Shown here piece by piece: positions 1 to 64,000 of a stretch of 64,000 bases of DNA. Both the position numbers and the translations under genes were made by a program. Under the pieces are notes generated by a model that was not told where the DNA came from, ran no database searches, and saw nothing but the letters and a program-made list of their open reading frames with translations. How positions within the stretch are numbered: the first letter of the stretch is position 1; each line of letters begins with the position of its first letter. The DNA is taken from positions 1 to 64,000 of IMG/VR virus record IMGVR_UViG_3300048813_000107, one strand, 5' to 3'. Origin of the DNA: a virus.

Positions 1-488
1 TGCCGGACTGCCGCTCGCCGCTGCATATGGTGCTGACCTTCAGCAAGGGCATCTACCTGACCGACACCGCCGAGCAGTTGCGCGACCCGAATCAGGCGCA
101 TTCCAGCACGTGGCACGTCGAATGCGCCGGACTTCTCGCTGTTCCGCGAGTGGGAGCGGTCGTGATCGTGACCCTTGAGACCCACGTCAAATGCCCGTCG
201 TGCTCCCACCCCATCCGGTTCATCGGCGTGGCCACGATCCGGGTGAACAAGAGGTCAGCCCGGACCGTGGATGGCATCATCCTCGGGGCGTTCGAGGACT
301 GGCGCTGTCCCGGCTGCCGTGAGGTCATCCCCAGGGACATGCCGATGGACAGGGAACCGTACCGGGTGGCGGATAAGGACGCGGTGAAGGTGGCGGCCTA
401 CCGGAAACGGCGGTGGGGGATCGAGGACGGCGGGGCGATCGTGGAACGGGTCAGGTCAGAGACGGCAGCGACGAGGGATGCAGGGTGA
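1..488 (+). CDS. Zinc-ribbon small protein, partial at left edge
   Basis: The frame is open at the left edge, so the start probably lies outside the window. Two CxxC pairs (CPSC and CPGC, 38 residues apart when counted from the internal GTG at 162) look like a zinc ribbon, which suggests a small nucleic-acid or protein-binding factor. The first ATG is at 27. The GTG at 162, preceded by GGGAG, would give a 108-residue protein that starts just before the ribbon. In a different frame the bases before that GTG end in a plausible C-terminus (FSLFREWERS, stop 163-165), so two overlapping genes at the edge are possible. The stop overlaps the next start as GTGA. Confidence 0.55.
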   Translation, partial: PDCRSPLHMVLTFSKGIYLTDTAEQLRDPNQAHSSTWHVECAGLLAVPRVGAVVIVTLETHVKCPSCSHPIRFIGVATIRVNKRSARTVDGIILGAFEDWRCPGCREVIPRDMPMDREPYRVADKDAVKVAAYRKRRWGIEDGGAIVERVRSETAATRDAG

Positions 489-970
489 GTACCGCCGCAG
501 CATGGCCAGAGCCCTACCTCCAGCCTGACCGCAACCAGGACTGCGGCTTCTACGCCACCGCCTACATCGTCCGCTGCCTCGGCGATACGGGGTGCACGGC
601 TGGCCAGGTCAAGGCGTGGCGCGAACTTACCCGCTATCACGAGACCGCCTACCCGCGTGATGTGACCGGCGCGGAGACGTGCGCCTTCACCGACGACATC
701 CACGACCAGGCCGGGCGTGCCAGGTACTACATGGGGCCGGGTGGCGAGGCGTGGGTGCGGGGCTGGCTGGCGGACGGCTGGACCGGCTACGCGAATGTCT
801 TCCGCATCCCGGACATAGCTCACGCTGTGGCCGTGCTCGCCGCTTCCGATGACGGCGTGCTGCTGATGGACCCGCTCAGCGGCCACGTCACCGAGCCGTG
901 GGACTGGTTTCTCGGAATCGGCCCCGGCAGGTACGGCTGCCATTACATCGAGAGCTGGTACCGGTTGTGA
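485..970 (+). CDS. C39-like papain-fold cysteine peptidase domain protein
   Basis: A 161-residue protein. Gln18-Asp-Cys20-Gly (motif NQDCGFYA) resembles the oxyanion glutamine and nucleophile of C39-type peptidases. His113 (HAVAVL) and Asp129 (MDPLSG) stand where the catalytic His and Asp of that fold occur. No signal peptide or membrane segment is seen, so it would act in the cytoplasm. The GTG at 485 was chosen because it overlaps the upstream stop (GTGA) and has a GAGG element about 10 bases upstream. An upstream in-frame ATG at 413 would add only Arg/Gly-rich sequence. Fold assignment is by motif only; substrate unknown. It could be an anti-host or anti-defence protease. Confidence 0.6.
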   Translation: MSTAAAWPEPYLQPDRNQDCGFYATAYIVRCLGDTGCTAGQVKAWRELTRYHETAYPRDVTGAETCAFTDDIHDQAGRARYYMGPGGEAWVRGWLADGWTGYANVFRIPDIAHAVAVLAASDDGVLLMDPLSGHVTEPWDWFLGIGPGRYGCHYIESWYRL

Positions 971-1062
971 GCACGCGGACCTCAGTTCATCCCGCCCCGC
1001 ACGGCGGGGAAATACTCTCACATCAAAGCAAGAAAGAAAACACTCGATCTACCTGCGATGTT

Positions 1063-1158
1063 GCACCAGAATTGGTGCGGTCAGGGGTCACCAGAATTGG
1101 TGCGCCCGAAACGGCGAATGAGAGTCGCTCACCTTGGCTTCTGCACCAGGATTGGTGC
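1063..1158. repeat. Three tandem 16-bp palindromes, operator or stoperator-like
   Basis: Three near-identical inverted repeats of form GCACCA-N4-TGGTGC occur at 1063-1078, 1088-1103 (first base T) and 1143-1158, with central bases GAAT, GAAT and GGAT. They lie between the convergent ends of the C39-like gene and the leftward gene at 1129-1596; the third copy lies inside the coding end of that gene. I saw no other copy in the window. Possible roles are a repressor or ParB-like binding cluster, or small bidirectional terminators. Confidence 0.6.
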
Positions 1159-1596
1159 GCGGCCGGCGATTACCCTGGACCTGTGCTCGCGGCGGACGCC
1201 GAGCTTGTCCAGCGCTTCCCGCGTGCTGTATCCGGCCATCTCCAGCATGGCGAGGCGCAGCGAGGTAGGCGGCATCTGGATCAGCGCGAGCGCGGCCAGA
1301 TCGTCAAGGTCGACCGAGGTACGGCCGGCGCGCCCGCCCGGCATGCACGGCCCGACAAGCTTGGCGACGTGGGGACGCATGGCGTCCATGTCGTGAAAAC
1401 CGCACCACGACTTCCAGCGGACGTGCTTACCCGGCGCGTCGTACTGAAGACCGCGCTCAACGTCACAGCCGGGAACGGGGCAGTTGGCACGCCACTGCCC
1501 GTTCGGCTCGCGGTGCGAACCAAGCCTGATCAGCGCACCGGACCAGCATCGGATAGCGCAGTCTTCGGCGGTGGGTTCACCGCGCCCGCACGCCAC
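1129..1596 (-). CDS. Zinc-binding and helix-turn-helix-like hypothetical protein
   Basis: A leftward GTG-start frame of 155 residues. The first half is Cys/His-rich (CPVPGCDVERG, then WCGFHDMD), suggesting a zinc-bound fold. The C-terminal part (MAGYSTREALDKLGVRREHR) reads like a helix-turn-helix. The frame continues upstream through a single TGA (1603-1605) into a 14-codon ORF that has an excellent ribosome site. Either this GTG is the true start after a leader peptide, or the gene carries a nonsense mutation. Its 3' end overlaps one of the three palindromes, which would fit autoregulation. Function unknown. Confidence 0.5.
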   Translation of the reverse strand: MACGRGEPTAEDCAIRCWSGALIRLGSHREPNGQWRANCPVPGCDVERGLQYDAPGKHVRWKSWCGFHDMDAMRPHVAKLVGPCMPGGRAGRTSVDLDDLAALALIQMPPTSLRLAMLEMAGYSTREALDKLGVRREHRSRVIAGRAPILVQKPR

Positions 1597-1602
1597 CCCT
1601 GG

Positions 1603-1647
1603 TCAGCCGCGACCGGGGCACGAGTGCCCGAATTTGCCGTGGGGCAT
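1603..1647 (-). other. 14-codon leader ORF in frame with the downstream gene
   Basis: ATG at 1647 is preceded at nine bases by AGGAGA (1657-1662), one of the best ribosome sites in the region. The frame reads MPHGKFGHSCPGRG and stops at TGA 1603-1605, two codons before the GTG of the next frame. The Cys/Gly-rich text continues smoothly across the stop. Read either as a translated leader that couples initiation, or as the true 5' end of a gene broken by one stop. Confidence 0.45.
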
Positions 1648-1733
1648 ACTAAAAGCTCTCCTGTTCGCGGGAGTAGCGCGGGGCCGGCCTGCTTCTTGGT
1701 CGGAGGGGGCCGGTCCTGCGTGTTTTACAGGGT

Positions 1734-1958
1734 TTACTGCGGCGTCTTGGTCTTCCCGTCGCGGACCTTGGCGATGTACTCGCGCGTGAAGCTGGCCGCG
1801 TGGCTGATAGCCGATGGCCCTAGCTCGCGCTTGCGGTCTTCTGGCAGCGCCTCGCCTTCTGCCAGCCCTTCCTTGATCTCACGGAACAGGCGAGTGCGTG
1901 CGCGGTCGTACTCGACGCGAGCCTTCCTGATCCGTTCGAGGCGGTCTTCTGGTTCCAT
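1734..1958 (-). CDS. Small helix-turn-helix-like protein, leaderless
   Basis: A 74-residue protein with a charged amphipathic first half (MEPEDRLERIRKARVEYDRA) and a C-terminal stretch (GPSAISHAASFTREYIAKVR) with the spacing of a helix-turn-helix recognition unit; a small DNA-binding regulator is likely. An upstream ATG at 1967 lies inside the -10 box. The ATG at 1958 sits seven bases after TAGGAT, so translation probably begins at the first base of the message. It diverges from the early operon at 2041 and so may control it. Confidence 0.6.
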   Translation of the reverse strand: MEPEDRLERIRKARVEYDRARTRLFREIKEGLAEGEALPEDRKRELGPSAISHAASFTREYIAKVRDGKTKTPQ

Positions 1959-1965
1959 GATCGCC

Positions 1966-1994
1966 ATCCTAGCCCAACACTATGCGCGTACCAA
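1966..1994 (-). promoter_or_regulatory. Leftward promoter, leaderless
   Basis: TTGGTA (1989-1994) and TAGGAT (1966-1971) on the minus strand are separated by 17 bases. The ATG at 1958 follows seven bases after the -10 box. Confidence 0.55.
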
Positions 1995-2005
1995 GTGCGC
2001 ACCGT

Positions 2006-2034
2006 TTGACGCGAACAATGTTGGCTGCTACTGT
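2006..2034 (+). promoter_or_regulatory. Rightward early promoter, leaderless
   Basis: TTGACG (2006-2011) and TACTGT (2029-2034) are separated by 17 bases. The -10 box is six bases from the ATG at 2041, so the transcript would start at or next to the start codon. It faces away from the promoter at 1966-1994 and overlaps its upstream region, so one regulator could affect both. Confidence 0.65.
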
Positions 2035-2040
2035 TCTCGT

Positions 2041-2415
2041 ATGCAGACCACCGAGCACACCGCCAAGTGCCTCCGCTGCGGCCGGGTCCGCCGCTTCCGC
2101 ACCGCCGAAGCTGCCGCGAAGGCAGCCCCGAGCGGGCGCATCTGCCGGATGAAGATCCGCGCTGCCGCCATCGCTGCCGCTGTCAAGGGCTTCGCCCAGC
2201 GGCAGATCGACGCGGCCCTTGAGCTGATCTCGGACGGCGGTCTCGTCCCCACCAACCGCCCCGGCGTGTTCCGTGCGGTGTCCAGCGACGGGGAGCGGAC
2301 CTACCTCACCCACAGCGAGACGTGCGGGTGCCCGTCCGGCCTGAAGCGGCTGACGGCCTGCACCTGCAAGCACTCGCTTGGCGTCCGCATCATCATGGCG
2401 ACCGGAAAGGCCTGA
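2041..2415 (+). CDS. SWIM-type zinc-finger-like protein
   Basis: A 124-residue protein, first gene of the early operon, with a leaderless start. An N-terminal CLRCG pair is followed by an Ala-rich helical stretch. The C-terminus has CGC and, ten residues on, CTCKH, which fits the CxC...CxH pattern of SWIM zinc fingers that bind DNA or proteins. An upstream extension of the frame to 898 is rejected because it crosses the promoter and the antisense of two other genes. The exact role is not known. Confidence 0.65.
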   Translation: MQTTEHTAKCLRCGRVRRFRTAEAAAKAAPSGRICRMKIRAAAIAAAVKGFAQRQIDAALELISDGGLVPTNRPGVFRAVSSDGERTYLTHSETCGCPSGLKRLTACTCKHSLGVRIIMATGKA

Positions 2416-2418
2416 ACC

Positions 2419-2733
2419 GTGATCAGCAGCGAAGACTACCTGGGTCTCAAGCACCGGCCGCACTCCATCAGCAGCCGGGCGCTGGACAAGCGCCGCACCG
2501 AGATCGGCATCTGCAAGGCCACCGACCGGATACAGGAGAGCGGCAGGCCGGTCCTGATCGAGCACTGCACCCTCCGGTACCCCACGTACAAGATGGCGCG
2601 CGAGGTTGCCGAAGCGCTCCCGCTCGGCCCGGATTACTACCGGATCAACCTGACCACCTACAGCGCGGCGACGGGCTGGCAGGGTCAGGCCACCGGCAGC
2701 CGCGACGCTGACGGCAACTGGCAGGAGATCTGA
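2419..2733 (+). CDS. Hypothetical early protein
   Basis: A 104-residue protein starting with GTG four bases after the previous stop. No transmembrane segment or cysteine pair. The text has a mixed alpha/beta look (IEHCTLRYPTYKMAREVAEA), followed by a Gly/Asp-rich end. I do not recognise a family. Close spacing places it in the early operon with its neighbours. Confidence 0.6.
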   Translation: MISSEDYLGLKHRPHSISSRALDKRRTEIGICKATDRIQESGRPVLIEHCTLRYPTYKMAREVAEALPLGPDYYRINLTTYSAATGWQGQATGSRDADGNWQEI

Positions 2734-2734
2734 G

Positions 2735-2893
2735 ATGGCCCGCCTGACCCAGCGCGAACTCAGGGCCATCAACGAGGCGCTATCCGCCCGTCTGGCCGGC
2801 GAGATCGAGCCTCTGGACGGAATCAGCGCCGAGGACTACGAGACGGCCAAGGCCAAGATCGAGGCCCGTATCAACTGGAAGGCGGACGAGTGA
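2735..2893 (+). CDS. Hypothetical 52-residue early protein
   Basis: An ATG start one base after the previous stop; the stop overlaps the next start as TGATG. The sequence is almost wholly helical and charged (ARLTQRELRAINEALSARLA then EDYETAKAKIEARINWKADE), as in small phage coiled-coil or anti-host peptides. No family recognised. Confidence 0.6.
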   Translation: MARLTQRELRAINEALSARLAGEIEPLDGISAEDYETAKAKIEARINWKADE

Positions 2894-3108
2894 TGCCCGG
2901 TATATTCCCGAACCCCGGTGATGTCGTTACTTTCCCCGGCGCCGCAACGCCCGCGAACCGCACGCGCCGGTATGTGGTCACGGACTGGTACGGCAACCTC
3001 ATGGTTTTCGTTCCGGAGGACGCTCCCGACGTGAGCTTTAACTACCTGTACGTCGACCTGTGGCGGATCGGGATGGCCCTAGCGCCCACAGAAAGGGCGG
3101 CGGTATGA
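2893..3108 (+). CDS. Hypothetical small beta-rich protein
   Basis: A 71-residue protein; ATG at 2893 overlaps the upstream stop (TGATG). The text FPNPGDVVTFPGAAT and RRYVVTDWYGNLMVFV suggests a compact beta-barrel such as an SH3 or KOW-like fold. No catalytic motif. The stop overlaps the next start as ATGA. Confidence 0.55.
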   Translation: MPGIFPNPGDVVTFPGAATPANRTRRYVVTDWYGNLMVFVPEDAPDVSFNYLYVDLWRIGMALAPTERAAV

Positions 3109-3377
3109 GCGGCTACGCGGACGGTTTCAAGCGCGGTACGAATATTCACCAGCGCACCCGGATGGCACGCGTAGCCGACTTCCAGGCGGCCGAACTGGAC
3201 GTGGCGATATCCCTGCATGGAACCCGTGACGCCAAGTGCGCCGCCGGGGATCACGCTGTGCGCGTGGCCGACCCGAAGCAGGTCACTTACCTCGCGTACG
3301 GGAAGCGCGTCGAGCCGGGCACCCGTTACTGCGGCTGGTGCAGCGCGATCCTTCCAGCCGAAGGGGCGGCACAGTGA
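3105..3377 (+). CDS. Hypothetical protein with zinc-binding cysteines
   Basis: A 90-residue protein starting at an ATGA overlap. The C-terminal half has a Cys followed by His (CAAGDHAV) and a later CGWC pair, as in a split zinc ribbon. The N-terminus is basic and helical. An upstream in-frame ATG at 3060 would overlap the previous gene by about 50 bases and is less likely. Function unknown. Confidence 0.55.
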   Translation: MSGYADGFKRGTNIHQRTRMARVADFQAAELDVAISLHGTRDAKCAAGDHAVRVADPKQVTYLAYGKRVEPGTRYCGWCSAILPAEGAAQ

Positions 3378-3625
3378 GCAGCGACGCCGTACCGGCCGGA
3401 GACGTCGACCGCTGGACCCGGCACCTCTGGCACACGTCCCAGCACAACCGGATGGTGATCGGTCTCGCCGGCCGGATTCAGGGGATCGTGCACGAGATGC
3501 GCGAAGCGGCCGGCCTGCCAGAGTTCGGCTGGAACACAGCCTTCCCGGATGCCGAGTTCAGCGAATGCACCGTTCACGTCGAGGACTGCTCCGGGCAAGA
3601 GCATCACGGAAGGCTGGCCCCATGA
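3374..3625 (+). CDS. Hypothetical early protein
   Basis: An 83-residue protein starting with GTG in a GTGA overlap. The central part is helical (MVIGLAGRIQGIVHEMREAA) and the end is acidic with His and Cys. The overlaps on both sides show translational coupling in the early operon. No family recognised. Confidence 0.5.
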   Translation: MSSDAVPAGDVDRWTRHLWHTSQHNRMVIGLAGRIQGIVHEMREAAGLPEFGWNTAFPDAEFSECTVHVEDCSGQEHHGRLAP

Positions 3626-3867
3626 CCACCCTGACCATCCCCGAGTACCCCGGTCCCGGTGTCGGCATCTCGGACCAGTGCGGTATCTGCCGCGAGACGT
3701 TCGACCTGATGGCCGAACCGGACCAGTACCCGTCCGTCGCGGTCGAGGGTGAGATGCCCGAGCTGATCTGCGACGCCTGCCAGGACGCCATGGAGCAGGA
3801 GCCGGCCACCGCGAGCGAAGGCTATTGCCCGCTGCCGGTGCACTGCGGCTCCCCTTGTCGCTGCTAA
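3622..3867 (+). CDS. Zinc-ribbon small protein
   Basis: An 81-residue protein starting at an ATGA overlap. CGIC and, about 30 residues later, CDAC are arranged as a four-cysteine zinc ribbon, with three more cysteines at the C-terminus (CGSPCRC). A typical small phage zinc protein, likely binding nucleic acid or a host protein; role unknown. Confidence 0.6.
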   Translation: MTTLTIPEYPGPGVGISDQCGICRETFDLMAEPDQYPSVAVEGEMPELICDACQDAMEQEPATASEGYCPLPVHCGSPCRC

Positions 3868-3903
3868 GACCGCTCCCGCTGAGACCTGAACGGAGACCTT
3901 GAG

Positions 3904-4158
3904 ATGAGCACCCCCTTTGAACTAACCCCCGCCGACATCTCGGCCATCGAGGAGGCGTTCGAGGCCATCGCCGGCAGCGTGACCGGTGACCTCGTGCCCG
4001 ACGCAGCGCAGATCACCGCCCGCGACCCGAAGTGGGCCGAGGCGGCCATGTCGCTGCTTGAGCGACTCGACGCGGCCCGCTCGGCTGACGGCGACACGGA
4101 CTGGTCTACCTCGTCGCTGCGGAACATGATCGCCCGCGCTGCGCAGAGCGGACGCTGA
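3904..4158 (+). CDS. Hypothetical acidic helical early protein
   Basis: An 84-residue protein. The purine-rich CGGAGACCTTGAG before the ATG is a plausible ribosome site. The sequence is acidic and mainly helical (TPADISAIEEAFEAIAG, AEAAMSLLERLDAARSADG). No cysteine pair or membrane segment. No family recognised. Confidence 0.55.
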   Translation: MSTPFELTPADISAIEEAFEAIAGSVTGDLVPDAAQITARDPKWAEAAMSLLERLDAARSADGDTDWSTSSLRNMIARAAQSGR

Positions 4159-4198
4159 CCCATGACCTCCACCCCGACAAGCCGGAAGGCGGAACCGG

Positions 4199-4432
4199 AT
4201 GAGCCGTCTCGATGACCTCCGCGCTGCCATGAAGCGCTACGAGGAGAAGCAGCTCCAGAACATGGTCGTGCCGCCGCTTGAGGTGCTAGGTCGGCCGATC
4301 ACCAAGGCCGACATCGAGGCGTACCCGGTGTATTTCATCATCGGCCCCGGCCGGGAGATCGCCGAGCGAACCAAGTGCGGCCACGGCTACCTGCTGACTA
4401 GCAGCTGCCCCGGCTGCGATGCGGAGGACTGA
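4199..4432 (+). CDS. Zinc-finger-like small protein
   Basis: A 77-residue protein preceded by GGAAGGCGGAACCGG. The N-terminal third is a charged helix (MSRLDDLRAAMKRYEEKQLQ). The C-terminus has CGH and CPGC, a compact zinc knuckle. Function unknown. Confidence 0.55.
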   Translation: MSRLDDLRAAMKRYEEKQLQNMVVPPLEVLGRPITKADIEAYPVYFIIGPGREIAERTKCGHGYLLTSSCPGCDAED

Positions 4433-4435
4433 CCT

Positions 4436-4489
4436 ATGTCTCTCACCGGACACGACATCCCGATCGTCACCGCGAAAGCCGGGGGCTGA
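4436..4489 (+). CDS. 17-residue ORF resembling the start of the gene at 4662
   Basis: The ORF begins MSLTGHDIP and its text matches the beginning of the gene at 4662 (MPVTGHDIL). It may be the stump of a duplicated gene or a recombination scar. No clear ribosome site. Confidence 0.3.
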   Translation: MSLTGHDIPIVTAKAGG

Positions 4490-4492
4490 ACG

Positions 4493-4744
4493 ATGGCCAT
4501 TGCTCAACTGCGGGAAGGTATCCGGCCGGGGTCGGGGCTGTGGTTCTACGACTGCGGCGCCTGCCCGTGTGCTTTCGGGACGATGGGGTCACGGGAGAAG
4601 GCGGAGCAAGAGGGCGGAGCTCATGACGCCGTGTATCACGAAGGCCGAGGAGGAATAACCGATGCCAGTCACCGGACACGACATCCTGACCAACGCCGAT
4701 CTGTTCCGCGCGGCCTACCCGTCTTGGCCGTCCGCCGAGACTGA
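4493..4744 (+). CDS. Hypothetical protein, extent uncertain
   Basis: An ATG-start frame of 83 residues beginning MAIAQLREGIRPGSGLWFYD, then CGACPC, a possible metal-binding knot. The last third overlaps the next gene by over 80 bases in another frame and becomes Arg-rich, so the true protein may be shorter or the frame may have lost its stop. Kept as a gene because of its tight spacing after 4489. Confidence 0.4.
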   Translation: MAIAQLREGIRPGSGLWFYDCGACPCAFGTMGSREKAEQEGGAHDAVYHEGRGGITDASHRTRHPDQRRSVPRGLPVLAVRRD

Positions 4745-4892
4745 CCCTCTGGCCCTCCCGCCCATAACCGCCCGCGAACTGACCGACTACAGCGACGACG
4801 AGGGTTTCGCCGTCCCGTGGCCACCGAGAGCCCTAGCCGTGGCCAGCCCGACCACCCAGCGCATGACCCGCCTTCTGGCGGGAGAGGACTGA
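4662..4892 (+). CDS. Hypothetical early protein (TGHDI family)
   Basis: A 76-residue protein preceded by GAGGAGGAATAACCG, a strong ribosome site. Its N-terminus (TGHDILTNADLFRAAYPSW) is repeated in shortened form at 4436. Mostly helical with many prolines. No known domain. Confidence 0.55.
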   Translation: MPVTGHDILTNADLFRAAYPSWPSAETDPLALPPITARELTDYSDDEGFAVPWPPRALAVASPTTQRMTRLLAGED

Positions 4893-4896
4893 ACCG

Positions 4897-5226
4897 ATGC
4901 CGACCGCGACCCGCACCCGCAGGCCCCGCCGCGAACTGACCCCCGCCGATGTCACAGCGCGCTTCCCCGCGTTCCGCAGCGGCCGGGTCGAAGCCTGGGC
5001 TGCCGCATCGCGTGACGGCGTGTGGAAGTACGAGCGGATCGAGGACACGGGGACCCTGTGGACAGTCATTCACGTGCCCACCGGCATCGAGGGTGACTAC
5101 TACGGCACGCTGACCGCCGCCCGCGAAGCCACGGCGGACGGGTCGGCCCTGGCGTACATCGAACGCCTGCTAGCCCATGATCGCGGCGAGCACGCCGAGC
5201 GTGACTCCTACTGCGGAAGGTGCTGA
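4897..5226 (+). CDS. Hypothetical early protein
   Basis: A 109-residue protein. A basic N-terminal tail (TRTRRPRRELTPADVTARFP) leads into an alpha/beta core with WKYERIEDTGTLWTVIHVP and ends with CGRC. The basic tail suggests nucleic-acid contact. No family recognised. Confidence 0.55.
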   Translation: MPTATRTRRPRRELTPADVTARFPAFRSGRVEAWAAASRDGVWKYERIEDTGTLWTVIHVPTGIEGDYYGTLTAAREATADGSALAYIERLLAHDRGEHAERDSYCGRC

Positions 5227-5228
5227 CA

Positions 5229-5489
5229 ATGACCACGACGACCAGCGCGATGATCAACGCCGGCGAGGTCGGCGAAGACGTGACCATGCTGATCAACGAC
5301 GCCGGGCGGATCGTCTTCCGGACTCCCGGCCAGTCCGTGGTGGTGGACGCCGGCCAGCTGGCGGAAGCACTCAAGCGGGTCACGCCGGTAGTCGGGCTCG
5401 TGGCGAGGTCCAAGACCCCGATCAGCGGCATGTCCGCGCCGATCGCGCGGTCACTAGAGCATTTCGGCTGCACCGTAGAGGAAGGCTGA
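5229..5489 (+). CDS. Hypothetical early protein
   Basis: An 86-residue protein starting at ATG 5229 rather than the GTG at 5220, which overlaps the upstream stop. The middle (INDAGRIVFRTPGQSVVVDA) looks like a beta-hairpin, followed by an amphipathic helix (GQLAEALKRV). No motif assigned. Confidence 0.55.
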   Translation: MTTTTSAMINAGEVGEDVTMLINDAGRIVFRTPGQSVVVDAGQLAEALKRVTPVVGLVARSKTPISGMSAPIARSLEHFGCTVEEG

Positions 5490-5492
5490 CCG

Positions 5493-5729
5493 ATGGCCAC
5501 CACCGAACCCGAGTTCACCCCCGGCCAGGAAGTCACCTGGACCGGAACCGAGGGACTGTTCTCCAAGCGCGTCCGCATCGTCGCGCCCCGCCGCTCGTTC
5601 CTGGCCATCTTCGGCGAGACCCCCGATGACGCCGTGACCGTCTATGACATCGCCGTGCCGGGGATCAAGGGGACTGTGTACGGCATCCCCGCCGGTCAGC
5701 TTCACGCCGTCACCGCACGGAAGGACTGA
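5493..5729 (+). CDS. Hypothetical beta-barrel-like protein
   Basis: A 78-residue protein of beta-strand character (FTPGQEVTWTGTEGLFSKRV, AVTVYDIAVPG, KGTVYGIPAGQL). The GxEVxW opening and Gly spacing recall small SH3 or KOW-like barrels, but the family is not recognised. Coupled closely with its neighbours. Confidence 0.55.
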   Translation: MATTEPEFTPGQEVTWTGTEGLFSKRVRIVAPRRSFLAIFGETPDDAVTVYDIAVPGIKGTVYGIPAGQLHAVTARKD

Positions 5730-5735
5730 GCACCG

Positions 5736-6041
5736 ATGACCCCCACCGAGACCTACGCCGCATCAGTCGTAAAGATCCTCGCCGGGCATTTCCCCGACCT
5801 GACCGACCCGGTAGTCGCCGCCGTCGCCCTGACCGCCATCGACCGCCAGGTGTGCAACCCGTCCGAAGCGTTCGAGTTCATCGTGGACGACCCCGGTTCG
5901 GCACGGTGGCGGCTCAAGGCCCGCGGCGACGACAGGAGCCGCGTCCGCCTCGCCTACTGCCCCGTGAGCCCCCCCGGCTCCACTGCCGGCGACGTGCTGG
6001 AGCACGTCGTGAACCACGCCCTGAGAGCACTGGAGACCTGA
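5736..6041 (+). CDS. Hypothetical early protein
   Basis: A 101-residue protein, helical at both ends (TYAASVVKILAGHFP and GDVLEHVVNHALRALE) with a charged middle. A single Cys pair is too far apart for a zinc knuckle. No family recognised. Confidence 0.55.
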   Translation: MTPTETYAASVVKILAGHFPDLTDPVVAAVALTAIDRQVCNPSEAFEFIVDDPGSARWRLKARGDDRSRVRLAYCPVSPPGSTAGDVLEHVVNHALRALET

Positions 6042-6044
6042 GCA

Positions 6045-6323
6045 ATGCCGATCATCTACGACGAGGAGTCCGGCGGCCTGACCGTCGCGTCCGAGACCTG
6101 CGAGTGCGGGGAGCCGCTGAACGACACCGGCTGTGACGCTCCCGGCTGCAACGGGTACCGCTGCAGCGACTGCGGGACTGGCTGCGACCTCGACTTTGAC
6201 GACACCGGCCGGTGCTGGACCGCGATGGCCAGTGAGAGCGGCGAGGACTACAGCGCCCGGGTCGATGCTGAGCGGGCAGCGTTCGGACTGAGCCCGGTCG
6301 CCCCTGTGGCGGGAAAGGAATAG
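6045..6323 (+). CDS. Cysteine-rich zinc-binding small protein
   Basis: A 92-residue acidic protein. Cys residues cluster as CECG, CDAPGC, CSDCGTGC within about 35 residues, enough to hold one or two zinc ions. The C-terminal third is helical. A phage zinc microprotein of unknown target. Confidence 0.6.
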   Translation: MPIIYDEESGGLTVASETCECGEPLNDTGCDAPGCNGYRCSDCGTGCDLDFDDTGRCWTAMASESGEDYSARVDAERAAFGLSPVAPVAGKE

Positions 6324-6326
6324 ACC

Positions 6327-6632
6327 ATGGACACCGAGACCACGGCGCGACTGCTGGGACCCGATGGGAAGATGTGGGTGCCGGTCAAGATCAGGCTCCG
6401 TGACCGTGTGCTTCTGTACCGACCCGAAGACGGTCGCTCCTGGGCCGGCTTGTGCCGCTTCGTGCTTCGCACGCTGACCGCGCGATGGGCAGGCCAGGCC
6501 GAGGGCTCGTACCCACCCGGGAACGGTCGCTACGACAACTGGTGCGGCTGGTGCGGACACAAGTCCTTCACTAAGCGCCAGATGCTGAAGCACAGCCACC
6601 CGCGGACGGCCCCCGGATGCCTGACGCCCTGA
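6327..6632 (+). CDS. C2H2-like zinc-finger protein
   Basis: A 101-residue protein. An N-terminal beta part is followed by CGWCGHKSFTKRQMLKHSH, which has the Cys-x2-Cys-x12-His-x-His spacing of a short C2H2-type finger. DNA or RNA binding is a reasonable guess. The end overlaps the next start by 16 bases. Confidence 0.6.
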   Translation: MDTETTARLLGPDGKMWVPVKIRLRDRVLLYRPEDGRSWAGLCRFVLRTLTARWAGQAEGSYPPGNGRYDNWCGWCGHKSFTKRQMLKHSHPRTAPGCLTP

Positions 6633-6979
6633 CCTCCACCCTGGACCAGATCGGGGAGCGCAACAGAACCGCGTCCACTTACGACGACTGGCGCCAGGTC
6701 GGCCGCGATGGGCGGGCTCTCCTCGCTGCGATCGGGGTAGCTCTGGAGCCGCACCAGCCGGGGGCCCGCACGGTCCTCGGTGCCCTGTGCAAGCGCCACG
6801 AGAACCACCGATACTTCTCGGTCACCAGCACCGAGGCGGACGATGTGCGGGCCTGCCCGGATTGCACGGCGGCGGTCTGGACCTCATGTGCTGGCTGCGG
6901 CGGCGGGGTGCCCGCGGATGAGTGCCCGGTCCGCGAGGCCATCACCCGTGAACTCACCAAGGGGGAGGGGGCTCCGTGA
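6617..6979 (+). CDS. Zinc-binding small protein
   Basis: A 120-residue protein with a helical N-terminus and a Cys-rich C-terminal half (CPDC, then CAGCGGG, then DECPV), probably a double zinc ribbon. Overlaps its neighbours on both sides, which places it in the early operon. Function unknown. Confidence 0.55.
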   Translation: MPDALTSTLDQIGERNRTASTYDDWRQVGRDGRALLAAIGVALEPHQPGARTVLGALCKRHENHRYFSVTSTEADDVRACPDCTAAVWTSCAGCGGGVPADECPVREAITRELTKGEGAP

Positions 6980-7221
6980 GCGGCGTCAGCATCTTCGGGG
7001 ACATGTCAGACCCGCAGGCCGGCCGGGCGTGGCGGTCAGAAGACGGGACTATCAGCGGCATCATGCGGTTCGGGGACCGGAGCTGGCCGTACCTTGCGTT
7101 CTACTCCTCCGCCGAAGCCCGCGCCCACGCAGCCGCTGCTATCGAGATCGCCGAGGCAATGGAACGGCTCGAAGCGGAGAGTACGGCTCTCCCGGCTGAG
7201 GGGGAGGCTGGCGATGGGTGA
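6976..7221 (+). CDS. Hypothetical early protein
   Basis: An 81-residue protein starting with GTG in a GTGA overlap. A beta part (GTISGIMRFGDRSWPYLAFY) leads into a long Ala/Glu helix (AAAAIEIAEAMERLEAES). No motif assigned. Confidence 0.55.
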   Translation: MSGVSIFGDMSDPQAGRAWRSEDGTISGIMRFGDRSWPYLAFYSSAEARAHAAAAIEIAEAMERLEAESTALPAEGEAGDG

Positions 7222-7510
7222 CACCTGCCTCATCGACCATCCGAGGACCGGGGATTGCTGCGAAGAGCCGGCCATGGCGACCATCACCTTCGGCTGCGCT
7301 CATGAGCACATCGACCGGCCCCGGTCCTGCGCGGGATGCGCCGTCGACGTCCAGCGCTGTGCGGGCGACATGATCTGCCCTCACTGCAGGGACGCAGCCA
7401 AGCCGCACGCGTGCATGTGCCTGGTCGTCATCGACTGGGACAGCGGAGAGAAGACGATCGTGCAGGAGCCCGGCCGGGCGCAACTGGGGAAAGGTGCCGA
7501 TCATGGCTAG
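7214..7510 (+). CDS. Cysteine-rich zinc-binding small protein
   Basis: A 98-residue protein; ATG at 7214 follows GGGGAGGCTGGCG. Cysteines occur as CCEEP, CAGC, CPHC and CMC, so two zinc sites are likely. An upstream extension to 7094 would overlap the previous gene fully and is rejected. Role unknown. Confidence 0.6.
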   Translation: MGDTCLIDHPRTGDCCEEPAMATITFGCAHEHIDRPRSCAGCAVDVQRCAGDMICPHCRDAAKPHACMCLVVIDWDSGEKTIVQEPGRAQLGKGADHG

Positions 7511-7787
7511 ATGGCGCGGCAAGTACACCACCGAGGGCATCCACCCGCGCACTCTCAACGAGGTCAAGGACGGCGACCCCGTGACCGTCCGTGACGCGGA
7601 AGGCGATTTCCTCCCTCGCATCGCCACGACCGGCGTCACCAGGGGCGGTAACTTCCTGGTGGTCTGGGTTGCCCGCGCCGAAGAGATGGCCAGGGCGCTG
7701 CGTGAAGGGAACGCGCCCGAGCAGATCCCGTGGCCCGCCACGGACGTATGGGTGCCGGGCGAGGAGCCGGGGAGTGACCGTGGCTGA
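7503..7787 (+). CDS. Hypothetical early protein
   Basis: A 94-residue protein; ATG 7503 overlaps the previous stop by eight bases. The middle (GDPVTVRDAEGDFLPRIATT) and GNFLVVWVARAEEMARAL suggest a small alpha/beta domain. No family recognised. Confidence 0.5.
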   Translation: MARWRGKYTTEGIHPRTLNEVKDGDPVTVRDAEGDFLPRIATTGVTRGGNFLVVWVARAEEMARALREGNAPEQIPWPATDVWVPGEEPGSDRG

Positions 7788-8139
7788 CATCCCCAAGGCC
7801 GCCATCGATGCCGTCTCCGAGGCGATCGGCCTGGACGAGTTCGACGCCCGTGATGCCCTGGAAGCAGCCGCACCGATCCTGGCCGAGGCGTGGGGAGTGA
7901 CCGGCAAGCGCAAGAAGCCCGGCGGCACCCGCGATCCGCGAGCCCGGATTCCCTGCCGCCGCTGCGGAGCGCAGCCGGGCCAGCAGTGCGTCACGTCAGC
8001 GGGAACCAGGGCGCCCATGGTGCATGCCGAGCGCAGCAACGACTGGCGACGGGCCGAAGGTCAGGCGGCCGGGATGATGGAGGCTGAGGGCACGCAAATG
8101 GACCGTTTCCCGCCGCCGGAGGAGGTGCCCGGCGCCTGA
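7780..8139 (+). CDS. Actinobacterial CPxC-type zinc-finger protein
   Basis: A 119-residue protein starting with GTG inside the previous gene's end. The first 45 residues are helical. Then comes IPCRRCGAQPGQQCVTSAG, followed by a His in MVHAERSNDW; this CxxC-x5-C...H pattern is common in small actinobacterial and actinophage zinc proteins. A second copy of the same motif sits in the gene at 8222. A nucleic-acid role is probable but not shown. Confidence 0.6.
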   Translation: MADIPKAAIDAVSEAIGLDEFDARDALEAAAPILAEAWGVTGKRKKPGGTRDPRARIPCRRCGAQPGQQCVTSAGTRAPMVHAERSNDWRRAEGQAAGMMEAEGTQMDRFPPPEEVPGA

Positions 8140-8221
8140 CCCGAACCGCGTCTACCTCGATCCCGGCGACCGCCACGCCGCACTTGCCCGCCTTGCTCCC
8201 GCGACATCCCGGAGGTGCCCG

Positions 8222-8776
8222 ATGGCCACTGAGCCTCACGAGTTCCGGCCCGACTGGTGCATAGCTCCGGCCGAGCACCTCCGCGAATGGATGGAGGACA
8301 ACGGCGTGAAGCCGCGACTGATTGCCGCCATCTGGTCAGGGCGCGACGAAGAGCGCAAGACCGCCGCCCTGGCGCTGGTGCAGGACGTGCTCGACCGCAA
8401 GCCCCTGACCGAAACCCACGCCGCCGTCCTGGCGCGCGGCACGTTCATCCCGGCGCGGTTCTGGCTGGGACTCGAAACGAATTATAGAAATGGCCTTGCG
8501 GCGGGATTGAAGGACGTGACGGACGACTCCGCTCCCGCGGGGGCAGTACAGGAAGATGGGGGACCGGTGAGCAAGCTGACCAAGGGAACCATGGCCGCAG
8601 TAGTGCGAGCCGCTCCGTGTCCCTACTGCCGCGAGGATGCAGGCCAGCGATGCATCAGCAGCGGCGGCCGGGAGCTGGCCAGGCCGCACGGCGACCGGAT
8701 GGCTTTCTACGCCATGACCGATGAGGGGCGACGGGAGATGTTCCCGCACATGTTCAAGCAGCCCGATGGCCGTTGA
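8222..8776 (+). CDS. HigA-like XRE antitoxin domain fused to a CPxC zinc finger
   Basis: A 184-residue protein with two parts. Residues 10 to 95 match the layout of HigA-type antitoxin regulators: PAEHLREWMEDNGVKPRLIA, a recognition-helix region, then LDRKPLTETHAAVLARGTF and FWLGLETNY. From about residue 116 a second unit begins (VSKLTKGTMAAVV, then CPYCREDAGQRC and a His), the same zinc motif as in the preceding gene. A GTG at 8568 could start this second unit alone. No toxin gene lies beside it, so a stand-alone regulator or an anti-toxin decoy is possible. Ribosome site CGGAGGTGCCCG. Confidence 0.6.
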   Translation: MATEPHEFRPDWCIAPAEHLREWMEDNGVKPRLIAAIWSGRDEERKTAALALVQDVLDRKPLTETHAAVLARGTFIPARFWLGLETNYRNGLAAGLKDVTDDSAPAGAVQEDGGPVSKLTKGTMAAVVRAAPCPYCREDAGQRCISSGGRELARPHGDRMAFYAMTDEGRREMFPHMFKQPDGR

Positions 8777-8987
8777 TACCGGGATCGTGAACTGGCTTGC
8801 CCGCGGCTTCGCCCGGCTGACCCTGGACCCCTCACCCCGGCTCCGCAGGCTCCGCGAAGAGGCGGGGTGCGCCAGCCTCCCGCGCTGGTTTGGCCCGCTC
8901 CCGCCGCTGCCGGACAGCGCCTACCCGCCCGGTGCGGTCCCGCTGGATACCTCAGGAGTGCCGGAGGATGAGCACCATGACCGCTGA
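8766..8987 (+). CDS. Hypothetical early protein
   Basis: A 73-residue protein; ATG 8766 overlaps the upstream gene. It has a short helical N-terminus and a Pro/Arg-rich remainder with a single cysteine. No motif. It is the last protein gene before the tRNA. Confidence 0.45.
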   Translation: MAVDTGIVNWLARGFARLTLDPSPRLRRLREEAGCASLPRWFGPLPPLPDSAYPPGAVPLDTSGVPEDEHHDR

Positions 8988-9012
8988 CACTGAGGCGCAG
9001 TAGAATAGCCGT

Positions 9013-9085
9013 AGCGGGTTGGCGCAGTTGGTAGCGCGATGGGCTCATAACCCGTAGGCCGCGGGTTCAAGTCCCGCACCCGCCA
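9013..9085 (+). tRNA. tRNA-Met (CAT), initiator-like
   Basis: The 73 bases fold as a standard cloverleaf: T8, A14, G18-G19, A21, 4-bp D stem, 5-base variable loop and a TTCAAGT T-loop. The anticodon CAT is at 9046-9048. Two features are typical of initiators: an unpaired first position (A1 opposite C72) and three consecutive G-C pairs at the base of the anticodon stem (GGG/CCC). C11-G24 is elongator-like, so identity is not certain, and tRNA-Ile2 with modified CAT cannot be excluded. No CCA is encoded. It lies between the early operon and the integrase. Confidence 0.85.
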
Positions 9086-9089
9086 CGTC

Positions 9090-9127
9090 GAGATCCGGCC
9101 GGGCAGCTCTTAAACTGCCTCGATCTC
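9090..9127. terminator. Interrupted inverted repeat after the tRNA
   Basis: GAGATC (9090-9095) pairs with GATCTC (9122-9127), and inside these GGCAG (9102-9106) pairs with CTGCC (9115-9119). It starts five bases after the tRNA and probably ends or processes its transcript. It lies in the tRNA-integrase gap, where an attP core might also be. Confidence 0.4.
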
Positions 9128-9229
9128 TGCGGGATGACTATGGTCCGGAACGGTCCCCGTGGGCATAGAAGCCGCGCGAACTAGGGCAGGGCGGCCACGC
9201 CAGCTAGGGATGAGGCTGGCACTGCAACA

Positions 9230-9285
9230 GAGAAGGACCGGGAACCGCGCCCATTCAACGGGGGGCGCGGCACCCGGTCCTTCTC
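9230..9285. terminator. Long hairpin terminator downstream of the integrase
   Basis: GAGAAGGACCGGG...CCGCGCCC (9230-9252) is matched by GGGGGCGCGG...CCCGGTCCTTCTC (9261-9285). It lies directly after the leftward integrase stop and after the rightward early operon, so it can serve both directions. There is no long T run. Confidence 0.7.
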
Positions 9286-9292
9286 GTTGGGG

Positions 9293-10315
9293 TCAGAGCA
9301 CGCCGTCGAGCACGTCGATTAGCCAGCGGTCGGCATCCTCGATGTACCCGGACACGGCCCGCGAGCCAGCTTCCCATCCGCCTTGCCGTTCGATAGAGCG
9401 CCGTTCGGCGCCCGCCTGGTGCATGGCGGTGGCGAGTCCGCGGCGCAGGCTATGCCCGGACCACTTCCCGCCGAGTCCGGCCGAGATTGCGCATCGGTGG
9501 ATCACGTCCGCGATGGCCTGACCGGTCATGCGTCCGCCGCTGTCACCGATGGGAACGCCGTCGCGGACGACCTGATGGCCGATGCGACCGTGCCGGTCGA
9601 TCCGCACAAAGAGCGGGCCCTCCGCTCGCCCGGCCGCGGCGAGGACCTCTATCCACTCGGCCACGGCCCGGACGGGGCATACGTTCTTATCGGGCCGGTA
9701 CTGCACCACGGGGTCATCCATCTTGCGGGTCTTCTGCCGGTAGACGGAGACTTGAATGCCGCGGTCCTGGAAGTCGAGTTCCCCGATATCCAGGCTGGCG
9801 ATCTCGCCGCGGCGGCCAGCGATAGCGAATCCCAGGAGGACGATCGCAGCGTTCCGCTTACCTGCCGCGGTCGAGCGGTCGAGGATGGCCAGCATCGCGA
9901 CGAGTGAGCTGCGGCTGGCCGGGGTTGCCTTTCGCGGCTTGGCCTTGGGACTCTTGGATTTGGCCAGCGACTCCCGGTAGCCCTTGAGCACGCCGACCAG
10001 ACCGTCTGTGCTCGGCGGCGGCACCTCGGCCAGCGAGTGCCATTTGAGGATGGCCCACCGGGCCCGCTCGATCGAGACCGGAGTCCAGCCGCAGGTGTAG
10101 GCGGCATAGGTCGCGTACTCGGTGAGCGTCGTTCCGTCAGTCGGCAGGCCGCCGTGACCGTGCTCAGCGCACCATGCCGCGAAACGCTTGATGTCCTCGG
10201 TGTAGGCGCGGCGCGTTGATTCCGGCATCCCGGCGGCCACGGCTGCGTGGGCGGCCGGGGACAGCCGGGCCGGGGTTGCGACGCCCCGGCCCGGTGCGGC
10301 TACTTCTCCGGGCAC
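9293..10315 (-). CDS. Tyrosine integrase (site-specific recombinase)
   Basis: A 340-residue protein. The N-terminal part (residues 30-120) is the core-binding, SAM-like helical domain. The catalytic domain shows the arginine motif GRRGE (R168/R169), HSLRR (H288, R291), GGW (W314) and the likely nucleophile Y324 in SGYIEDADR. It would integrate or excise the element at an att site. The start is a GTG after GGAGGAACTGCA, overlapping the upstream gene by 16 bases, so the two are co-translated. A terminator follows, and the tRNA is only about 200 bases beyond, a usual neighbourhood for attP. Confidence 0.9.
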   Translation of the reverse strand: MPGEVAAPGRGVATPARLSPAAHAAVAAGMPESTRRAYTEDIKRFAAWCAEHGHGGLPTDGTTLTEYATYAAYTCGWTPVSIERARWAILKWHSLAEVPPPSTDGLVGVLKGYRESLAKSKSPKAKPRKATPASRSSLVAMLAILDRSTAAGKRNAAIVLLGFAIAGRRGEIASLDIGELDFQDRGIQVSVYRQKTRKMDDPVVQYRPDKNVCPVRAVAEWIEVLAAAGRAEGPLFVRIDRHGRIGHQVVRDGVPIGDSGGRMTGQAIADVIHRCAISAGLGGKWSGHSLRRGLATAMHQAGAERRSIERQGGWEAGSRAVSGYIEDADRWLIDVLDGVL

Positions 10316-10617
10316 TGCAGTTCCTCCGGGCTGGGTAGCGCCCGCTGCCCATTGCTCGCGATCCGGCTGGCGTTAAGCATGCCGCCGTACCACCGCTCCG
10401 CCAGTTCCGGCGTGCTCTTGGAGAGCATGCCGGTCACGAATTCGATTTCGGCGTCACCCTGGAGGTGGCGGCAGTAGTCCTCCAGGGTGCTCCGCGGGTA
10501 CTCGTGGCCCGCCGCCGCCGACGGGGGAATGACCCGGAGGAGTATCTCGCCAACCCGTTTCGGGTCGAGGTATGTCGCCGGGCAGTAGCCGGGCTCGATG
10601 GCTGATTTCTGGCTCAT
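10300..10617 (-). CDS. Hypothetical protein co-translated with the integrase
   Basis: A 105-residue protein whose 3' end overlaps the integrase start. Mainly helical and charged (YPRSTLEDYCRHLQGDAEIE, LAERWYGGMLNASRI). It does not look like a MerR excisionase. It diverges from the XRE gene at 10724 across about 106 bases, so it is probably controlled by that regulator. Role unknown, perhaps directionality. Confidence 0.55.
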   Translation of the reverse strand: MSQKSAIEPGYCPATYLDPKRVGEILLRVIPPSAAAGHEYPRSTLEDYCRHLQGDAEIEFVTGMLSKSTPELAERWYGGMLNASRIASNGQRALPSPEELQCPEK

Positions 10618-10668
10618 GGGAATGTATCTTACCGTTAGCCAGCCGGATTTCTGCGGATGCTGTGATGC

Positions 10669-10687
10669 TCACGTGAACGTGTCGTGA
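10669..10687. promoter_or_regulatory. Inverted repeat, candidate operator
   Basis: TCACG (10669-10673) and CGTGA (10683-10687) form an inverted repeat in the divergent intergenic region, with CACGTG at its left arm. A good candidate binding site for the XRE protein at 10724. Confidence 0.4.
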
Positions 10688-10723
10688 TACGGCATTCCGG
10701 GCCCCGGTCCCTACGCTGTTCCC

Positions 10724-10954
10724 GTGAACCGACGCGACCTCGCCCTGATCCAGGAGACTCGCGCGGCGCTGGCCGACAGTTCGGCGAAGCGGCGGCGGCG
10801 GGAAGCCGGGGTCCGGCAGGTCGAGGTGGCCGCGCTGCTCAGGAAAGCCCAGTCGACGATCTCGCAATGGGAGAACGGCCTGCGGGTCCCCGATGCGGCC
10901 GATGCTCTTGCCTACGGCCGCGCGCTGGCCGCTCTCGGGAGACGTGCGGCCTAG
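10724..10954 (+). CDS. XRE-family helix-turn-helix regulator
   Basis: A 76-residue protein made of one XRE helix-turn-helix: EAGVRQVEVAALLRKAQSTI followed by SQWENGLRVPDAADALAYGR carries the typical Q-x3-A and ISxWE-x-G-x-R-xP pattern. It probably acts as a lysogeny or integrase regulator. The GTG start has TACGCT six bases upstream (10712-10717), which suggests a leaderless message; the matching -35 is weak. Confidence 0.85.
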   Translation: MNRRDLALIQETRAALADSSAKRRRREAGVRQVEVAALLRKAQSTISQWENGLRVPDAADALAYGRALAALGRRAA

Positions 10955-10988
10955 CCCTCCCCCGCCGTGCGCTAATTACGGTGCGGGA

Positions 10989-11018
10989 TTGACGATGTAC
11001 GGATTGTGACACTATGGC
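10989..11018 (+). promoter_or_regulatory. Promoter of the serine recombinase gene
   Basis: TTGACG (10989-10994) is followed after 18 bases by TATGGC (11013-11018), four to ten bases before the recombinase start region (ATG 11022). A leaderless or nearly leaderless message is likely. Confidence 0.4.
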
Positions 11019-11021
11019 CGG

Positions 11022-12530
11022 ATGGGACTTACGCCTGAGCGGGCGATCCGTCAGACCCGCATCTCCGACGCCAGGGACGAGGAGACCAAGGGCGTCGACG
11101 CGCAGGGCACCGACTGCGACAACCGCGGTGCAGCGCTCGGCTGGCGTTTCGGTCCCGCCGCCACCCATCACATCATCGAGAACGACACGTCAGCTTTCAA
11201 GCGCAGGACCATAACCCTCCCGGATGGCCGGCGCGACACGCGCACGGTGCGCCCCGGATTCCGGGAGGCGCTGGCCATGCTCGCGGACGGCCGGGCGGAC
11301 GGTTTCATGGCCTACGACCTGGACCGGGTGTTCCGCGATCCCCGCGACCTTGAGGACATGATCGACGTCGTAGAGGCCTCGGCCCCCCGCATTCCCGTCG
11401 AATCGGTGACCGGATCCCTCCGGCTGGCCAACGACAGCGACATCACCATGGCCCGGGTGATGGTCGCGATGGCGAACAAGTCCAGCCGGGACACCGCGCG
11501 CCGGGTGGCCAGGGCCCGGCAGCGGCAGGCCGAGGAAGGCCAGTGGGGCGGCGGCAAGCGGCCGTTCGGGTTCGGGCCCGACGGGGTGACCCCCGACCCG
11601 GAGGAGACGGCCGAGATCCGCCGGGCCGCGGACGCGATCCTGGCGGGCGTGTCGCTGCGGCAGGTGACGGCGAGCCTGCGGGACCGCGGCGTGCCCACGG
11701 TCACCGGTGCGGCGTGGAGCACGGTCACGGTGCGGGACATGCTGCTGCGGCCCCGCAACGCCGCGCTGATGGTTTACCGGCCCGGCGGCGGACGCGGCCC
11801 GCGGCGGGCCCGGCTCTACACCGACGCCGACATCACCGGCACGGCGCCGTGGGCCCCGGTCATCCCGGAGGAAGCATGGCGGGCGGTCCGCGACATCCTC
11901 ACCGACCCGTCGCGCCGGCTCGGGCCCGGCAATACGCCGCGGTGGCTGGGCAGCCGGATCTACCGGTGCGGCATCTGCGATGACGGGTCAACGCTCGTCG
12001 TGTCCGGGAGCACCAGCAACGGCCGCCGGTACTTCCGCTACTTCTGCCGGGAGAAAGGCCACCTGGCCCGCGCGGCCGTCCCGTGTGATGAGTACGTCGG
12101 GGCGGTCGTCACGGCGTGGCTCGCGGGCCCGGACGGCCAGCGGGTCGCGTCACGCCCGGTGCAGGAGCACGACGGGCCGGATCCGCTGGAGCTCCGCCGG
12201 GAAGCGGCGGCGCTGCGGGAACGGCTGGACGAGCAGGCCCGGCTGCACGCGGAAGGCGTCATCGACGGGCAGCAGCTCGCGAAGGGGTCGGAGTCGGCCC
12301 GCTCGCAGCTGGCCGCGATCCAGGCTGCGCTGAACGGCATGTCGTGGCACAGCGCGCTGGACGGCATCGCGGGCAGCCCGGACGCCGCGCAGGTGTGGGC
12401 CTCGTTCGACCTGGGGCGCAAGCGGGCGATCCTGCGGGAGACCGTCACGGTGACCGTTCACCCGGCCGGCAAGCGCGGGAGCCGGTTCGACTACGAGACG
12501 GTCCTGTTCGGCCCCTGGCATCACCAGTAG
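11022..12530 (+). CDS. Large serine recombinase (serine integrase)
   Basis: A 502-residue protein. The N-terminal resolvase domain starts TRISDARDEETKGVDAQ, with Ser15 as the likely nucleophile, and includes AYDLDRVFRD. The recombinase domain follows (WGGGKRPFGFGPDG, RDRGVPTVTGAAWSTVTVRD). A zinc beta-ribbon starts at YRCGIC, with later FCREKGH and VPCDEY, and is followed by a coiled coil (ELRREAAALRERLDEQARLH). This is the complete architecture of phiC31-like integrases, though shorter than many. It would catalyse unidirectional attP x attB recombination. A second integrase of another class lies 700 bases away. Confidence 0.9.
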   Translation: MGLTPERAIRQTRISDARDEETKGVDAQGTDCDNRGAALGWRFGPAATHHIIENDTSAFKRRTITLPDGRRDTRTVRPGFREALAMLADGRADGFMAYDLDRVFRDPRDLEDMIDVVEASAPRIPVESVTGSLRLANDSDITMARVMVAMANKSSRDTARRVARARQRQAEEGQWGGGKRPFGFGPDGVTPDPEETAEIRRAADAILAGVSLRQVTASLRDRGVPTVTGAAWSTVTVRDMLLRPRNAALMVYRPGGGRGPRRARLYTDADITGTAPWAPVIPEEAWRAVRDILTDPSRRLGPGNTPRWLGSRIYRCGICDDGSTLVVSGSTSNGRRYFRYFCREKGHLARAAVPCDEYVGAVVTAWLAGPDGQRVASRPVQEHDGPDPLELRREAAALRERLDEQARLHAEGVIDGQQLAKGSESARSQLAAIQAALNGMSWHSALDGIAGSPDAAQVWASFDLGRKRAILRETVTVTVHPAGKRGSRFDYETVLFGPWHHQ

Positions 12531-12583
12531 GGGCAGATTCCTTCATCTTCCCTGAATTGTTGCGTGTTCTTCCGTGAAGTTCC

Positions 12584-12612
12584 TTTACTTACCCGCTCTA
12601 TCTCCATATCAT
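12584..12612 (+). promoter_or_regulatory. Promoter before the excisionase/helicase operon
   Basis: TTTACT (12584-12589) and TATCAT (12607-12612) are 17 bases apart in an A/T-rich island. The -10 box is seven bases before the ATG at 12620, again leaderless. Nearby CTTCCGTGAAG is a short palindrome that could be an operator. Confidence 0.5.
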
Positions 12613-12619
12613 CTCCGGT

Positions 12620-12790
12620 ATGGCTCCAGTCCTGCCCCCCGCCGCGTATGAGCGCGCCAGGGAGATCGCCGCGGCGGCACCCCCCTTCTCCGAGGAGAAG
12701 ATCGCGCGCCTGCAGCTGATCACGTGGGGCATGCCCGCTGGAGTCCCCGTGGCCGCCGTGCCCGAGCCGGGCCCGGCCGAGGCCGCCTGA
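12620..12790 (+). CDS. Hypothetical 56-residue protein
   Basis: A leaderless ATG start. The middle (AYERAREIAAAAPPFSEEKI) and ARLQLI resemble short actinobacterial peptides that accompany mobile-element regulators; the C-terminus is Pro/Ala-rich. It is the first gene of the helicase operon. Function unknown. Confidence 0.6.
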   Translation: MAPVLPPAAYERAREIAAAAPPFSEEKIARLQLITWGMPAGVPVAAVPEPGPAEAA

Positions 12791-12802
12791 CCCGCTGGAG
12801 AT

Positions 12803-13126
12803 GTGATGCCGAAGCCGATTCCCCCGCCGCCGACCCTGGGCGAGCTGCTCGCGGAGCCCGTGGTGCTCAACAAGCACCAGGTCTGCCAGGCGCTCGGCAT
12901 GACCGGAAGCCAGGCAGACGAGCGGCTGGCGAACGGGACCTTCCCGGTCAAGCCCATGGAGCCCCGCAAGCGCGGGGTCCCGCTGCGGTTCGCCCTTGCT
13001 GACGTCCTGGCGGTGCTCGGCTTCGACCTCGGAGACATTCTCCGCGAGCTCGCCGGGGTTCTGCGTGATCTCGGCCCGTCCCTGTCCTCCTCCCCTGCAG
13101 GGGACCACGGGGAGCGTGCAGCATGA
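12803..13126 (+). CDS. Excisionase-like helix-turn-helix protein
   Basis: A 107-residue protein. Residues 18-65 (VVLNKHQVCQALGMTGSQAD then ERLANGTFPVK, RGVPLRFALADVLAVLG) have the winged-helix layout of excisionase or MerR-like DNA-binding domains: a two-helix recognition unit followed by a wing with RxxxLRF. Located after the serine recombinase, it may be the recombination directionality factor, but serine-integrase RDFs are not always of this type. A regulator of the operon is the alternative. Confidence 0.6.
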   Translation: MMPKPIPPPPTLGELLAEPVVLNKHQVCQALGMTGSQADERLANGTFPVKPMEPRKRGVPLRFALADVLAVLGFDLGDILRELAGVLRDLGPSLSSSPAGDHGERAA

Positions 13127-14505
13127 CCACGGCCACCTGGGCGCAGTTCCTCGAGCGCCGCTCCCAGCTCGACGGCATGGCCGGATTCGAGCCGCTATGG
13201 ATGCCCGACTTCCTGTTCGGCTTCCAGCGGCTCATGGACGAGTGGGCGATCCAGGCCGGCCGTGGCGCGCTCCTGGCGGACTGCGGGCTCGGCAAGTCCC
13301 CGATGGAGCTGGTGTGGGCACAGAACGTCCACCTTCACACCGGGAAGCCGGTCCTGCTGCTGACTCCTCCGGCGGTCGGGTCTCAGATGGAAGAGGAAGG
13401 CGCGAAGTTCGGTATCGAGGCCGCAGTGTCCAGGGACGGGAAGATACCGGCGCCGATCACGGTCACGAACTACGAGCGGCTGCACTACTTCGACCGGGAC
13501 GACTTCGGCGGCGTCGTGGCCGATGAGGCCAGCTGCATCAAGGCGTTCGACGGGGTGCGCCGGGCGCAGGTTACCGACTTCACCAAGAAGATGCGCTACC
13601 GGCTGGCGGCCACGGCCACCGCGGCGCCCAACGACTTCACCGAGCTGGGCACCCTGAGCGAGATGCTTGGCTACCTGGGCCACACGGACATGCTGAGCCG
13701 GTTCTTCGTCAACGAGAGCAAGTCGGGCGCGACCGGCCGCGGGTACATGGGCGAGGCCCGGCACTGGCGGTTCAAGGGCCATGCCGAGGACCCGTTCTGG
13801 CGCTGGGTTTCCTCGTACGCCCGGGCCATACGCAGGCCCTCGGATTACGGGTTCCCCGATGACGGCTTTATCCTGCCGCCGCTGGAGTACCGGCAGCATG
13901 TCGTTGAGCCGGGCATGCCGTCCGATGACGGCACCCTGTTCGACGTGCCCGCCATCGGCCTGCGCGAGGAACGCGAGGAAGAGCGCCGGTCGCTGCGAGA
14001 GCGCTGCGAGAAAGCCGCGGAGGTCCTGGCCGACGCCAGCCCCGGCGTGGCCTGGTGTCACCGGAACGCCGAAGGTGACTTGCTGGAGCAGATGATCGAC
14101 GGCGCGGTCCAGGTGTCCGGTTCCGATGACCCGGACGCGAAAGAGGAGAAGCTCGCGGCGTTCACCCGCGGCGAGGTCCGGACCCTCGTGATTAAGCCCA
14201 AGATCGGCGCGTGGGGCCTGAACTGGCAGCACTGCCACCGCATGACCTACTTTGCCGGGCACAGCTTCGAGTCCCACTATCAGGCGGTGCGCCGCTGCTG
14301 GCGGTTCGGCCAGGAGCACCCCGTGACCGTGGACATCATCACCACGCCGGGCGGGTCCAGGGCCCTGGCCAGCCTCAAGCGCAAGTCGGCACAGGCCGAC
14401 GTGATGTTCAGCGCCCTGGTGGCCCACATGAACGACGCGATGAGCGTGCAGCGTACCGATGTGTACGAGCAGGAAACGGAGGTGCCCGCGTGGGCAAGGT
14501 GCTGA
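13123..14505 (+). CDS. SNF2-like superfamily 2 helicase
   Basis: A 460-residue protein. Motif I is ADCGLGKS (K58, S59), motif Ia VLLLTPP, motif II DEAS (134-137), motif III AATATA (162-167), and motif VI QAVRRCWRFGQ near residue 390, with IKPKIGAWGLNWQ before it. These are the signatures of SNF2/RAD54-type ATPases that translocate on double-stranded DNA. ATGA overlap with the excisionase-like gene and overlap with the methyltransferase gene show one operon. Phages often pair such helicases with a methyltransferase; a DISARM-like defence role is less likely because the other subunits are missing. Confidence 0.85.
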   Translation: MTTATWAQFLERRSQLDGMAGFEPLWMPDFLFGFQRLMDEWAIQAGRGALLADCGLGKSPMELVWAQNVHLHTGKPVLLLTPPAVGSQMEEEGAKFGIEAAVSRDGKIPAPITVTNYERLHYFDRDDFGGVVADEASCIKAFDGVRRAQVTDFTKKMRYRLAATATAAPNDFTELGTLSEMLGYLGHTDMLSRFFVNESKSGATGRGYMGEARHWRFKGHAEDPFWRWVSSYARAIRRPSDYGFPDDGFILPPLEYRQHVVEPGMPSDDGTLFDVPAIGLREEREEERRSLRERCEKAAEVLADASPGVAWCHRNAEGDLLEQMIDGAVQVSGSDDPDAKEEKLAAFTRGEVRTLVIKPKIGAWGLNWQHCHRMTYFAGHSFESHYQAVRRCWRFGQEHPVTVDIITTPGGSRALASLKRKSAQADVMFSALVAHMNDAMSVQRTDVYEQETEVPAWARC

Positions 14506-15536
14506 GCCAGGTGATTACCGGCTCCTATGCGCTGCACAACGGCGATGCGATGGAGGTGATGCCGGACTACCCGGATGGCTGCATGCACGCCGTGGTCTAC
14601 TCCCCGCCGTTCGCCTACGGAGACGAGGGGCCCGGCGGCGCGGGCCTGTATAAGTACAGCTCAAGCGAGCGGGACTTGTCGAACGCGGGCGGCTACACCG
14701 AGTTCTTCAAGATGTACGGCTATTTCGTCCGCGAGCTTCACCGGCTGACGATGCCCGGCCGGATCAACGCCGTCCACTGCATGGACACCCCGATGGGGAA
14801 TAGTGGCGGCGACGCGCTGGCAGACTTCCCCGGTGACGTGATCCGGCTGCACCGCGAATCGGGGTTCGACTACATCGGCCGCCACGTCATCTGGAAGGAA
14901 CCGCTCGCGGTCCGGAACCGGACGATGGTCAAGGACCTCACCCATAAGACGACCGTGGTGGACTGCACCGACGCAGGGCTGGCATCGGCGGACTGGCTGC
15001 TGATCTTCCGCAAGCGCGGTGCGAACCCCGTCCCGGTGACCCATCCGAACGGGTTCACCGAGTACTACGGCGCCGCGCGGCCGCCGGCCGACGTGCTGAA
15101 GTACCGGGGCTGGACGGGCCCGCAGACGCAGAACCTGTACTCCCACTGGATCTGGCGGCAGTACGCCTCTCCGGTCTGGGATGACATCCGCGGCAATATG
15201 GGCCAGTGGGACGACCGCAAGCACATGGCCGTGCTGCCGCACCGCGAGGCCCGCGACGAGGAAGACGAGAAGCACGTCCACCCCCTCCAGCTCGATGTGT
15301 CCCGCCGGGTTGTCGACATGCGGACCAATCCGGGCGAGAGGGTTTTCTCCCCGTGCATGGGTGTCGGTTCCGAGGTGTTCGCCGCGATAGAGCTGGGCCG
15401 CCTCGCCGCTGGCGCCGAACTGAAGCCGAGCTACTACCGGCAGGCCGTGACGAACCTCGCGCTGCTCGAGCAGAAGAAGCCGAAGCAACTCGGCTTCGAT
15501 GACGAGGAGCCCGCCGAGGAACGCGCGGCCTCCTAA
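14490..15536 (+). CDS. Site-specific DNA methyltransferase (N4/N6, beta-type order)
   Basis: A 348-residue protein. Catalytic motif IV is SPPF (residues 38-41). SAM-binding motif I comes near the C-terminus as FSPCMGVGS (286-294), preceded by HPLQ (264-267), the permuted order of beta-class amino-methyltransferases. It would methylate adenine N6 or cytosine N4 in phage or host DNA, using SAM. GTG 14490 is preceded by GGAGGTGCCCGC and lies inside the helicase end. No restriction nuclease is adjacent, so it is probably an orphan enzyme protecting or marking DNA. Confidence 0.85.
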   Translation: MGKVLSQVITGSYALHNGDAMEVMPDYPDGCMHAVVYSPPFAYGDEGPGGAGLYKYSSSERDLSNAGGYTEFFKMYGYFVRELHRLTMPGRINAVHCMDTPMGNSGGDALADFPGDVIRLHRESGFDYIGRHVIWKEPLAVRNRTMVKDLTHKTTVVDCTDAGLASADWLLIFRKRGANPVPVTHPNGFTEYYGAARPPADVLKYRGWTGPQTQNLYSHWIWRQYASPVWDDIRGNMGQWDDRKHMAVLPHREARDEEDEKHVHPLQLDVSRRVVDMRTNPGERVFSPCMGVGSEVFAAIELGRLAAGAELKPSYYRQAVTNLALLEQKKPKQLGFDDEEPAEERAAS

Positions 15537-15621
15537 CCACCACAGACCCCCGTCCCCCGCAACACCGGGACGGCCCCAGCAAGCCACCACCGCCAGCGAG
15601 ACGAGGAACAGCCGGTCATCG

Positions 15622-15683
15622 GGCACGTGCCAGCGCGGAGCATCGCAACCCTCGCTGGCATGTGCCGGGGGACCGACCCCCGG
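15622..15683 (+). terminator. Two hairpins upstream of the VWA gene
   Basis: GGCACGTGCCAGCG (15622-15635) pairs with CGCTGGCATGTGCC (15653-15666) with one mismatch. CCGGGGG (15665-15671) pairs with CCCCCGG (15677-15683). Likely terminates the helicase-methyltransferase transcript or regulates the VWA gene. Confidence 0.55.
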
Positions 15684-15705
15684 ACAAAGAAGGATACGAG
15701 GAATC

Positions 15706-16443
15706 ATGACCACACCAGAGCGCACCGAGACCGGCGGCCCGTCACGCACCCCCAGGAGCGAGATCACCGCCGCCGTGTCCGGCAACCGCAAGAAGGAGCC
15801 GGTTCTCCTGCTCGACCTGTCCACTTCGATGGACTGGGACGCGGCGCAGGGAGGGCCCGAGTGGAACGGCCAGGGCGGCGGCAGGCGCGGCATCGTCATC
15901 GAGGCCCTGCACGGCCTGGTTTCCGCGCTGGAAGCGGAGGACAGCGAGGCGGCGGCGGAGCAGGCCGGCGGCAGCGATGACCTCGGCGGGCTGCTGACGC
16001 ACGGCTTCGCCAGCGGTCACGTGGAGATCGGCGACCTGAACTCTTCCAACCTGGAGCGCAAGCTCAACGCGATCCAGTGGGGCGGCGCGACGCACATCAT
16101 GCCCGCGTGGAAGGCGGCCCTCGCGGACTACGACGAGGAGTTCGGCGACAAGGACCCCGACGAGCAGCCAACCCTGCTGACCCTGGTCCTGACCGACGGC
16201 GAGGCCGATGACTGGGCCGAGTTCGTGCCGGTACTGGAGAAGGCTAGCCCGAAGCGGGTGTTCGCGGTCGCGATCGTCGGCCACGGTACCGCCCATGACG
16301 CCACCGTCCGCGCCTACCAGCAGGCGGCCGAGCGGAACCGGTCGCAGGACAAGTACGGCAAGGAACACGTCAAGGTCGTGTCGTTCGACTCGGTGACTGA
16401 CCCGAAGGAGATCGCGGCGGACCTGATCACGCTGATCAGCTAG
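15706..16443 (+). CDS. von Willebrand factor A (MIDAS) domain protein
   Basis: A 245-residue protein. The metal-ion-dependent adhesion site is complete: DLSTS (D37, S39, S41), T129 in GGATHIMP, and D164 in LVLTDGEAD. The whole protein is one VWA fold without signal peptide or membrane segment, so it is a cytoplasmic metal-dependent protein-binding module, similar in design to TerY-type VWA proteins. It lies between DNA modification and polysaccharide genes but has hairpins on both sides, so it may be its own transcription unit. GAGGAATC precedes the ATG. Partner unknown. Confidence 0.85.
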   Translation: MTTPERTETGGPSRTPRSEITAAVSGNRKKEPVLLLDLSTSMDWDAAQGGPEWNGQGGGRRGIVIEALHGLVSALEAEDSEAAAEQAGGSDDLGGLLTHGFASGHVEIGDLNSSNLERKLNAIQWGGATHIMPAWKAALADYDEEFGDKDPDEQPTLLTLVLTDGEADDWAEFVPVLEKASPKRVFAVAIVGHGTAHDATVRAYQQAAERNRSQDKYGKEHVKVVSFDSVTDPKEIAADLITLIS

Positions 16444-16468
16444 CCCGGCCCGTTTCACCATCTCGCCG

Positions 16469-16552
16469 CCAGCCGGTCCCGGAGGATCGTTCAAAGCCTC
16501 CGGGGCTGGCTGGCTCCAGGATTCAGGGCCGCCTCGCGCAGGGCGAGGCGGC
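16469..16552 (+). terminator. Two hairpins after the VWA gene
   Basis: CCAGCC...CCGGAGG (16469-16485) pairs with CCTCCGG...GGCTGG (16497-16509), and GCCGCCTCGC (16528-16537) pairs perfectly with GCGAGGCGGC (16543-16552). They probably end the VWA transcript before the polysaccharide cassette; there is no T run. Confidence 0.6.
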
Positions 16553-16573
16553 AGTCATACCGAAAGGTCACGA

Positions 16574-17767
16574 GTGCCCGACAGAATTGCCACGCCGGTA
16601 CTGTGGCCACGTTTCACCGAGGCCCCGACCGTGCCGCTCCGCCGGCTGCGCACTGATACTGAGCCTGCCAGGCCTCCCTGGGACTGGTTCCGGCCGTCGC
16701 TGCCTAAGAAGGCATACCGGAAGGTAGTCGCGATCGTTCCTGCCTGCAACGAAGCTGACGCGATCACTGCGACAGTCCGGGCCTTGCGGCAGCAGAGCCG
16801 CGCTCCTGACCGCATCGTGGTGGCGGTGAATAACACCACCGACAACACCGCCGGGCTGGCCCGTGAAGCTGGGGCCGAGGTGATGATCCTCGCGGACAAC
16901 AAGTTCATGAAGGCCGGGGCGATGAACCAGGCCCTCGACGCGGTGATGCCGGGTCTTGATGACGAGGACATGGTGCTGATCCAGGATGCCGATACCTGCC
17001 TGAATCCGGACTTCACGAAGTACGCCGTCGAGGCCATGCGGCCTGGCATCGGCGGGGTGTGCGCCCGGTACGACAACCCGGCCCCCCGCAACCTCATCGA
17101 GCGGCTCCAGGCCAGCGAGTTCACCCGGTCGCGCCGGAAGATCTCGCGGGCCCGCGGGAAGGTCCTGATCCTGGTCGGCATCGCGACCCTGTTCCGGGTC
17201 GGGGTCCTGCGCCACGTCCTGGCCGCCCGCGAGGCCGGGGAGCTGCCTGGCAGCCGCACCTACTACAACCTGACCTCGCTGTGCGAGGACTACGAGATGA
17301 CCCTGGCCATGCGGACGCTCGGGTACAGGCTGACCAGCCCCGCCCGGTGCCGGCCGCTGACCCACGCGATGCCGACCCTGGGCAAGCTGCACGGCCAGCG
17401 GGTGCGGTGGACCCGCGGGGCCCTGGATGACCTCCAGGCCTACGGCCTGACCGGGATCACCCGGACCTACATCCTGGCGCAGGTAGGCCGTCTGCTTTCC
17501 ATGCTCTCGCCGGTCCTGTTCGCGGCCTACCTGCTCTCGCTCCAGCTCACCTACGGGCGCATCGTGTGGGACCTGCCCTGGGTGTGCGTCAATGCCCTGT
17601 TCATCGGCGAGCGGGTCATCACCGTGCGCTCAGCCGGCTGGAGGGCCATGCTGCTCTCGGTGCTGCTGCTGCCGGAGCTGGCTTACGACTGGTTCATGGC
17701 TGCGTGCTACCTGCAGGGACTGGTGCTGCACCTTCGCGGCACCGCCCCGGTATGGAAGGAGACCTGA
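16574..17767 (+). CDS. Processive family 2 glycosyltransferase (PgaC/BcsA-like)
   Basis: A 397-residue protein. It has a cytosolic GT2 domain with PACNEADAI, DAD (138-140), CED (237-239) and Q275-x2-R278-W279, the motif set of processive beta-glycan synthases (cellulose, chitin, poly-GlcNAc). Three C-terminal hydrophobic segments follow (about 298-327, 330-350, 358-388). The two N-terminal helices of PgaC are missing, so the 50-residue N-terminus is soluble. Downstream lie a one-helix peptide, a deacetylase and a GH16 enzyme in overlapping frames, so it probably makes an extracellular polysaccharide. The product sugar cannot be told from sequence; a poly-GlcNAc-like polymer fits the neighbouring deacetylase. 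Confidence 0.85.
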   Translation: MPDRIATPVLWPRFTEAPTVPLRRLRTDTEPARPPWDWFRPSLPKKAYRKVVAIVPACNEADAITATVRALRQQSRAPDRIVVAVNNTTDNTAGLAREAGAEVMILADNKFMKAGAMNQALDAVMPGLDDEDMVLIQDADTCLNPDFTKYAVEAMRPGIGGVCARYDNPAPRNLIERLQASEFTRSRRKISRARGKVLILVGIATLFRVGVLRHVLAAREAGELPGSRTYYNLTSLCEDYEMTLAMRTLGYRLTSPARCRPLTHAMPTLGKLHGQRVRWTRGALDDLQAYGLTGITRTYILAQVGRLLSMLSPVLFAAYLLSLQLTYGRIVWDLPWVCVNALFIGERVITVRSAGWRAMLLSVLLLPELAYDWFMAACYLQGLVLHLRGTAPVWKET

Positions 17768-17922
17768 TGTTCGGCGACACGATGACGCCGGATACGGCCC
17801 CCGGCATCCTCGGGCTGCTCGTGCTGCTGGTGACCCTGCTTTTCATCGGGCTGGCCCTGAACAGCCTAATGCCCCGCCCGGAGTGGCTGTACCGCCTGCT
17901 CACCAGGGAGAGGCACCGGTGA
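17767..17922 (+). CDS. One-helix membrane peptide of the polysaccharide cassette
   Basis: A 51-residue protein starting at a TGATG overlap. A single hydrophobic segment (GILGLLVLLVTLLFIGLALN) is followed by a basic tail. Its position between synthase and deacetylase recalls the small PgaD/IcaD partners of PgaC/IcaA, but sequence similarity cannot be judged at this size. The stop overlaps the next start. Confidence 0.65.
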   Translation: MFGDTMTPDTAPGILGLLVLLVTLLFIGLALNSLMPRPEWLYRLLTRERHR

Positions 17923-19028
17923 TATCTCCCCCGGCGCACCGCGGCATGCGGCGCTACCTGCTCGGCATCCCCGGCTCGATTCTTGGCCTCGCCGTCGTCG
18001 CCATCATTGTCGTCTCCGTCTGGCATCCCGGCACGAACCCGGCCGGGCCGGGGGCAAGCACCGACGGCGGCGGGCTGCCGGGAGCGCACCCGGGAGCGGT
18101 AACGGTCACCGTCCCGTACGTCCGCACCTACGTCCGCAAGGTCGCCCGCATCCCGGTGCTGGCCTGGCACCAGGTCATCGGCGGGGTCGCGGCGACGCCG
18201 GCCGAGGACGTGATCTGGAACTTCGGCAGGGACTGCAAGCCGTCCGCCGCGGTCTGCGATGCGCCGGGCAATCCCGAGACGGTCAGCCTGGCCCAGCTCG
18301 GCGCGGAGCTGGGATGGCTGAAGCAGCAGGGCTACCACTCCATCACGGCCGCCCAGTACTACGCCTGGGACGAGGGAAAAAGAGTCGCGCTACCGTCAAG
18401 GCCCATCTTGCTGACCATTGACGACGGCACGCTGAACTCCTACGTGAACGTCACCGCCGTGCTCCAGGAGTACGGCTACAGCATGGTCGCCTTTATCGTC
18501 AGCCAGTTCGCTGACGGGGCGGCCGCGAACCAGGAGCCGTACGCAGGGTGGGATGCCACCTGGGCGCAGCTGAAGGCACTGCCTGCTGCCCAGTGGTCTT
18601 TCGCCTTTCATGCCGGGGCGCACGGCCACAACGTGACGTTCCCGGATAACCCCGGCTGCACGTACTACTACCCGTGCCAGCTGCCGGGCGAGACGACCGC
18701 GCAGTATGAGCAGCGGGTGTCTGGTGAGATCAGCGCGGGCCGCAGGGCGGAGATGGCCGAGCTGGGCGCGCGGTTCGACACGGACATGTGGGCCGTGCCG
18801 TGGAACGATCTCGGCAACCAGCCGAACCTGCCCAGCGAGGGCACGGCGGGAACCTGGCTGGCGTCATGGGCGGCCACCCGGTTCCCGGTCATCTTCATCC
18901 AGGACCCGCTGCACAACGGGAAGCAGCACGAGCGGTACCGGCTGGAGATCCAGGGCACCTGGTCCCTGAAGACGTTCAAGAACAACTTCCTCAGCAATGC
19001 CCGGGACGGATTTTTCAACGCGAGATGA
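17919..19028 (+). CDS. Membrane-anchored polysaccharide deacetylase (CE4, PgaB-like)
   Basis: A 369-residue protein starting with GTG in a GTGA overlap. A signal anchor (about 13-35) puts the rest outside the membrane. The CE4 domain has TIDDG (166-170, the TFDDG motif) and FHAGAHGH (H231, H235, H237) as the metal site. The N-terminal PVLAWHQV resembles the start of PgaB/IcaB N-deacetylases, which act on poly-GlcNAc. Predicted to trim acetyl groups from the polymer made by the adjoining synthase. The C-terminal 130 residues complete the barrel. Confidence 0.8.
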   Translation: MISPPAHRGMRRYLLGIPGSILGLAVVAIIVVSVWHPGTNPAGPGASTDGGGLPGAHPGAVTVTVPYVRTYVRKVARIPVLAWHQVIGGVAATPAEDVIWNFGRDCKPSAAVCDAPGNPETVSLAQLGAELGWLKQQGYHSITAAQYYAWDEGKRVALPSRPILLTIDDGTLNSYVNVTAVLQEYGYSMVAFIVSQFADGAAANQEPYAGWDATWAQLKALPAAQWSFAFHAGAHGHNVTFPDNPGCTYYYPCQLPGETTAQYEQRVSGEISAGRRAEMAELGARFDTDMWAVPWNDLGNQPNLPSEGTAGTWLASWAATRFPVIFIQDPLHNGKQHERYRLEIQGTWSLKTFKNNFLSNARDGFFNAR

Positions 19029-19930
19029 CGGCGGGGAACGGGGAGTACACCCGCCGGCGGGCTCTCATGATGGGCCTGGCAGCACTAGACACCGTAGTTA
19101 TCGGCAGCGACGACACGCAAGGAGCCCCCATGACCGAGCAATCGACAGGCCCGGCGGTCTTTTCCCCGGACGGAAGCCACACGCATTCCGTCCCTACTCC
19201 GGCCCCGGTGCCGGCGCCGGTACCAATACCAAAGCCCTACACCTTCTTCGATGAGTTCAGCGGCGCGGCGGGCACCGCACCGGATCCGGCGAAGTGGGCT
19301 CCGCAGACCGGCCGGGGAATATGGGGAACCGGGGAGGTCGAGAACATGATCAACTCGACCACCACCGCTTACGTGGACGGGAACAGCAACCTTGTCATCG
19401 CGCTGGCCAGCGACGGTCAGGGCGGCTTCAACGGTGCCCGGCTGAACAGCAAGTTCAGCGGCTCGTACGGCACGTGGGTCATGCGCGCGCAGGTCCCTGT
19501 TGCTCTCGGCGCGTGGCCCGCGCTGTGGTTCATGGGCAACAAGGGGCAGTGGCCGGCTAACGGCGAGGTGGATCTGGTCGAGATCTACGGGCCGAACGTC
19601 AACGGCGGTCAGCTCCAGACCACCGTCCACAGCAGCGGGGCGAACGGCCAGCCCAGCTACTATGCCAACCGCGCTACGGACGGGAAGTTTCACGTCTACC
19701 AGATGGTCTACTCGGAGACTGGTTTCGTGTTCTCAGAGGACGGCACCCAGTACCTCGCCGTCGCCGAGTCGCAATTCCCGGCCGGCGGATACCCCTTCAA
19801 CGGCAACGGCGGGATGTACTGCATCCTCAACGTCGCAGCTGGCGGGGAAGGTCCTGGCGGGGCAGTCCCGCTGGCAGATGAGCTGCCGATCAGGATGCTC
19901 ATCGATTACGTCCACTTCACGGCGGCGTGA
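19025..19930 (+). CDS. Secreted GH16 glycoside hydrolase
   Basis: A 301-residue protein. The N-terminus TRRRALMMGLAALD resembles a twin-arginine signal, followed by a Pro-rich linker and a GH16 beta-jelly-roll. The catalytic signature EVDLVE is at 181-186 (nucleophile E181, D183, acid/base E186). GH16 enzymes cut or transglycosylate beta-glucans and galactans. An ATG at 19130 with a perfect AAGGAG would remove the signal, so the first ATG (ATGA overlap) is preferred. In this cassette it may remodel or release the polymer, or open the host wall polysaccharide. Confidence 0.85.
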   Translation: MTAGNGEYTRRRALMMGLAALDTVVIGSDDTQGAPMTEQSTGPAVFSPDGSHTHSVPTPAPVPAPVPIPKPYTFFDEFSGAAGTAPDPAKWAPQTGRGIWGTGEVENMINSTTTAYVDGNSNLVIALASDGQGGFNGARLNSKFSGSYGTWVMRAQVPVALGAWPALWFMGNKGQWPANGEVDLVEIYGPNVNGGQLQTTVHSSGANGQPSYYANRATDGKFHVYQMVYSETGFVFSEDGTQYLAVAESQFPAGGYPFNGNGGMYCILNVAAGGEGPGGAVPLADELPIRMLIDYVHFTAA

Positions 19931-19931
19931 C

Positions 19932-20480
19932 ATGCCGCCGCCGCCGGCCGGGAAGCATCAGCGCAAGAGATGGCGGCAGGCTGGCCTCTGGCTCCTCGCC
20001 GGCACCGCGGCGGGTGTTATCGTCACGGGCGCTGCTGTCGTCGTGCCGGGCGCCCGCCATGAGGTGGCCAGCGTGGCGGCCAGCGTGGTGCATCGTCATG
20101 GCGGGAACAGCAAGACCGCATCCCCGCCGCAGGTGACGCCGGCCATGCGGGTGCCTTTCGCCGCTCGCGTCGTGGCGGATCCGTCCCCGGCCAGGGCGGC
20201 AAGGGCGGCTGCCACGCCGAAACCTTCCAGGGTGCCAGCCAGCACACCGGTGCCGGGTGCTAGTCCGAACCCGGCCACCAGCCCTACCGCAACACGGCGG
20301 ACCCAGACGCCGACCAGCCCGCCGCCGATCCTGAACACAACCGCCACCAGCAGCCCGACCACCTCGAGCCCGAGCCCGACGCCCGACCACGGCCCGACCA
20401 CGACGCTCTCGTCCTCGCCGCCAGTTAGCCCGCCCGTCTCGGCGACTTCCAGTGCTCCGGCAAGCCCCCCGGCGTCCTGA
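19932..20480 (+). CDS. Membrane-anchored Pro/Ser/Thr-rich surface protein
   Basis: A 182-residue protein. A basic N-terminus (GKHQRKRWRQ) and one hydrophobic segment (about 17-41) are followed by roughly 120 residues rich in Pro, Ser and Thr, as in wall-spanning stalks. No catalytic part and no LPxTG. It ends the polysaccharide cassette and could be an anchor or spacer. Low-complexity composition makes family assignment impossible. Confidence 0.65.
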   Translation: MPPPPAGKHQRKRWRQAGLWLLAGTAAGVIVTGAAVVVPGARHEVASVAASVVHRHGGNSKTASPPQVTPAMRVPFAARVVADPSPARAARAAATPKPSRVPASTPVPGASPNPATSPTATRRTQTPTSPPPILNTTATSSPTTSSPSPTPDHGPTTTLSSSPPVSPPVSATSSAPASPPAS

Positions 20481-20512
20481 CTGGGTGATACCCCGTTTCC
20501 GGGCATGACGAA

Positions 20513-20553
20513 AACGCCCCGCCGCTGCCCGGTAAAGGCAGCGGCGGGGCGTT
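20513..20553. terminator. Strong bidirectional terminator
   Basis: AACGCCCCGCCGCTGCC (20513-20529) and GGCAGCGGCGGGGCGTT (20537-20553) form a perfect 17-bp stem with a 7-base loop. It sits between the rightward polysaccharide cassette and the end of the leftward late operon. Confidence 0.85.
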
Positions 20554-20569
20554 CGTCGTTACGGCTGAG

Positions 20570-20929
20570 TCAGGCGGCCTTCAGCGCGGCCGAGGCGAGA
20601 GCCAGCGCGCTCTGCCCTGCCGCGATGGCCTTGGGAACCAGCGCCCTCACGGCGGCGAACAGGGCAGCGTCAGCGGGGTCTACGAGGTCCAGCAGCGCCA
20701 TGGCGTCGCCGCTGAAGTCCAGGATCAGGCTAGCGTGGCCGGTCAGGAAGCTCCGGGAGTCCGCTGCGATGGCGGCGAGGTCAGCCTCGGCGTGCTGGCC
20801 GTGGCCGTGGAACCAGTCGGCGACGTGACCGAGCGGCCCCTCATGCGGCGCGGGTGCGGCAGGTGACGGGGGCACGGCGGTCGGGGGCGTGATCACCGGA
20901 GCTGAAGGCTCGGGTGCGGAGATGGACAT
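20570..20929 (-). CDS. Hypothetical late protein
   Basis: A 119-residue protein, the last gene of the late operon. A Pro/Ala-rich N-terminal 30 residues is followed by Ala-rich helices (AEADLAAIAADSRSFLTGHA). No strong membrane segment. GAAAGGA lies before the ATG. It could be a tail-tip accessory or lysis-related protein; no family recognised. Confidence 0.55.
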   Translation of the reverse strand: MSISAPEPSAPVITPPTAVPPSPAAPAPHEGPLGHVADWFHGHGQHAEADLAAIAADSRSFLTGHASLILDFSGDAMALLDLVDPADAALFAAVRALVPKAIAAGQSALALASAALKAA

Positions 20930-20957
20930 GGCTGTCCTTTCATGCGGTGGAGGGGGT

Positions 20958-22952
20958 TCAGGCGGTCAGGCCCGCGAACGCCCCCCCGCGGGCAGGAGTG
21001 ACGGGCGGGCAGGTGAACGTGTCGGTCTGGGTGACCCTGGCGACCTGTGCGTCAGCGTCCCAGCCGGTGAACGACACGGTGATCGTGTGCCCGTCGTCGG
21101 TGATCTGGATCCGGCCGTACAGCGCGCAGCTGCCGCCGGAATTGTCCCAGAAGCTGTTCCACACGCTGGTGTTGAGGCCGCCGCCCGTGTTGGCCATCGG
21201 GGCCGCGCAGTACACCGGGAAGCCGCCCCAGGAGTTGTCAGCCCCGGTGATGGTGCCCACGAGGTGGCTGTCCCCGTGCCACCACATGAGCTGGCCGGCC
21301 TGCGCGGCGTTCGCGGCGATGAAGGCCATGATCGCGCTGCGCTCGGTGGAGTAGTTCCACCACTTGTCCTGGCCCTCGCTGTCGAGCAGCGTGCTGGCCG
21401 GCCCGGCCCACTGGGTGTCCCCCACGATGATCTTGAGCGGCTCGGGCTGGATCAGCTCGGACTCAAGCCACGCCAGCTGCTGCGCGCCCAGCATCGTCTT
21501 GCTGCCGTTGTCGGTGTTCGCTCCGGGCGAGCGGTCGATCGAGCGGATGTCGATCATGATGAAGCGGACCCGGCCGCACACCCAGGACTGCCACAGCCCG
21601 TGGACGGGGGAGTTTACCGTGTCGCCGAGGGTGGCCATCGGGTAGACCTGCTGCGCCGCGGCGATGTTGCACGGGATGTAGGGCACCGCGGAGGCGGGCC
21701 CGCTGTCGCCGTTGTCCGGGCCGGCCTCGTGGTCGCTGCGGCAGTAGTAGCCCCACGCGCGGCCGTGCATCATGCTGTAGCTGCTCGGGTAGCCCGCGGC
21801 CGCCGAAGCGCTCGACCCCACGCCGGTCAGCGCGATCTGCGTCTCGTAGACCTGCGTCTGCGTGAAGCTGTCCAGGGCCTCGGTGTCGCTGTAACTCTGG
21901 TCGCCGGTGAAGATGTTCAGGTCCGCATTCCACGCCGTCCAGTCGTCGATGGCAGCGGTGTCGGTGGCCTGCGGGATCACGCATGAGACCAGGGCCACCC
22001 GGAACGACTGCGGCGAGCCGGCCGGCGGGAGGGTCTTGCACATCCCGATCGGGCCGAGCGGCGTCTCACCGCCGCCGCTGGGCGTGTTGGCCAGCTGGTA
22101 GTAGTACTGCGTCCCGGGCGAGAGGTTCGCGGCGGTGTGGCGGACGTAGCCGTAGGCGTCCGGGGTCTGCGCGGCGGCATAGGTGACACCGGTGGTGAGC
22201 GCCGCATTGGTGGCCACCTTCAGGCGCACGGTGAACGCCCCGGCCAGCTTGGACACCACCTGGAACTGATTGCCCGTCGGCGCCCCCGCGACGGATTGCC
22301 GCCACGTCGCGGGCAGCGCACCCTGCGCGGCGATCGTCATGACCTGCACAGCCCACGTCGTGCTGGTGATCGTGGCGCTGGCCGTCACCGCGGCTGCGGA
22401 CGCCAGAGCCTGGCAGGCGACGGTCAGGTACGCATTCCCGCTGGTGTGGACCTGCGCTACCTGCGTCCACCCGCCGGGCAGCGTGGGAGCACCTCCGCCG
22501 CTGCCGCTGGAGAACGTGGCGATCGCGAGCTCGGAGGAGCTCCCCAGTGCGGCGTTCGTCACCGCTGACGGGCTGGTGCTGCTGCCGCCGGCCTGGCCGT
22601 ACTGGTCGAGCAGCGTGCCCGTCGTAGCGGCCCCGTGGACGCCGGCGACAGCCAGCTCTTTCGTGTCGGTGCTGTTGGAGAACAGCACGCTGATCGTGTC
22701 GCTGGTGCTGAGCGCGTTCGCGTCCTGGCAGTAGAACTGCCACACGCCCTGGCTGCTGATTCCCTGCTGGACGATGCTGTAGACGTTGCCCTGCGTATCG
22801 CTGACCAGCCAGACGTTTACCCCGACCGCACCGCCTGTGCTTGCGGACAGGACGATCGTGTCGCCCGCCGCGACTGCGCTGGTGATCGCGGCGGTGACCG
22901 TCGATGCGGTCGACGGTGCCGCAGTCCCGGCCTCGTAGACGGTGTAGGTCAA
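20958..22952 (-). CDS. Tail protein with PhoD-like metallophosphatase domain
   Basis: A 664-residue protein. The TTG start overlaps the previous stop (TTGA); a longer frame to 23213 is rejected. The N-terminal half is beta-rich and Ser/Thr/Gly-rich, like phage fibres. The second half has a fibronectin-like unit and a domain with PhoD signatures in order: FRVALVSC, FTGDQSYSD (metal-binding GD), CRSDHEAGPDNGD, IMIDIRSIDR, TMLGAQQLAWLESEL and WWHGDSH. PhoD enzymes are Ca/Fe phosphodiesterases; Bacillus PhoD trims wall teichoic acid. Located among tail fibres, it may attack a phosphate-containing wall polymer during adsorption. The catalytic inference rests on motifs only. Confidence 0.75.
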   Translation of the reverse strand: MTYTVYEAGTAAPSTASTVTAAITSAVAAGDTIVLSASTGGAVGVNVWLVSDTQGNVYSIVQQGISSQGVWQFYCQDANALSTSDTISVLFSNSTDTKELAVAGVHGAATTGTLLDQYGQAGGSSTSPSAVTNAALGSSSELAIATFSSGSGGGAPTLPGGWTQVAQVHTSGNAYLTVACQALASAAAVTASATITSTTWAVQVMTIAAQGALPATWRQSVAGAPTGNQFQVVSKLAGAFTVRLKVATNAALTTGVTYAAAQTPDAYGYVRHTAANLSPGTQYYYQLANTPSGGGETPLGPIGMCKTLPPAGSPQSFRVALVSCVIPQATDTAAIDDWTAWNADLNIFTGDQSYSDTEALDSFTQTQVYETQIALTGVGSSASAAAGYPSSYSMMHGRAWGYYCRSDHEAGPDNGDSGPASAVPYIPCNIAAAQQVYPMATLGDTVNSPVHGLWQSWVCGRVRFIMIDIRSIDRSPGANTDNGSKTMLGAQQLAWLESELIQPEPLKIIVGDTQWAGPASTLLDSEGQDKWWNYSTERSAIMAFIAANAAQAGQLMWWHGDSHLVGTITGADNSWGGFPVYCAAPMANTGGGLNTSVWNSFWDNSGGSCALYGRIQITDDGHTITVSFTGWDADAQVARVTQTDTFTCPPVTPARGGAFAGLTA

Positions 22953-24499
22953 GGCCCGACCGCCATCCACAGCGCGCCCGCCGTGCTGCTCATGGCCGAC
23001 ATGGTGACCGACGCGGGCGGGGACGTGAGAGTACTCCCGGCCGACGCCGCCTTCAGCGTCACCGCAGCGGCCGAGCAGCCGAGGTTGACCACTGCGGCGC
23101 TGGACGCGATCCCGGACCGGAACACTGGCATCGTGCCCGCCGAGCCGATGAGGATCGCCCCGTAGTAGTCCCCCGCGGCCAGCGCGGGACCGGAAACCCA
23201 CGGGACGGTCCACAAGGACGCGCTGGTGGTCAGGGCCGTGTCGGCGGACCGCTGGGCGGACTGGGCGACGATCGTGCCGGAAACACTGAACAGCACGGCG
23301 TAGACGTTGGCGGGGGTGGCCCCGGCGGTGCTGATGAAGGCGTAGAAGCTGCCGCTGGTGCCGCCCTCAGGCACGCGGAGGCGGGTGCACTGCAGGACTC
23401 CGGCGGTCGGCGTGAACGTGGTGGCCGCGAACACGAACGGCATCGTGAGCCCGAGTATGGTCCCGAGGCCGCCCATCGCCCCGTACGTGTCCGGGTGGAC
23501 GTGCCCGGCGTCGGCCCACTTGCCGGTCGCGCCGGCCGCCTGGGCTCCCGCCGCGGCGAAGTCGGCGGCGGTGGAGTCCGCCGCGGTGAACGCCGGCGGG
23601 GCCGAGCCGCCCGCCCCCATGAGCAGGGTGCCCGCCGCCCCCGCAGCGATCTGCTGGAGGGTTCCTGTGCTCGTGGTGCCGGCTGCGAGCAGCTCGTACG
23701 CGGTCAGGGCAGCCAGCCCGGTCCCGCCCTGGGCCACGGTGGCCGGGGTCGCGTTCACCGACTGCGGGACGAAGCCGACGCAGTACCAGGTGGTCGTGGC
23801 CAGGTCGTAGCGGAACGCGATGAAGTCGTGATAGGCCGGGGTGGCGGACAGGACCGGCGTGCCGATCGAGGCGGGGAAGCTGTAGGCCGAGCCGTAGGCC
23901 AGGGTCCGGGAGCCGGTGGCGTCCTGGATCACCTCGAACGCGATGGCCTGGCCATCGGCCGGGTTCGACGGGTTGGCCAGCGTCCGGTTACCGCCGAGGG
24001 TGACCCGGAAGACATTCGACAGCGCCGCGTTGACCACGATCGAGGAAGCGTCGGTCAGGGCCGAGGGGACGGTGCTGAACGCCCCGGTGACCGCGCCCCC
24101 GGTGAGCTGCAGGAACAGCGCCTCCAGCTGCGTCAGCGGCAGGTCATCCGCCAGCACCGTCCAGACAGCTGAACCGCTGTCGTACTCGAACAGCACGCCC
24201 TGGCTCGCCAGCGTCAGCGAGTCCGTCGTAGAGCCGCCCGGCTTGTTGATCACGTCCGAGCCCTGGCACTGCACCGTCACCGAGTTCCCGGTGCCCAGGA
24301 TGACCTGTTTCACCGCGTTCAGCGTGGACGACGCCGGGGCCTGCGGCAGCTTCACGGTCCCGCTGCCGCTGGTCGTGTCCACGGCGGTGATCTCGTCCGC
24401 CAGCGCGGTATGGGCCGCGCCGGGAGACGGGACCGTGAACAGGACGCGGGTCAGCGTCAGGCCGCCGCCGCCGGGGTCGGCGGGAGGGTAGAGGGGCAT
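22949..24499 (-). CDS. Tail fibre / receptor-binding protein
   Basis: A 516-residue protein. The middle (FRVTLGGNRTLANPSNPADG and GQAIAFEVIQDATGSRTLAY) is a repeat unit common in phage tail fibres. The last 170 residues form a beta-sandwich-like module also present at the ends of the proteins at 31432 and 46099. No enzyme motif. Likely part of the host-recognition apparatus, between the lysozyme region and the PhoD-like tail protein. Confidence 0.75.
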   Translation of the reverse strand: MPLYPPADPGGGGLTLTRVLFTVPSPGAAHTALADEITAVDTTSGSGTVKLPQAPASSTLNAVKQVILGTGNSVTVQCQGSDVINKPGGSTTDSLTLASQGVLFEYDSGSAVWTVLADDLPLTQLEALFLQLTGGAVTGAFSTVPSALTDASSIVVNAALSNVFRVTLGGNRTLANPSNPADGQAIAFEVIQDATGSRTLAYGSAYSFPASIGTPVLSATPAYHDFIAFRYDLATTTWYCVGFVPQSVNATPATVAQGGTGLAALTAYELLAAGTTSTGTLQQIAAGAAGTLLMGAGGSAPPAFTAADSTAADFAAAGAQAAGATGKWADAGHVHPDTYGAMGGLGTILGLTMPFVFAATTFTPTAGVLQCTRLRVPEGGTSGSFYAFISTAGATPANVYAVLFSVSGTIVAQSAQRSADTALTTSASLWTVPWVSGPALAAGDYYGAILIGSAGTMPVFRSGIASSAAVVNLGCSAAAVTLKAASAGSTLTSPPASVTMSAMSSTAGALWMAVGP

Positions 24500-24503
24500 C
24501 GTG

Positions 24504-24758
24504 TCACCAGCTCGTCAGTCGCGCGTAGCCGTTGGCCGACGTCCAGATTCCGTCGACTTCCCCCATGTAGAGGGGAAGCGGGAACTCGTAGTAGCCGCCC
24601 GCGGCGATCTGCACCGTGTAGTCAGAGGCGGAGGCCACGGCCCCGAACTTCAGGTAGAGGACTGACGTCGAGTCGTTGTAGACGGTGCGCCCGTCCATCG
24701 GCCCTCCGGTGAAGAGGGGGACACTGGCAGCGCTTGACGCCACGCTCGCTGTGGCCAT
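24504..24758 (-). CDS. Small virion or tail-associated protein
   Basis: An 84-residue protein with CAGGAGGCG before the ATG. The text TVYNDSTSVLYLKFGAVASA and YTVQIAAGGYYEFPLP is a compact beta-sandwich of the type found as small accessory tail proteins beside fibre genes. No catalytic motif. Confidence 0.65.
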   Translation of the reverse strand: MATASVASSAASVPLFTGGPMDGRTVYNDSTSVLYLKFGAVASASDYTVQIAAGGYYEFPLPLYMGEVDGIWTSANGYARLTSW

Positions 24759-24793
24759 TTACGCCTCCTGGCTAACTGTGCGGATCGAGAAGG

Positions 24794-25174
24794 TCAGGGA
24801 GCGGGAGTGCCCGCCAGTGAGTACAGGTCCACGCTCGACGGCGAGGCGGGCAGGAAGAAGTTCCAGCCGTCCGTCACGGTCGCATTGCTGCCGTTGGCGT
24901 GGATCGTGATGGTCACGGTCCAGAACCAGAACCCGCTGCGGCCCTCGATCGTCAGGCCCGTGCTCGCCGTCGACAGAAGCTCGAGCGTGCCGCCCTCGGC
25001 ACTGCGGAGCTGACCGCCGACGATCTGCGCGGCTATAGGGGTGTCCGGGGTCACGACGGGGCCGCCTGCGGCGTAGACCGTCTCGTTCGAGGTGAAGGTC
25101 ACCGTGCCGCTGGATACCGGCTGGTCGCTCGCATCAGTGAACGTCCCCGTAATGGTGATGTAGGTCGCGGCCAC
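24794..25174 (-). CDS. Tail-associated beta-sandwich protein
   Basis: A 126-residue GTG-start protein with CTAGGAG upstream. The pattern ITITGTFTDASDQPVSSGTV TFTSN is typical of the prealbumin-like or Ig-like units in tail proteins. The start is 33 bases from a divergent rightward gene. Confidence 0.6.
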   Translation of the reverse strand: MAATYITITGTFTDASDQPVSSGTVTFTSNETVYAAGGPVVTPDTPIAAQIVGGQLRSAEGGTLELLSTASTGLTIEGRSGFWFWTVTITIHANGSNATVTDGWNFFLPASPSSVDLYSLAGTPAP

Positions 25175-25194
25175 GGCAGGCTCCTAGCTCACGG

Positions 25195-25200
25195 GATAAT
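25195..25200 (+). promoter_or_regulatory. -10 box of embedded rightward gene (leaderless)
   Basis: GATAAT lies seven bases before ATG 25208, in the 33-base gap between divergent start codons. No clear -35 hexamer. Confidence 0.45.
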
Positions 25201-25207
25201 GGACGGC

Positions 25208-25996
25208 ATGCCCGGTGACATCCTCGGCCTGATCGACGGCGCGCTCAGTGACTGGTCGGCCAGCGAGGACGCGATGCGGTGGCGGCCGGAAGGCGGCGAG
25301 GAACGAGAGCCGGCCCAGATGTCGTGGCGCCCGGCATTCACCCCGGTGCTTCCCTCCGCGTACGGCCTGATGGTGTCCGCTTCGGACGTGCAGGTGGGCA
25401 TGATGCTGCTGCAGCGCGTTGCCGGGGGCTACGAAGGCCGGCTTTACAAGCTGCCGCCCGGCGGCAGCGGCCAGATCCCGCTCGCGGACCTTGAGCTGGC
25501 CGGCACAGGCCTGTATGACGAGAACGGGACGCTGATCAGGGAGCTTTTAGCGAGACTTCGGCATCCGGCAGAAGGCCAGAAGCTCCGCCTCGGTGCCACT
25601 GAACAGGTCCGTGTCGACCGGCGAATCGCCCGCCTGCCAGAACGTCCAGGCCGTCCACGGCGCAGGCACGGCAGGCCGCTCAGCGCCGTAGTCCGCGATC
25701 CACAGATGCCAGGACTCCATCCCTGCGCAGTTGCCCGCCTCAGCGAACGCCGGGTAGGTGTACACCAGCACCCGGTGTCCCGGTGCGAGCTCGTTGACGG
25801 CCCGCAGGAACGTGACGGCAGATCCGGCGGTGAACTCCGGTGTCATCCCGTCTGCGGTCTCCAGGTCCAGGACGAAATTGTCACCCGGCAGCAGCCCGTG
25901 GGCCCGGACGGTGGCGACGAACCGCTGAGCCTGCGCCCGCGGATCCTCGGAGGGATGGAAGAAGTGGTACGAAAATCGGCAGAGCGTGGGCGATAG
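25208..25996 (+). CDS. Embedded rightward accessory gene, 3' end runs antisense to lysozyme
   Basis: Rightward gene inside the leftward late operon. The credible part is about the first 115 residues (MPGDILGLIDGALSDWSASE then DAMRWRP and a beta-rich part with LYKLPPGGSG). From about 25547 the frame runs without a stop through the antisense of the lysozyme gene and becomes Arg/Pro-rich. The original stop has probably been lost by a frameshift near 25540, or the long tail is real but non-functional. ATG 25199 lies within the -10 box; ATG 25208 is preferred. Function unknown. Confidence 0.5.
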   Translation: MPGDILGLIDGALSDWSASEDAMRWRPEGGEEREPAQMSWRPAFTPVLPSAYGLMVSASDVQVGMMLLQRVAGGYEGRLYKLPPGGSGQIPLADLELAGTGLYDENGTLIRELLARLRHPAEGQKLRLGATEQVRVDRRIARLPERPGRPRRRHGRPLSAVVRDPQMPGLHPCAVARLSERRVGVHQHPVSRCELVDGPQERDGRSGGELRCHPVCGLQVQDEIVTRQQPVGPDGGDEPLSLRPRILGGMEEVVRKSAERGR

Positions 25997-26155
25997 CTCC
26001 CACATCGCATCCCAATTTTCGGCGAAGTCCGGGTCCGTGAAGCCGAGACCTTCGGTGGCCTTGGCCATGCCGAAGGCGATCTTCCCGCGTTCGGCCGCCC
26101 AGGGCCAGCGCGCGCCCTGTGCATTGGAGATGTCGATACCCTGCGGTTCAGTCAT
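25547..26155 (-). CDS. Endolysin, GH25 lysozyme
   Basis: A 202-residue protein. The GH25 features are GIDISNAQG at the N-terminus, AFGMAKATEG, FVLDLETADG, YTYPAFAEAG and LWIADYG...FWQAGDSP. This is a one-domain N-acetylmuramidase without signal peptide or wall-binding module, so it needs a holin or another route out. ATG 26155 follows GGGGGAGCGCG. An overlapping zinc-ribbon peptide and membrane proteins upstream complete the lysis region. Confidence 0.85.
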   Translation of the reverse strand: MTEPQGIDISNAQGARWPWAAERGKIAFGMAKATEGLGFTDPDFAENWDAMWELSPTLCRFSYHFFHPSEDPRAQAQRFVATVRAHGLLPGDNFVLDLETADGMTPEFTAGSAVTFLRAVNELAPGHRVLVYTYPAFAEAGNCAGMESWHLWIADYGAERPAVPAPWTAWTFWQAGDSPVDTDLFSGTEAELLAFCRMPKSR

Positions 26156-26273
26156 CGCGCTCCCCCTTGCGTGTCCGGTACTCCCTGATCCACCGTTCGG
26201 TGCAGTCGCCGCACAGGCAGGTGATGGCACTGAGCAGGCGGAAGAACCGGCACCGATTGCAGTAGCCGCTCAT
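26148..26273 (-). CDS. 41-residue zinc-ribbon peptide
   Basis: ATGA overlap with the upstream membrane gene and 8-base overlap with the lysozyme start. Sequence MSGYCNRCRFFRLLSAI then CLCGDC gives two CxxC pairs 15 residues apart, a minimal zinc ribbon, followed by a basic tail. Too short for most gene finders. Function unknown; translation coupling with the lysozyme is evident. Confidence 0.65.
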   Translation of the reverse strand: MSGYCNRCRFFRLLSAITCLCGDCTERWIREYRTRKGERDD

Positions 26274-26827
26274 CCGGTGCCCTTCTCGCTGCCGCGCTCG
26301 GCCTTCGTCGCCAGTCGCTTGGCCGGTGCCGCTTTCGGCGGGACCGATGCCAGCGCGATGGCCGCCCGGACTTCCTCGGTCAGCGCCGTGTTGGCCTCGA
26401 TCCGCTCGAGGATGGCGAGGATCTTGTCGTCTTGCGCAGCGAGGTGGGCGGCCTGCTCGTCCTGGCCGTGCAGCAGCGCCTCGACGTCATCAAACTGGCG
26501 CTTGGCCATGCGGTCGGTGGCCGAGGCCAGGACGGCGGCGCCCACGATGATGATCGGCAGGAGCACGAGCTGTATGAACTGCGAGCTAGCCCACTGGACA
26601 AACCCGGCTGGGCCGCCCTTGAGACCGGCGGGCAGCCCGTACAGCGCGAGCGCGGTGAAGGCGTAGGCGCACCACATGGTCCCGACGCCGCGAGTCACGA
26701 TCACCGCAGCGCGGGTGTTGATCCGGGTGACCGCGTTCCCGGACGGCCGCACGTCGGCGACCTTGACCGGGCCCGCTTCCTTGCGGTGCGCGATGTGCGG
26801 ATGCGGGACGTGCCTGTACAGGCTCAC
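26270..26827 (-). CDS. Membrane protein of the lysis region
   Basis: A 185-residue protein. A soluble N-terminus of about 45 residues is followed by two hydrophobic segments (MWCAYAFTALALYGLPAGL and FIQLVLLPIIIVGAAVLASA), then a charged helical coil (RQFDDVEALLHGQDEQAAHL) and an Ala/Lys-rich tail. This layout occurs in actinophage membrane proteins beside lysozymes. It may be a holin or a lysogeny-surface protein; neither can be proved here. Confidence 0.6.
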   Translation of the reverse strand: MSLYRHVPHPHIAHRKEAGPVKVADVRPSGNAVTRINTRAAVIVTRGVGTMWCAYAFTALALYGLPAGLKGGPAGFVQWASSQFIQLVLLPIIIVGAAVLASATDRMAKRQFDDVEALLHGQDEQAAHLAAQDDKILAILERIEANTALTEEVRAAIALASVPPKAAPAKRLATKAERGSEKGTG

Positions 26828-26846
26828 GGTGCGCCTCCGGGAAGGG

Positions 26847-26996
26847 TCAGGGAACGAGCGCCGAGAGGAACAGGAACACCAGGCCGGCGATCATGAACGC
26901 GTCCGGGGACACGGGGCCGAAGCTGAGCCGGGTGATGTCGAGGAACAGCGCGGCGGCGAGGACGAGAACGGCGGCGGTGCGGAGTACGCCGGCCAG
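26847..26996 (-). CDS. Two-helix holin-like peptide with a CTG start
   Basis: An open frame of 49 residues following the TGA of the gene at 27006 in the same frame. It has two hydrophobic helices (RTAAVLVLAAALFLDI and AFMIAGLVFLFLSALV) with a short polar turn, the shape of class II holins. There is no ATG, GTG or TTG in a useful place; CTG at 26996, seven bases after GAGG, is the only candidate. Confidence 0.4.
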   Translation of the reverse strand: MAGVLRTAAVLVLAAALFLDITRLSFGPVSPDAFMIAGLVFLFLSALVP

Positions 26997-27005
26997 GGGA
27001 GTGCC

Positions 27006-27314
27006 TCAGGCCCCCGTCTCGCCGCTGTCCGCGTCCGCCTCGTCCGGCGGCACCACGATGTAATGCGACTTCACGGTGACGTTCAGGCTCAGCGCAGAGC
27101 CGCCGCCGCTGTGACCGCTGGCGTCGACGACGTACACCTGCTCATAGCCGTCGCCGACGAGGCAGTTCAACGGCGCGTCCTCGGCGATGTGGCGGGCCAG
27201 CAGCAGGGCGACCTCGCAGCCCACCTTGTTATCGTTCTGGGCACCGACCTGGACGTGCCGGAGCTGCTTCACTACGTCGTCGCGCTTGCCAATGGCGGCG
27301 AATCCGAATGACAT
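27006..27314 (-). CDS. Hypothetical late protein
   Basis: A 102-residue protein starting at ATG 27314 after AGAGGGACTC. An alpha/beta protein with VKQLRHVQVGAQNDNKVGCE and YEQVYVVDASGHSGGG, no membrane segment. The long N-terminal extension to 27365 lacks a ribosome site. Lies between small membrane proteins. No family recognised. Confidence 0.6.
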   Translation of the reverse strand: MSFGFAAIGKRDDVVKQLRHVQVGAQNDNKVGCEVALLLARHIAEDAPLNCLVGDGYEQVYVVDASGHSGGGSALSLNVTVKSHYIVVPPDEADADSGETGA

Positions 27315-27368
27315 GAGTCCCTCTTTCTGGTTTTCGTTACCTTGCAGGTCAGAGCGCGGATGCACAGC

Positions 27369-27530
27369 TCAGAGGCGGGTGTACTTCACCCGGTCACCGA
27401 ACCCGTACAGCAGCACGAGTACGCCGATGAGGCCGATCAGGATGGCCAGCGCGTGCGCGACGGTGATGCCCGCCATCCACAGCACGACGGCGACGATGAC
27501 CAGGGCTATGCCGATGAGGACAGAAAACAT
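27369..27530 (-). CDS. Two-helix holin-like membrane peptide
   Basis: A 53-residue protein with the perfect ribosome site AAGGAGA eight bases before the ATG. It is nearly all hydrophobic in two helices (FSVLIGIALVIVAVVLWMAG and ALAILIGLIGVLVLLYGFG) with a basic C-terminus, matching class II holins. It is the best holin candidate of the region by size and topology. Confidence 0.65.
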   Translation of the reverse strand: MFSVLIGIALVIVAVVLWMAGITVAHALAILIGLIGVLVLLYGFGDRVKYTRL

Positions 27531-27566
27531 GCGAGGTCTCCTTGAAGGGGGGTTGCGTCAGGCCGG

Positions 27567-27878
27567 CTATTTGCAGCCGAAGTCGGCGCCGAGCTGGTCG
27601 AGTATCGCGTGGTTGTTCTGGTCGTACGCCCTGCTCGGGTTCGTCCTGGGGTTGCCCGCTGGCGGCTTGTTCGCCGCCAGCTTTCCGAACGTGGTGCAAA
27701 GCTTCCGCTCGAGCACCGCACCGGCCTGCTGTTGCAGTACCTGCTCGTGATGCTGTGACGCCCTGATGTCCCCGGCGCTTGCGTGCACCTGATCCCACGA
27801 CGCCCACAGGTTCCCCGCGCCTACGATCAGCGTCAGGACCAGCAGCGCGACTATCGCCCGCATCGGCGTGATCTTCAC
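27567..27878 (-). CDS. Single-pass membrane protein
   Basis: A 103-residue protein; GTG start in a GTGA overlap with the upstream gene. One N-terminal membrane helix (MRAIVALLVLTLIVGAGNLW) is followed by a periplasm- or wall-facing helical domain (HHEQVLQQQAGAVLERKLC). Type II anchor topology as in spanin-like or lysis accessory proteins, but actinobacterial hosts vary, so the role is uncertain. Confidence 0.6.
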   Translation of the reverse strand: MKITPMRAIVALLVLTLIVGAGNLWASWDQVHASAGDIRASQHHEQVLQQQAGAVLERKLCTTFGKLAANKPPAGNPRTNPSRAYDQNNHAILDQLGADFGCK

Positions 27879-28204
27879 GGTTCCTCCTCGCGCCGGGTGC
27901 GTTCCGCTTGCAGCACCTCCAGGCGCGCACGGACCCCGGCCTGCTCGTCCTTGATCTGCGCGACGTCCCGGGCTGTCCGGTGGACGACATCGCGCAGCGA
28001 GTTGCCGCCGTCCGGCTTCGTCTCGGCCTTGATCTCGGCGATCTCCTGCTGCAGCCCCGTGATGGCCGTCTTCATCTTCGGCCAGTCGGTCAGGAAATCG
28101 TGGGTGGCGATGAGGAGCCGCACTCCCCAGCGCCCTCCCCAGGCCCCGAGGGCGGCGAGGGCGACGGCGAGTGCGGTGATCGCGGTGATCCATGCCGGAT
28201 CCAT
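27875..28204 (-). CDS. Single-pass membrane protein with coiled coil
   Basis: A 109-residue protein. An N-terminal helix (WITAITALAVALAALGAWGG) is followed by a long charged coil (TAITGLQQEIAEIKAETKP and VAQIKDEQAGVRARLEVLQA). Topology resembles phage XhlA-like or holin accessory proteins. Co-translated with the next membrane gene. Confidence 0.6.
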   Translation of the reverse strand: MDPAWITAITALAVALAALGAWGGRWGVRLLIATHDFLTDWPKMKTAITGLQQEIAEIKAETKPDGGNSLRDVVHRTARDVAQIKDEQAGVRARLEVLQAERTRREEEP

Positions 28205-28213
28205 GCGCCTCCC

Positions 28214-28381
28214 TCAGATGTGCTCGAGCTGGGCGGGCCGGAAGCTAACCGGCGGGTGGCCGTCCAGGCTGACGACGATCACCGCATTGACGCCGCTGCC
28301 GGCAATAGCCCGGACCGAGCCTTTCCGGTGCGGTGCCGCAACTTCCCGGACCCGGTCCTGGATCCTGAACGTCGCGGCCAT
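28214..28381 (-). CDS. KOW-like small protein
   Basis: A 55-residue protein with GAGGAG before the ATG. The text FRIQDRVREV, KGSVRAIAGSGVNAVIVVSL and VSFRPAQLEHI fits a small SH3/KOW barrel of the type that binds nucleic acids or proteins. Short enough to be missed. Function in the late operon unknown. Confidence 0.55.
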   Translation of the reverse strand: MAATFRIQDRVREVAAPHRKGSVRAIAGSGVNAVIVVSLDGHPPVSFRPAQLEHI

Positions 28382-28399
28382 CACGGCTCCTCGCGCTGA

Positions 28400-31300
28400 T
28401 CAGGTGAAATACCCGCCCGGCGGAAGCGGGTCGGCGGTGATGGTCAGGCTGGCCTCAGGCCTCGAGCCGTTCGCCCCGAACGCCATCTTCCTGCCGCTCA
28501 TATTCGAGATGCGGTAGATCTCCACGCTCAGCGGGCCGCCGGACATCGGCTGGTCTGTCACCTGGACCAGGTCACTGACATTTGCGCCGGCGACGTACGG
28601 CCACGCGGCAGGGTATCCGGCCGCGTCGACCTTCAGGGTCAGCACGCGACGCTCCAGGGATCCGTACGTCGCGAGGATCCAGTCGGCGGCGGCCTGGATC
28701 CTTGCCGCTGACTGCAGGTAGCTGGTCGTCCCGGTCGCCAGCGGCCGCGGCCCGTACTGCCGCTGCGATGCGTTCGCCGCCGTGGCGTCGGAGGGGGTGA
28801 TGAACGGCAGGCTCGCGCCGTCCGGAGAGTACGGCGCGACCTGGATAACGTTGGTCACGTACTGCGGGTCGTTGCCGAAGTCCATGCCCGGCTGGTACGG
28901 GTAGCCGTAGGCCGGCCCCGCCGAGCTCAGGTACCAGATGACGGTGTCGGAGCTGAGATGGGCCCGGGACCTGTACGACTGCGTATTGCAGTTGTCAACA
29001 AACCACATGCCGTAGTCGCTGCTGACGATGTTCTGGCAGTTCGCGCCGCACTGCTGGCCGCCCGCGTCCAGGGCTGCCTGCACCAGCTCCGCCGCCGTCG
29101 CGTCGATGGCACGGGCCGGCGCGGTCATCCCGCCGAGGCCGAGGAGCCGTTCCAGCCTCTGCGCCACGGTGTCCCCGAGGGGGGTCGGCGCCGACGGCGG
29201 CGATGCTCCGGTGCCTCCCCCGGTCGAGCACACCCCGGCGTCCGCGGCCGCCGCCCCGAACCCGGAGCTGAACGAGTCCCCGGACCCGCATACGGTCGCG
29301 GCCGAGGTCTCCGCATTCGCGGCGGCGGCAGTGTAGAGGGCGTACTGCGGTGCCAGCCCGGTGTAGGACAGCCAGATGGCATTTCCGTAGTAGCTGTGCG
29401 ACCCGCTCACGCCGATCCCGGCGGTGACAGCCCTCGCTGACGGGCCGGAAGTATAAGAGCCGGCTGCAGCCGCGACCTCGCCGCTGAAGGTGAACGGGAC
29501 GAGGCTCGTCCCGCCGGCGTACCCGTAGGAACCCTGGTACAGGGTTCCGTCCGGGGTGTACCCGGTCGGGAGCTCGTTGATAACAGCGGCCACGGCGACA
29601 GTCTGAGGGGCAGGCAGGAGCCCGGAGCCGGTGATGGCGGCGCTGTACTGGGACAGCAGCCGCCAGGGGGGGAGGATGGAGCCCCAGACGGCCCAGTGGG
29701 AGTAGGCGACGTTCCCGCCGTGCTGGATGTCCGCCGGGCTGGAGCCGCCGTTCGCCCCGTAGTCGCCGTTCAGGGTGAGCCACGTCCAGCCGGCGGTCAT
29801 GCCGGCGGCGGTGCCGCTGACGTTCGCGGTGAGGCCGCCGTTGACCAGGACCGTCCATGTCGTGGTGGTGAGCTGGAGGTCAATGCAGTGCCACGACGCC
29901 GAGCGAAGGTCAGAGGAACTGTAGATGGGGTGCGTGGTCGCCGTCGGGCCGTTGTAGGTGATCAGCTCGAGCGCCCCGGCCAGGGACAGCTGCAGGATCG
30001 CGACGGGCGCGGAGCCCGTCGAGAGGGTCGCCAGGGTAATGACCGAGCAGGGCTGCCCGGCGATGGGATAGTACTGCCCGGTGCCGTTGTCCTTCCAGCC
30101 TGTCGCCGAGGCGAAGAAGTCGGCGCTGAACCAGCCCTTGACCGTGATACCGCCGGACAGGGGCGGGTAGGCCGGGTCGAGCGCGGCGAGGAACCAGGTG
30201 TTCGCTCCCCCGCTGCCGAGCAGCCCGGTCTGCTGCCATGCCGCCGAGCCGGGGCTGGACGTGACCGGGTTCCCGGTGGAGTAGCTGGCCGGGGACGACT
30301 GCGGGTCGCCGTAGTTCCATCCTTGCTGCTGGCCGACTGCGGACACGGCGACGGACGGGGGGACGATGGTGCTGCCGCCGCCTGTTGCCGTCGCGTCGAT
30401 GCCGGTGGTGGTGTAGGAGTCCCCGGCGGTGATCCCGCCGGGTGAGGCGACGATGCTCATCGTGTTCGTGTTGCCGGGCGCGCTGCTGGCCAGTGATGCG
30501 GGCTGCACGCCGCCCGCCAGGGGCTGGTCGTCCATCGCCCACCAGGAGTGCGGGGCGTCTCCGGGTGCGGTGCCGAGCACTTCCCCCCGGTACGGGGTTG
30601 GGCACGGGACGCCGGCGACGGACCAGCCGTCGGTGAGGCCGGTCTCGACGTAGCTGTGCTGGTCCTCGTCGCGTTTCTCTGTCCAGCCCAGGGCGTTCCG
30701 CTGCCAGATGTAGGTGCGGTCCACCGGTACCCCGCCGACGGTGCCGAGCATGATCCGGAGCCGCAGCGGGGTGCCGGTGGTCACGCCCGGGTAGTACAGG
30801 CCGGCCGCGTTGGAGGGCGTGAAGTTGCCGGGCCCGTTGTCGAGGGTGACGCTGCCCTCGGAGGACTGTAGCTGGCCGAGGGCGTACGGGATCCCGGTGC
30901 TGGTTTCCTCCCACGCCCAGAAGCACTTGTCCTCTTCGGCCGGGGTCAGCGCGGAGTCGTTGAGGGTGACCCATTCCATCTCGTCGGCGGGGGTCTGGAA
31001 TCCCGACCCGATGGCGGCTTCGAGGATGGTCCGGCCGGCCCCCCCGGGGGCCACGGCGGAGTCCTCGGGGATCGGGCTGGGCGCGCCGGCCTGGACGCCG
31101 AGGATGGAGCCGCTGAGATCCTCGGCCGTGCCTGCGGTGCCGGTGACTGATTCGGAGGATGAGGTGACGGTCCACGCGGCGGTGAGAACCACATCGCAGC
31201 TGTGATCGGTCCCGTTGCTGGCGGTGACGGCCGGGAGGGTGGTCCAGCCGGCCGGCGCGAAGGCCTGGGTTGCGCTGGTGTTGTCCCCGGTGATGAACGC

Positions 31301-31402
31301 GATCTCGAAGGCGTTGACCGGGGCCGCCGCCGCCGCCGAGTAGCCGCCAGGGACGGCCAGGCCGGGGACGGCCAGGCCGGGAGTGGAGACGGGAGCTGCC
31401 AC
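28400..31402 (-). CDS. Minor tail protein with LamG-like central domain
   Basis: A 1000-residue GTG-start protein. The first part is Ala/Thr/Ser-rich beta structure. Residues about 140-290 (TPADEMEWVTLNDSALTPAE and YIWQRNALGW) resemble distal-tail or hub regions of siphovirus minor tail proteins. Residues about 410-560 have a concanavalin/LamG look (TVKGWFSADFF, SASWHCIDLQLTTTTWTVLV, SHWAVWGSILPPW), likely glycan binding. The C-terminus (VEIYRISNMSGRKMAFG) is tail-hub-like again. It follows the spike gene and probably forms part of the tail tip. Confidence 0.7.
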   Translation of the reverse strand: MAAPVSTPGLAVPGLAVPGGYSAAAAAPVNAFEIAFITGDNTSATQAFAPAGWTTLPAVTASNGTDHSCDVVLTAAWTVTSSSESVTGTAGTAEDLSGSILGVQAGAPSPIPEDSAVAPGGAGRTILEAAIGSGFQTPADEMEWVTLNDSALTPAEEDKCFWAWEETSTGIPYALGQLQSSEGSVTLDNGPGNFTPSNAAGLYYPGVTTGTPLRLRIMLGTVGGVPVDRTYIWQRNALGWTEKRDEDQHSYVETGLTDGWSVAGVPCPTPYRGEVLGTAPGDAPHSWWAMDDQPLAGGVQPASLASSAPGNTNTMSIVASPGGITAGDSYTTTGIDATATGGGSTIVPPSVAVSAVGQQQGWNYGDPQSSPASYSTGNPVTSSPGSAAWQQTGLLGSGGANTWFLAALDPAYPPLSGGITVKGWFSADFFASATGWKDNGTGQYYPIAGQPCSVITLATLSTGSAPVAILQLSLAGALELITYNGPTATTHPIYSSSDLRSASWHCIDLQLTTTTWTVLVNGGLTANVSGTAAGMTAGWTWLTLNGDYGANGGSSPADIQHGGNVAYSHWAVWGSILPPWRLLSQYSAAITGSGLLPAPQTVAVAAVINELPTGYTPDGTLYQGSYGYAGGTSLVPFTFSGEVAAAAGSYTSGPSARAVTAGIGVSGSHSYYGNAIWLSYTGLAPQYALYTAAAANAETSAATVCGSGDSFSSGFGAAAADAGVCSTGGGTGASPPSAPTPLGDTVAQRLERLLGLGGMTAPARAIDATAAELVQAALDAGGQQCGANCQNIVSSDYGMWFVDNCNTQSYRSRAHLSSDTVIWYLSSAGPAYGYPYQPGMDFGNDPQYVTNVIQVAPYSPDGASLPFITPSDATAANASQRQYGPRPLATGTTSYLQSAARIQAAADWILATYGSLERRVLTLKVDAAGYPAAWPYVAGANVSDLVQVTDQPMSGGPLSVEIYRISNMSGRKMAFGANGSRPEASLTITADPLPPGGYFT

Positions 31403-31431
31403 GGGTCACCCCCGCGCGGTCGCGCCGGCCG

Positions 31432-33777
31432 TCACGAGAGGGCCGCCCAGAACCCGACGCCCTGCTGGGTGATGCTCGACGGCGTGATCGACCCCGGCAG
31501 CGACGTCTGCCCGGAGAGAATCCCCCCGTACCGGGACGTCGCGGCGCTGTTCGCGCCGTTCACCAGCCCCGCGACGTTGTTGACGTTGCGGCCGAACGCC
31601 GGGCTGGTCGTCCCGTTCGCCACCAGCGCCACCCAGTACATCCCGGCGGGGAGCGTGAACGGCCCCCCCGCCAGCGCCATCGTCTTCAGTCCCGCCCCCG
31701 CGGAACCCCACGCGGTCGTCTGGTCGGCACTGGTCCCGATCAGCGTCCCCGCGGAGTTGTACAGCCCGGCGAAATTCTCGCTCGCGGTGAGGGTACCCCC
31801 GGCCGTGCTGACGACGGTGATGACATTCGTGCAGGACACCGGGGAGCGGACGTTGACCCCGATCAGCACGATCCCGCCGAGGGAGGGCAGGGTGCTGGAG
31901 TTGACGATCAGCGCCGGGTCATAGTTCCACGCCAGCCAGCCCACGTCGGACGGCAGGAACGGCGGCCCGGCGGCCGGCAGCTGCACCTGCGCCGGGTACC
32001 AGACCCCCGCGTTGCCCCACCACAGGAACGTCATCGAGGTCCCCGCCGGGACGACGCAAGCGGTCCCGGTGGCCACGTGAGACGTCGCCAGGGCAGCGAA
32101 GGTGATCGACCCGGTGCCGGCGTTGACCAGCGTGAACGTCCGGTTCGCCCAGGATGCGGCCCCGGCGCCCTGCGCGCCCGGGTCGTTGGTCCCCAGGATG
32201 CAGCCGGTGACATTCCCCGCCGGCACCGCGACGGCGAGCGCGTTATACCGGGTGGTGATGAACGCGCCGTTCGTGATGGTGCCCAGGGCGAAATGCGTCA
32301 TGCCCGCGCCGGTTACCCGGAACAGGTTGACGTCGCCCATGCAGATGCCGTCGAAGTCGAAGGACCCGACCGAGTTGATAGTGGTGGCGAATCCGCTGCT
32401 GCCCGTGAAGTCGATGATGCCGGTGCAGTCGCGGATGGCGTTGCTGCCTGCAGTGCCGAAGTTGATGGTGACCGGCTGGTAGATCCGGCCGCCGCCGCTG
32501 GTGGCGTTGCATTCCACGCCGATGTCCAGGCGGCTGGCGTAGATCCTGCTGAACGGCCCCTGGACGGTGCCTGACCCGGTGGACGTCGAGTTGACCGCCG
32601 CGCCGCCCGCCGTGGCCGACAGCCCGAAGGTGGCGCCGCTGGCGTTGACGACGTAGTAGCCGCCCGCGGTGAACCCCGCGGGGAGAGACCCGCCGGACAG
32701 GGTGACGTACGTGGCGTTGGCGAAGTAGCTGCCCGTCGCGGTGAAAACGCAGGGGCTGGCGTTCGTCGCGGTGAACGAGTAACCCGGCCCCCCGGTGATG
32801 TTCATGACGGAATGCTGGGCGGTGCCGTAGTCGCAGTTGCCGTAGATCCCGATCCTGCTGTCGTAAAGCTCCGCGCCGTTCAGCAGGGTCACCCCGTCGC
32901 CGACGGCTTTCATGTCCAGCACGATGTCCAGGAGGGTGCGGGCGAAGCTGGTGGCAGCAAGGCCGCTGACGTTGGCGGAGTTGTCGAAGACCACGTTGGA
33001 GGTGTTCTCCTGCGCCCAGATATGCCCGTACATGTCTTCGCACCAGAAGTACTGGTTGTCGAACCACCAGCCTTTGGAGCCGCTGCCCTGGAAGAACCGG
33101 ACGCCGGCGTCCCACCCGAGCTGGTAGATGTCGCCGGCGTGGACGCCGCACGACCCCGCCCCCGCGCTGGTGCCGTCGATCGTCAGGCCCTTGATGCCGC
33201 CGCCGAACCCGCTGGTGTACTGGCTCGTCGCGTACATCCGGATGACGGTGCCCGTGCCGACCGCGTAGGCGACGGTGGCGTCCAGCCCGGCGCCTTGCAA
33301 GGTGATCCCGGCCTGGTCGATGACGGTGCCGCCGCACGTCCAGTAGAAGACGCCCGCCGCGACCCGGACGACCCCGCCCTGGCTCCCCAGCTGGGCGATC
33401 GCCGCGTTGAGGTAGGCGGTGTCCAGGACGCCCGTCGCGTCCCCGGCCGGCTGGAGCGCGATCACCGCCGAGTTGAGCCAGTTCGCCACGATCGCCTGCG
33501 TGACCGTGAACGGCGCGGAATGCGCTACCGGGGTCGTGCCGCCCGCGCCCCGGACCACGGTCGCCGACGTGCCGGAGGTGTTCTCGACCAGGATCAGCTC
33601 GGCGCTCTTACCCGGCGCGGTGTCGTAAATGTGGTACTGCGTGCTGCCTGTCGTCGCCTGCGCGAACGCCGCCCACGACGGGGCCGTCCACGTCTCGACG
33701 GTGCCGGCGCTCGGGGCGGTGGTGCCGCCGCTGGTGACCGTGGCCGTGGGCTGGTTGGCGAAGACTTCTACGGCCAC
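31432..33777 (-). CDS. Tail spike with right-handed beta-helix
   Basis: A 781-residue GTG-start protein. After a head segment for tail attachment, AALQP/AAIAQLGSQGGVVRVAAG introduces a pectate-lyase-like parallel beta-helix with repeated short coils (ITLQGAGLDATVAYAVGTGT, FDNSANVSGLAAT, SRIGIYGNCDYG, DFTGSSGFATTINSVG). Such spikes bind or cut surface polysaccharide. The last 150 residues are a beta-sandwich module shared with the proteins at 22949 and 46099. Catalytic residues cannot be placed by eye. Confidence 0.75.
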   Translation of the reverse strand: MAVEVFANQPTATVTSGGTTAPSAGTVETWTAPSWAAFAQATTGSTQYHIYDTAPGKSAELILVENTSGTSATVVRGAGGTTPVAHSAPFTVTQAIVANWLNSAVIALQPAGDATGVLDTAYLNAAIAQLGSQGGVVRVAAGVFYWTCGGTVIDQAGITLQGAGLDATVAYAVGTGTVIRMYATSQYTSGFGGGIKGLTIDGTSAGAGSCGVHAGDIYQLGWDAGVRFFQGSGSKGWWFDNQYFWCEDMYGHIWAQENTSNVVFDNSANVSGLAATSFARTLLDIVLDMKAVGDGVTLLNGAELYDSRIGIYGNCDYGTAQHSVMNITGGPGYSFTATNASPCVFTATGSYFANATYVTLSGGSLPAGFTAGGYYVVNASGATFGLSATAGGAAVNSTSTGSGTVQGPFSRIYASRLDIGVECNATSGGGRIYQPVTINFGTAGSNAIRDCTGIIDFTGSSGFATTINSVGSFDFDGICMGDVNLFRVTGAGMTHFALGTITNGAFITTRYNALAVAVPAGNVTGCILGTNDPGAQGAGAASWANRTFTLVNAGTGSITFAALATSHVATGTACVVPAGTSMTFLWWGNAGVWYPAQVQLPAAGPPFLPSDVGWLAWNYDPALIVNSSTLPSLGGIVLIGVNVRSPVSCTNVITVVSTAGGTLTASENFAGLYNSAGTLIGTSADQTTAWGSAGAGLKTMALAGGPFTLPAGMYWVALVANGTTSPAFGRNVNNVAGLVNGANSAATSRYGGILSGQTSLPGSITPSSITQQGVGFWAALS

Positions 33778-33806
33778 GGGCGCTCCCCTCGTCGGTGCGC
33801 CCGCCG

Positions 33807-33812
33807 CATAAT
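33807..33812 (+). promoter_or_regulatory. -10 box of embedded rightward remnant
   Basis: CATAAT lies six bases before ATG 33819 in the short gap next to the spike gene start (33777). Same arrangement as at 25195, 52268 and 57579. Confidence 0.4.
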
Positions 33813-33891
33813 GGGCGGATGGACGGGACTAGCGGAGTTCCTGGCGGCCCGGGCGGACGAGGATGAGGCGGTGGCTACGCTCGGGTCATGA
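33811..33891 (+). pseudogene. Remnant of a small actinobacterial DUF6221-like gene
   Basis: The frame at 33811 reads GLAEFLAARADEDEAVA, close to the conserved start of a short actinobacterial family (LxxFLxARxDEDE). In that family the protein continues for about 100 residues, but here it stops at 33891. The leaderless ATG at 33819 is one base out of frame with this text; removing one G from the run after ATGGAC would bring it in frame. I read it as a decayed gene. Family name from memory. Confidence 0.45.
33876..33881 (+). promoter_or_regulatory. -10 box of embedded rightward gene (leaderless)
   Basis: TACGCT lies six bases before ATG 33888. No clear -35. Confidence 0.4.
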
Positions 33892-34166
33892 CAACCCCCG
33901 GCGGCGAGCCGTTCCCGTTCCCCGGCATCGCGATACCCGTCTTCGATGAGGCGGACATCCGCATGTCCGGCTGGGATATCGGGAGCTCAGAGGGTCGCGC
34001 CGTCCTCCAGGCCGGCCGCTGCGGCGACCACTTCACCCTGATCTTCCGGCCGGGCTCGTACATCACCTGCCGCGCGGACGGAAGCCTGGAAATTAGCAGC
34101 ATCGATTTCGGCGGCGGTCCGGTCACCCACGACCCCGGCTGCCCCACCGCAAGCGCGGCACCGTGA
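33888..34166 (+). CDS. Embedded rightward accessory gene
   Basis: A 92-residue protein inside the leftward late operon, overlapping the stop of the remnant before it (ATGA). The middle (GRAVLQAGRCGDHFTLIFRP and GSYITCRADGSLEISSIDFG) is beta-rich. It ends 17 bases before the convergent tail gene. Leaderless promoter. No family recognised. Confidence 0.55.
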   Translation: MTTPGGEPFPFPGIAIPVFDEADIRMSGWDIGSSEGRAVLQAGRCGDHFTLIFRPGSYITCRADGSLEISSIDFGGGPVTHDPGCPTASAAP

Positions 34167-34182
34167 GCACTCCCGCCGCCCT

Positions 34183-35586
34183 CTACTCCGGTGCAGGCAG
34201 GTCCAGCCCCAGCGACGTTGCCCCGCCCGCATAGCCGGTCTCGTAGCCCGTCACCGCATCCCACGGCCCGAGGTTCGCGACCTCCACGACCATGACCGCC
34301 ATCGCCGCGCTCGCCCCGCTGGGAGCCACGTAGACCACAGCGGGAATCCTGGCCAGGTTGGCGGTGTACCAGGTGACCGAGCGCGTGCTGCCGCTGAGCG
34401 TGCTCGGCGACTGAGGCCGCCAGAAAGAGTGAATGTCATCGGCCACGCCCACGGTCATCGCAGGCAGCCCGTTGTCCTGGTTCCAGCCGGCGAGGCAGAA
34501 CAGCCAGTTACCCTCCGACGGGAACCCCGTGCCGCTGATGATGCTGTAAGTCGGGTCCAGCGGGACGGTGAGGCTCTGGAGCGCGGGCGGCATCGGCCCG
34601 AACGAGGACGGCTGAGCGAAGCTGCTGGCCCACGCGTTGACCACGCCAGGGTTGAAAGCGGCACCGGCGAGGATCCCGTACCCGGCCGCGTAATCCTTCG
34701 CCGCGCCCTTGCGGTTCGCGCGCCCGGTCGCCGTGCCGATGCCGGCCGCGTAGCCGTTCGCCGACGACGACGGAGGCGGGTTGATGATCCCCGTGCCGGC
34801 CGCGTAGTCCCTGGCCGCGCCTGACGTGTGCTTGGACCCGGACGCGGAGCCGGTTCCCGCCGCGTAGCCCTTGCTGCTGCTGGCCGCCTTCTTGAGCCCG
34901 GACGCCGATCCGGTCCCGGCCGCGTAGTCCTCAGCAGGACCGCCGACGATCTCAGTCCAGGTGATGATGACCTGGCCGGCCGCGCCGTCCCCGCCAGGCT
35001 GGTTGCCGGAGTCGCCACCACCGCCAGGGGCCCCGCCGGGGGCAATCCCGTCGACGCCGGGCGATGCGGGACCGCCGCCAGCGGCGCCCGGCGTGCCCCC
35101 GCCGGCCCCGGCTGCCCCTGCTGACCCGCCGACCGTCCCGCCGAGGCCACCAGCCCCGCCGGACCCCGAAGCCCCCGGCGACCCGGGGCCGCCGGCACCC
35201 CCCTTGCCGCTTCCTGAGGTGCCGTGCGTCCCGCCGGTTCCCGCCGTGGCGACGGTGTTGCTGCCCGCCGCGCCGGCAGCCCCGGGGATGTTCGCCACCG
35301 CACTGGTGCCGGCATCGGCCTGCACGGTGACCGAGCCGCCAGTCACGGTGGTGGCCGTGCCCGTGCCGCCCGTGCCGATCGTGATCGCCAGGACGGTCCC
35401 GGCGACTACCCCGCCAAGAGCCGGCTCCGCAGCGTAGGCACCGGTCCCGGCCGACGCGCCGGAATGGGATCCGGATACGCCGTGCCCGGCGTTCCCGCTC
35501 TCACCCCACGCCTGGACCTCGGGGGCGCCGCTGATGTTGCTGGGGGCGGTCCACGTGGTGCTGGCCGGGATCGTGATCGAGGGCAC
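34183..35586 (-). CDS. Glycine-rich minor tail protein with YAAG repeats
   Basis: A 467-residue GTG-start protein. The N-terminal 80 residues are a beta domain (MPSITIPASTTWTAPSNISG). Residues about 95-215 are a collagen-like or polyglycine-II stretch, as in some phage tail proteins (rich in GGAG, GSPGASGSGGAGG). Then come five tandem units with YAAG followed by small residues (34665-34935 in the DNA). The last 170 residues are a globular beta domain (WLFCLAGWNQDNGLPAMTVG). Likely a fibre linking the tail tip to a receptor-binding head. Confidence 0.65.
   Translation of the reverse strand: MPSITIPASTTWTAPSNISGAPEVQAWGESGNAGHGVSGSHSGASAGTGAYAAEPALGGVVAGTVLAITIGTGGTGTATTVTGGSVTVQADAGTSAVANIPGAAGAAGSNTVATAGTGGTHGTSGSGKGGAGGPGSPGASGSGGAGGLGGTVGGSAGAAGAGGGTPGAAGGGPASPGVDGIAPGGAPGGGGDSGNQPGGDGAAGQVIITWTEIVGGPAEDYAAGTGSASGLKKAASSSKGYAAGTGSASGSKHTSGAARDYAAGTGIINPPPSSSANGYAAGIGTATGRANRKGAAKDYAAGYGILAGAAFNPGVVNAWASSFAQPSSFGPMPPALQSLTVPLDPTYSIISGTGFPSEGNWLFCLAGWNQDNGLPAMTVGVADDIHSFWRPQSPSTLSGSTRSVTWYTANLARIPAVVYVAPSGASAAMAVMVVEVANLGPWDAVTGYETGYAGGATSLGLDLPAPE
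34665..34935 (-). repeat. Five YAAG-type tandem repeats in a tail protein
   Basis: Within the glycine-rich tail gene, five units of about 18 residues each begin with D/G-Y-A-A-G. In the DNA the shared part reads CCGGCCGCGTA on the plus strand at each unit. Such repeats often vary in number between relatives. Confidence 0.6.
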
Positions 35587-35627
35587 CTAGACCGCCCCCC
35601 TCGCGAGCAGGTGCCGGACGGGAAGGA

Positions 35628-36227
35628 TCAGGCGATTGTGATCGTCGCGGCGGTCACCTCATAGGTGCCCGCCCCGCTGAAGGCCTCCGTCGTGATCGCC
35701 AGGACGATCCCGGACCCGTCAGCGGACAGCGAGATGGCGCTACCGCCGTTTGTCGCCGAGAGCTGGAACGAGTCGCTCGACGGGGATTTGGTCCAGTAGA
35801 TGGTCCCCGCCGTGAGCCCGGTCGGCAGTGTCGTGCCCGCAGGAGCGAACACGACCACCGGCTGATTGGCGCTGTACGCCGTGCCGGGGGCCAGCAGCGT
35901 GGACGTGCTCGACGGGGCCGAGAATCCGTAGCCCGTCGCCCCGCCGAGCGGCGACATGCCCTGGAAGGTCCCGCCGGTCGCGGCAGTCCAGAAGCCCACA
36001 AAGGCCACCGTGGTGGAGGCCGGGACGTTCAGCGTGTACGGGGTCCCGGCCAGCGCCACGGCGTTGCTGCCAGGCGTGGCCCAGGTGACCGCCACGCGGG
36101 CGTAGGAACCGCCGGCCAGCTCGTTGGCACCGGATGCGCTGTAGGCGGAGTGCAGAGACGCGTACAGGGCCTCGTTGGTGGCCCACTGGCCGAGCATGTA
36201 ATCGCTGGCACTGGTGCTGAAAGGCAC
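35628..36227 (-). CDS. Minor tail protein
   Basis: A 199-residue GTG-start protein with CCAGGAGGCG upstream. The opening (YMLGQWATNEALYASLHSAY, then YARVAVTWATPG) is a conserved start in many siphovirus tail proteins encoded after the tape measure. The C-terminal part has beta repeats with VVVFAPAGTTLPTGLTAGTI. Probably a tail-tip structural component. Confidence 0.65.
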   Translation of the reverse strand: MPFSTSASDYMLGQWATNEALYASLHSAYSASGANELAGGSYARVAVTWATPGSNAVALAGTPYTLNVPASTTVAFVGFWTAATGGTFQGMSPLGGATGYGFSAPSSTSTLLAPGTAYSANQPVVVFAPAGTTLPTGLTAGTIYWTKSPSSDSFQLSATNGGSAISLSADGSGIVLAITTEAFSGAGTYEVTAATITIA

Positions 36228-36298
36228 GGCAACGCCTCCTGGTTTTATCCGGCCCGCCGCGCTGTGACCTGCGGGTTAACTAAACTGCCGAGGACTGG

Positions 36299-39200
36299 CT
36301 AGCCCGCCCGGCCCGGCCTGATTATTCCGGTCTGCCAGTTTGCCGCGCCCTTTGCCCGGAGTCCCTTTGTTACCGCGTTGACGAGATCCTGCTGCGTAGA
36401 GACGCTGCCGTTCACCGTCATGTTTATTGTGATGTGCGTGTCTCCGCCGCCCCCGCCGCCGCCTGAGCCGCTCCCGCCGCCATGCCCGCCGCCGTAGCCC
36501 GCGTAGGCCATGCCCGGGTGGTAGGCGCCTGTCATCCGGCTGCCCATCCGGCCCACCGCGGCGACAGCCTGCCCGGCCCCGGCGTCGACGCCCATCGCCA
36601 CGCCCGCGGGGACCATGGCGCCCCGCTCGGCGAACACCAGCGACGGGGACTTGATCTTGAGGTCATGCTCGATCGTCGCCACCATCGACCTGGCCATCGC
36701 CGAGATCGCCGCGTCAACCGTCCCGAGCTGGGACTCCAGGCCCTGCGCGAGACCCGCGCCCGCCTGGACCCCCGCCTGGTACATCGCCGGGCCGCCCACG
36801 CCGCCCAGCTGGGCGGCTGACGCCTGGATCTGGGATTGCAGCTTGTTGACCTGCCCGATCGCGCCCTTCCCGCCGGAGGTCAGGCCCTCAGCGACAGGCA
36901 GGCCGGACGACGCCCCGGACTGGACGATCTGGTTCAGGCTGGCCGAGTTCAGGCCCATCTTCTTCAGCTGGCCGGCCTGCTGCGCGAACTGCGCCTGGTC
37001 TGCTGCCTGCTCCTGCATCCCGGTGATGGTCGCCGAGGCGGCCAGCGGGCCGTCGCTCGCCGCGAGCGACGGGGTGTACGTGCCGGCGCTCATCACGCCG
37101 GTGCTGCTGAGCACCTGCTGGGCGATCTGCTGGGCGTCGGTGATCTCCGTCTCCAGCACGGTGCGCCGCGCCGACAGCGACTGGAGCTTCGCATTGTCAG
37201 CCGTCAGCATCCTCGTCAGCGCCGAGTCCTGCGGCTGGCTGACCTGCCCGGCGGCCAGGGCGTGGGCCACGTCGCCCTTGAGGGTGGAGATCGTGCTGAT
37301 GATCGTGGTGATGTCCTGCGGCCGGGACCCCTTGCCGGTGACGGCCTGCATGGCCGCGTCGATTGCGGAGGTGCCGCCCTGCAGGCCCTGGGTAAGGCTG
37401 GTGATGGTGGCGGCCGACAAGGTGAGCGCGGACGTCTTCACGGCGGTCGTGCCGCCGGTGATGCCCTTCGCCAGGCCGGCGGAGGTGTCCACGCCGACCG
37501 CCTCAGTGACCTTCGACGGGGAGAAGCTTTTCAGTACGCCCTTCATGGCGCCCTCGACAGCGCCTGCGACATGCTCGGCCGCGCCGACGACAGCGCCGAT
37601 CCCGGCCTCGATCCCGTGCGCGAGCCCGGCGACCGCTGACGACCCGATCGATTCCAGCTCGCCCGGCATCCGCGCCAGGGCAGCCGCCGCTTTCCCGCCG
37701 ATCGAGCCCACTTCGGATACGACCCGGCCGGCCCCGGACTCAGCCGCCGACGCCGCCCCGGACATGGCCGAGGACACCGCTGACTCCACGGCATGGAACC
37801 CGGACGACGCCGACGCGGCGGCCTTGGAGCCCGCGCCTGAAACCTCCGCCGCGATCCCCGACAGCGCCGCCCCGGCACCGGACTTCGCACTGTCGAACGC
37901 CGACTCGATCGCGTGCCCGGCCGAGGTGAACGCCCCGGTGTCCGGTGGCTTGACCTGCGCGAATTTGACGGAGTCACCCCCGCCGCCCCCGCCTACCCGC
38001 TCCATCTGCGGGGGGCCGCCGCCGCCGAACAAGCTGGCGATCGAGTGACGCGCGTCATCGAACAGGCTGCGGGGGATTCCCCCGGCGATCTGGCTTCCGG
38101 CCGACTGCGCCCGGCTGATGTCCTTGCCGATGTCGAGGCCGATGTTCGACAGCCCGAGCTTGCCGATGATCCCGCCGACAGCCCAGTCGGGGCTCATCGG
38201 GTTCGACTTCTGGACGTCCTGGCTGATCTGCCCGGCAGGGGTTCCCTTCGGGGCCAGCGAGTCGCTGTAGCCCCGGAGCATCAGCCCCGCCGTGACTCCC
38301 GCGGCAATCGGGGTCACCGCGGCGGCCAGGCCCGCGCCGTCCAGGCCGCCCTTGCTTGCCACCTTCGCGAACAGGCCCCCGGCGCCTGCACCTTCGGCAG
38401 TACCTGCAGCGTCCCCTTCGGCAGTCCGGGCGGCTCCGGCCTCGGCACCCGCCGCGCCGCCGGCGCTGCCCTCCTTGAGGGTTGCCGCCGCCTCGCTGAG
38501 GTCGGCCGCCGAACCGCTAAGGTCACCCGCCGAGCCCTTCAGGCCTGCCGCCGCGCCGTCGAGCCCTGAGCCCTGGCCGAGACCCGACAGCTTGGACAAG
38601 CCGGGAATGTTCAGCGTCTCCGCAACCTTGCCGACACTCGCCAGCGCAGTGGCCCCGGCGCTGGCGACCTTCCCCGCGACCGCGACGCCGGCCAGGACAC
38701 CCCCGGCCTCAACGAGCGGCTTGGTCAGGCCCGGATTGCTGGCGAGGAACCCGCCGACGTCCGACAATCCGTGCATGAGGCCCGTCAGGGCAGGCAGCGC
38801 CACCTGCCCGGCCTCGGTGGCCACGGCCTCAGTGGACTTGGTGAAGCTGCCGAGCTGGAAGTTCAGCGTCGACTGGACCGCGGACCAGCCCTTCACGTTG
38901 TCCCCGGCGTGCTGCGCGCTCGCTGCGACCGCGTCGACGTTCGCCTTGGCGGTCCCGGCGTGCTGCCCCGTCAGCATCAGCGCCGTCTGCAGCCCGACGG
39001 TCCCGCCGAGGATCTTCGACATCGCGGCCGAGTACACCTGCGCGTCGGGCTGGCCGGACTTCAGCGCGGCGTTGAAGCCGTGGGCGGCGTTCGCCGTCGT
39101 GGCGAACTGCGAGAGCAGGTTCTTCTGGCCGGCCGATTCGGACCCGGAGAAAACCTCAGCGTTGTACTGCTTCGCCGAGATAGTCCCGTCCAGGTAGGAC

Positions 39201-40786
39201 TGCGCGACCTTCGAGATCGCGGGCGGCATCGCCTTCATCATCGTCGTGGCGTCCTGAGCCGCCGACGCGCTCTGGTTGAACGTCTTGAGCATCACCAGGC
39301 CGCTGGGCCCCATGGACTTCATGACCGCCGTCTGGATCTCATCCAGGGTGCCGGTGATCCCGGTCTTGCCGAGGTTCTTGGCGATGCCGACCGGGTTCAG
39401 GCCGAGCTGCTGCATCTCCCCGGTCTGCACCGTGTTCGGGTTCTGCAGCGACCCGATGGTGTGCCGGAGGTTCTGGGCGGCCCAGTCCGGGCTCATGCCC
39501 ATGCTGGTCATCGTGGCCAGTGCCCCGGCGACCTGCGGAAACGAGACGTGAGCGGCGGAGGCGACCGGCAGGACGGCAGGCAGTGCCCCGACCGCCCCGG
39601 CCATCGTCATCTTGCCCTGGCCGACCATCGTGATGATCTCGTTCATGTCCGACATGGCGGTCTGCGAGGTCGTCTTGCCCTTCTGGGGGCCGTACGCGTT
39701 CATCAGCGACGTGAGCGCGTTGCCGACCTCGGACAGCGGGGCGCCCTCAGCCTGCGCGCCCTGCGCCGCGGCCTTCAGCACGCCGAGGCCGGCCTGACCG
39801 TGGAACCCGGCCGAGTTGATCATGTACGCGCCCTGCGCCAGCTGGGACTGCGACGTGTTGGTCTCACCCGACAGCTTCAGGATCCCCGCCGAGTCCATCG
39901 GGAGGCTGGCCTGACTCTCCCCGGCGCTGGTGTACAGCCGGGTCACCTGCGTCTGGAGCTGGGCCGCCTTGTCGACGCCGTACGCCAGCGCGGCCGCGCC
40001 GCCGAGCGCCAGCAGGTGGTACTTCGTCGCGCTGGCCTCGGCTGCGCTCGCGTCGTCAGCGGCCTGCTGGGCGGCGACCTTCCTCGCCGCCTGCTGCTGC
40101 GCCACCGCCGCGTCCTGCTCGACGCTCGAGGTGGCCAGGGAAGGTGCGGCCACGGCCATCGCCGCGTCACCCTTCGCCAGCGACAGCGAGCTATCCGCCG
40201 ACCCCGCCGCGATCTTGTCCTGCATGGCGGAGGTCTCGGCGATGGTTGCGCTGATCTCCGCCCGGAGCGCCGCCACCTGCGCGGCAGCCTCGTCCGAGGA
40301 GGTCCCGATGCCCTTGATGCCGTCGCCGACCGCGCCGAGCCCGGCGCCCTCCTCGGCTACGCCGCCGAGCGCATCACCGAGCTTGCCGACTTCGCCGGCC
40401 GCGCCCGCAGCCCCTTCGCCGAGGTCATCGAGCTTGCCGCCGCTCCCGGCGATCTTGTCCATGCTCGCCGAGATGTCCGCCGCCGCGGTGTCGTACTTAG
40501 CGACGAGATCATCCAGCCCGGCCCCGCCTGCCAGCGCCCCGGCGTCACCGAGGCTCGCGATCTCGTCGCGGATCTTGCCGATGCTCCCCGACACCTTCGC
40601 CGCGGCATCGTTCCAGGCAGCGGCGATGTCGCCAGCCCCGGCCCCGTCAGCCGCCCCGCCTCCGAGGGAGGCCAGCTCGTCCTTGAGCTTGCCGACAGAC
40701 TCTGAAGCCTTGTCGAAGGCGCCAGCCAGGTCGTCGACGGCGCCGAGGCCGGCGACATCGACGGTGATGGTCTCTTCGATCGCCAC
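36299..40786 (-). CDS. Tail tape measure protein
   Basis: A 1495-residue GTG-start protein, the longest in the window, directly after the tail assembly genes. Almost entirely helical and Ala-rich, with long coiled stretches at the N-terminus (DDLAGAFDKASESVGKLKDE repeated in variants), a mid-region with the conserved phage layout SGETNTSQSQLAQGAYMINS and PQVAGALATMTSMGMSPDWA, hydrophobic patches, and a Gly-rich segment before the end. Sets tail length and passes into the host on infection. By the usual rule of about 1.5 angstrom per residue the tail is near 220 nm. Confidence 0.9.
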   Translation of the reverse strand: MAIEETITVDVAGLGAVDDLAGAFDKASESVGKLKDELASLGGGAADGAGAGDIAAAWNDAAAKVSGSIGKIRDEIASLGDAGALAGGAGLDDLVAKYDTAAADISASMDKIAGSGGKLDDLGEGAAGAAGEVGKLGDALGGVAEEGAGLGAVGDGIKGIGTSSDEAAAQVAALRAEISATIAETSAMQDKIAAGSADSSLSLAKGDAAMAVAAPSLATSSVEQDAAVAQQQAARKVAAQQAADDASAAEASATKYHLLALGGAAALAYGVDKAAQLQTQVTRLYTSAGESQASLPMDSAGILKLSGETNTSQSQLAQGAYMINSAGFHGQAGLGVLKAAAQGAQAEGAPLSEVGNALTSLMNAYGPQKGKTTSQTAMSDMNEIITMVGQGKMTMAGAVGALPAVLPVASAAHVSFPQVAGALATMTSMGMSPDWAAQNLRHTIGSLQNPNTVQTGEMQQLGLNPVGIAKNLGKTGITGTLDEIQTAVMKSMGPSGLVMLKTFNQSASAAQDATTMMKAMPPAISKVAQSYLDGTISAKQYNAEVFSGSESAGQKNLLSQFATTANAAHGFNAALKSGQPDAQVYSAAMSKILGGTVGLQTALMLTGQHAGTAKANVDAVAASAQHAGDNVKGWSAVQSTLNFQLGSFTKSTEAVATEAGQVALPALTGLMHGLSDVGGFLASNPGLTKPLVEAGGVLAGVAVAGKVASAGATALASVGKVAETLNIPGLSKLSGLGQGSGLDGAAAGLKGSAGDLSGSAADLSEAAATLKEGSAGGAAGAEAGAARTAEGDAAGTAEGAGAGGLFAKVASKGGLDGAGLAAAVTPIAAGVTAGLMLRGYSDSLAPKGTPAGQISQDVQKSNPMSPDWAVGGIIGKLGLSNIGLDIGKDISRAQSAGSQIAGGIPRSLFDDARHSIASLFGGGGPPQMERVGGGGGGDSVKFAQVKPPDTGAFTSAGHAIESAFDSAKSGAGAALSGIAAEVSGAGSKAAASASSGFHAVESAVSSAMSGAASAAESGAGRVVSEVGSIGGKAAAALARMPGELESIGSSAVAGLAHGIEAGIGAVVGAAEHVAGAVEGAMKGVLKSFSPSKVTEAVGVDTSAGLAKGITGGTTAVKTSALTLSAATITSLTQGLQGGTSAIDAAMQAVTGKGSRPQDITTIISTISTLKGDVAHALAAGQVSQPQDSALTRMLTADNAKLQSLSARRTVLETEITDAQQIAQQVLSSTGVMSAGTYTPSLAASDGPLAASATITGMQEQAADQAQFAQQAGQLKKMGLNSASLNQIVQSGASSGLPVAEGLTSGGKGAIGQVNKLQSQIQASAAQLGGVGGPAMYQAGVQAGAGLAQGLESQLGTVDAAISAMARSMVATIEHDLKIKSPSLVFAERGAMVPAGVAMGVDAGAGQAVAAVGRMGSRMTGAYHPGMAYAGYGGGHGGGSGSGGGGGGGDTHITINMTVNGSVSTQQDLVNAVTKGLRAKGAANWQTGIIRPGRAG

Positions 40787-40847
40787 GGCGACTCACCCCC
40801 CGTGCGCGAGAAAGAAGCAGCGGCGAGAGGGACGGGAGAGGTGCAGG

Positions 40848-41273
40848 TCAGAGCGTCAGGTACTCGGCCAGGATGATCTGCATTGCCGCGGGCATCGTCC
40901 CCCGGACCTCATCCTCCGCGCGCTCCATGTAATGACTGCCGGCCTGGGTAACCGACCCGCCGGGCCGGCTGAATACCTGCCCGGTCGCCGCGTTCCGCAA
41001 GGGCCACGGACCCTTCGCGGTGATCGTCCCGCCGTCGTTGCGGAACCGGCCGTAGATGATGTGCGGCGCTACGACCGCGGTCGCATGGGTCCCGGAGCCG
41101 AACACCGCGTCGACGTGCTCCGAGCGCCGCAGTGCCCCGGACAGGACCGGGGTCGTGACGTCGAGACCGGCGAGGTACTCCTTCGACCCCGCCTTCGCGC
41201 AGTCCAGGGCAAGGGACTCCTCGCAGTGCTCCGCCATCTCGCGGTATGCCGTCGCTGCTTCGGAGAGGTTCAC
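40848..41273 (-). CDS. HK97 gp10-like tail or neck protein
   Basis: A 141-residue protein starting with GTG in an overlap with the chaperone frameshift stop (GTGA). TPVLSGALRRSEHVDAVFGS and APHIIYGRFRNDGGTI are typical of gp10-like head-tail completion proteins (TG-xLR motif and YxxFxxxGG). It lies unusually between the tail assembly chaperones and the tape measure rather than among connectors. Confidence 0.65.
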   Translation of the reverse strand: MNLSEAATAYREMAEHCEESLALDCAKAGSKEYLAGLDVTTPVLSGALRRSEHVDAVFGSGTHATAVVAPHIIYGRFRNDGGTITAKGPWPLRNAATGQVFSRPGGSVTQAGSHYMERAEDEVRGTMPAAMQIILAEYLTL

Positions 41274-41886
41274 CGGCCGCCCCCGTTCTGGATCGCCCTC
41301 AGCGTGTAGGCCACCGCATCGAGGACCCCGGCAACAGGGATGGGGATGTCATCGGGGGTGGCGGGGTGGATCCACCCTTCGGCTATCCAGCGGGCGTGGC
41401 GGATGGTGCGGGGGCTGAGGCCTCCGGGGGGGCGGCGGCACTGGCCGAGGAGGTACTGCCTGAGGTGGGGGCCGAAGGCTGGGTCTCTTTTGGGACATTT
41501 CCGTTGAGGATTTCAAAATACGGATCCAGGGCCTTCAGCAGCGCGTTCCACACGACCAGGCCGCCTGCGGTGGCGAGGCGATTCCGCGACCCGGCGTCCC
41601 ACGGGAGAATGCCAGGGAATGAGATGCCCTGCACGATCCACTGGCATACCAGGTCGTGAACGGGCTTAAGGTCCCGCCGCAGCAGCCTGACCGAGGGGGG
41701 CGGAGCGTCCGGGTCGGGTACCGCCCCCGGGTACGCAGCCGCCGCAACGGCTATCGCGGCCTTCTCCTTGGCGTCGATGATCTCCAGGCGAAGATCCTGG
41801 TAATCGTCCTGCTGACTCGGCTGGAGCGTCGCGGGGTTCTTGATGTCCGCCAGATCGACCCATCCGCCGGGCAGGGGAATCTGCAT
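41270..41886 (-). other. Tail assembly chaperone, -1 frameshift product (GT-like)
   Basis: The short chaperone frame (41383-41886) contains a run of seven C at 41426-41432 (minus strand, codons GCC CCC CCG), which fits the slippery C-CCC-CCG heptamer. Slipping by -1 continues into GLSPRTIRHARWIAEGWIHP then PVAGVLDAVAYTLRAIQNGG, clearly coding sequence with no start codon of its own. It stops at 41270-41272, exactly overlapping the next gene's start. This is the lambda G/GT arrangement. Confidence 0.75.
41383..41886 (-). CDS. Tail assembly chaperone (G-like)
   Basis: A 167-residue protein encoded between tail tube and tape measure, the usual place. The first 125 residues are helical (DDYQDLRLEIIDAKEKAAIA, LKPVHDLVCQWIVQGISFPG). 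The C-terminus turns Ala/Pro/Ser-rich just where the slippery site lies and ends at TAG 41383. Needed for assembly of tail proteins around the tape measure and absent from mature virions in studied phages. Confidence 0.75.
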   Translation of the reverse strand: MQIPLPGGWVDLADIKNPATLQPSQQDDYQDLRLEIIDAKEKAAIAVAAAAYPGAVPDPDAPPPSVRLLRRDLKPVHDLVCQWIVQGISFPGILPWDAGSRNRLATAGGLVVWNALLKALDPYFEILNGNVPKETQPSAPTSGSTSSASAAAPPEASAPAPSATPAG

Positions 41887-41945
41887 TGTGCTCGCTTTCG
41901 TGTTCGGGTAAGCGCCGCAGGGTACGTAAAGTAGCGTAGAGGTGA

Positions 41946-43211
41946 CTACGCGTAAGTTGGTAGTGCGTTTTGCAACGTTATGGAGCAGGGGGATCGGCCT
42001 CCGGAGTTACCACTGTTAGTTACGTTCGAAACGAAATCTCCCGAAACATCGAAGCCAAAAAATTCGTCCCCCGACAGCGGCGCCGTCTTGTACGCGGCCT
42101 GGTTAGCAGCCAGCGCGAACGACCACAGGCCCGTTCCGCTGCCGCCATTGCCGATTGACCACGCCAGGGTCGGCTGCGCGTTCGTCAGCATGTTCGTCAG
42201 CGCGCTCTCATCCAAAGCCGGGTCGTACGTGAGCTTGAACGAGCAGTCGAAGTTGCCCCTGCCGATCAGGTAGGGCTGCTGGTACCCGTCGCCCGTGTTC
42301 TTCGGCGTGACCTTGCGGGTCAGGGTGGCTGACCACACCGTGATGTCGTCCAGGAGCGTGGATGCGACCGTGGTCGTGCTCTTCCAGCCCGGGATCATGC
42401 GGACAGCGCTGAAGCCCGGCACCGGGATAAACGACGGGTAGGCCTTGGCGTAGCTCGTCACCTTGCCCGACCAGGTGAGGATCCCCGACGCCTTGGCGTT
42501 GATGGTGATCTCGCTCATGCACCCGTACGGGAACAGCCACGCGTAGTTGTTGCCCGCGCCGGGGATGTTGTTGCGGTGGATGAGCGAATGGGTCGGCCCC
42601 TGCCCGGTGACGACCCCCGTGCTGCCGTAGGGGTTGAGCAGGGAGAACGTGTGGCTGAAGGGTGCGATGACCGTCACCACGGCGATGGTGGTCAGGTGGG
42701 AGAAGCGCAGCGGCGTCGTCGCGTCCAGCACGATGGAAGTCGCCGTCGACCCGGTGCCGACCTTCACGACCTCCGCGTTGACGCCGGTGTCAACCTGGAT
42801 GAGCGTCCCGGCCACGGCGGAGGTCGCGGACGTGACCGCGACCGGCCCCGCCCCGGCCGTCAGCGCCCCCGATGTCGTCCACGTCGGCGTGCTCGCGGTC
42901 CCGGTCTCCACGAGATCGGACATCAGGTTATACAAAAAATGGCCGAACGTATCGCAGTAGAGGGGGCTCTCGGCGATGTCGGACTCAGCCCACAGGGGTC
43001 CCTGCTGCACGTCGTGAGTTTTGGTGAAGTCGCCCCACATGCTGCCGTCTTCTACCCACGTGACCTTGTTGTCCGGCTTGAAGTCCACGATCGGCGCGCT
43101 GGCAAAGGCGGCCTGGGCGGGAGTGACCCCGAATCCGCCCGATTCCAGGCCGATCTGCAGGAGCTGCGTGCACTTCGGGTACACGCCAACCGGGGGCGAG
43201 GGGGCAGCCAT
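41946..43211 (-). CDS. Major tail tube protein
   Basis: A 421-residue protein with GAGGAGAACTAGAG before the ATG. Position just upstream of the chaperones and beta-rich sequence (VDFKPDNKVTWVEDGSMWGD, CMSEITINAKASGILTWSGK, FDCSFKLTYDPALDES) agree with a tube protein. It is longer than the 200-250 residues usual for the family, so it probably contains an extra surface domain (about residues 110-200, rich in Thr/Val/Ala). Confidence 0.75.
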   Translation of the reverse strand: MAAPSPPVGVYPKCTQLLQIGLESGGFGVTPAQAAFASAPIVDFKPDNKVTWVEDGSMWGDFTKTHDVQQGPLWAESDIAESPLYCDTFGHFLYNLMSDLVETGTASTPTWTTSGALTAGAGPVAVTSATSAVAGTLIQVDTGVNAEVVKVGTGSTATSIVLDATTPLRFSHLTTIAVVTVIAPFSHTFSLLNPYGSTGVVTGQGPTHSLIHRNNIPGAGNNYAWLFPYGCMSEITINAKASGILTWSGKVTSYAKAYPSFIPVPGFSAVRMIPGWKSTTTVASTLLDDITVWSATLTRKVTPKNTGDGYQQPYLIGRGNFDCSFKLTYDPALDESALTNMLTNAQPTLAWSIGNGGSGTGLWSFALAANQAAYKTAPLSGDEFFGFDVSGDFVSNVTNSGNSGGRSPCSITLQNALPTYA

Positions 43212-43213
43212 CT

Positions 43214-43552
43214 CTAGTTCTCCTCGCTGCCGGGCTGGCCGGCGGGGGTCGGGGCGGTAGCGGGCATGACGGCGGGAGGTGCGGGGACGGGACCGGCGGC
43301 CACAGGACCGGGCGCCGCGGGCTGCTCTTCGGCCGCCTCAGGCTCCGCCTCGGCCCTGTCCGCGGCTTCCTCCGCTTCCAGGGCTGCGGCCCTGGCCCGG
43401 TCCTCGCCGGTGACGGGGCGCCACTGGCGGTCGGGGGCCTCGTCCAGGTCCCGGATGTCACCCGGCTTCACCTCGCTGAGGAGGATGCCCCTGGCGTCCC
43501 TGGTGGCGGGGTAATACCAGGGGGTAGAACCGGTGTAGATCAGTTCAGGCAC
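43214..43552 (-). CDS. Hypothetical late protein, acidic tail
   Basis: A 112-residue GTG-start protein with CTGGAGG upstream. The N-terminal 50 residues (IYTGSTPWYYPATRDARGIL then LSEVKPGDIRDLDEAPDRQW) form a compact domain; the rest is Glu/Ala then Pro/Ala low complexity. Its position before the tube gene suggests a tail or neck accessory. No family recognised. Confidence 0.6.
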   Translation of the reverse strand: MPELIYTGSTPWYYPATRDARGILLSEVKPGDIRDLDEAPDRQWRPVTGEDRARAAALEAEEAADRAEAEPEAAEEQPAAPGPVAAGPVPAPPAVMPATAPTPAGQPGSEEN

Positions 43553-43593
43553 GGGACGGCCTCCAGGGAGCGCAGCGAGGAAGAGGGGCGTGG

Positions 43594-43599
43594 GACGAT
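43594..43599 (+). promoter_or_regulatory. -10 box of embedded rightward gene (leaderless)
   Basis: GACGAT lies seven bases before ATG 43607, in a 54-base divergent gap. No clear -35. Confidence 0.4.
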
Positions 43600-43606
43600 G
43601 GCGGCC

Positions 43607-44032
43607 ATGAGCAGCACGAAGGGGGCAGCGGCGTGGCCTGAGGGGACGCTGCCCGCGATCCTCGAGCCCTGGATACGGGTCACCATCACCGGTCCGGCGA
43701 TGGGATGGGGCGGGCAGGTGATCCAGGTCGCCGGGTACGTCAAGGGGCCGGAGACCGTAGGCGACACCGGCGCGGACATCGACGCGCTGGTCGGCCGCAG
43801 CCATCAGCGGTTCACCGACGGGCTGGCCCGGGCCACCCGGGAGACGATGTACCGGCAGGCCGAGGAGGCGATCGAGGCCGCGCTAGAGGCCGGGTGGGTC
43901 CTCGCCGGGCACCCGGAGATCAGGGTCGGCGGCACGGTCAACCGCGACCGCGACACGGGCGTTGATGTCCCGATGGCCGAGGTGGGCGTCGCGCTGCACT
44001 TCCGCGCGCCTAGCCCGCCGGATCAGGAATAA
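43607..44032 (+). CDS. Embedded rightward accessory gene
   Basis: A 141-residue protein inside the late operon. The text WIRVTITGPAMGWGGQVIQV and the C-terminal MAEVGVALHFRAP are beta-rich around a helix (MYRQAEEAIEAALEAGWVLA). An earlier ATG at 43598 overlaps the -10 box. The stop is next to another -10 box for the following rightward gene. No family recognised. Confidence 0.6.
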   Translation: MSSTKGAAAWPEGTLPAILEPWIRVTITGPAMGWGGQVIQVAGYVKGPETVGDTGADIDALVGRSHQRFTDGLARATRETMYRQAEEAIEAALEAGWVLAGHPEIRVGGTVNRDRDTGVDVPMAEVGVALHFRAPSPPDQE

Positions 44033-44033
44033 T
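44028..44033 (+). promoter_or_regulatory. -10 box of second embedded rightward gene
   Basis: AATAAT overlaps the stop of the previous gene and lies eight bases before ATG 44042. Confidence 0.35.
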
Positions 44034-44041
44034 CGCTTCCC

Positions 44042-44539
44042 ATGACGACCCCTCAGCCTGAGCCCGCCCGCGGCAATGACGGCTCCTCCGCCCCTGACGG
44101 CTTCCTCTCCGGCATCCCGCAGCAGATCGGCCAGGCGGTGGCCGCTGCCGTCGCGCAGGTCCTGCAGCAGGTCCCCATGCGCGTTCAGCAGCTCAAGTGC
44201 GCGACATGCGTCCTGGCCCGGGCCCAGTGGGCAGCAGCCCACGCTGCCGACATCAAGGCCGCCGGGGAGCGGATGGCGGAGGCGCTGGCAGCTTTCCCGC
44301 CGGATCACCCGATCCGCCAGCAGGCGGACCTCGTGGCGTTCCTGCCGCCGCACCTGCACCCCGGGGCGGGCCCGGAGTCGATGCCGCCCGTCCAGGACGG
44401 GGCCGTGATGACCGCGGGGACGATCGTGTGCCCCGCGCACATCCCCGGCATACCGCAGGCGGGCGGGGGGCGCAGGGAGTTCCTGATCGCCAACGGGTCC
44501 CTGTCCGCGACGATGCTCGCGGAGATGGCCAGGCGCTAA
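44042..44539 (+). CDS. Embedded rightward accessory gene
   Basis: A 165-residue protein. The N-terminal part is helical (GQAVAAAVAQVLQQVPMRVQ) and followed by a CATC pair and later a single Cys (VCPAHIP), perhaps a metal site. The 3' end overlaps the convergent structural gene by four bases. No family recognised. Confidence 0.6.
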   Translation: MTTPQPEPARGNDGSSAPDGFLSGIPQQIGQAVAAAVAQVLQQVPMRVQQLKCATCVLARAQWAAAHAADIKAAGERMAEALAAFPPDHPIRQQADLVAFLPPHLHPGAGPESMPPVQDGAVMTAGTIVCPAHIPGIPQAGGGRREFLIANGSLSATMLAEMARR

Positions 44540-45051
44540 GCCTGGATAGTCTCGGTGACCAGCAGCCTGAGCAGCGAGTCGTAGCGCAGGTACGCCTGAT
44601 CCTCCAGCGCGGCGACGAAGATCTTGCCGCGCATCACCTCGCCGAGGTTCGAGATCTGCGTTTCCTCGCCCGTCCACGGGTCGATGACGTCCGCCGGCAT
44701 CGGGTAGGCGAACCGGAACGCTTTCATCGCTGCGTCGACGATGCCGGGGAACAGCGAGTCGGCGTCTTCCTCGTCGTCGGCTTCCATGTGGATGATGAAC
44801 ACGTCGATCGAGTGCCGGAGCACCTTGAAGCCGGCGGAGGTGTCAGGACCCTGGTTGCGGGACATCGACCCGCCGTTCTTCAGGTCCCGCGCCTCGCTGA
44901 TCTCCGTGGGCCACACGTAGGAGGTCGGGATGTCCGTCTCGGTGTTCGGGTCCGGGGCGTTGATGTAGGCCGCCATGTCCGGCACGCTGCCGGGCATCGG
45001 GAGGCTGACCAGAAGACCCTTGACGTATGCGAGGCACGAGGCGATGGGCAC
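44536..45051 (-). CDS. Tail terminator / neck protein (gpU-like position)
   Basis: A 171-residue GTG-start protein. Alpha/beta, with HSIDVFIIHMEADDEEDADS and EETQISNLGEVMRGKIFVAA. Size and position, between connector and tube genes, match the tail completion proteins that close the tail tube. The assignment is from context, not a clear motif. Confidence 0.5.
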   Translation of the reverse strand: MPIASCLAYVKGLLVSLPMPGSVPDMAAYINAPDPNTETDIPTSYVWPTEISEARDLKNGGSMSRNQGPDTSAGFKVLRHSIDVFIIHMEADDEEDADSLFPGIVDAAMKAFRFAYPMPADVIDPWTGEETQISNLGEVMRGKIFVAALEDQAYLRYDSLLRLLVTETIQA

Positions 45052-45064
45052 CGCTCACCCCCCG

Positions 45065-46030
45065 CTAGATAACCCGGTCGAACGTGCCGACGAGCAGCGC
45101 CTTCGCGTCCTTCTTGAAGTCCGCGATCCGGCTGGTACCCGATGCCCCCGTGGCGGGGACCTGCCGGGTCGTGGTGCTCGTCGCGCCCCGGGTCAGTGCC
45201 TGCGCGGCGCCGAACAGGATCGCGGCCTGCACCACGGTCTGAGGCAGCGTGGAAACCATCACCCCGGCCGCGTGCTCGTAGGTGAGCGGGGTGGCCAGGG
45301 TCAGCGTCCCCGGCCCCTGGCTGGCGGACGCCGCAGTGACCTGGATGACCTCCTGGGCTGCGGCGTCGTACGCGGTGCCGGTCGCCCCCGTCGCCCCGTT
45401 CAGCGCCGCCGCGATGACCCACCCGGCGCAGTCATCGACCTGGATCGTCTGCACGGCGGGCGAGACGGCCGGGGTAGCGATCGCGGTCAGCCCCGCGTGC
45501 GGCCAGCCGTTGACGTACTGCACCTGGACGGCCAGGCCGTTGCGCCCGTAACGCCCGTTGACGTACTCGCTGGAGACGAGGATGCCCTGCCCGCCCTCGC
45601 CCGCCGCCGGGGGGGCCGTGGAGCCATACAGCCCCGCCGGGGGGTACTGCACCTGGTACAGGCCGGCGGGGACGGTCGTCCACACGTACGGGAGCCGGTT
45701 CTGCGCCACCTGGACGGAGACGACCTCGAGCACCGGGCAGCGGGTCATGATCAGCGTGGCGTCACCGCACCCGCCCCGCGGGGCGCCGACCCGGGCACCG
45801 GGCCCGTACAGGATCAGCGTGTCGATGGTGGCCCGCAGCGGCTGATGGCATACGCCATCGACCATCGCCGTGGACCGGGCGCAGATATTCGACTGCTCGG
45901 CGAGACGCTGCTCCGGGCTGACATTGCTGCCGGCAGGGATCGATGACCAGCTCACACCGGTGCTCGCCTGGGTCAATAGCTCCGGGGTGCAGTACGGAGT
46001 GAGGCCCGCCACGGGCAGGGGGGTAGTCAC
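45065..46030 (-). CDS. Head-tail connector protein, long form
   Basis: A 321-residue GTG-start protein. The start (YCTPELLTQASTGVSWSSIP) and the helical end (LPQTVVQAAILFGAAQALTR) resemble head-tail adaptors of the gp6 type; the middle is beta-rich (RCPVLEVVSVQVAQNRLPYV). Longer than typical adaptors (about 100-200). Located between capsid and tail genes. Confidence 0.55.
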   Translation of the reverse strand: MTTPLPVAGLTPYCTPELLTQASTGVSWSSIPAGSNVSPEQRLAEQSNICARSTAMVDGVCHQPLRATIDTLILYGPGARVGAPRGGCGDATLIMTRCPVLEVVSVQVAQNRLPYVWTTVPAGLYQVQYPPAGLYGSTAPPAAGEGGQGILVSSEYVNGRYGRNGLAVQVQYVNGWPHAGLTAIATPAVSPAVQTIQVDDCAGWVIAAALNGATGATGTAYDAAAQEVIQVTAASASQGPGTLTLATPLTYEHAAGVMVSTLPQTVVQAAILFGAAQALTRGATSTTTRQVPATGASGTSRIADFKKDAKALLVGTFDRVI

Positions 46031-46098
46031 GGGGCGCTACCCCCCGCCGTCATCTCCGGGCAGCCCTCGCTGCGTGAATGAAGTCCCGCAACGCGTCT

Positions 46099-46758
46099 TT
46101 ACCGGATGCCGTACCAGAGCTTGCTCGCGGACAGCGCCCACGACGTGCCCCATGCCAGCGTGGTCGTCGCGCCGATGGTGGTCGGCGCACCTGAGGTCAG
46201 GACCGCCGAGTTCAGCGTGGGGACCGTGGCCGACAGCGAGCAGTTCGGGTTCATCACCGCAGCGCCCACCGACCCGGTAGCCGTCGCGGTCACGGCCGGC
46301 ATCGACGGGGTGGTCGCCGTGTGCTCCTGGAAGACGTAGTAGTAGCCCGGGGTCAGCGCCACCGGGGTCACCCACGGGACCGAGGTCAGGCCGTTGGCGG
46401 TGATGAGCGCGTGGGACTCCGCCGTCCAGGCCACCGGGCCGACGCCGGTGGCGGTGTACAGCCCCCAGATGGAGTTGGACGGGGAGCCGTAGGCGGTGAA
46501 GATCACGTCCAGGTAGGTGCTGGTGCCGGAGACGGGGACGTAGACGCGGGTCAGGTAGCCGTAGGCGGTCGTCAGGACCACGGCGGTCGGGGAGAGAATC
46601 TCCGTGTTGACCGACTGGCCGAGGTAGCCGCCGGCTACGGCCTGGGTGCTGACACCCGACTCCGCGACGATGAGGCCGGCGACGGACTGGGGCAGCGGGG
46701 ACGTCGAGTTGATCGTGTTCGGGTAGCCGGCGATGAGGCCGTCGTTGTTGTTGCCCAC
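46099..46758 (-). CDS. Capsid decoration or head fibre protein
   Basis: A 219-residue GTG-start protein encoded two genes after the major capsid protein. The N-terminal 60 residues are a short anchor. The rest is a beta-sandwich (LTRVYVPVSGTSTYLDVIFT, LTPGYYYVFQEHTATTPSMP, ending LWYGI) that resembles the C-terminal modules of the tail proteins at 22949 and 31432. A surface-exposed head protein is likely. Confidence 0.6.
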   Translation of the reverse strand: MGNNNDGLIAGYPNTINSTSPLPQSVAGLIVAESGVSTQAVAGGYLGQSVNTEILSPTAVVLTTAYGYLTRVYVPVSGTSTYLDVIFTAYGSPSNSIWGLYTATGVGPVAWTAESHALITANGLTSVPWVTPVALTPGYYYVFQEHTATTPSMPAVTATATGSVGAAVMNPNCSLSATVPTLNSAVLTSGAPTTIGATTTLAWGTSWALSASKLWYGIR

Positions 46759-46815
46759 AGGGGACCTCCAGGAGTGCTGTCAGGTTGATGTGTCCGGGCA
46801 GGTCCCGGGGTGGCG

Positions 46816-47148
46816 CTACTTCGCTGCAGTGGCGGCCCTGGGGGCGGCCTTGGCGGTCTCCGGTGCACTGTCCGCGGCACCGGCCTTCCTTGCCAGGCTG
46901 ACGAGCTCGCCGATGGCGGCGTAGAGCGTGGCCGGGTCACGCTGGCGGGCGGTCTCGTCGCCGTGGAGGCGCTCGGAGCGCTCGTCCTCGGTCTCCCAGA
47001 TCTTCTTGCCGCGGTGGTGGAAGCTGTGCATCTCATCCGACAGCTCGTCCGGCAGGTCGAAGCCGCCGTGATCCGGGTCGGCCGCGAAGTTGCCCCAGAC
47101 GGGGTGGTCGATGACTGCCCGGGGTGCCCCGAGCGGGTACAGGCGCAT
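46816..47148 (-). CDS. Hypothetical protein after the capsid gene
   Basis: A 110-residue protein with AAAGGAATG before the ATG. The middle (DDG-like FDLPDELSDEMHSFHHRGKK) is acidic and His-rich. The C-terminus is helical (PATLYAAIGELVSLARKAGA), then Ala/Lys-rich. It could be a head accessory. No family recognised. Confidence 0.6.
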   Translation of the reverse strand: MRLYPLGAPRAVIDHPVWGNFAADPDHGGFDLPDELSDEMHSFHHRGKKIWETEDERSERLHGDETARQRDPATLYAAIGELVSLARKAGAADSAPETAKAAPRAATAAK

Positions 47149-47236
47149 GGTGCATTCCTTTGGTTGCCTGCCGTTACCGCCCCCGGCGCGGAGCAGCAGC
47201 GCCGGAGGCGGTACGGGCCTGGTGATGGGTGCGGCT

Positions 47237-48733
47237 TTACCCCACGTTTGAGATGACCGCCTGGGCTACCGGAGCCCGGTTGATGAAGGCGGAGTTCGTG
47301 CGGATCTCGAACTCCTTGCGCGGACCCCCGCCCTTGACGTTGGCGACGCGGGAGATCCCGTAGTCGAACTGCGCCATGTCGCGCAGGCAGCGGACCTCGA
47401 ACACGGAGCTGATGTTCGCCTGCGGGAACGGGACCCGGTCCATCCGGCCGATGATCGTGCCGGGCGGGAGGGAGACGTCGACCTCGATGGGTACGTCGAT
47501 GCCGCCGGCGGGCGCGTTGATGATGTTCCCGACCCGGCCGCCCGCGGTGACGTTGATACGGCCGGAGCTGTCGGTGTTCAGGAACGTGGTCGCCGAGCTT
47601 GCCCCGAGGACGAGATTGGCCATCTCCTGGGCCTGCGCCGCGTTCACCATGACCGCGGTCGGGGACGCCTTGACCTGGTTGAACAGGGTCATGAAGATGT
47701 ATTCCTGGACCTCGTTGATGGTGCCGCCGCTCAGGGTCAGCGCCGCGCCGTTGAGGCTGGTCCAGATGGACGGGTTGGCGGTGCCCGTTCCGGGCTGGAC
47801 CCACTGGCCCACGCCGTTGTAATCGCCGCTCAGGGACGCGAGCAGCCCGTCATAGTCGTTGGCGAAACCGCTGCCGTTGTCGGCCGCGGAGTTGTAGGTC
47901 GGGACGCCGGTGACGCCCTGCCACAACTTGCTCAGGTCCGGCAGGGTGGTCGGCAGCGCGTTGCTGCTGGACAGGACCGACGTCATCGTGACCGTGTTCG
48001 TGGTCGTCGTGCCGTAGTAATACCAGGTGACGCCGTTGGACGACTGGAACCAGTCGTAGCAGACGGCGCCCCGGACGGCGGCCGTGGTGGCCAGGACCGA
48101 GTTGGTAGTACCGCCCGAGAAGGTGGTGTGCGCGGAAGCGCCCTGAGAGTTGCCGTTGCCGTAGAAGTAGCCCGAGCCGGTCCGGGCCGCCACGCCGGTG
48201 TACACCTCGACGTTGGTGATGGTGCCGCCCGTGGACACCTGGGTCAGGGTCGGGGCGGTCGCCGCGGCCAGCGGGAACGACTGGGCGGTGAGCAGCTGCC
48301 GGTCTTCCGCGATCAGCATCTGGTTCATCACGTTGAAGGTTTCAACGGCATACGGATCGGCGTAACCGGACGCCAGGTCGTAGGCGTCCTGGGTGACCAG
48401 GCCGGAGTAGGCCAGCGGCTTGTAGCGGGCCTGGAAGTCCTGCTCTTCGATGTTGATCTCGTTGCCCGCGAAGTCGAAGCCGGGCGCCGGGGACGGCTGG
48501 GTGTTGTTGACGTTCATGATCGCGCGCCACACGGCGAACGGGTTGCCCTGCTTGGCCTTGGTGCGGGCCACGCGGTCACGCCACGGGGTGACGACCGGGA
48601 TCAGGCTGACCAGCTCGGACAGGTCATAGCCGTAGATGCCGGTGTCGTTGTAAATACCAGCCTCAGTGGCCTTCTGGACGCTGACGATGGCGTCGATGGT
48701 CTCCTGGGTGAGACCGTCAAGCGTTGCGGTCAC
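47237..48733 (-). CDS. Major capsid protein
   Basis: A 498-residue protein; GTG 48733 is preceded by AAAGGAGG. The N-terminal helix (LTQETIDAIVSVQKATEAGI), the E-loop-like LVSLIPVVTPWRDRVARTKA, the helical P-domain core (FMTLFNQVKASPTAVMVNAA) and the C-terminal strands (VFEVRCLRDMAQFDYGISRV) agree with HK97-fold capsid proteins. A 120-residue Gly/Thr/Ser-rich insertion in the middle (VEVYTGVAARTGSGYFYGNG) is probably a surface domain. Follows scaffold and XkdF-like genes, as expected. Confidence 0.8.
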   Translation of the reverse strand: MTATLDGLTQETIDAIVSVQKATEAGIYNDTGIYGYDLSELVSLIPVVTPWRDRVARTKAKQGNPFAVWRAIMNVNNTQPSPAPGFDFAGNEINIEEQDFQARYKPLAYSGLVTQDAYDLASGYADPYAVETFNVMNQMLIAEDRQLLTAQSFPLAAATAPTLTQVSTGGTITNVEVYTGVAARTGSGYFYGNGNSQGASAHTTFSGGTTNSVLATTAAVRGAVCYDWFQSSNGVTWYYYGTTTTNTVTMTSVLSSSNALPTTLPDLSKLWQGVTGVPTYNSAADNGSGFANDYDGLLASLSGDYNGVGQWVQPGTGTANPSIWTSLNGAALTLSGGTINEVQEYIFMTLFNQVKASPTAVMVNAAQAQEMANLVLGASSATTFLNTDSSGRINVTAGGRVGNIINAPAGGIDVPIEVDVSLPPGTIIGRMDRVPFPQANISSVFEVRCLRDMAQFDYGISRVANVKGGGPRKEFEIRTNSAFINRAPVAQAVISNVG

Positions 48734-48762
48734 GGGATGCCTCCTTTCAGGGGGCATGCGAA

Positions 48763-48791
48763 AGCCCCGCGCGCTCAGGCGTCACGGGGCT
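48763..48791 (-). terminator. Stem-loop between scaffold and capsid genes
   Basis: AGCCCCG and CGGGGCT (48763-48769 and 48785-48791) flank a 15-base loop, followed on the minus strand by TTTCG. An attenuator or RNA-processing site that could raise capsid expression relative to the scaffold. Confidence 0.4.
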
Positions 48792-48807
48792 GGAGAGTTC
48801 CGGGGGG

Positions 48808-50940
48808 TTAAGGGGCGGCGACGGCAGGCGACTGCGGGTTAGCGCGGATCTGCGCCAGCTTGGTGACGGCCATCAGTTCCATCTCGTGGAAGGCCTTCGC
48901 CTGCTCGGGGCCGGAGCCGTGATAGAGGGTCTCCCTCAGTTCCGCGGCCTTGGCCACGTCGACCGGGGCCGCGCCCTGGTCCTGGCCGCGCAGCTGACTC
49001 GCTGGCGGCACCTGGCCGTTCGTGAACACCTTCGGTGCCGCTTCGCTGTTCTCCACCGTCACCAGGCGGGCCTTCAGCGTCTCGACCTGCTCGCTGAGCC
49101 CGGCGACATCAGCCTGCTTGGCGATGTCCTGTGCCGGGCCCTGCGTGCCGAACGCTGCTGCCACTGCCTTCGCGACGATGCTCTCCAGCACCGCGTACCT
49201 GTCGCTGTCACTGCTCTTCGCGACCGTGCCGTCAGGGTCGACGGCATCAGCCGGGGTTCCGGTCTCCGCTGGGGGAGCCGGGGTCATGTCAGCAGGATCG
49301 GCCGCGGGGGCCGCATCCGCTGCCGGGTCGTCGCCGTCTGCGGCGGCCGCGGGCTTGCCGGCGCCGGTCACGGGCTGGATCGCATCCGGGGCCACGATGC
49401 CGATCAGGTCGCCGTTCTGGTCGAACACGGCCTGCATCGGCGCCTTCTCCCCGTCGGCCTTGGCGACCTGCTGCACGATCTCCGCCGCGCTGGTGACGCC
49501 GATGAGGCGCCGCTCCTGGTCATAGACGAGGGCGAGCGCGGACTTCAGCACCTCGCGGCCGGGCAGGTCACCGGGGAGCGGCTTGACGTCGCCGCCCTTC
49601 GGGGTGCCCATGCCGGCAGTGCCTCCCGCGTTCACGGGGCCGGTGTCCTTCGCCTGCTCGTCGGCGTCCGCCTTGGCGACCTGCGCGGGCGCGGTTACGG
49701 TAGCGGTCACGGCCGCCTCCTTCTGCTTGGCGACGGGCTGGCCGTCATCGGTGACAGGGGCTTGCGGCAGCGAGGAAAGGACCGTGGTCAGCCTCTGCGC
49801 CGCCTCGCGGATGTGCGTCTCGTTCGCGGAGGACAGGACCCGGCCGGACTTCGCGACCGCGCACAGGCCCTCGACGGTGACGAGCGGCGCAGGATCGAAC
49901 GCGGCCATGGCCTTGCCGATCGCTTCCAGCGCCTCGCCGCCGAGATCCGCCTCAGCCTGCTCGTCGGCCGCATACACGGCCAGCTCGCTGATCACGTAGT
50001 CCACGGCGCACATGGCGTCCTCGAGGTCGAACGCGTTCTCGATGTCGTCCGGGTCAGCGGAAGCGGCCTCGAGCATCTCCCGCTCGGCCAGGACACCGAG
50101 GGCGTTCTTCAGGCGGACCGCGATGGACGTCCACTTCTGGGCGGTGGCCGCGTCGATGGCCTCCCATGCGGGACTGCCGGGGTCGGCGGGGTCGCCGGGG
50201 GCATCCTCATCGGGGGCGGCCAGCGGGACTGTGGGGTCCATGCCGTCGACACCGGTGTCGAGCTCGGGGCCAACGTCCTTGGCCACGGTCGCTGTCTTGG
50301 ACACTGACGCCTCCTTGAGGCTGCCGTCGGCTGCCCAGTTGTCGGGGATCTCGCCGGACGCGCCGAGCGCCCTGGCGCGCTTGATGACGTACTTCCGGAT
50401 CGCGTCGTGGCCAGCACCGCCCCGGCCCACCGCGTGGATTGCGTTGCCCAGGTCTGCGGTGTCGCCGACCGGGTAGCTGTAGCTGCCGTCCGGGTTCTTG
50501 AAGGCGCGGCCCTTGGCGCCCATCGCCTTGAGGTCGTCGGCGCTGTACTTGCCCTTGAGGATCCCCGTCGCCATGCCGGCCATCGCCGTGTCGACGCCTG
50601 CGAGCGAGACCTTCAGCTCGTCCGCGAGGCCGGCGCCGATCCGCTGCCCCCCGGTGAGGCTGGCACGCTGCGAGGCCTTATGGATGAAAGCGGCCATTGC
50701 GGCCGGGCTGCCGGTCATCGTCACCGGCCCGTCGCTCGCAGGCTCGGGCTTGGCGTCGGGTTCGGCCTGCTTGCCGATCAGCTCGCGGACCATGCCGGGG
50801 GGGACGAGGCCGCGGGAGTCTTCGGCCTGCTTGGCGATCAGCCACCGTCCGACGCCGTTAGCGCCCTTGCCTACCGCGTCGACACGATCACAGTCAAAAT
50901 CGACCAGCTCGGTCAGCTCGTCGTCATCAAGGTCGGGCAT
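48808..50940 (-). CDS. Capsid scaffold / maturation protein, second half of an XkdF-type unit
   Basis: A 710-residue protein. The first 40 residues (DDDELTELVDFDCDRVDAVG then KGANGVGRWLIAK) match the segment that normally follows the XkdF-like protease domain, which here is encoded separately at 51866. A conserved phage domain follows (KGRAFKNPDGSYSYPVGDTA, AVGRGGAGHDAIRKYVIKRA, IPDNWAADGSL). After that come acidic and Ala/Pro-rich linkers, two small CBS-like or PAS-like beta hairpins (LVYDQERRLIGVTSA and AVFDQNGDLIGIVAP, clearly repeats of each other), and a coiled C-terminus. It probably scaffolds the procapsid. Confidence 0.65.
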   Translation of the reverse strand: MPDLDDDELTELVDFDCDRVDAVGKGANGVGRWLIAKQAEDSRGLVPPGMVRELIGKQAEPDAKPEPASDGPVTMTGSPAAMAAFIHKASQRASLTGGQRIGAGLADELKVSLAGVDTAMAGMATGILKGKYSADDLKAMGAKGRAFKNPDGSYSYPVGDTADLGNAIHAVGRGGAGHDAIRKYVIKRARALGASGEIPDNWAADGSLKEASVSKTATVAKDVGPELDTGVDGMDPTVPLAAPDEDAPGDPADPGSPAWEAIDAATAQKWTSIAVRLKNALGVLAEREMLEAASADPDDIENAFDLEDAMCAVDYVISELAVYAADEQAEADLGGEALEAIGKAMAAFDPAPLVTVEGLCAVAKSGRVLSSANETHIREAAQRLTTVLSSLPQAPVTDDGQPVAKQKEAAVTATVTAPAQVAKADADEQAKDTGPVNAGGTAGMGTPKGGDVKPLPGDLPGREVLKSALALVYDQERRLIGVTSAAEIVQQVAKADGEKAPMQAVFDQNGDLIGIVAPDAIQPVTGAGKPAAAADGDDPAADAAPAADPADMTPAPPAETGTPADAVDPDGTVAKSSDSDRYAVLESIVAKAVAAAFGTQGPAQDIAKQADVAGLSEQVETLKARLVTVENSEAAPKVFTNGQVPPASQLRGQDQGAAPVDVAKAAELRETLYHGSGPEQAKAFHEMELMAVTKLAQIRANPQSPAVAAP

Positions 50941-50964
50941 CGCTCACCCCTGCTCTGGTCGTGG

Positions 50965-50970
50965 GACGAT
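50965..50970 (+). promoter_or_regulatory. -10 box of three-gene rightward cassette
   Basis: GACGAT lies eight bases before ATG 50979, in a 38-base gap next to the scaffold start. Confidence 0.4.
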
Positions 50971-50978
50971 CGGGGGCT

Positions 50979-51377
50979 ATGAGCGAGTACGGGATTGAGC
51001 TTTACGACCTGGAGCCTCCGGTTGACCGCCGCATGCAGCCCGCATATTCGCCGCTGCGAAACCCCTGGCGGGGTCCCCGGCCGCCGCAGCCTCGCTGGTC
51101 GCCGCCGCCGCTGCCGGACGGATTCGCCCGCGTTGAGCTTGAGGACGACTACGAGACCGGGCCGCAGTTCGCGGACTGGAGCGCCGAGGAGGCCGGGCAT
51201 CCGTCGCGGGTCTTCGATATCCCTGCCGAGCAGCACGAGCGGTGGGCGGGCGCCGTTGCTGCCTACTCTGCGATGCAGGAAGAGATCGAGGCGCTGCGCG
51301 AGGAGCGGCTGCGCACGCCCGGGTGGGCGCTGTCTGGCTGGGTGCGCAAGGACAAGCCCTATCAGGCGCAGCCGTGA
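50979..51377 (+). CDS. Embedded rightward accessory gene, cassette gene 1
   Basis: A 132-residue protein. Pro/Arg-rich N-terminus (RPPQPRWSPPPLPDG), then a helical part (QHERWAGAVAAYSAMQEEIE then ALREERLRTPGW). No metal site or membrane segment. The stop overlaps the next gene's GTG. It is the first of three genes that separate the XkdF-like protease from the scaffold gene. Confidence 0.6.
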   Translation: MSEYGIELYDLEPPVDRRMQPAYSPLRNPWRGPRPPQPRWSPPPLPDGFARVELEDDYETGPQFADWSAEEAGHPSRVFDIPAEQHERWAGAVAAYSAMQEEIEALREERLRTPGWALSGWVRKDKPYQAQP

Positions 51378-51670
51378 GCAGCGGACATGCCGACCTGAGC
51401 CGGTTCCTATCCGAAGGCTGCACGGAGTGCGGGACGCCGGGATACCAGCGGCACCTCAGCGCGGTCAATGGGTGCGCTACCTGCGCGGCGGAAGATCCCC
51501 GGCCGGTTCACATCCCGGTGCGGGACGTCATCGGGACCGTGCTGGTCCGATCCATGCGGAGTGCGACCGAAGTGGCGTTCCCGCCGCCGAGGACACGCGA
51601 GCCCGTGCGCTCGTGCTACCGGATGGCCAGCGGGGCGATGGTCCACGTCAAGCCGGACTGCCGGTGCTAG
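51374..51670 (+). CDS. Embedded rightward zinc protein, cassette gene 2
   Basis: A 98-residue GTG-start protein in a GTGA overlap. Cysteines as CTECG, CATC and a terminal CRC. RSCYRMASGAMVHVKPDCRC looks like a conserved actinobacterial end. Likely zinc-binding; target unknown. Confidence 0.6.
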   Translation: MSSGHADLSRFLSEGCTECGTPGYQRHLSAVNGCATCAAEDPRPVHIPVRDVIGTVLVRSMRSATEVAFPPPRTREPVRSCYRMASGAMVHVKPDCRC

Positions 51671-51882
51671 CCGTAGGGGAAGGCGCGAAGGAGTGCCAGA
51701 CCTGCTTCCGGTACCGGCCCCGTGGCGAGTTCGAGCTGCCGATGGATGACGCGCGGCGGTTCGAGGCGAAGATCTGCCGCCGCTGCCGGGTGCTGCTGTG
51801 GGACGATCCGGACGACCCCTTCGAACGCGAGGCGGTCTTCATGGGCGACCCGCTGCCGGAAGCGCCTAAGCCGCCGGCCTGA
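51664..51882 (+). CDS. Embedded rightward zinc-ribbon protein, cassette gene 3
   Basis: A 72-residue protein; GTG 51664 overlaps the previous stop. CQTC and, about 25 residues on, CRRC form a zinc ribbon (ECQTCFRYRPRGEFELPMDD, KICRRCRVLLWDD). The 3' end overlaps the convergent XkdF-like gene by 17 bases. Confidence 0.6.
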   Translation: MLAVGEGAKECQTCFRYRPRGEFELPMDDARRFEAKICRRCRVLLWDDPDDPFEREAVFMGDPLPEAPKPPA

Positions 51883-52246
51883 CGCGCCGCCGCCGGGCGG
51901 TTCCCTGAGGACTCCACCCGTTCAGGCGTCCGGCCTTGTGGAGCTCCCAGGCTTCCGGGCTGAGCACGGCACCGATGAGCCAGTCACCGGACTTGGCCAC
52001 GATGCCGTCCCCGAGATCCCAGTCCGGGCCGCGGTAGATGTACGACTCCACGACATCGGCGGCACCCTCGGTGCCGTCTACGTGGAACAGGCCGACCTTC
52101 CGGCCGCCGGTCAGGAACTTCCAGGCCGCTTTCTCCAGCTCGGCCGCGGTGAAGTAATCCCGGCCGCCGTCCGCGCCCTTGGTGATGCGGGGGTCGGGGC
52201 CGGCCTGGTAGGCGATCCCGAGGACGTAGCGCTGCTCGTCAGCCAT
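51866..52246 (-). CDS. XkdF-like phage serine protease domain
   Basis: A 126-residue protein. The pattern YVLGIAYQAGPDPRITKGAD, YFTAAELEKAAWKFL, VGLFHVDGTEGAADVVESYI, GDWLIGAVLSPEAWELHKAG and LNGWSPQGTARRR follows XkdF-type procapsid protease domains (His in GLFH, conserved VVESYI, WxxGxxL). In relatives the chain continues into the DELxELVD...GANG segment, here found at the start of the scaffold gene (48808). So this is probably the N-terminal half of a split capsid protease. GAGGGGGTGGCC precedes the ATG. Confidence 0.7.
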   Translation of the reverse strand: MADEQRYVLGIAYQAGPDPRITKGADGGRDYFTAAELEKAAWKFLTGGRKVGLFHVDGTEGAADVVESYIYRGPDWDLGDGIVAKSGDWLIGAVLSPEAWELHKAGRLNGWSPQGTARRRRVRPAA

Positions 52247-52267
52247 GGCCACCCCCTCGCGGTCGGG

Positions 52268-52273
52268 CATGAT
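52268..52273 (+). promoter_or_regulatory. -10 box of embedded rightward gene (leaderless)
   Basis: CATGAT lies six bases before ATG 52280, in the 33-base divergent gap beside the XkdF-like gene. Confidence 0.4.
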
Positions 52274-52279
52274 GGCGGG

Positions 52280-52609
52280 ATGAGTGGTGAGATTCGCCTG
52301 ATGCTCGACCCGGATGCCTGGAGCGCGGCCCAGGTCACGGAATTCGAGCGGCTGTGGTGGATCGACGGCCTCAGGCGGCGGTGGCGGCTCGTAACGGTCG
52401 GCGAGCAGTGGATCAGGCACACGTACCCGTCCGGCTTCCGCACCGGGCAGTGGGCACGCCTGGATCGCGTGACGATCCTCCGAGGGCGCACGTGCTACTG
52501 CGTCACATTCGAGGACGGCATACGGGATTACTGGGATCCGGCCAACGAGTACGAGTTCTTCCCGCCGAGCCACTTCACGGGACTGCTCGACATCCTCGAT
52601 GGCTGCTAG
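52280..52609 (+). CDS. Embedded rightward accessory gene
   Basis: A 109-residue protein. Rich in Trp, Arg and Phe (WSAAQVTEFERLWWIDGLRR, RWRLVTVGEQWIRHTYPSGF), with a C-terminal HFTGLLDILDGC. Probably a compact alpha/beta protein. No family recognised. Ends 24 bases before the convergent Nudix-MuF gene. Confidence 0.6.
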   Translation: MSGEIRLMLDPDAWSAAQVTEFERLWWIDGLRRRWRLVTVGEQWIRHTYPSGFRTGQWARLDRVTILRGRTCYCVTFEDGIRDYWDPANEYEFFPPSHFTGLLDILDGC

Positions 52610-52632
52610 TTCAGCAGGCAGGCAGCGAAGAA

Positions 52633-54105
52633 CTAGGCCGGCACGACTTGACACCGGCACGACGGATGAGCAGGCGCATCAGCGTCTCCGCTGGGGTACG
52701 CCTGACCCATCCTCACCCGGCCTGCCGCGGCGTTCAGCAGGCAGCCCGGGCACACATTCGATGCCGGGTCATTCAGCCATTCGCCGTACTGGATCTGCCG
52801 CAGCAGGTACAGCGCCAGCGCTGCGGCCCCGATCCCGATGACCAGCTGACCGAGCACTGACCCGCTGGAGTTATCCCGGTCGGCCAGGACCGCGACGAGG
52901 GACGCGCCGATCGCGACCGCGCCGAGCCCCGACGTAACGCCGTCGACCAGCGCCCGGCCGAGCCTGGTCATGTACCCGCCGGCCATCTGCTGCGCGGTCT
53001 CGTCCGAGGTGGCCAGAGCTGCGGACAGGCTAGCGCCGAGCCCGAGCGCTTCTACCCGCTGCTGCGCGGTGTTCGTGTCCCCCGGCTGCCAGCCGCCGAG
53101 ATCCGCGCTGCCGCCGTCGGTCATCGCCGCGGCCGAGGCCCCGCCGATCAGGTGAGCGTCAGCCAGGATGCCGGGTACCAGCGGCGCGATCACGGGCACG
53201 AGGTCCAGGCCCTGGCCGGCCAGCCACACCGCTGCGGCGTCGACAGCCTCACGCTTGCCCTGGTCGCCCTGCTCCTCGGCTGGGTGCTCCGCGATATAGG
53301 CGCGCGCTATCCGCTCGGCCTGGGCCTTCGTCAGCGCCCCGGAAAGAGCAGCGGCGAGGAGAGGCGCCCAGTGCCCGACGGCCTGGAGGTCCAGGTCCCA
53401 GCCGGGCCAGTGGCGGGCCTTACGGCCTTTTGGGACGCTCGGTGCGCCGCCTCCACCGCCGTTCGTGATAGCGGACTTGGCCACGTCACCGTCCGGGTAG
53501 TCACCATGGAACGGGTCTATGCGCGCCATCCCGCAGTACCAGCAGCACGGGGAATCGCCGTCCGGCCGGAACGCGTGGCTGCCGTAGTCCTGGCCGTCCG
53601 GGTAGGCCTTGGCTATCGCCGCCATCTTGCCGCTGACAGACGCGCCGTCATCGTGGCTGATCGATCCGTCAGCGTGCTGCCAGCCGTTCATCTCGTCGTA
53701 CACGACCGGGGTGCCGCACGGGCAGGTGGCCTCGTCGCCCTCATCCGGGCAGCCGAGAGCGGCTATCACGGCGTCGATGTCGGCCAGCAGCTCGGGACGT
53801 ACCGCAGGGTTGCCGGGCAGGTCGGCCGGGTTCCACCATGCAATCGTCTCCGTGCCCGAGCAGTCGCCGTCCGGGTCGGAACCGAGCTGGCGGTCGAAAA
53901 TGTCAAGGTCGGCCTCGCTGGCGATGGTGTAGACAAAGCCCTGGTAGATGCCGTTGGCGCTCGTCCAGGTGCCGGTCCACTCGCCGTCAGGGAAGTTGAG
54001 GCCGGTCTCTTCCTGCCATTCCCGTGTCGCGGCAGCGCGGGGTGATTCCGCGCCTTCGATGTGACCGCCGGGTATCTCGAACTTGCCCGCAGCAGGGTCA
54101 GGCAT
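52633..54105 (-). CDS. Nudix (C-terminal half) fused to MuF-like minor capsid protein
   Basis: A 490-residue protein. It opens directly with a Nudix box: GHIEGAESPRAAATREWQEE then TGL (G14, E20, R28-E29, E32-E33, G35), but the two strands that precede the box in any Nudix fold are missing; they are found at the portal C-terminus. The middle has a Cys/His cluster (CPCG, CCWYC) and two hydrophobic helices (GLGAVAIGASLVAVLA, LGQLVIGIGAAALALYLL). The C-terminus (CPGCLLNAAAGRVRMGQAYP, HPSCRC) is the signature of Mu gpF-like capsid morphogenesis proteins. I read it as the second half of a former portal-Nudix-MuF chain. Confidence 0.75.
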   Translation of the reverse strand: MPDPAAGKFEIPGGHIEGAESPRAAATREWQEETGLNFPDGEWTGTWTSANGIYQGFVYTIASEADLDIFDRQLGSDPDGDCSGTETIAWWNPADLPGNPAVRPELLADIDAVIAALGCPDEGDEATCPCGTPVVYDEMNGWQHADGSISHDDGASVSGKMAAIAKAYPDGQDYGSHAFRPDGDSPCCWYCGMARIDPFHGDYPDGDVAKSAITNGGGGGAPSVPKGRKARHWPGWDLDLQAVGHWAPLLAAALSGALTKAQAERIARAYIAEHPAEEQGDQGKREAVDAAAVWLAGQGLDLVPVIAPLVPGILADAHLIGGASAAAMTDGGSADLGGWQPGDTNTAQQRVEALGLGASLSAALATSDETAQQMAGGYMTRLGRALVDGVTSGLGAVAIGASLVAVLADRDNSSGSVLGQLVIGIGAAALALYLLRQIQYGEWLNDPASNVCPGCLLNAAAGRVRMGQAYPSGDADAPAHPSCRCQVVPA

Positions 54106-54443
54106 GCGGCCCCCTCAGGCGTCGGCGCTCCCGTGGTGACCCAGGCCGCCGATAGCGAGCGCATCGTCGTTCGCGAACAGGGCCTTGATATCGGCCAGCG
54201 GCAGGCCGTCCAGCGTGATCCAGCAGGAACACAGCGCGGTTGCCGAACACATCTCGCCGCAGTCCTCGCAGCGCCACGGCGGACACTCGCCGCAATGCAG
54301 CGACGGGGACAGGTCGGTCGGGTCGTCCGAGAGCGAGTGCTTGACCGCGCCACAGTTCCGGCACGCCAGGATCGGCGTCAACGCCTGCTCGGCCGGGTCA
54401 AGCTGCTGCCACTCCCAGCCGTGGACCGGCTCATTCATCAGGC
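54098..54443 (-). repeat. TCAGGC direct repeats flanking an inserted gene
   Basis: TCAGGC occurs at 54098-54103 (start of the Nudix-MuF gene) and 54438-54443 (end of the portal gene). On the minus strand both contain the codon CCT followed by GA in the frame of their gene. Removing the 340 bases between them joins the two genes in frame and restores LMLQRAVEPDPAAGKFEIPG. Confidence 0.6.
54115..54438 (-). CDS. Zinc-finger protein inserted between portal and Nudix-MuF genes
   Basis: A 107-residue protein. Its ATG lies in the last codons of the portal gene and its stop is ten bases before the Nudix-MuF start, so it fills the interruption completely. Cysteines: CRNCG, then CGECPPWRCEDCGEMC and CSC, enough for two or three zinc ions. 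Short acidic helical C-terminus. It resembles the zinc microproteins of the early region more than any structural protein. Function unknown. Confidence 0.65.
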   Translation of the reverse strand: MNEPVHGWEWQQLDPAEQALTPILACRNCGAVKHSLSDDPTDLSPSLHCGECPPWRCEDCGEMCSATALCSCWITLDGLPLADIKALFANDDALAIGGLGHHGSADA

Positions 54444-57400
54444 TCTACCGCCCTTTGCAGCATCAGCACCCGGCCAGTGTCCGCAGCAAGGACAGCAAGC
54501 CCCGCCACGGCTACCTCGCCAGCAGCCTTGCGGACAGCGAGCCTGCCGCCGTCGTTGAGGTTGTGCGCCTGTACCGGGCCGACCGCGCGGAACTCGAAGT
54601 CGTGCCACTCCCCGGCCTGCCGCCGCTTCCTGCGGAAGTTCCTGAACACGGTGAGCTCGGACTTCACCGCCGCAGTGCGCGCGGCCTCCTCGTCCACGGC
54701 GACGACATAGTCCGGGATGATGACCTGCGGCTTGCCGTCGTCATCCTCGCCAGGTCCGTCGTAGCCGTAGATCCCGGTGTCGCTGGTGATCCCCGCCGTG
54801 GGTGCGCCTTCGCCTTCCTTGGCGACCGTCCCCGGCTGCTGCGGTCCTGCTGGCGGCAGGGCGGACGGGCCGTACTCCTGCTCGGCCAGCGGCTCCCCGA
54901 TCAGCGGCGGGGACGTGACGACGCCCTCGACGGTGGTGAATGCCTGATGCGGCAGGGAGGCCCCCGGCTCGGGCGCGGCCGTCGCCTCGTCTACCGGGCC
55001 CGCGACCGAGTCCAGCGAGATCAGCGGGATCGGCCCGGCGCGGGAGGAGAAGATAAACCGCGGCACCGGGACCGGATCGGACCAGCCCCACCGCTCCTCA
55101 CGGACCTCGCTGGTCGACACGGTGCCGTTCTTGATGTAGATGTCATCAGCCTGCGCCTGGGCCAGCCGGTCGTCCTGCTCCTCGCCGCGGTCGAACTGGT
55201 GCTTCAGCGGCAGCCCGAGGTCATCCTGCAGGAACCCGGTGATGATGCCCTCGACGTGGTTCTCCAGCGGCAGCTCGCCGACCTTGTGCACCACGTCGGC
55301 CTGCGACTCGCCAGATGACCTGTTGACATCCTCCGTGAATCCGAGGTCGCTAGGCACCGTGTGATAGGCGGCCAGCGTCTTGCGCATCAGGAACAGGCTG
55401 AACTGGTCGCTGAAGTCCTTCTCGTTGCTCCACGCGAACTTGGTACCGGGCGGCATCCACTTGATCTGGTGCTTGCCAGCCTGGTCGCCGTACATCATCG
55501 CGTCCCAGTAGACCTGGAACGCCTCGATCTGGTCGGGGCTCCAGGTCTCCGGGGCCGCGGCGAAGGCAGCAGGAAGATTGCCGGCTGTGAACCGTTCCAA
55601 AAAGTAGAGCTGGAACCTCATATCGGTGTTGGCGCACCATGATGGATAGCCATTCCTGCGCACATACAGCGTCTTGTTGGGAACGCTTACGCAATAGACC
55701 TTGCCCTCATAGGGAACGGGCTCAACGTCGATGCGATAGGCCGGCTTACGGCGAGTCTGGATTTGCCACCGCTGGTGATGGGCCGGCTTTGCCGGCTTCC
55801 CCACAGGACGCACCGCCCCAGAATAACCGATCTTCTGCAAAACCTCCTGCAGGCCATCTGCGAGGCGCTTGCTGCACGTGGACACGATCTCCGTGCGAGG
55901 ATAGATGGCCCCGTCACCCAGGACGTAGAAGTGCCAGAAAATCTCAAGCTGGCGCCGGGACATCCCGAGCACCTCGCGCGGGATGTACTTCTCATGCGCC
56001 TTCCCGAATGGCCGCAGGTAGTCGGCCAGCGCCGTATGGCCGAAAGTGAAGGCGCCCCGGTGATACGGGGCTTCGCGTCCGAGCATCCGCGCCAGCAGAT
56101 CGCGGAACTCCACATAGCCCTTGGAGAACTCCTCCTGCGCGATGGTGATGTTCGAGCAGTCTGGCCTGACGCATCCCTCCGACAGGTACATGCCCATGAA
56201 GGCGGCGAAGTCGTCGCCTTCAATGCGGCTGCTGAAGTAGTGCGCGTCTTCCCGGATGACGCCGCGAGGCAGTCCGTAGGCATCGCGGATAGCTTCGGCC
56301 GACGCCCGGCGCAGGCGCTCGCCTCTTTCCGCCCGGCGCAGTGTGGGATGAGTGATGCCGAGGCTGCAAGCCGGGAAGCCGGCGTTTGCCCGCGCCTCGC
56401 GCACCGCCTCCCCGTCCATGCGCACGAAGTCGCACGGGCTGACGGGAAGCGTGAAGCACTCAAGGTCGGGGGCGCTCCAGGTGCTCGTCGCCGGGCACCT
56501 GACGCCCGCTCCCCCGCCGGGAAGCGCGGACTGGTACTCGTAGAGGTCCGCGGCGTGAACCAGCCATTCGCTGCCGTGCCTGACGCCCGGACAGCCGCTG
56601 GGCAGGCGGTTGACCAGCAGCCGGTGGCCGCCGGTGACGAGCAGGTCCGCGTTCCTGGACGCGGCGTGGTACATGATGCCGTCGGAGTCGGCCTCGTAGT
56701 ACCTGGTCGCCGATTGCCACTCAAACGCAGCGGTCGCGGGATTGCGCGTCGCGAACCTGTCTGAGCTGATGTCCGCCTCTGCGAACCGCAGCCAGCCGCG
56801 GTCTGTCAGAACCTCGGTGTCGTCGCTGTAGCAGTTCGCGTTCAGGATTATGCTTTCCAGTGGCGCGTACCCATACAGCGAGTTCGGGCGCGGACGGAAT
56901 GGCTCGTAGATAATATCGTCCCTGGTCAGCCAGTTCCAGGGCAGGCCATTGACGTACTGAACATACGCCTCCGCAGGCGGCTGAGGCGGATTCCCCCAGT
57001 AGTCCAACAATGGCGCTATTGTCGTTCCGTCGATCACACTCAAGCCTACCACTTTACCGCCGCGATTACGCAGCCGGTAAAGCGCTCCCGCATCATAAGC
57101 GAGAATGTCATAAAGGTATTTGGCAAGCCACGTGCTGAACGAGCTGATCCGGTCGGGCTTCTTCAGTGCGACCATGCCGATCTTAACGGCATCCTCGACG
57201 TCGCTATTGAATCCGTCGGCCGCGACCAATTTCCAGTCCAGTGACCGGATTGAGTCGATGCGATGCCAAATCGCGATCTGCGCGATGTCATAGGAGTCGA
57301 CCAGCCCGCGGAGCGTCTCGAAGCTGACCCGCTCGTGGATCCTGGGCCGGGTGGCAATGTTCGTCCCGGTGACGAAATCCTGTGACCTCGGGCGACGGTC

Positions 57401-57559
57401 GTAGCCGTCATAGGGTCCGATGGGCGTACCGGGCGAGAACGGGGACGCCGGGGTCATCTGCGAGGCTTCTTCGCCCTCGCGGAACGACTCCGGCGTGCCG
57501 GGGCCGAACACCTTGGCGACGCGGGTCAGGCCGTCATGGATGCGGGAGCGGACGCCCAT
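54431..57559 (-). CDS. Portal protein with intein and N-terminal half of a Nudix domain
   Basis: A 1042-residue precursor. GAGGGGG lies before ATG 57559. Residues 1-242 are the portal N-terminal region (SYDIAQIAIWHRIDSIRSLD, DAGALYRLRNRGGKVVGLSV, IIYEPFRPRPNSLYGYAPLE). Residues 243-644 are an intein. Portal sequence resumes at TDMRFQLYFLERFTAGNLPA and includes PSDLGFTEDVNRSSGESQAD. The last 45 residues (EVAVAGLAVLAADTGRVLML then QRAVEPDE) are the opening strands of a Nudix fold, continued at 52633. After splicing the protein would be 640 residues. It forms the dodecameric DNA portal. Confidence 0.85.
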   Translation of the reverse strand: MGVRSRIHDGLTRVAKVFGPGTPESFREGEEASQMTPASPFSPGTPIGPYDGYDRRPRSQDFVTGTNIATRPRIHERVSFETLRGLVDSYDIAQIAIWHRIDSIRSLDWKLVAADGFNSDVEDAVKIGMVALKKPDRISSFSTWLAKYLYDILAYDAGALYRLRNRGGKVVGLSVIDGTTIAPLLDYWGNPPQPPAEAYVQYVNGLPWNWLTRDDIIYEPFRPRPNSLYGYAPLESIILNANCYSDDTEVLTDRGWLRFAEADISSDRFATRNPATAAFEWQSATRYYEADSDGIMYHAASRNADLLVTGGHRLLVNRLPSGCPGVRHGSEWLVHAADLYEYQSALPGGGAGVRCPATSTWSAPDLECFTLPVSPCDFVRMDGEAVREARANAGFPACSLGITHPTLRRAERGERLRRASAEAIRDAYGLPRGVIREDAHYFSSRIEGDDFAAFMGMYLSEGCVRPDCSNITIAQEEFSKGYVEFRDLLARMLGREAPYHRGAFTFGHTALADYLRPFGKAHEKYIPREVLGMSRRQLEIFWHFYVLGDGAIYPRTEIVSTCSKRLADGLQEVLQKIGYSGAVRPVGKPAKPAHHQRWQIQTRRKPAYRIDVEPVPYEGKVYCVSVPNKTLYVRRNGYPSWCANTDMRFQLYFLERFTAGNLPAAFAAAPETWSPDQIEAFQVYWDAMMYGDQAGKHQIKWMPPGTKFAWSNEKDFSDQFSLFLMRKTLAAYHTVPSDLGFTEDVNRSSGESQADVVHKVGELPLENHVEGIITGFLQDDLGLPLKHQFDRGEEQDDRLAQAQADDIYIKNGTVSTSEVREERWGWSDPVPVPRFIFSSRAGPIPLISLDSVAGPVDEATAAPEPGASLPHQAFTTVEGVVTSPPLIGEPLAEQEYGPSALPPAGPQQPGTVAKEGEGAPTAGITSDTGIYGYDGPGEDDDGKPQVIIPDYVVAVDEEAARTAAVKSELTVFRNFRRKRRQAGEWHDFEFRAVGPVQAHNLNDGGRLAVRKAAGEVAVAGLAVLAADTGRVLMLQRAVEPDE
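55628..56833 (-). other. Intein with LAGLIDADG homing endonuclease in the portal gene
   Basis: 402 residues. It begins with Cys1 (CYSDDTEVLTDRGWLRFAEA), has the block B TGGH (DLLVTGGHRLLV), two LAGLIDADG-type helices (AAFMGMYLSEGCV and FWHFYVLGDGAI, with acidic residues in place) and the C-terminal blocks GKVYCVSVPNKTLYVRRNGY then WCAN. The C-extein starts with Thr. The usual penultimate His is replaced by Ala (CAN), seen in some active inteins. Flanking text LNAN/TDMRF rejoins smoothly. Confidence 0.85.
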
Positions 57560-57578
57560 TGAGCCGCCCCCTCGCTGC

Positions 57579-57584
57579 CATGAT
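57579..57584 (+). promoter_or_regulatory. -10 box of embedded rightward gene (leaderless)
   Basis: CATGAT lies six bases before GTG 57591, in the 31-base gap beside the portal start. Confidence 0.4.
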
Positions 57585-57590
57585 GGGCGG

Positions 57591-57971
57591 GTGAGCAACG
57601 AGGAGCTAACCGCGTGGGCGCTGACCAGTGACGGGCCGGACTGCGAGCCGGATGTCAGCTTCGGCTCGTTCTACGGCTGCGTGACGGCCGGGCGGTGGAT
57701 TGCGGGCGTGATGAGCTGGTCGGATTCCCCGCTCTGGGTGGACACGATCCTGCTGGGCGAGGACCGGTTCGTGATCCGGCCCCGCGTCCGGGTGTCGCCC
57801 GGGCGGACAGCGTGGTTCAACCTGGGCGGCTGGCCAGCAACCCCCAGGAGCCGCTGGCCGGCGCCGGACATCAACCCCGTGGCGTTCACCGAGCATGTGC
57901 TCAGCCGGCCGCTGGACTGGCTTCGCGACGATGAGCGGCAGGACATGCGGCGGATCTTCGGGCTAAGCTAG
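57591..57971 (+). CDS. Embedded rightward accessory gene
   Basis: A 126-residue protein, GTG start. Beta-rich (DVSFGSFYGCVTAGRWIAGV, WVDTILLGEDRFVIRPRVRV), then PVAFTEHVLSRPLDWLRDDE. No membrane segment or metal site. Divergent from the portal gene and convergent with 58087. No family recognised. Confidence 0.6.
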   Translation: MSNEELTAWALTSDGPDCEPDVSFGSFYGCVTAGRWIAGVMSWSDSPLWVDTILLGEDRFVIRPRVRVSPGRTAWFNLGGWPATPRSRWPAPDINPVAFTEHVLSRPLDWLRDDERQDMRRIFGLS

Positions 57972-58086
57972 GCGGTCCGGAGGGGTTGGGCCGGGTGGCC
58001 GTGCACATGCCGAGCAGCCGGATCGATTGCGGTGAGAGACCGTGACGGGCCACGCCGGGCTTCACTTGCTGCCGCCCCTCCGGGGC

Positions 58087-58302
58087 CTAGCTCCCGCGCA
58101 TCCGGCCGGCCAGGCGGAACCATGTGCGCCTGATCCGCCACCACCACCAGCGCCACCGGAACGGCGCCAGCAGCCGCACATGCCACGGCACCGGGCCGAT
58201 GCCGATCTGCCACGGCTTCACGTCGAAGGCCTCGCAGACCTGCCGCTGCAACATCACCAGGTCGCAGGTGAACTCCTCGTCGCTGCCGGTCTCGCTGGTC
58301 AC
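58087..58302 (-). CDS. Hypothetical small protein, Trp/Arg-rich
   Basis: A 71-residue GTG-start protein. The first half has LQRQVCEAFDVKPWQIGIGP; the C-terminal half is WRWWWWRIRRTWFRL, a membrane-active or nucleic-acid-binding looking amphipathic segment. It shares TCDLVM with the next gene upstream, hinting at recombination between the two. Confidence 0.5.
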   Translation of the reverse strand: MTSETGSDEEFTCDLVMLQRQVCEAFDVKPWQIGIGPVPWHVRLLAPFRWRWWWWRIRRTWFRLAGRMRGS

Positions 58303-58311
58303 GGACAGAGC

Positions 58312-58755
58312 CTAGCTTCCCCGCACCCGCATCTCGCTGACGATGAACGGGAACACGCCCGTGCGGACCTTGCCGTCATCGTCGGTGTAGATGCGCTCGC
58401 TGCCGATGCGGCCGGGGCGCCCCTGCGGGTCCGGGATACGCTCCGGGAACAGCAGCGGCATCCCCTTGTCGTCGGCGAACATCACCAGGTCGCAGGTGAT
58501 GAAGCTCTGCACATCGGCGGTGACGCGGAGGATGGTGGCCTTCTCCACGGTCGTGATGAGCTTGCCGGTCGTGGCGTCCAGGATCGAGCAGTCCCATGCG
58601 GGCATCATCCTCGGTATCCCGTCCTTGCGGCGGGGCACCGGCCACTCGATGATCACGTAGCCGTAGTACTGCCGCTCCGGGCCCTGCGGCCACGGGTCGT
58701 CCCCGGCGATCTCGGCGTCTGCGATCTCGCCGGGTACTGCTACCTCAGTGGTCAT
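58312..58755 (-). CDS. Hypothetical late protein
   Basis: A 147-residue protein. Beta-rich (QYYGYVIIEWPVPRRKDGIP, TTVEKATILRVTADVQSFIT, TGVFPFIVSEMRVRGS). Lies between terminase and portal genes. No known motif. Ends with RGS like the following gene. Confidence 0.6.
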   Translation of the reverse strand: MTTEVAVPGEIADAEIAGDDPWPQGPERQYYGYVIIEWPVPRRKDGIPRMMPAWDCSILDATTGKLITTVEKATILRVTADVQSFITCDLVMFADDKGMPLLFPERIPDPQGRPGRIGSERIYTDDDGKVRTGVFPFIVSEMRVRGS

Positions 58756-58764
58756 CGCCGAGCC

Positions 58765-59250
58765 TCACTGTCCGGGATTCGTCTGGCCGATGTGGATCGT
58801 CCTGTGATCCGGGTGCTGGCGGCCGGTCTCGGTGCGGACCTCCGCGATCATGTCGTCAAGGGTCATGCCGGTGACATCGCCGCACTCAACCGGGACGACC
58901 TCGCGGCAGGCCGTGCACACGACCTCCCTGACCGTCGCGCCGCAGGCGTTCACCGCGGGCGCTATCTCCACCCACGGCTCTGCGTCATCCGGCGGTGCGC
59001 CCTTCTGCTGTTTACGCACCCATTCGCCCGGGTCTATCGCTATCGCCATCGTGGCCACGTCCGGGCGGCGGCCGGTCAGGCGCTGCCAGCCGGCGATGAA
59101 ATCCCGTACCGCGATCATGTGCATCAGGTCATCGGCTGCTGTCCAGGGCCCGTAAGTCTCCTGCATGGTCAGCCCGGTCACGGCCTCGCGCCACTGGAGG
59201 GTCAGGACGATCTGGTCAGGCCGACTTGCGGGCGCCTCATCTACCGCCAC
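58765..59250 (-). CDS. Hypothetical late protein with CxxC
   Basis: A 161-residue protein; GTG 59250 follows GAGGAGAGGCGGCAC and overlaps the terminase stop. Helical start (YGPWTAADDLMHMIAVRDFI) and a CTAC knuckle in REVVCTACREVVPVECGD. No family recognised. Possibly a packaging accessory by position. Confidence 0.6.
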   Translation of the reverse strand: MAVDEAPASRPDQIVLTLQWREAVTGLTMQETYGPWTAADDLMHMIAVRDFIAGWQRLTGRRPDVATMAIAIDPGEWVRKQQKGAPPDDAEPWVEIAPAVNACGATVREVVCTACREVVPVECGDVTGMTLDDMIAEVRTETGRQHPDHRTIHIGQTNPGQ

Positions 59251-61052
59251 CGTGCCGCCTCTCCTCGCTGTGCCTGCCATGCTGCGTTCCGTGCCCGCTT
59301 CCGGGCTTCCACCGGGTCAAGGATCTCCGGGGCCGGCTCAGGTGCGTCCATGCCGCGCTCGGCCGCCCGCTCGTCGCAGTCGCCGGCGTGCGCGTGGATC
59401 TCGTACTGGCCGTCAGCAGCCTGCGCACAGGGGCCGCAGCAGTACAGCGCACCGAGGGACACCAGGCGGAGGCAGTCCGGCTTGCCGCACTTCCTGAAGT
59501 CCTGCACTGCGATGGCCCGGGCCTCAGCGGCTGCGAACTCTGCGTCCGGGCCGATCGCCGCGGCCTGCTCGGCCTTGCGCTTCGCCCATGCGATCCACGC
59601 CTGCGCGCCGTTCCCGTCCAAGAGCAGCTCCGCGAGGGCCTGGCTGGTGGCGTCCACCTGGTCATCGTGGGCGTCGTTCGGGAAGGCCGCGCACTCGGTT
59701 ACGTACGCTTCCGTATCGAAGAGGGCGATCTCGGCAGCGGGCAAGAATGCGTTGCCGGCCTCGATGAACGGGGCGACCGCGGTAGCCCGCGCATACTTCG
59801 ATTCGGTCGGCGTGATCGCGACGATGCCGGGAATCTTCGACTTCAGCGACGAGATCACGGCCGGGCCGTTCGCCTTGTTCTCGACGAGCTTTCGCGTTGC
59901 CTGCGGCCATCGCGCCACCATCGCCTGGAATGCGACCAGCGTGTCCGTGAAGCTCAGCCGCTTGCGTACCTGGTCGAGCAGGTAGACGCTGGCGCCGCGG
60001 CGGCACCAGATCTGGCCTGCTACGTAGTCGCTTCCCTTGGTATCGGCAAAGGCCATGTCCCACGACGCGATTACCTCGTCGCACTCGTGGACGAGGTAAG
60101 CGTCCGGGCGGTCAGGATGCTGTGACCACAACGGCGTGCCGTAACGCCGCCACCATTGCCGCTGCCACACGTTCCCCGCATCGGGGGACGGACGACCCTG
60201 GTACAGGGCGGCGAACACGCGGGACCCGGCCTGGATCCGGATCTGCTCCCACTCGGCGACCGTCCGGCCCCGGGCGGACTGGAGCCATTCGCCTGGCTCG
60301 CGGCCGAGCGGGTCGCTCTGGCCCTTGGCCGGGTCGTGGTCGGCGAGGGCGGGGATGTTGATGACGCGCCACCGGTGGCCGTCCTCGGCGGCGACGAGGC
60401 GGCCGGCCAGGTCGTCTTCGTGCCAGCGGGTGAGGATCACGATCACCGGGGCACCAGGGGCGAGGCGCGGGGCGCCGACCGAGCGCCACCACTCCCAGAC
60501 CCGCTCGCGGTAGTAAGCCGACCCGGCCTGCTCGGCATCGGCGAACGGGTCGTCTATGGTCAGTGCGTCAAGCGGGCGGCCGGTCAGGCCCGATCCGATG
60601 CCGACGCAGACGACGCCGCCGCGGTGCCCCTCGAGCTGCCAGCGGCGGGCCGAGCCGTTGTCGCGGGCAATCCTCAGGCCAAGGTTGAGCGTGCCTTCGT
60701 CGCCGTTGAACGTGGTGATGGTGTTGCGGACCTCACGGCCGAAGCCCTCAGCGAGGGACTGCGCGTACGACGCGATGCCGAGCCGGAGTTCGGGGTTGCG
60801 CTCGAGCGCCCACAGCGAGCTGGTCTTCGTGACCCTGCTCGACTTGCCTTCCTGAGGTCCGATCGAGATGATCAGCCGCGCGCCGGGAGTCGTGTACGCC
60901 CAGGTGACTGCCTCGTCTATAAGGTCGAGCGCCGGGGTCTGCACGGTCGTGGGGTCGATGGCTACGGCGAGTTCGCCCGGTGTCTCCCATGTGCGCTCAA
61001 CGGCCGGCGGGTCGAGCCTGTCGGCGAGTGAAGCAGCGAAATCAACCGTCAT
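59241..61052 (-). CDS. terL: Terminase large subunit
   Basis: A 603-residue protein. ATPase domain: Walker A SIGPQEGKSS (K70, S71), Walker B ALTIDDP (D167-D168), coupling motif TRWHEDD (208-214). Nuclease domain with RNase H-like fold from ASWDMAFADTKGSDYVAG (D332). The C-terminal 90 residues carry extra cysteines (FRKCGKPDC, CCGPC), likely zinc. Packages DNA into the procapsid with TerS and the portal. Upstream TerS and downstream portal confirm the assignment. Confidence 0.9.
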   Translation of the reverse strand: MTVDFAASLADRLDPPAVERTWETPGELAVAIDPTTVQTPALDLIDEAVTWAYTTPGARLIISIGPQEGKSSRVTKTSSLWALERNPELRLGIASYAQSLAEGFGREVRNTITTFNGDEGTLNLGLRIARDNGSARRWQLEGHRGGVVCVGIGSGLTGRPLDALTIDDPFADAEQAGSAYYRERVWEWWRSVGAPRLAPGAPVIVILTRWHEDDLAGRLVAAEDGHRWRVINIPALADHDPAKGQSDPLGREPGEWLQSARGRTVAEWEQIRIQAGSRVFAALYQGRPSPDAGNVWQRQWWRRYGTPLWSQHPDRPDAYLVHECDEVIASWDMAFADTKGSDYVAGQIWCRRGASVYLLDQVRKRLSFTDTLVAFQAMVARWPQATRKLVENKANGPAVISSLKSKIPGIVAITPTESKYARATAVAPFIEAGNAFLPAAEIALFDTEAYVTECAAFPNDAHDDQVDATSQALAELLLDGNGAQAWIAWAKRKAEQAAAIGPDAEFAAAEARAIAVQDFRKCGKPDCLRLVSLGALYCCGPCAQAADGQYEIHAHAGDCDERAAERGMDAPEPAPEILDPVEARKRARNAAWQAQRGEAARWR

Positions 61053-61103
61053 GCCCGCCCGATGTCACGCTCTGCTGATAGTTACCGGCTAGTACGGGTC
61101 TCG

Positions 61104-61120
61104 GCCCCGTCATCCGGGGC
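61104..61120 (-). terminator. Hairpin between terS and terL
   Basis: GCCCCG (61104-61109) and CGGGGC (61115-61120) with a 5-base loop in the 97-base gap. Could be an RNA-processing or attenuator element, or part of the packaging region; no T run. Confidence 0.3.
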
Positions 61121-61149
61121 ACCTCTACCCGCCAGTAACATGAATTCGG

Positions 61150-61698
61150 TCACGCAACGCTACGGAGATGCCTCGCGAGACGGCCGCGGGCGTCTCGCTG
61201 CTGCTCGGCTGGCAGGCCCATCTCGCGGAAGGTGGCCGCCAGTGCATCACTGACGAGCCGCGCCTGCGTCTCCGTGATCTTCGCCAGCCGCTCCTCGATG
61301 TTCAGCTTCGCGATATCCACCAGCAGCCGCCCGCACCGGTCCATCGCCCGCTCGAGCACCGAGACCTCAGCGCGGAGCTGCTCCCCGCCTTCCTCGCTGC
61401 CGTAGCGCACCGACCGGAGGTTGTTGACCAGGCCGCCGATGGTCTCCTCGAGCGCCAGCGCACGGCCGGCCAGCCGCTGCAAGGCTTCGAGCGGGTCAGT
61501 GACGGGGGCCGCGTCGTACCTGTACAGCAGCCGCCGGGCTTCCTCGTTCAGCGCGGCGACACGGCCCGACGGGGTGCAGCCGCCATGGTTCTTGCAGTTG
61601 CCGACGCCTTGGTGATCCGTGCCCTTGCCTGCGCCGTTGCCGCACGGCTTGCCCTCGCGGTTGGTGCCGCCGCACTTCGGGGCAGCTCCATGGCCCAT
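61150..61698 (-). CDS. terS: Terminase small subunit-like protein
   Basis: A 182-residue protein just upstream of TerL. The N-terminus has CGGTNREGKPC then NCKNHGG, a zinc motif seen at the start of many phage small terminases and related DNA-binding proteins. The rest is helical and coiled (DPLEALQRLAGRALALEETI, EERLAKITETQARLVSDALA). Role: recognition of the packaging site. Confidence 0.7.
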   Translation of the reverse strand: MGHGAAPKCGGTNREGKPCGNGAGKGTDHQGVGNCKNHGGCTPSGRVAALNEEARRLLYRYDAAPVTDPLEALQRLAGRALALEETIGGLVNNLRSVRYGSEEGGEQLRAEVSVLERAMDRCGRLLVDIAKLNIEERLAKITETQARLVSDALAATFREMGLPAEQQRDARGRLARHLRSVA

Positions 61699-61740
61699 GA
61701 CGTCACCGCCTTGGTTCCATGGCCAAGCGTTTGCCCGGCA

Positions 61741-62043
61741 TCACCAGAATGAGCACCGGGCGGGCTCGTCCTGCACGATCTCGCCGCGGTAGGGGCCGGC
61801 TTCGTCCGCCTCCGGAGTACCGGCGGGATGGCCGCACGGCTCCAGCTCGTACAGGTCCGTCATGCTCCCCCGCACCGCGCCGAACGCGACGATACGGTCA
61901 CCGGGAAGGTGCACGCCCTCGGTGTGGCAGAGCGTCCGGTCTGCGGTGAAGCCGAACCGGTGGTCGTCGTCCACGGCGTCGCAGCCGGCGAAGTCGCCGG
62001 TCGTGCCGCCTTCCCTGACCTTGGCGAGGGTGCAGAACTTCAC
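61741..62043 (-). CDS. Hypothetical protein
   Basis: A 100-residue GTG-start protein. Beta-rich with scattered Cys and His (FCTLAKVREGGTTGDFAGCD, RTLCHTEGVHLPGDRIVAFG, LEPCGHPAG), possibly a metal-binding fold. The start overlaps the stop of the upstream frame (GTGA). No family recognised. Confidence 0.55.
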   Translation of the reverse strand: MKFCTLAKVREGGTTGDFAGCDAVDDDHRFGFTADRTLCHTEGVHLPGDRIVAFGAVRGSMTDLYELEPCGHPAGTPEADEAGPYRGEIVQDEPARCSFW

Positions 62044-62324
62044 GGGCGCCGCTCCGTCATCGTGAACGCCGGGTGGTCCGGGGGCCGGTAGAGCAGCTTC
62101 CCTGACCAGGTGAAGACGGCTTCCTGCGGCGGGATGATGGTGTGGGTGTACGGCGGTCCGGGCGCTGGCTCGGCGAGCAGGCTGGCGAGGAACGCCCCGG
62201 CAGCCTCGGGCCAGAAATTGAGGCTGTTTTCCGGCCAGTCTTCGGGCAGGACCCATCCGGGCGGGGCTTCGAGCGGGCCGTCCGGGTACTGCCTGCCGGT
62301 GCTCTGGGTGCTAACGCGGCCAGC
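62040..62324 (-). CDS. Coding frame with no usual start codon after an amber stop
   Basis: Reading on in frame past the TAG of the gene at 62325, an open frame of 94 codons gives protein-like text (PPGWVLPEDWPENSLNFWPE, HTIIPPQEAVFTWSGKLLYR, PPDHPAFTMTERRP). It ends in a GTGA overlap with the next gene, as real genes here do. There is no ATG, GTG or TTG near its beginning. Either it is made by readthrough of the TAG, or uses a rare start, or it has lost its start. Confidence 0.45.
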   Translation of the reverse strand, partial: AGRVSTQSTGRQYPDGPLEAPPGWVLPEDWPENSLNFWPEAAGAFLASLLAEPAPGPPYTHTIIPPQEAVFTWSGKLLYRPPDHPAFTMTERRP

Positions 62325-62549
62325 CTAGCCTTCGGCCGCCTCTTGCGGAGCGGCCTGCGAGGCCACCAGGAACTGCCGGCGCGAATCCCGGTCCAGCAGG
62401 CGGACGGCGCGCTTGGCTTCCTTGCCGCTCATCTTCAGCCCGGCCCCGATGTCCGCCCAGGAGGCTCCCGCTGCCCTGGTCTCAGCGATGAGACGGAGGC
62501 GCTGCATGGCGGAGCCGAGGGTGGCGGGCATGGCAGCGGGCGCGGTCAT
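62325..62549 (-). CDS. Small helix-turn-helix-like protein
   Basis: A 74-residue protein; ATG 62549 overlaps the upstream stop (ATGA). MQRLRLIAETRAAGASWADI and GAGLKMSGKEAKRAVRLLDR fit a simple helix-turn-helix as in terminase small-subunit or resolvase-type DNA-binding domains. Its position before TerS suggests a packaging or late-gene regulator. Confidence 0.6.
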   Translation of the reverse strand: MTAPAAMPATLGSAMQRLRLIAETRAAGASWADIGAGLKMSGKEAKRAVRLLDRDSRRQFLVASQAAPQEAAEG

Positions 62550-62875
62550 CGCGGCCGCGATCCCGGCGCCCAGTTCGCGGCGGAACGGCGGCGTTCCCGG
62601 TCCAGCAGCTGCGGCAGGACGCGGCCAAGGCGCACGGTGAACTCGGCGTCCGTCTCGGGCTGCACGACGGCCATGTCCAGGTGCGGGACGACGAGCACCT
62701 TGACCTCGGGGGCGTTCTCGGCCAGCCACCACGCGGCGTACTCCTGCATCTCGCCGGCCTGGTCCGGGGTCCAGCCTTCGGGGCAGCGCAGGATCAGCGT
62801 CTCGCCGGGCTTCACGACGGTGACGCACTCGCGGAGTAGCTGCCGGATCTCGTCCGGGCTCAGCTCAGGTGCCAC
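62546..62875 (-). CDS. Hypothetical protein
   Basis: A 109-residue GTG-start protein, directly after the stop of the peptide at 62876. The text PDEIRQLLRECVTVVKPGET and LILRCPEGWTPDQAGEMQEY, VKVLVVPHLDMAVVQPETDA is an alpha/beta protein. No family recognised. Confidence 0.6.
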   Translation of the reverse strand: MAPELSPDEIRQLLRECVTVVKPGETLILRCPEGWTPDQAGEMQEYAAWWLAENAPEVKVLVVPHLDMAVVQPETDAEFTVRLGRVLPQLLDRERRRSAANWAPGSRPR

Positions 62876-62974
62876 TCAGTCCCCCTGTCCCGCGCAGCAC
62901 CGGCAGTCCCGGCTGGTGCACCGCTCGTGCTTGTCGCGCTCGCACTGCGGGCACACCCAGTCATCGGCGGGCAC
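62876..62974 (-). CDS. 32-residue cysteine-rich peptide
   Basis: A very short ORF packed exactly between neighbours (GTG start two bases after the upstream stop, stop touching the next GTG). Sequence MPADDWVCPQCERDKHERCT then CRCC has seven Cys and one His in 32 residues, a minimal zinc-binding peptide. Confidence 0.55.
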   Translation of the reverse strand: MPADDWVCPQCERDKHERCTSRDCRCCAGQGD

Positions 62975-62976
62975 GG

Positions 62977-63108
62977 CTACGCCCGGCCCCCTCCGCCGGG
63001 CGTGGCCGGCGACGGGGCGGGCTGGAGGACGTCGACGGTGACCGACGCGGTAGCCACCAGGCCGGCCTTGTCGGTCACCGTCGCCGTGATCGTGAGGGTG
63101 GCGCTCAT
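62977..63108 (-). CDS. 43-residue Ig-like fragment protein
   Basis: ATGA overlap with the upstream gene. MSATLTITATVTDKAGLVAT and ASVTVDV read as two or three strands of a bacterial Ig-like domain, followed by a Pro/Gly tail. It may be the C-terminal piece of the Ig-like protein upstream, split by a stop-start. Confidence 0.55.
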   Translation of the reverse strand: MSATLTITATVTDKAGLVATASVTVDVLQPAPSPATPGGGGRA

Positions 63109-63431
63109 GCCGCGGCGGGAGGCGTCCCGATCGTGGCGGTCAGCACCGCGACGCCGGCGGCGTTGGATACCTGGGTGTAGGCATCACCGAAATTGTCCGT
63201 GACGCCGATCGTCATCGGCTGCTGCTCGGAGGTGTTCACCGTGACCGACAGGTCGGCGTTGATGCTGTTGCCGGCCGCATCGGTGGCCGAGGCGACGATC
63301 GACAGGGTGACCGGGGCGGAGGTGGAATCAGAGTAGGTCGCGGTGAGAGTCAGGACATCGCCGACGCTGTAGGTCGCCTTGTCGGCGGCGAGGGTGAGGG
63401 TCGGGGCGACAGCGGGCGCGGGGGTGGTCAT
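63105..63431 (-). CDS. Bacterial Ig-like domain protein
   Basis: A 108-residue protein with TAGGAGCCCCCC before the ATG. PTLTLAADKATYSVGDVLTL and TATYSDSTSAPVTLSIVASA are typical of Big-type Ig domains that decorate phage virions. No membrane segment or signal peptide. Probably a virion surface or capsid-decorating protein. Confidence 0.65.
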   Translation of the reverse strand: MTTPAPAVAPTLTLAADKATYSVGDVLTLTATYSDSTSAPVTLSIVASATDAAGNSINADLSVTVNTSEQQPMTIGVTDNFGDAYTQVSNAAGVAVLTATIGTPPAAA

Positions 63432-63535
63432 GGGGGGCTCCTAGCTGGGGGTTTCGTGGTTGCTGCGATACCGGGCGCGAGATGGGCGGCCGGGATGTCT
63501 TCGGGGCGGGCGGCCAGAACGCGGCGAACTTAGGG

Positions 63536-63778
63536 TCAGGCCGCTATGTCCTGCCGGCGGGCGCCGTTCGCCATGCGCTCGCCACGCTGCCGGGTCTCGA
63601 TGTCGGCCCGCGCGACGTCGCGGAGCCGGTACTTCGGCCGCCCCCGGCTGTCGCGGATCTCCCGCCCGTTCTTGTCCGTGGCCACCGGAAGGTAGCCGCG
63701 GTCCCGCCAGTTGCAGATGGCCGGGACGGACACGTGCGCGTACTCCGCCGCCTGGGTCGCCGTGATCAGGGCGTCCAT
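63536..63778 (-). CDS. Helix-turn-helix protein (MerR/excisionase-like)
   Basis: An 80-residue protein from ATG 63778. ITATQAAEYAHVSVPAICNW then RDRGYLPVATDKNGREIRDS, RPKYRLRDVARAD is a winged-helix domain with the recognition helix SVPAICNWRDRG and a wing ending in YRLRDV. The same frame is open to the window edge, but a terminator hairpin at 63825-63843 separates this domain from the upstream text. Alternative starts are TTG 63799 and ATG 63814. Probable DNA-binding regulator, perhaps of the late genes. Confidence 0.65.
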   Translation of the reverse strand: MDALITATQAAEYAHVSVPAICNWRDRGYLPVATDKNGREIRDSRGRPKYRLRDVARADIETRQRGERMANGARRQDIAA

Positions 63779-63824
63779 GTCGAACGTGGGGGCGTCCAAG
63801 CATCCTCCCCCGGGCATGAAGAAA

Positions 63825-63843
63825 GCCCCCGGAATCCGGGGGC
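63825..63843 (-). terminator. Hairpin terminator before the helix-turn-helix gene
   Basis: GCCCCCGG and CCGGGGGC around a 3-base loop, followed on the minus strand by TTTCTTC. Typical intrinsic terminator shape. It lies inside an open frame, so that frame is probably two genes. Confidence 0.6.
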
Positions 63844-63844
63844 C

Positions 63845-64000
63845 CGTGGTGCTTGCGGGACGCCTGCGAACATGGCTGTCCGGGAGACAGGTTAACCCGT
63901 GAAGCTGCCCGCCGGCAAGTAACGCCACGCGCTTCTGCTCGGCGGCGAGCCGTTCCACTTCAGCGTCGTACTCGGCCAGCGAGAGGATGCGGTTGCAGAC
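63845..64000 (-). CDS. Partial coding frame at the right edge
   Basis: Read on the minus strand from the edge, the frame gives ILSLAEYDAEVERLAAEQKR then VALLAGGQLHG, charged helical sequence that looks real. It has no stop before the terminator at 63825 and runs in frame into the helix-turn-helix gene. Its true end is uncertain; a frameshift near 63895 would end it at TAA. Confidence 0.35.

What the first reader, a model, noticed from the sequence alone, without database searches (positions are those of the whole stretch)
16574..20480. Phage-encoded exopolysaccharide synthesis and remodelling cassette
Seen: overlapping rightward genes for a processive GT2 synthase (DAD, CED, QxxRW), a 51-residue one-helix protein, an anchored CE4 deacetylase with TIDDG and a His cluster, a GH16 enzyme with EVDLVE, and an anchored stalk protein, closed by a perfect terminator. 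Known: pga/ica loci pair a PgaC-type synthase with a PgaB-type deacetylase and a tiny membrane partner; Streptomyces Mat proteins combine similar activities. Inference: a complete lysogenic-conversion system that makes, deacetylates and trims a surface polymer, possibly blocking superinfection or altering aggregation and biofilm.
Basis: partly seen in the sequence, partly recalled or inferred. Interest (0 to 1): 0.8.

Follow-up and report, generated by a model that had tools for sequence, protein, structure and literature searches.

The report
Phage operon building a surface polysaccharide
A virus of soil actinobacteria carries a compact set of genes that looks able to make a sugar-polymer coat on its host, strip acetyl groups from it and cut it; the same trio in the same order turns up in three other viral contigs, two of them with unrelated or distant parts, so it is probably a real recurring system, although the polymer and its purpose are untested.

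Summary
At 16574-19930 four overlapping rightward genes encode a membrane GT2 synthase, a 51-residue one-helix protein, a membrane-anchored PgaB-like CE4 deacetylase and an exported GH16 laminarinase-type enzyme. They sit between strong hairpins inside an unquestionable phage genome (74-kb IMG/VR record). The fifth 'stalk' gene is doubtful: weak coding signal, absent from the sister phage.

The main new result is that GT2-CE4-GH16, in that order, recurs in three other viral contigs. One (L003) is orthologous (53-62% identity). Two (L028, L119) have a distant GT2 (26%) and a different, NodB-type CE4. The bacterial relatives of that second GT2 include CE4-GT2 fusions of MatB layout; MatAB makes PNAG in Streptomyces (PMC5972031). 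So the trio was assembled at least twice, which supports a joint function. The window synthase folds like hyaluronan/cellulose synthases over its full length.

It works like ica/pga/mat loci but passes no PgaC/PgaB family cut-off, and the GH16 is new to such loci. The tiny partner belongs to a wider GT2-microprotein pairing in actinobacteria and their phages, often with an LAxTG motif.

Polymer identity, lysogenic conversion and superinfection exclusion remain untested. New variant of a known kind; interest about 0.6.

The parts
16574..17767 (+). GT2 membrane polysaccharide synthase (397 aa); no N-terminal membrane helices, C-terminal membrane helices; DAD, ED, QxxRW
   Evidence: Pfam/NCBIfam; AF2 model pLDDT 86.6; hyaluronan/cellulose synthase fold; catalytic residues invariant in 72 homologues
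17767..17922 (+). 51-aa one-helix membrane partner, basic C-terminal tail; position of the GT2-linked microprotein (no LxxTG in this one)
   Evidence: helix, coding score 0.215, GC3 0.92; equivalent ORF after 18/18 phage GT2 genes examined, including this one
17919..19028 (+). Membrane-anchored PgaB-like CE4 polysaccharide deacetylase (GTG 17919 or ATG 17946)
   Evidence: Pfam PF01522; NCBIfam PgaB 58.8 bits; PDB profile search best hits PgaB, E 3e-9; 62% identical homologue in L003
19025..19930 (+). Exported GH16 endoglucanase/laminarinase-type enzyme with RRR-containing (Tat-like) N-terminus and Pro-rich linker
   Evidence: Pfam PF00722; PDB best hits beta-1,3-glucanases, E 3e-38; homologues in L003, L028, L119
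19932..20480 (+). Doubtful fifth ORF: N-terminal helix plus Pro/Ser/Thr-rich 'stalk'; not counted as part of the conserved cassette
   Evidence: codon score -0.05 per codon; no family match; absent after GH16 in L003
16468..16552 (+). Two strong hairpins between the upstream 245-aa gene and the synthase; probable transcription boundary
   Evidence: 18-bp stem 16468-16514 and 10-bp stem 16528-16552; z -4.8
20513..20553 (.). Perfect 17-bp hairpin between the cassette and the convergent late genes; probable bidirectional terminator without T-run
   Evidence: z -6.5, 0 of 200 shuffles as stable

Best explanation
A phage accessory operon that makes and remodels an extracellular polysaccharide on its actinobacterial host. 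The GT2 protein, held by its C-terminal helices and helped by the 51-residue one-helix partner, polymerises a UDP-sugar (most likely GlcNAc) on the inner face and passes the chain through the membrane (inferred from fold and motifs). The anchored CE4 enzyme removes acetyl groups outside (inferred). The exported GH16 enzyme cuts or rearranges the glucan or glycan matrix (inferred; the least certain step). The net effect would be a phage-directed surface coat during lysogeny or infection. Shown here: gene content, overlapping order, phage context, family and fold assignments, conserved catalytic residues, and recurrence of the trio. Not shown: expression, polymer, phenotype.
For: Synthase model aligns over its whole folded part, membrane helices included, with Chlorella virus hyaluronan synthase (Z 26.1, 321 residues, rmsd 3.0) and E. 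coli BcsA (Z 24.2, 327 residues, rmsd 3.5). Best named families are PgaC/IcaA for the GT2 and PgaB for the CE4. CE4 and GH16 carry N-terminal export or anchor segments. The same trio, same order, occurs in L003 and, with a distant GT2 and a different CE4 type, in L028 and L119. The two CE4 families do not align as profiles, so the trio was probably put together more than once. Bacterial relatives of the L028 GT2 are in 21 of 21 fused cases CE4-then-GT2 proteins, the layout of MatB, which with MatA is needed for PNAG in S. lividans (PMC5972031). Small partner: one-helix ORF after 17/17 other phage GT2s against 11/242 control genes.
Against: A non-processive GT2 (PcManGT) also aligns well (Z 24.4), so fold does not prove polymerisation. 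GH16 relatives are beta-1,3-glucanases, which are not known to cut poly-beta-1,6-GlcNAc; either the polymer is not PNAG or the GH16 acts on another glycan. CE4 metal site is unusual: the canonical HxxxH second His is Ala in L003, and L003 has TTDDS instead of TIDDG. Neither GT2 nor CE4 nor GH16 reaches an NCBIfam equivalog cut-off. No promoter match was found (actinobacterial promoters are poorly covered).
Confidence: 0.7

Rival explanations
1. Wall modification rather than a new polymer: the GT2 adds single sugars to a wall polymer, lipid or protein, the CE4 deacetylates peptidoglycan (PgdA-like), and the GH16 trims host glucan. The outcome would still be an altered receptor or lysozyme-type resistance.
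For: Non-processive PcManGT and glucosyl-3-phosphoglycerate synthases match the fold; the CE4 of the second lineage resembles NodB, PdaB and PgdA; the synthase lacks the N-terminal helices of known polymerases; phage GtrB-type converters match the GT2 weakly (phrog_841).
Against: QxxRW and ED motifs plus full-length match to translocating synthases; PgaC/IcaA is the best named family over all 12 members scanned and PgaB, not PgdA, is the best match of the window CE4.
Confidence: 0.17
2. The CE4 and GH16 are depolymerising enzymes that help adsorption or release through host matrix, with the GT2 an unrelated neighbour.
For: Phage GH16, CE4 and GT2 genes are reported singly in mangrove soil viruses (PMC6460857); lysis and tail genes lie just downstream on the other strand.
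Against: Overlapping co-directional genes with the synthase, N-terminal anchors or signals rather than tail-fibre domains, opposite strand to the structural genes, and the synthase retained with CE4 and GH16 in four contigs of two lineages.
Confidence: 0.08
3. Host chromosome segment, or bacterial wall genes misassembled into a viral contig.
For: The GT2 family is widespread on actinobacterial chromosomes (80 loci).
Against: Phage genes on both sides, an identical synthase in a second contig (L002), a diverged syntenic phage (L003) with endolysin next to it, no close CE4 relative in the genome scan nor in 395 class-level genomes, same codon usage as the phage.
Confidence: 0.02

Closest known systems
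MatAB of Streptomyces (matA, matB; PNAG-like matrix; PMC4391728, PMC5972031)
   Same: CE4 and PgaC-like GT2 functions together with a separate membrane protein in an actinomycete; relatives of the second-lineage phage GT2 are CE4-GT2 fusions of the MatB layout.
   Different: Domains are separate genes in the phages; window CE4 is PgaB-like, MatB's is PgdA/NodB-like; the phages add GH16; the window GT2 is only 26-27% identical to the lineage that is close to the fusions.
icaADBC / pgaABCD poly-beta-1,6-GlcNAc loci
   Same: Synthase (IcaA/PgaC), small membrane partner (IcaD/PgaD) and surface deacetylase (IcaB/PgaB).
   Different: Scores 53.7 of 422 bits and 58.8 of 322 bits against the curated cut-offs; partner has one helix and 51 aa; no porin or IcaC; GH16 present.
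Viral hyaluronan synthase of chloroviruses
   Same: A virus-encoded membrane GT2 polymerase; best structural match (Z 26).
   Different: About 11% sequence identity; lacks the N-terminal helices; eukaryotic algal virus; accompanied here by CE4 and GH16 rather than sugar-nucleotide genes.
Glycosyltransferase plus ~50-aa membrane protein pairs of Microbacterium cluster EC and other actinophages (PMC7302621, PMC12614000)
   Same: Homologous GT2 (up to 41% identity) followed directly by a one-helix protein.
   Different: No CE4 or GH16 there; cluster EC phages carry UDP-glucose dehydrogenase instead; their microproteins bear LAxTG, the window's does not.

Membership tests
PgaC/IcaA PNAG synthase (TIGR03937) | Score above the curated equivalog cut-off (422 bits) | tested here: not met
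   53.7 bits, though the named family hit by all 12 members scanned
PgaC/IcaA PNAG synthase (TIGR03937) | GT2 catalytic D, DxD, ED and QxxRW motifs with membrane helices | tested here: met
   Invariant D138, D140, E238, D239, Q275, R276, W279; model helices 294-388
PgaC/IcaA PNAG synthase (TIGR03937) | N-terminal transmembrane helices before the GT domain | tested here: not met
   No hydrophobic segment before residue 194; homologues in phages start at the GT domain
PgaC/IcaA PNAG synthase (TIGR03937) | Makes poly-beta-1,6-GlcNAc | not testable with these tools
   Needs biochemistry
PgaB/IcaB deacetylase (TIGR03938, TIGR03933) | Score above curated cut-off | tested here: not met
   PgaB 58.8 bits of 321.9; IcaB 14.4 of 248
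PgaB/IcaB deacetylase (TIGR03938, TIGR03933) | CE4 DD motif and two metal-binding His | tested here: inconclusive
   TIDDG and HAGAHGH in the window; only first and last His shared with L003; AF2 model too poor to judge (pLDDT 37.5)
CE4 superfamily (PF01522) | Score above Pfam gathering cut-off | tested here: met
   25.0 bits, cut-off 23.1; the L003 homologue falls below (17.2)
GH16 (PF00722), laminarinase type | Pfam cut-off and E-x-D-x-x-E active site | tested here: met
   56 bits, cut-off 22; E181, D183, E186 invariant; PDB best hits beta-1,3-glucanases
MatB | CE4 and GT2 fused in one protein | tested here: not met
   Separate genes in the window and in L028/L119
Hyaluronan/cellulose synthase structural class | GT-A domain plus interface and membrane helices in the same arrangement | tested here: met
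   Z 26.1 over 321 residues and 24.2 over 327; PcManGT at 24.4 shows the class is not exclusive to polymerases
LAXTG small protein (NF058583) | LAxTG or LPxTG motif before the single helix | tested here: not met
   Window protein has APGILG; 14 of 18 phage partners do carry the motif

The most novel reading that the evidence does not exclude
GT2 plus microprotein is a split polysaccharide synthase: the catalytic chain lacks the N-terminal helices of known polymerases and the 50-residue one-helix protein supplies a missing channel helix. In most phage members the microprotein is also a minimal sortase substrate (LAxTG/LPxTG just before the helix, basic tail after it), so the polymer or its peptide handle could be fixed to the cell wall. 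Phages have taken up this unit several times, and in two lineages a GT2 has been joined with a deacetylase and a GH16 enzyme as a ready-made coat kit.
Probability: 0.15. Interest if true: 0.85.

Novelty: new variant of a known kind. Interest (0 to 1): 0.6.

Why it matters
Phage-directed conversion of surface polysaccharides is well known for single enzymes that decorate an existing polymer (GtrB, acetylases). A phage operon that appears to make a polymer and also deacetylate and cut it is, in the literature searched here, undescribed, and its independent assembly in two phage lineages makes the functional link testable. If confirmed it would show temperate phages dictating matrix and aggregation of soil actinobacteria, and would give a small, clean system for asking why a synthase needs a small membrane partner, an open question for MatA and relevant to IcaD and PgaD.

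Tried and rejected
AF2 model of the CE4 from two sequences: pLDDT 37.5, discarded. Genome-wide scan for close CE4 relatives: none; 395 class-level genomes: none at 1e-8 (only five candidates per genome were scored and there was no positive control, so weak evidence). Idea that the Streptomyces GT2 loci are prophages: neighbours look like ordinary chromosomal genes. Search for GH16 or CE4 of the cassette in isolated phages: no close match. Idea that the window's small protein is itself a sortase substrate: no LxxTG motif. Rfam: no RNA family in the region. GT2-CE4-GH16 in bacteria: none among loci held; GT2 with CE4 nearby occurs in Embleya (L115) and Pseudonocardia (L065), without GH16. Long-branch rows make deep joins of the GT2 tree unsafe, so only 'several captures' is claimed. 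Metagenome contigs could not be scanned.

Full report
What is there. The window is part of a 74,380-base IMG/VR virus record. It has terminase (phrog_38, E 8e-95), portal, tape measure, endolysin, a serine integrase (11022-12530, phrog_95, E 1e-59) and a second, tyrosine-type recombinase (9293-10315), so it is a phage and probably temperate. The terminase is closest to those of a Microcystis phage and of Arthrobacter and Glutamicibacter phages, 50-57%. The cassette lies at the end of the rightward early genes (helicase, DNA methyltransferase, a 245-aa protein with a DLSTS metal-site-like motif) and faces the leftward late genes. Hairpins flank it on both sides: 16468-16552 (z -4.8) and a perfect 17-bp stem at 20513-20553 (z -6.5). 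This is the usual layout of a phage accessory unit (a 'moron').

The four genes overlap by one to four bases and share the phage's codon usage. The fifth ORF has a codon score near zero, is Pro/Ser/Thr-rich, and has no counterpart in the sister phage, so I leave it out.

Synthase. Pfam and NCBIfam place it in GT2 with PgaC/IcaA as best named relative (53.7 bits, cut-off 422). D138, D140, E238, D239, Q275, R276 and W279 are invariant in 72 homologues. A model from a 60-sequence alignment is good (pLDDT 86.6). It matches Chlorella virus hyaluronan synthase over 321 residues at Z 26.1 (rmsd 3.0), BcsA over 327 at Z 24.2 (rmsd 3.5), and a non-processive mannosyltransferase over 287 at Z 24.4 (rmsd 3.6). 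So the fold is that of the translocating synthases, without excluding a non-processive enzyme. The match to the viral hyaluronan synthase starts at its residue 79; hydropathy finds no membrane helix ahead of the catalytic domain. That known polymerases have such helices there is established knowledge, not a test made here.

Small partner. In 18 of 18 phage GT2 loci a 48-77 residue protein with a hydrophobic helix and a basic tail follows the synthase; control genes in the same loci have such a neighbour in 11 of 242 cases. In bacteria 69 of 80 loci have one. In 14 of 18 phage cases and 19 of 80 bacterial loci the protein bears L[AP]xTG a few residues before the helix; shuffled sequences predict 0.4 and 0.8, and no control neighbour had it. 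NCBIfam has a model for such proteins, LAXTG_small_WW, hit weakly and below its cut-off by two bacterial or phage members. I found no paper linking them to a glycosyltransferase. The window's protein and that of L003 keep the place, helix and basic tail but not the motif.

Deacetylase. The best solved relatives are PgaB proteins (E 3e-9); Pfam CE4 is just above threshold. The DD pair and two His are shared with L003, but the spacing departs from classical CE4, so activity is likely, not certain. It is anchored by an N-terminal helix; the L003 version has a lipobox-like LTGC.

GH16. Clear family member with a laminarinase-type active site; best PDB relatives are beta-1,3-glucanases. It has an RRR-containing, Tat-like N-terminus and a Pro-rich linker, also seen in L003 (RR) and L028.

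Recurrence. L003 (64.8-kb viral contig) has GT2 (53%), small ORF, CE4 (62%) and GH16 (56%) in the same order, with an endolysin on the other strand further down. L028 (122-kb contig) and L119 (84-kb contig) have GT2, CE4 and GH16 in the same order. L028 has a 173-aa ORF between GT2 and CE4. Their GT2 is 26-27% identical to the window's. Their CE4 has NodB motifs (TFDDGPD, HTxxH, WRxPY, HDG) and does not align with the window CE4 as a profile (both profiles are thin). Their GH16 is 38% and 33% identical; L119's GH16 was recognised by alignment and by PDB hits, not by Pfam. The trio was therefore probably assembled or re-assembled at least twice. Three further findings fit: relatives of the L028 GT2 occur in 63 of 395 class-level genomes; CE4 precedes GT2 in all 21 fused cases inspected; and MatAB has a published PNAG role (PMC5972031).

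Origin. On a quick tree the phage GT2 copies fall in several places among actinobacterial chromosomal ones (at least four changes). The window and L003 are sisters (support 100) with no close bacterial relative, so that capture is old or from an unsampled host.

Mechanism and confidence. The best reading is synthesis, deacetylation and trimming of an extracellular glycan (0.7). Within that, a GlcNAc polymer is favoured by PgaC, PgaB and Mat kinship, while the GH16 points to a beta-1,3-glucan; the evidence here does not settle it. Whether it acts in lysogens, blocks other phages or changes aggregation is inference only.

Verdict. 'Complete', 'stalk protein' and 'lysogenic conversion' go beyond the evidence. 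New variant of a known kind.

Noticed in passing
L004-L006, L008, L009, L012-L016, L019, L022, L023, L027; L034-L113: A GT2 synthase is followed by a ~50-aa one-helix protein, often starting MYG/MYN and carrying LAxTG or LPxTG before the helix, in actinobacterial chromosomes and several phage groups, one (L027) apparently of a low-GC host.
   Followed up: partly
L028 4740-8428 and L119 4652-7936: Two large viral contigs carry a second GT2-CE4-GH16 cassette with a NodB-type deacetylase; their GT2 is kin to bacterial CE4-GT2 (MatB-layout) fusions.
   Followed up: yes
window 54431-57559: Predicted portal gene of 1042 aa matches portal profiles at both ends and thymidylate synthase and ribonucleotide reductase profiles between them, which suggests an intein.
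   Followed up: no
window 9013-9086 and 9293-10315: A tRNA-Met gene lies next to a tyrosine recombinase, while a serine integrase sits at 11022-12530: two recombinase systems in one phage.
   Followed up: no
window 15706-16443; L021 273-1049; L028 2229-2963: A ~245-aa gene with a D-x-S-x-S-like motif sits just upstream of the cassette; a protein with a similar beginning lies near the GT2 in L021, and a VWA-like protein near the one in L028. No Pfam match.
   Followed up: partly
L004 6078-8792, L006 6082-8887: Microbacterium cluster EC phages have the GT2-microprotein pair a few genes ahead of a UDP-glucose dehydrogenase (and, in L004, a second glycosyltransferase), as if supplying UDP-glucuronate.
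   Followed up: no
L115 5746-8071: Embleya megaplasmid: GT2 of the same family followed by a secreted CE4, a bacterial two-enzyme counterpart without GH16.
   Followed up: partly

Follow-up and report, generated by a model that had tools for sequence, protein, structure and literature searches.

Does the phage whose genome is analysed here carry, on its tail, an enzyme that cuts phosphate polymers of the host wall? The question is raised by one minus-strand gene in a window of 64,000 nucleotides (the whole stretch of DNA analysed, taken from a virus record of 74,380 bases), whose product had been read as a tail protein with a PhoD-like phosphodiesterase domain and, from there, as a tail-borne wall phosphopolymer hydrolase.

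Family, fold and layout of the PhoD protein

The protein matches the Pfam PhoD family (PF09423) at 37.2 bits (cut-off 27, E 2.4e-9) and the phage family PHROG 13624, listed as "hydrolase", at E 9.8e-59 over profile positions 15–638 of 651. Because the gene falls in this known family, a PhoD protein in a phage is not new. In a tblastn search of 50,697 phage records, 42 records matched, 31 of which are Streptomyces phages, and the matched proteins are annotated as hydrolase, phosphatase, phosphoesterase, phosphodiesterase or purple acid phosphatase. Single sequences gave little: phmmer with the window protein alone found nothing among PDB sequences, a scan of IMG/VR with its domain returned zero relatives, and a scan with the homologue L011 returned only its own contig. 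Among sequence searches, B. subtilis PhoD (PDB 2YEQ) was reached by profiles only; a family profile of 16 sequences matched it at E 1.7e-36. An AlphaFold model of residues 213–664, built from 29 sequences (pLDDT 89.8, pTM 0.92), has 2YEQ as its top fold match (Z 32.9, 393 residues, rmsd 3.0 Å, 20% identity), and the full-length model also matches 2YEQ (Z 31.7). The Pfam and PHROG matches, together with a profile and a model that both lead to 2YEQ, bear out the original prediction of a PhoD-like domain. The second fold match is a purple acid phosphatase (Z 28.0), which has a tyrosine-ligated iron motif like that of the window protein. This identity was rejected, since its ligand set, a His2Asp1Asn1 second-metal site and Asp rather than Cys (PMC4223295), differs from that of the window protein, which has GDxH instead of a first-position His and Cys324 instead of Asp.

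The open reading frame spans 23213 to 20958. GC-rich DNA inflates open reading frames, and the most likely start is TTG 22952, with GTG 22970 as the alternative; the former sits in a TTGA overlap with the stop codon of the fibre-like gene upstream. With this start the protein has 664 residues, and the range first proposed for the feature, 20958–22010, holds the catalytic domain, but the gene is longer. The four motifs on which the domain had been recognised were all found in the order given and in one minus-strand frame (Table 1). A plus-strand ORF (20889–21986) that overlaps the PhoD domain was discounted, given the strong family matches of the protein on the minus strand.

Table 1 Features of the PhoD gene, its product and neighbouring tail genes in the window.
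Feature	Position	Strand	Remark
PhoD-domain gene	20958..22952	-	664 residues; Pfam PF09423 over cut-off, PHROG 13624 end to end
N-terminal module, residues 1–212	22317..22952	-	inside PHROG 13624 match; low pLDDT in full-length model
PhoD_N-like beta-sandwich domain, ~residues 213–309	22026..22316	-	PF16655 below cut-off; strands in model
PhoD catalytic domain, ~residues 313–650	21003..22016	-	Pfam, family profile, AlphaFold model, fold match
Cys324	21981..21983	-	equivalent of iron ligand Cys180
Asp351 to Tyr354 (GDxxY)	21891..21902	-	equivalents of Asp207 and the iron-binding Tyr; invariant in 74/74
Ser406-Asp407-His408	21729..21737	-	Ser replaces calcium ligand Asp265; Asp407 = Asp266
Asp512	21417..21419	-	acid confined to Ser265 proteins; candidate for a relocated metal ligand
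Asp561-Ser562-His563 (GDxH)	21264..21272	-	correspond to Asp436 and the His at the second position after it; Asp and His invariant in 74/74
Motif FTGDQSYSD	21885..21911	-	
Motif SDHEAGPDNGD	21705..21737	-	
Motif TMLGAQQLAWLESEL	21453..21497	-	
Motif WWHGDSH	21264..21284	-	
Fibre-like gene	22949..24499	-	directly upstream of PhoD, 4-base overlap; weak PHROG tail assembly match
Tape measure gene	36299..40786	-	PHROG 2723, E 2.6e-54; marks tail module; upstream of PhoD

The PhoD part makes up the last 450 residues. The preceding PhoD_N-like domain scores 21.9 bits against PF16655, below the cut-off of 30, but in the model the alignment with 2YEQ already begins at residue 5. The N-terminal module of the phage protein is absent from B. 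subtilis PhoD; it is 31% identical to an N-terminal part of the relative L069 and probably serves attachment or adhesion. By a crude hydropathy look, the N-terminus is not signal-peptide-like. Terminal modules vary among the relatives while the PhoD domain is kept, and in some relatives fibre-like modules stand on both ends.

The metal site and the Ser265/acid512 association

The site of B. subtilis PhoD is reported to contain one Fe and two Ca ions; the variants C180A, D265A, N271A, N272A and D436A abolish activity, and D207A and D266A reduce it drastically (PMC4223295). The Fe(III) ligands of the family are Cys (or Asp), Asp, Tyr and His, and the same report describes the calcium ligands as close to invariant across it. 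The window protein keeps all Fe(III) ligands (Cys324, Asp351, Tyr354 and His563) and the calcium ligands Asp266 and Asp436 (as Asp407 and Asp561). It lacks the calcium ligand Asp265, which is Ser406 here, and its Asn271-Asn272 region reads Pro412-Asp413-Asn414, shifted by one. Because Asp265 is Ser, it is a variant and not a canonical three-metal PhoD. Two of these points, the retained iron ligand Cys324 and the Ser at the first Asp of the usual DDH motif, are absent from the original prediction, which had named a site missing several metal ligands as evidence against itself. By that measure the site is altered, not dismantled: a single calcium ligand has gone, for which there is a candidate replacement, and the Asn pair reads ambiguously.

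In the clade of the window protein (10 nonredundant proteins), 114 of 414 columns are invariant, and these include Cys324, Asp351, Tyr354, His408, Asp512, Asp561 and His563. Column 407, the equivalent of Asp266, is Asp in seven members and Asn in three. The metal site is under constraint, because the iron ligands, the Asp436 equivalent and the acid at 512 are invariant where so few columns are. Within the Ser265 group, L012, L005, L006 and L039 have Asn, Thr, Cys or Gly where the motif His would follow the Asp, and this His is therefore dispensable there.

The loss of Asp265 was followed across the family. The input consisted of 86 sequences (77 locus proteins, the window, seven from named phages and a second gene of L036); L096, whose start is missing, was dropped, and the 85 remaining domains plus a 2YEQ fragment were reduced to 74 by removal of copies at 95% identity. 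Loci on duplicate contigs (L030, L031, L083, L085, L086, L089, L092, L095, L100, L101, L104 and L105) were left out, and weak genome matches (L052–L067) were kept outside the 74-domain set and scored separately. Ser occupies position 265 in 30 of the 74 domains (2YEQ included). Column 512 holds Asp or Glu in 29 of these 30 proteins, compared with none of the other 44. Over 368 columns, column 512 scores 0.93 for association with Ser265 and the next best scores 0.54; it is thus more than a general clade signature, because no other column comes close. The Fisher p of 1e-19 is not usable as a probability, as the sequences are related. The one exception, L036, has Ala512 with Asp at 513, and a near-exception on the other side is the DDH-type L156, with Pro512 and Asp513. 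L036 also has two tandem PhoD genes (3940–7791 and 9293–12373) on one virus contig.

All but one of the 30 Ser265 proteins are from named phages or virus contigs; the other, L038, is in a Sphaerisporangium genome contig. A cellular control comprised 37 matches, among which L118, L122 and L124 repeat L039, L041 and L038, and L148 did not align. Asp265 is present in all of the other 33 actinobacterial PhoDs, with Gln at 512 in 29 of 29 readable sequences and an acid in none of the 29. B. subtilis PhoD likewise has Asp265 with Gln at 512, whereas the window protein has Ser and an acid. The 17 proteins from the 16 weak-match loci are all of the DDH type with Ser or Thr at 512; with the homologues L155 and L156 added, DDH goes with Ser, Thr or Pro. 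On a tree built without the trait columns, by a quick method and with no bootstrap, the best topology has three changes and supported branches force only one, which puts the count of independent events at between one and three.

In the model, residue 512 (domain residue 300) lies two residues past a strand (294–298), and the other ligands likewise follow strands. Its column presumably matches the second-metal His of purple acid phosphatases. By its simplest reading, the association looks like a relocated carboxylate metal ligand in a phage PhoD subclass. What is new here is this phage-type change of the calcium site, in which the iron ligands are kept and Asp265 becomes Ser together with an acid at another column.

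The altered site also leaves room for a protein without turnover, in which the rebuilt PhoD fold would be a receptor-binding domain for phosphate-bearing surface glycans. The loss of Asp265, with that of Asp266 in three of the ten clade members, the loss of the motif His in Samistivirus, Hortus1, A3Wally and L039, and the relatives with fibre-like modules on both ends are what such a domain would lead one to expect. A pure binder would have no need of a compensating carboxylate, however, and the iron ligands and the replacement acid are invariant where most columns vary; we regard a binding-only role as distinctly unlikely.

Gene context and evidence from virions

Transcription in the window runs from terminase (59241–61052) and portal through tape measure, tail genes and a GH25 lysin (25547–26230) to the fibre-like gene and PhoD. 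With the tape measure upstream and a fibre-like gene overlapping, the placement "among tail fibre genes" in the original prediction is a fair description of this genome. The fibre-like protein shares a C-terminal stretch (32% over 129 residues) with the protein of 31432–33777, and a homologue of its gene lies upstream of PhoD in nine of 14 close loci. The tail protein of 28400–31402 had zero matches in the phage collection.

The rest of the window contains several features outside the PhoD locus. Convergent with the PhoD gene, adjacent plus-strand genes (16574–19930) encode a family-2 glycosyltransferase, a weakly matched polysaccharide deacetylase (24.4 bits, cut-off 23.1) and a GH16 hydrolase; they look like a phage-carried surface-polysaccharide cassette and have zero homologues in the close loci L068–L081. 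The minus-strand portal gene (54431–57598) seems, from its sequence, to hold an intein: two intein-like boundaries lie within the portal match, C-YSDDTEVLTDRGW at the start and ...GYPSWCAN-T at the end, and the insert region has matches to the thymidylate synthase and ribonucleotide reductase families of phages. Another minus-strand gene (52633–54105) encodes a NUDIX-portal-related fusion, in which a NUDIX domain at the N-terminus is followed by a match to a portal family. A tyrosine integrase (9293–10315, minus strand) and a large serine recombinase (11022–12530, plus strand) lie close together, and the virus is therefore probably temperate. A plus-strand gene (15499–16443) has a DLSTSMD stretch, von Willebrand A-like by eye, with zero Pfam matches at E 0.001.

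Altogether, 27 contexts of PhoD genes were examined. Tail, minor tail, fibre or tape-measure genes lie upstream in 12 (the window, P1312, L011, L018, L028, L029, L033, L034, L073, L078, L081 and L094), weak tail matches lie by the gene in two (L014 and L020), and a homologue of the window fibre-like gene is upstream in two more (L075 and L079). In five contexts (L068, L069, L070, L084 and Hortus1), the gene has head genes on one side and head-tail adaptor, head-to-tail or tape measure genes on the other, the placement of L070 resting on its upstream head gene only. Two groups (Samistivirus and A3Wally) have it outside the structural genes, among tRNA or nucleotide-metabolism genes, one group (cyanophages) has it beside a capsid fibre gene, and three contexts (L015, L035 and L036) are uninformative. 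The gene is thus in structural modules more often than not, yet is not tied to the tail. The closest relatives, L068–L070, whose domains are about 58% identical to that of the window, have it beside the major head protein; in these and in L084 it comes right behind the major head protein region, outside the tail module. L011 was rejected as a true context homologue: the upstream fibre proteins of L011 and the window are unlike each other, so the two contexts are alike by function only.

Three known relatives invite comparison. PHROG 13624 includes gp116 of the Streptomyces phage Samistivirus and its kin, which have the same N-terminal module and PhoD domain and Ser265 with an acid at 512, but in Samistivirus the gene lies among tRNA genes instead of tail genes and the motif His is Asn. 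In Thermobifida phage P1312, ORF22 is encoded directly after the tape measure and a tail protein, but it is of the DDH type, with Asp for Cys180 and a C-terminal carbohydrate-binding-type domain. Its authors proposed DNA degradation or teichoic-acid hydrolysis and favoured a secreted DNA-degrading role, and the virion table of that paper, with 24 of 93 proteins found, has no coverage entry for ORF22 (PMC4569894). The alkaline phosphatase D protein of Nostoc phage YongM has a homologous PhoD domain but differs in its DDH type, in its cyanobacterial host and in a gene that adjoins a capsid fibre gene. LC-MS/MS of concentrated YongM, as reported, ranks this protein seventh by score, at 35% coverage, and also lists the products of genes next to it; the authors placed the protein with DNA metabolism (PMC8875764). 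The detection makes a virion role credible; carry-over is possible because low-scoring replication proteins are also listed (PMC8875764). A viable, plaque-forming YongM mutant has a one-base deletion at 6196 that shifts the frame of this gene, which its authors list as possibly non-essential (PMC11356776). By our count, this deletion hits the gene past the PhoD domain, at about codon 487 of 627.

An enzyme of the infected or lysogenic cell, released or retained, might instead serve phosphate or nucleotide scavenging or act against other phages. The surroundings of the Samistivirus and A3Wally homologues would fit, as would the role favoured for ORF22 and its missing virion coverage (PMC4569894). 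In the window, however, the gene overlaps a fibre gene and the N-terminus does not resemble a signal peptide by hydropathy, most of the contexts examined are in structural modules, and the YongM protein was detected by mass spectrometry (PMC8875764); we consider a non-virion enzyme very improbable.

Proposed function and significance

We propose that the protein is a virion-surface metallophosphoesterase of the PhoD fold, placed in this phage in the tail fibre region, that cleaves a phosphate polymer of the host surface with a site whose calcium half is remodelled; we give this reading an even chance. In this genome the protein would most likely be mounted in the tail fibre region, and its N-terminal module may anchor it on the particle or bind it to a ligand; during adsorption, the PhoD_N and PhoD domains would cleave phosphoester bonds of the host-surface polymer. 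The Fe(III) half of the site would be that of the B. subtilis enzyme (Cys324, Asp351, Tyr354 and His563), while in the calcium half Asp512, on a neighbouring strand, would take the place of Asp265, now Ser406. If the host is an actinobacterium, the substrate could be teichoic acid or another phosphate-linked wall polymer, and wall teichoic acid is then a fair guess.

This proposal is favoured by the family and fold, the invariant metal-site columns of the clade, the Ser265/acid512 association, the tail context in the window and 11 others, the YongM mass spectrometry, an N-terminus unlike a signal peptide and the variable terminal modules. Against it stand the loss of Asp265, which is essential in PhoD, the Asn at the Asp266 equivalent in three of ten clade members, the shifted Asn pair, the five head-side contexts, the two groups outside structural genes and the one to three swap events, as well as the P1312 homologue without reported virion coverage (PMC4569894) and the YongM frameshift mutant that still forms plaques (PMC11356776). 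The claim of a tail-borne wall phosphopolymer hydrolase is plausible and holds in part, for the PhoD fold, nearly all metal ligands and the tail-region gene, but "tail" is not general, as there are head-side relatives. A broader formulation, which we offer tentatively as possible, is that phages have evolved a PhoD subclass, with Ser for Asp265 and a carboxylate from the neighbouring strand (Asp or Glu at 512), that is displayed as an exchangeable capsid-or-tail module: a movable virion phosphoesterase and not a tail depolymerase proper.

Genomes of Sphaerisporangium, Microbacterium, Micromonospora and Actinomadura contain relatives; when the host of the window virus was sought among 394 genomes from the class of G001, only three had a match at E 1e-12, and the host was not found. 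Cyanophage hosts are Gram-negative and are not known to have teichoic acid. Teichoic acid cannot be the general substrate because the family reaches cyanophages. The narrower reading, a tail-borne wall teichoic acid hydrolase that works like B. subtilis PhoD, is one that we hold to be unlikely. It would accommodate the PhoD fold with most of its ligands, the tail position in the window and the relatives in actinobacterial genomes, and it agrees with the suggestion made for ORF22 (PMC4569894); it is at odds with the lost calcium ligand Asp265, the cyanophage homologues, the head-side relatives and the hydrolysis of phospholipids reported for the PhoD family enzyme of S. chromofuscus (PMC4223295). 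The idea of teichoic acid itself is not new, because the P1312 authors had already suggested it (PMC4569894). In enterococcal phages, tail-module GDPD phosphodiesterases have similarly been proposed to cut teichoic acid, but they belong to a different Pfam family, PF03009 (PMC10194240), to which the window protein has no match. In the open-licence literature, we found no paper on PhoD with phage tail fibre and teichoic acid, or with bacteriophage virions, which does not prove that none exists.

Should the swap be a genuine relocation of a ligand, nature would have supplied a test of how the site of a three-metal phosphatase can be rewired, and both types are represented by many homologues. If the PhoD protein is on virions, a phosphoesterase class distinct from GDPD would join the phage enzymes that act at the cell surface, and one would have to ask why some phages place the same enzyme near the head. 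Phage proteins whose only label so far is "hydrolase", "purple acid phosphatase" or "alkaline phosphatase D" would gain a role as well. For specialists, the interest lies in how the calcium site differs in the phage type and in the placement of the gene at head or tail.
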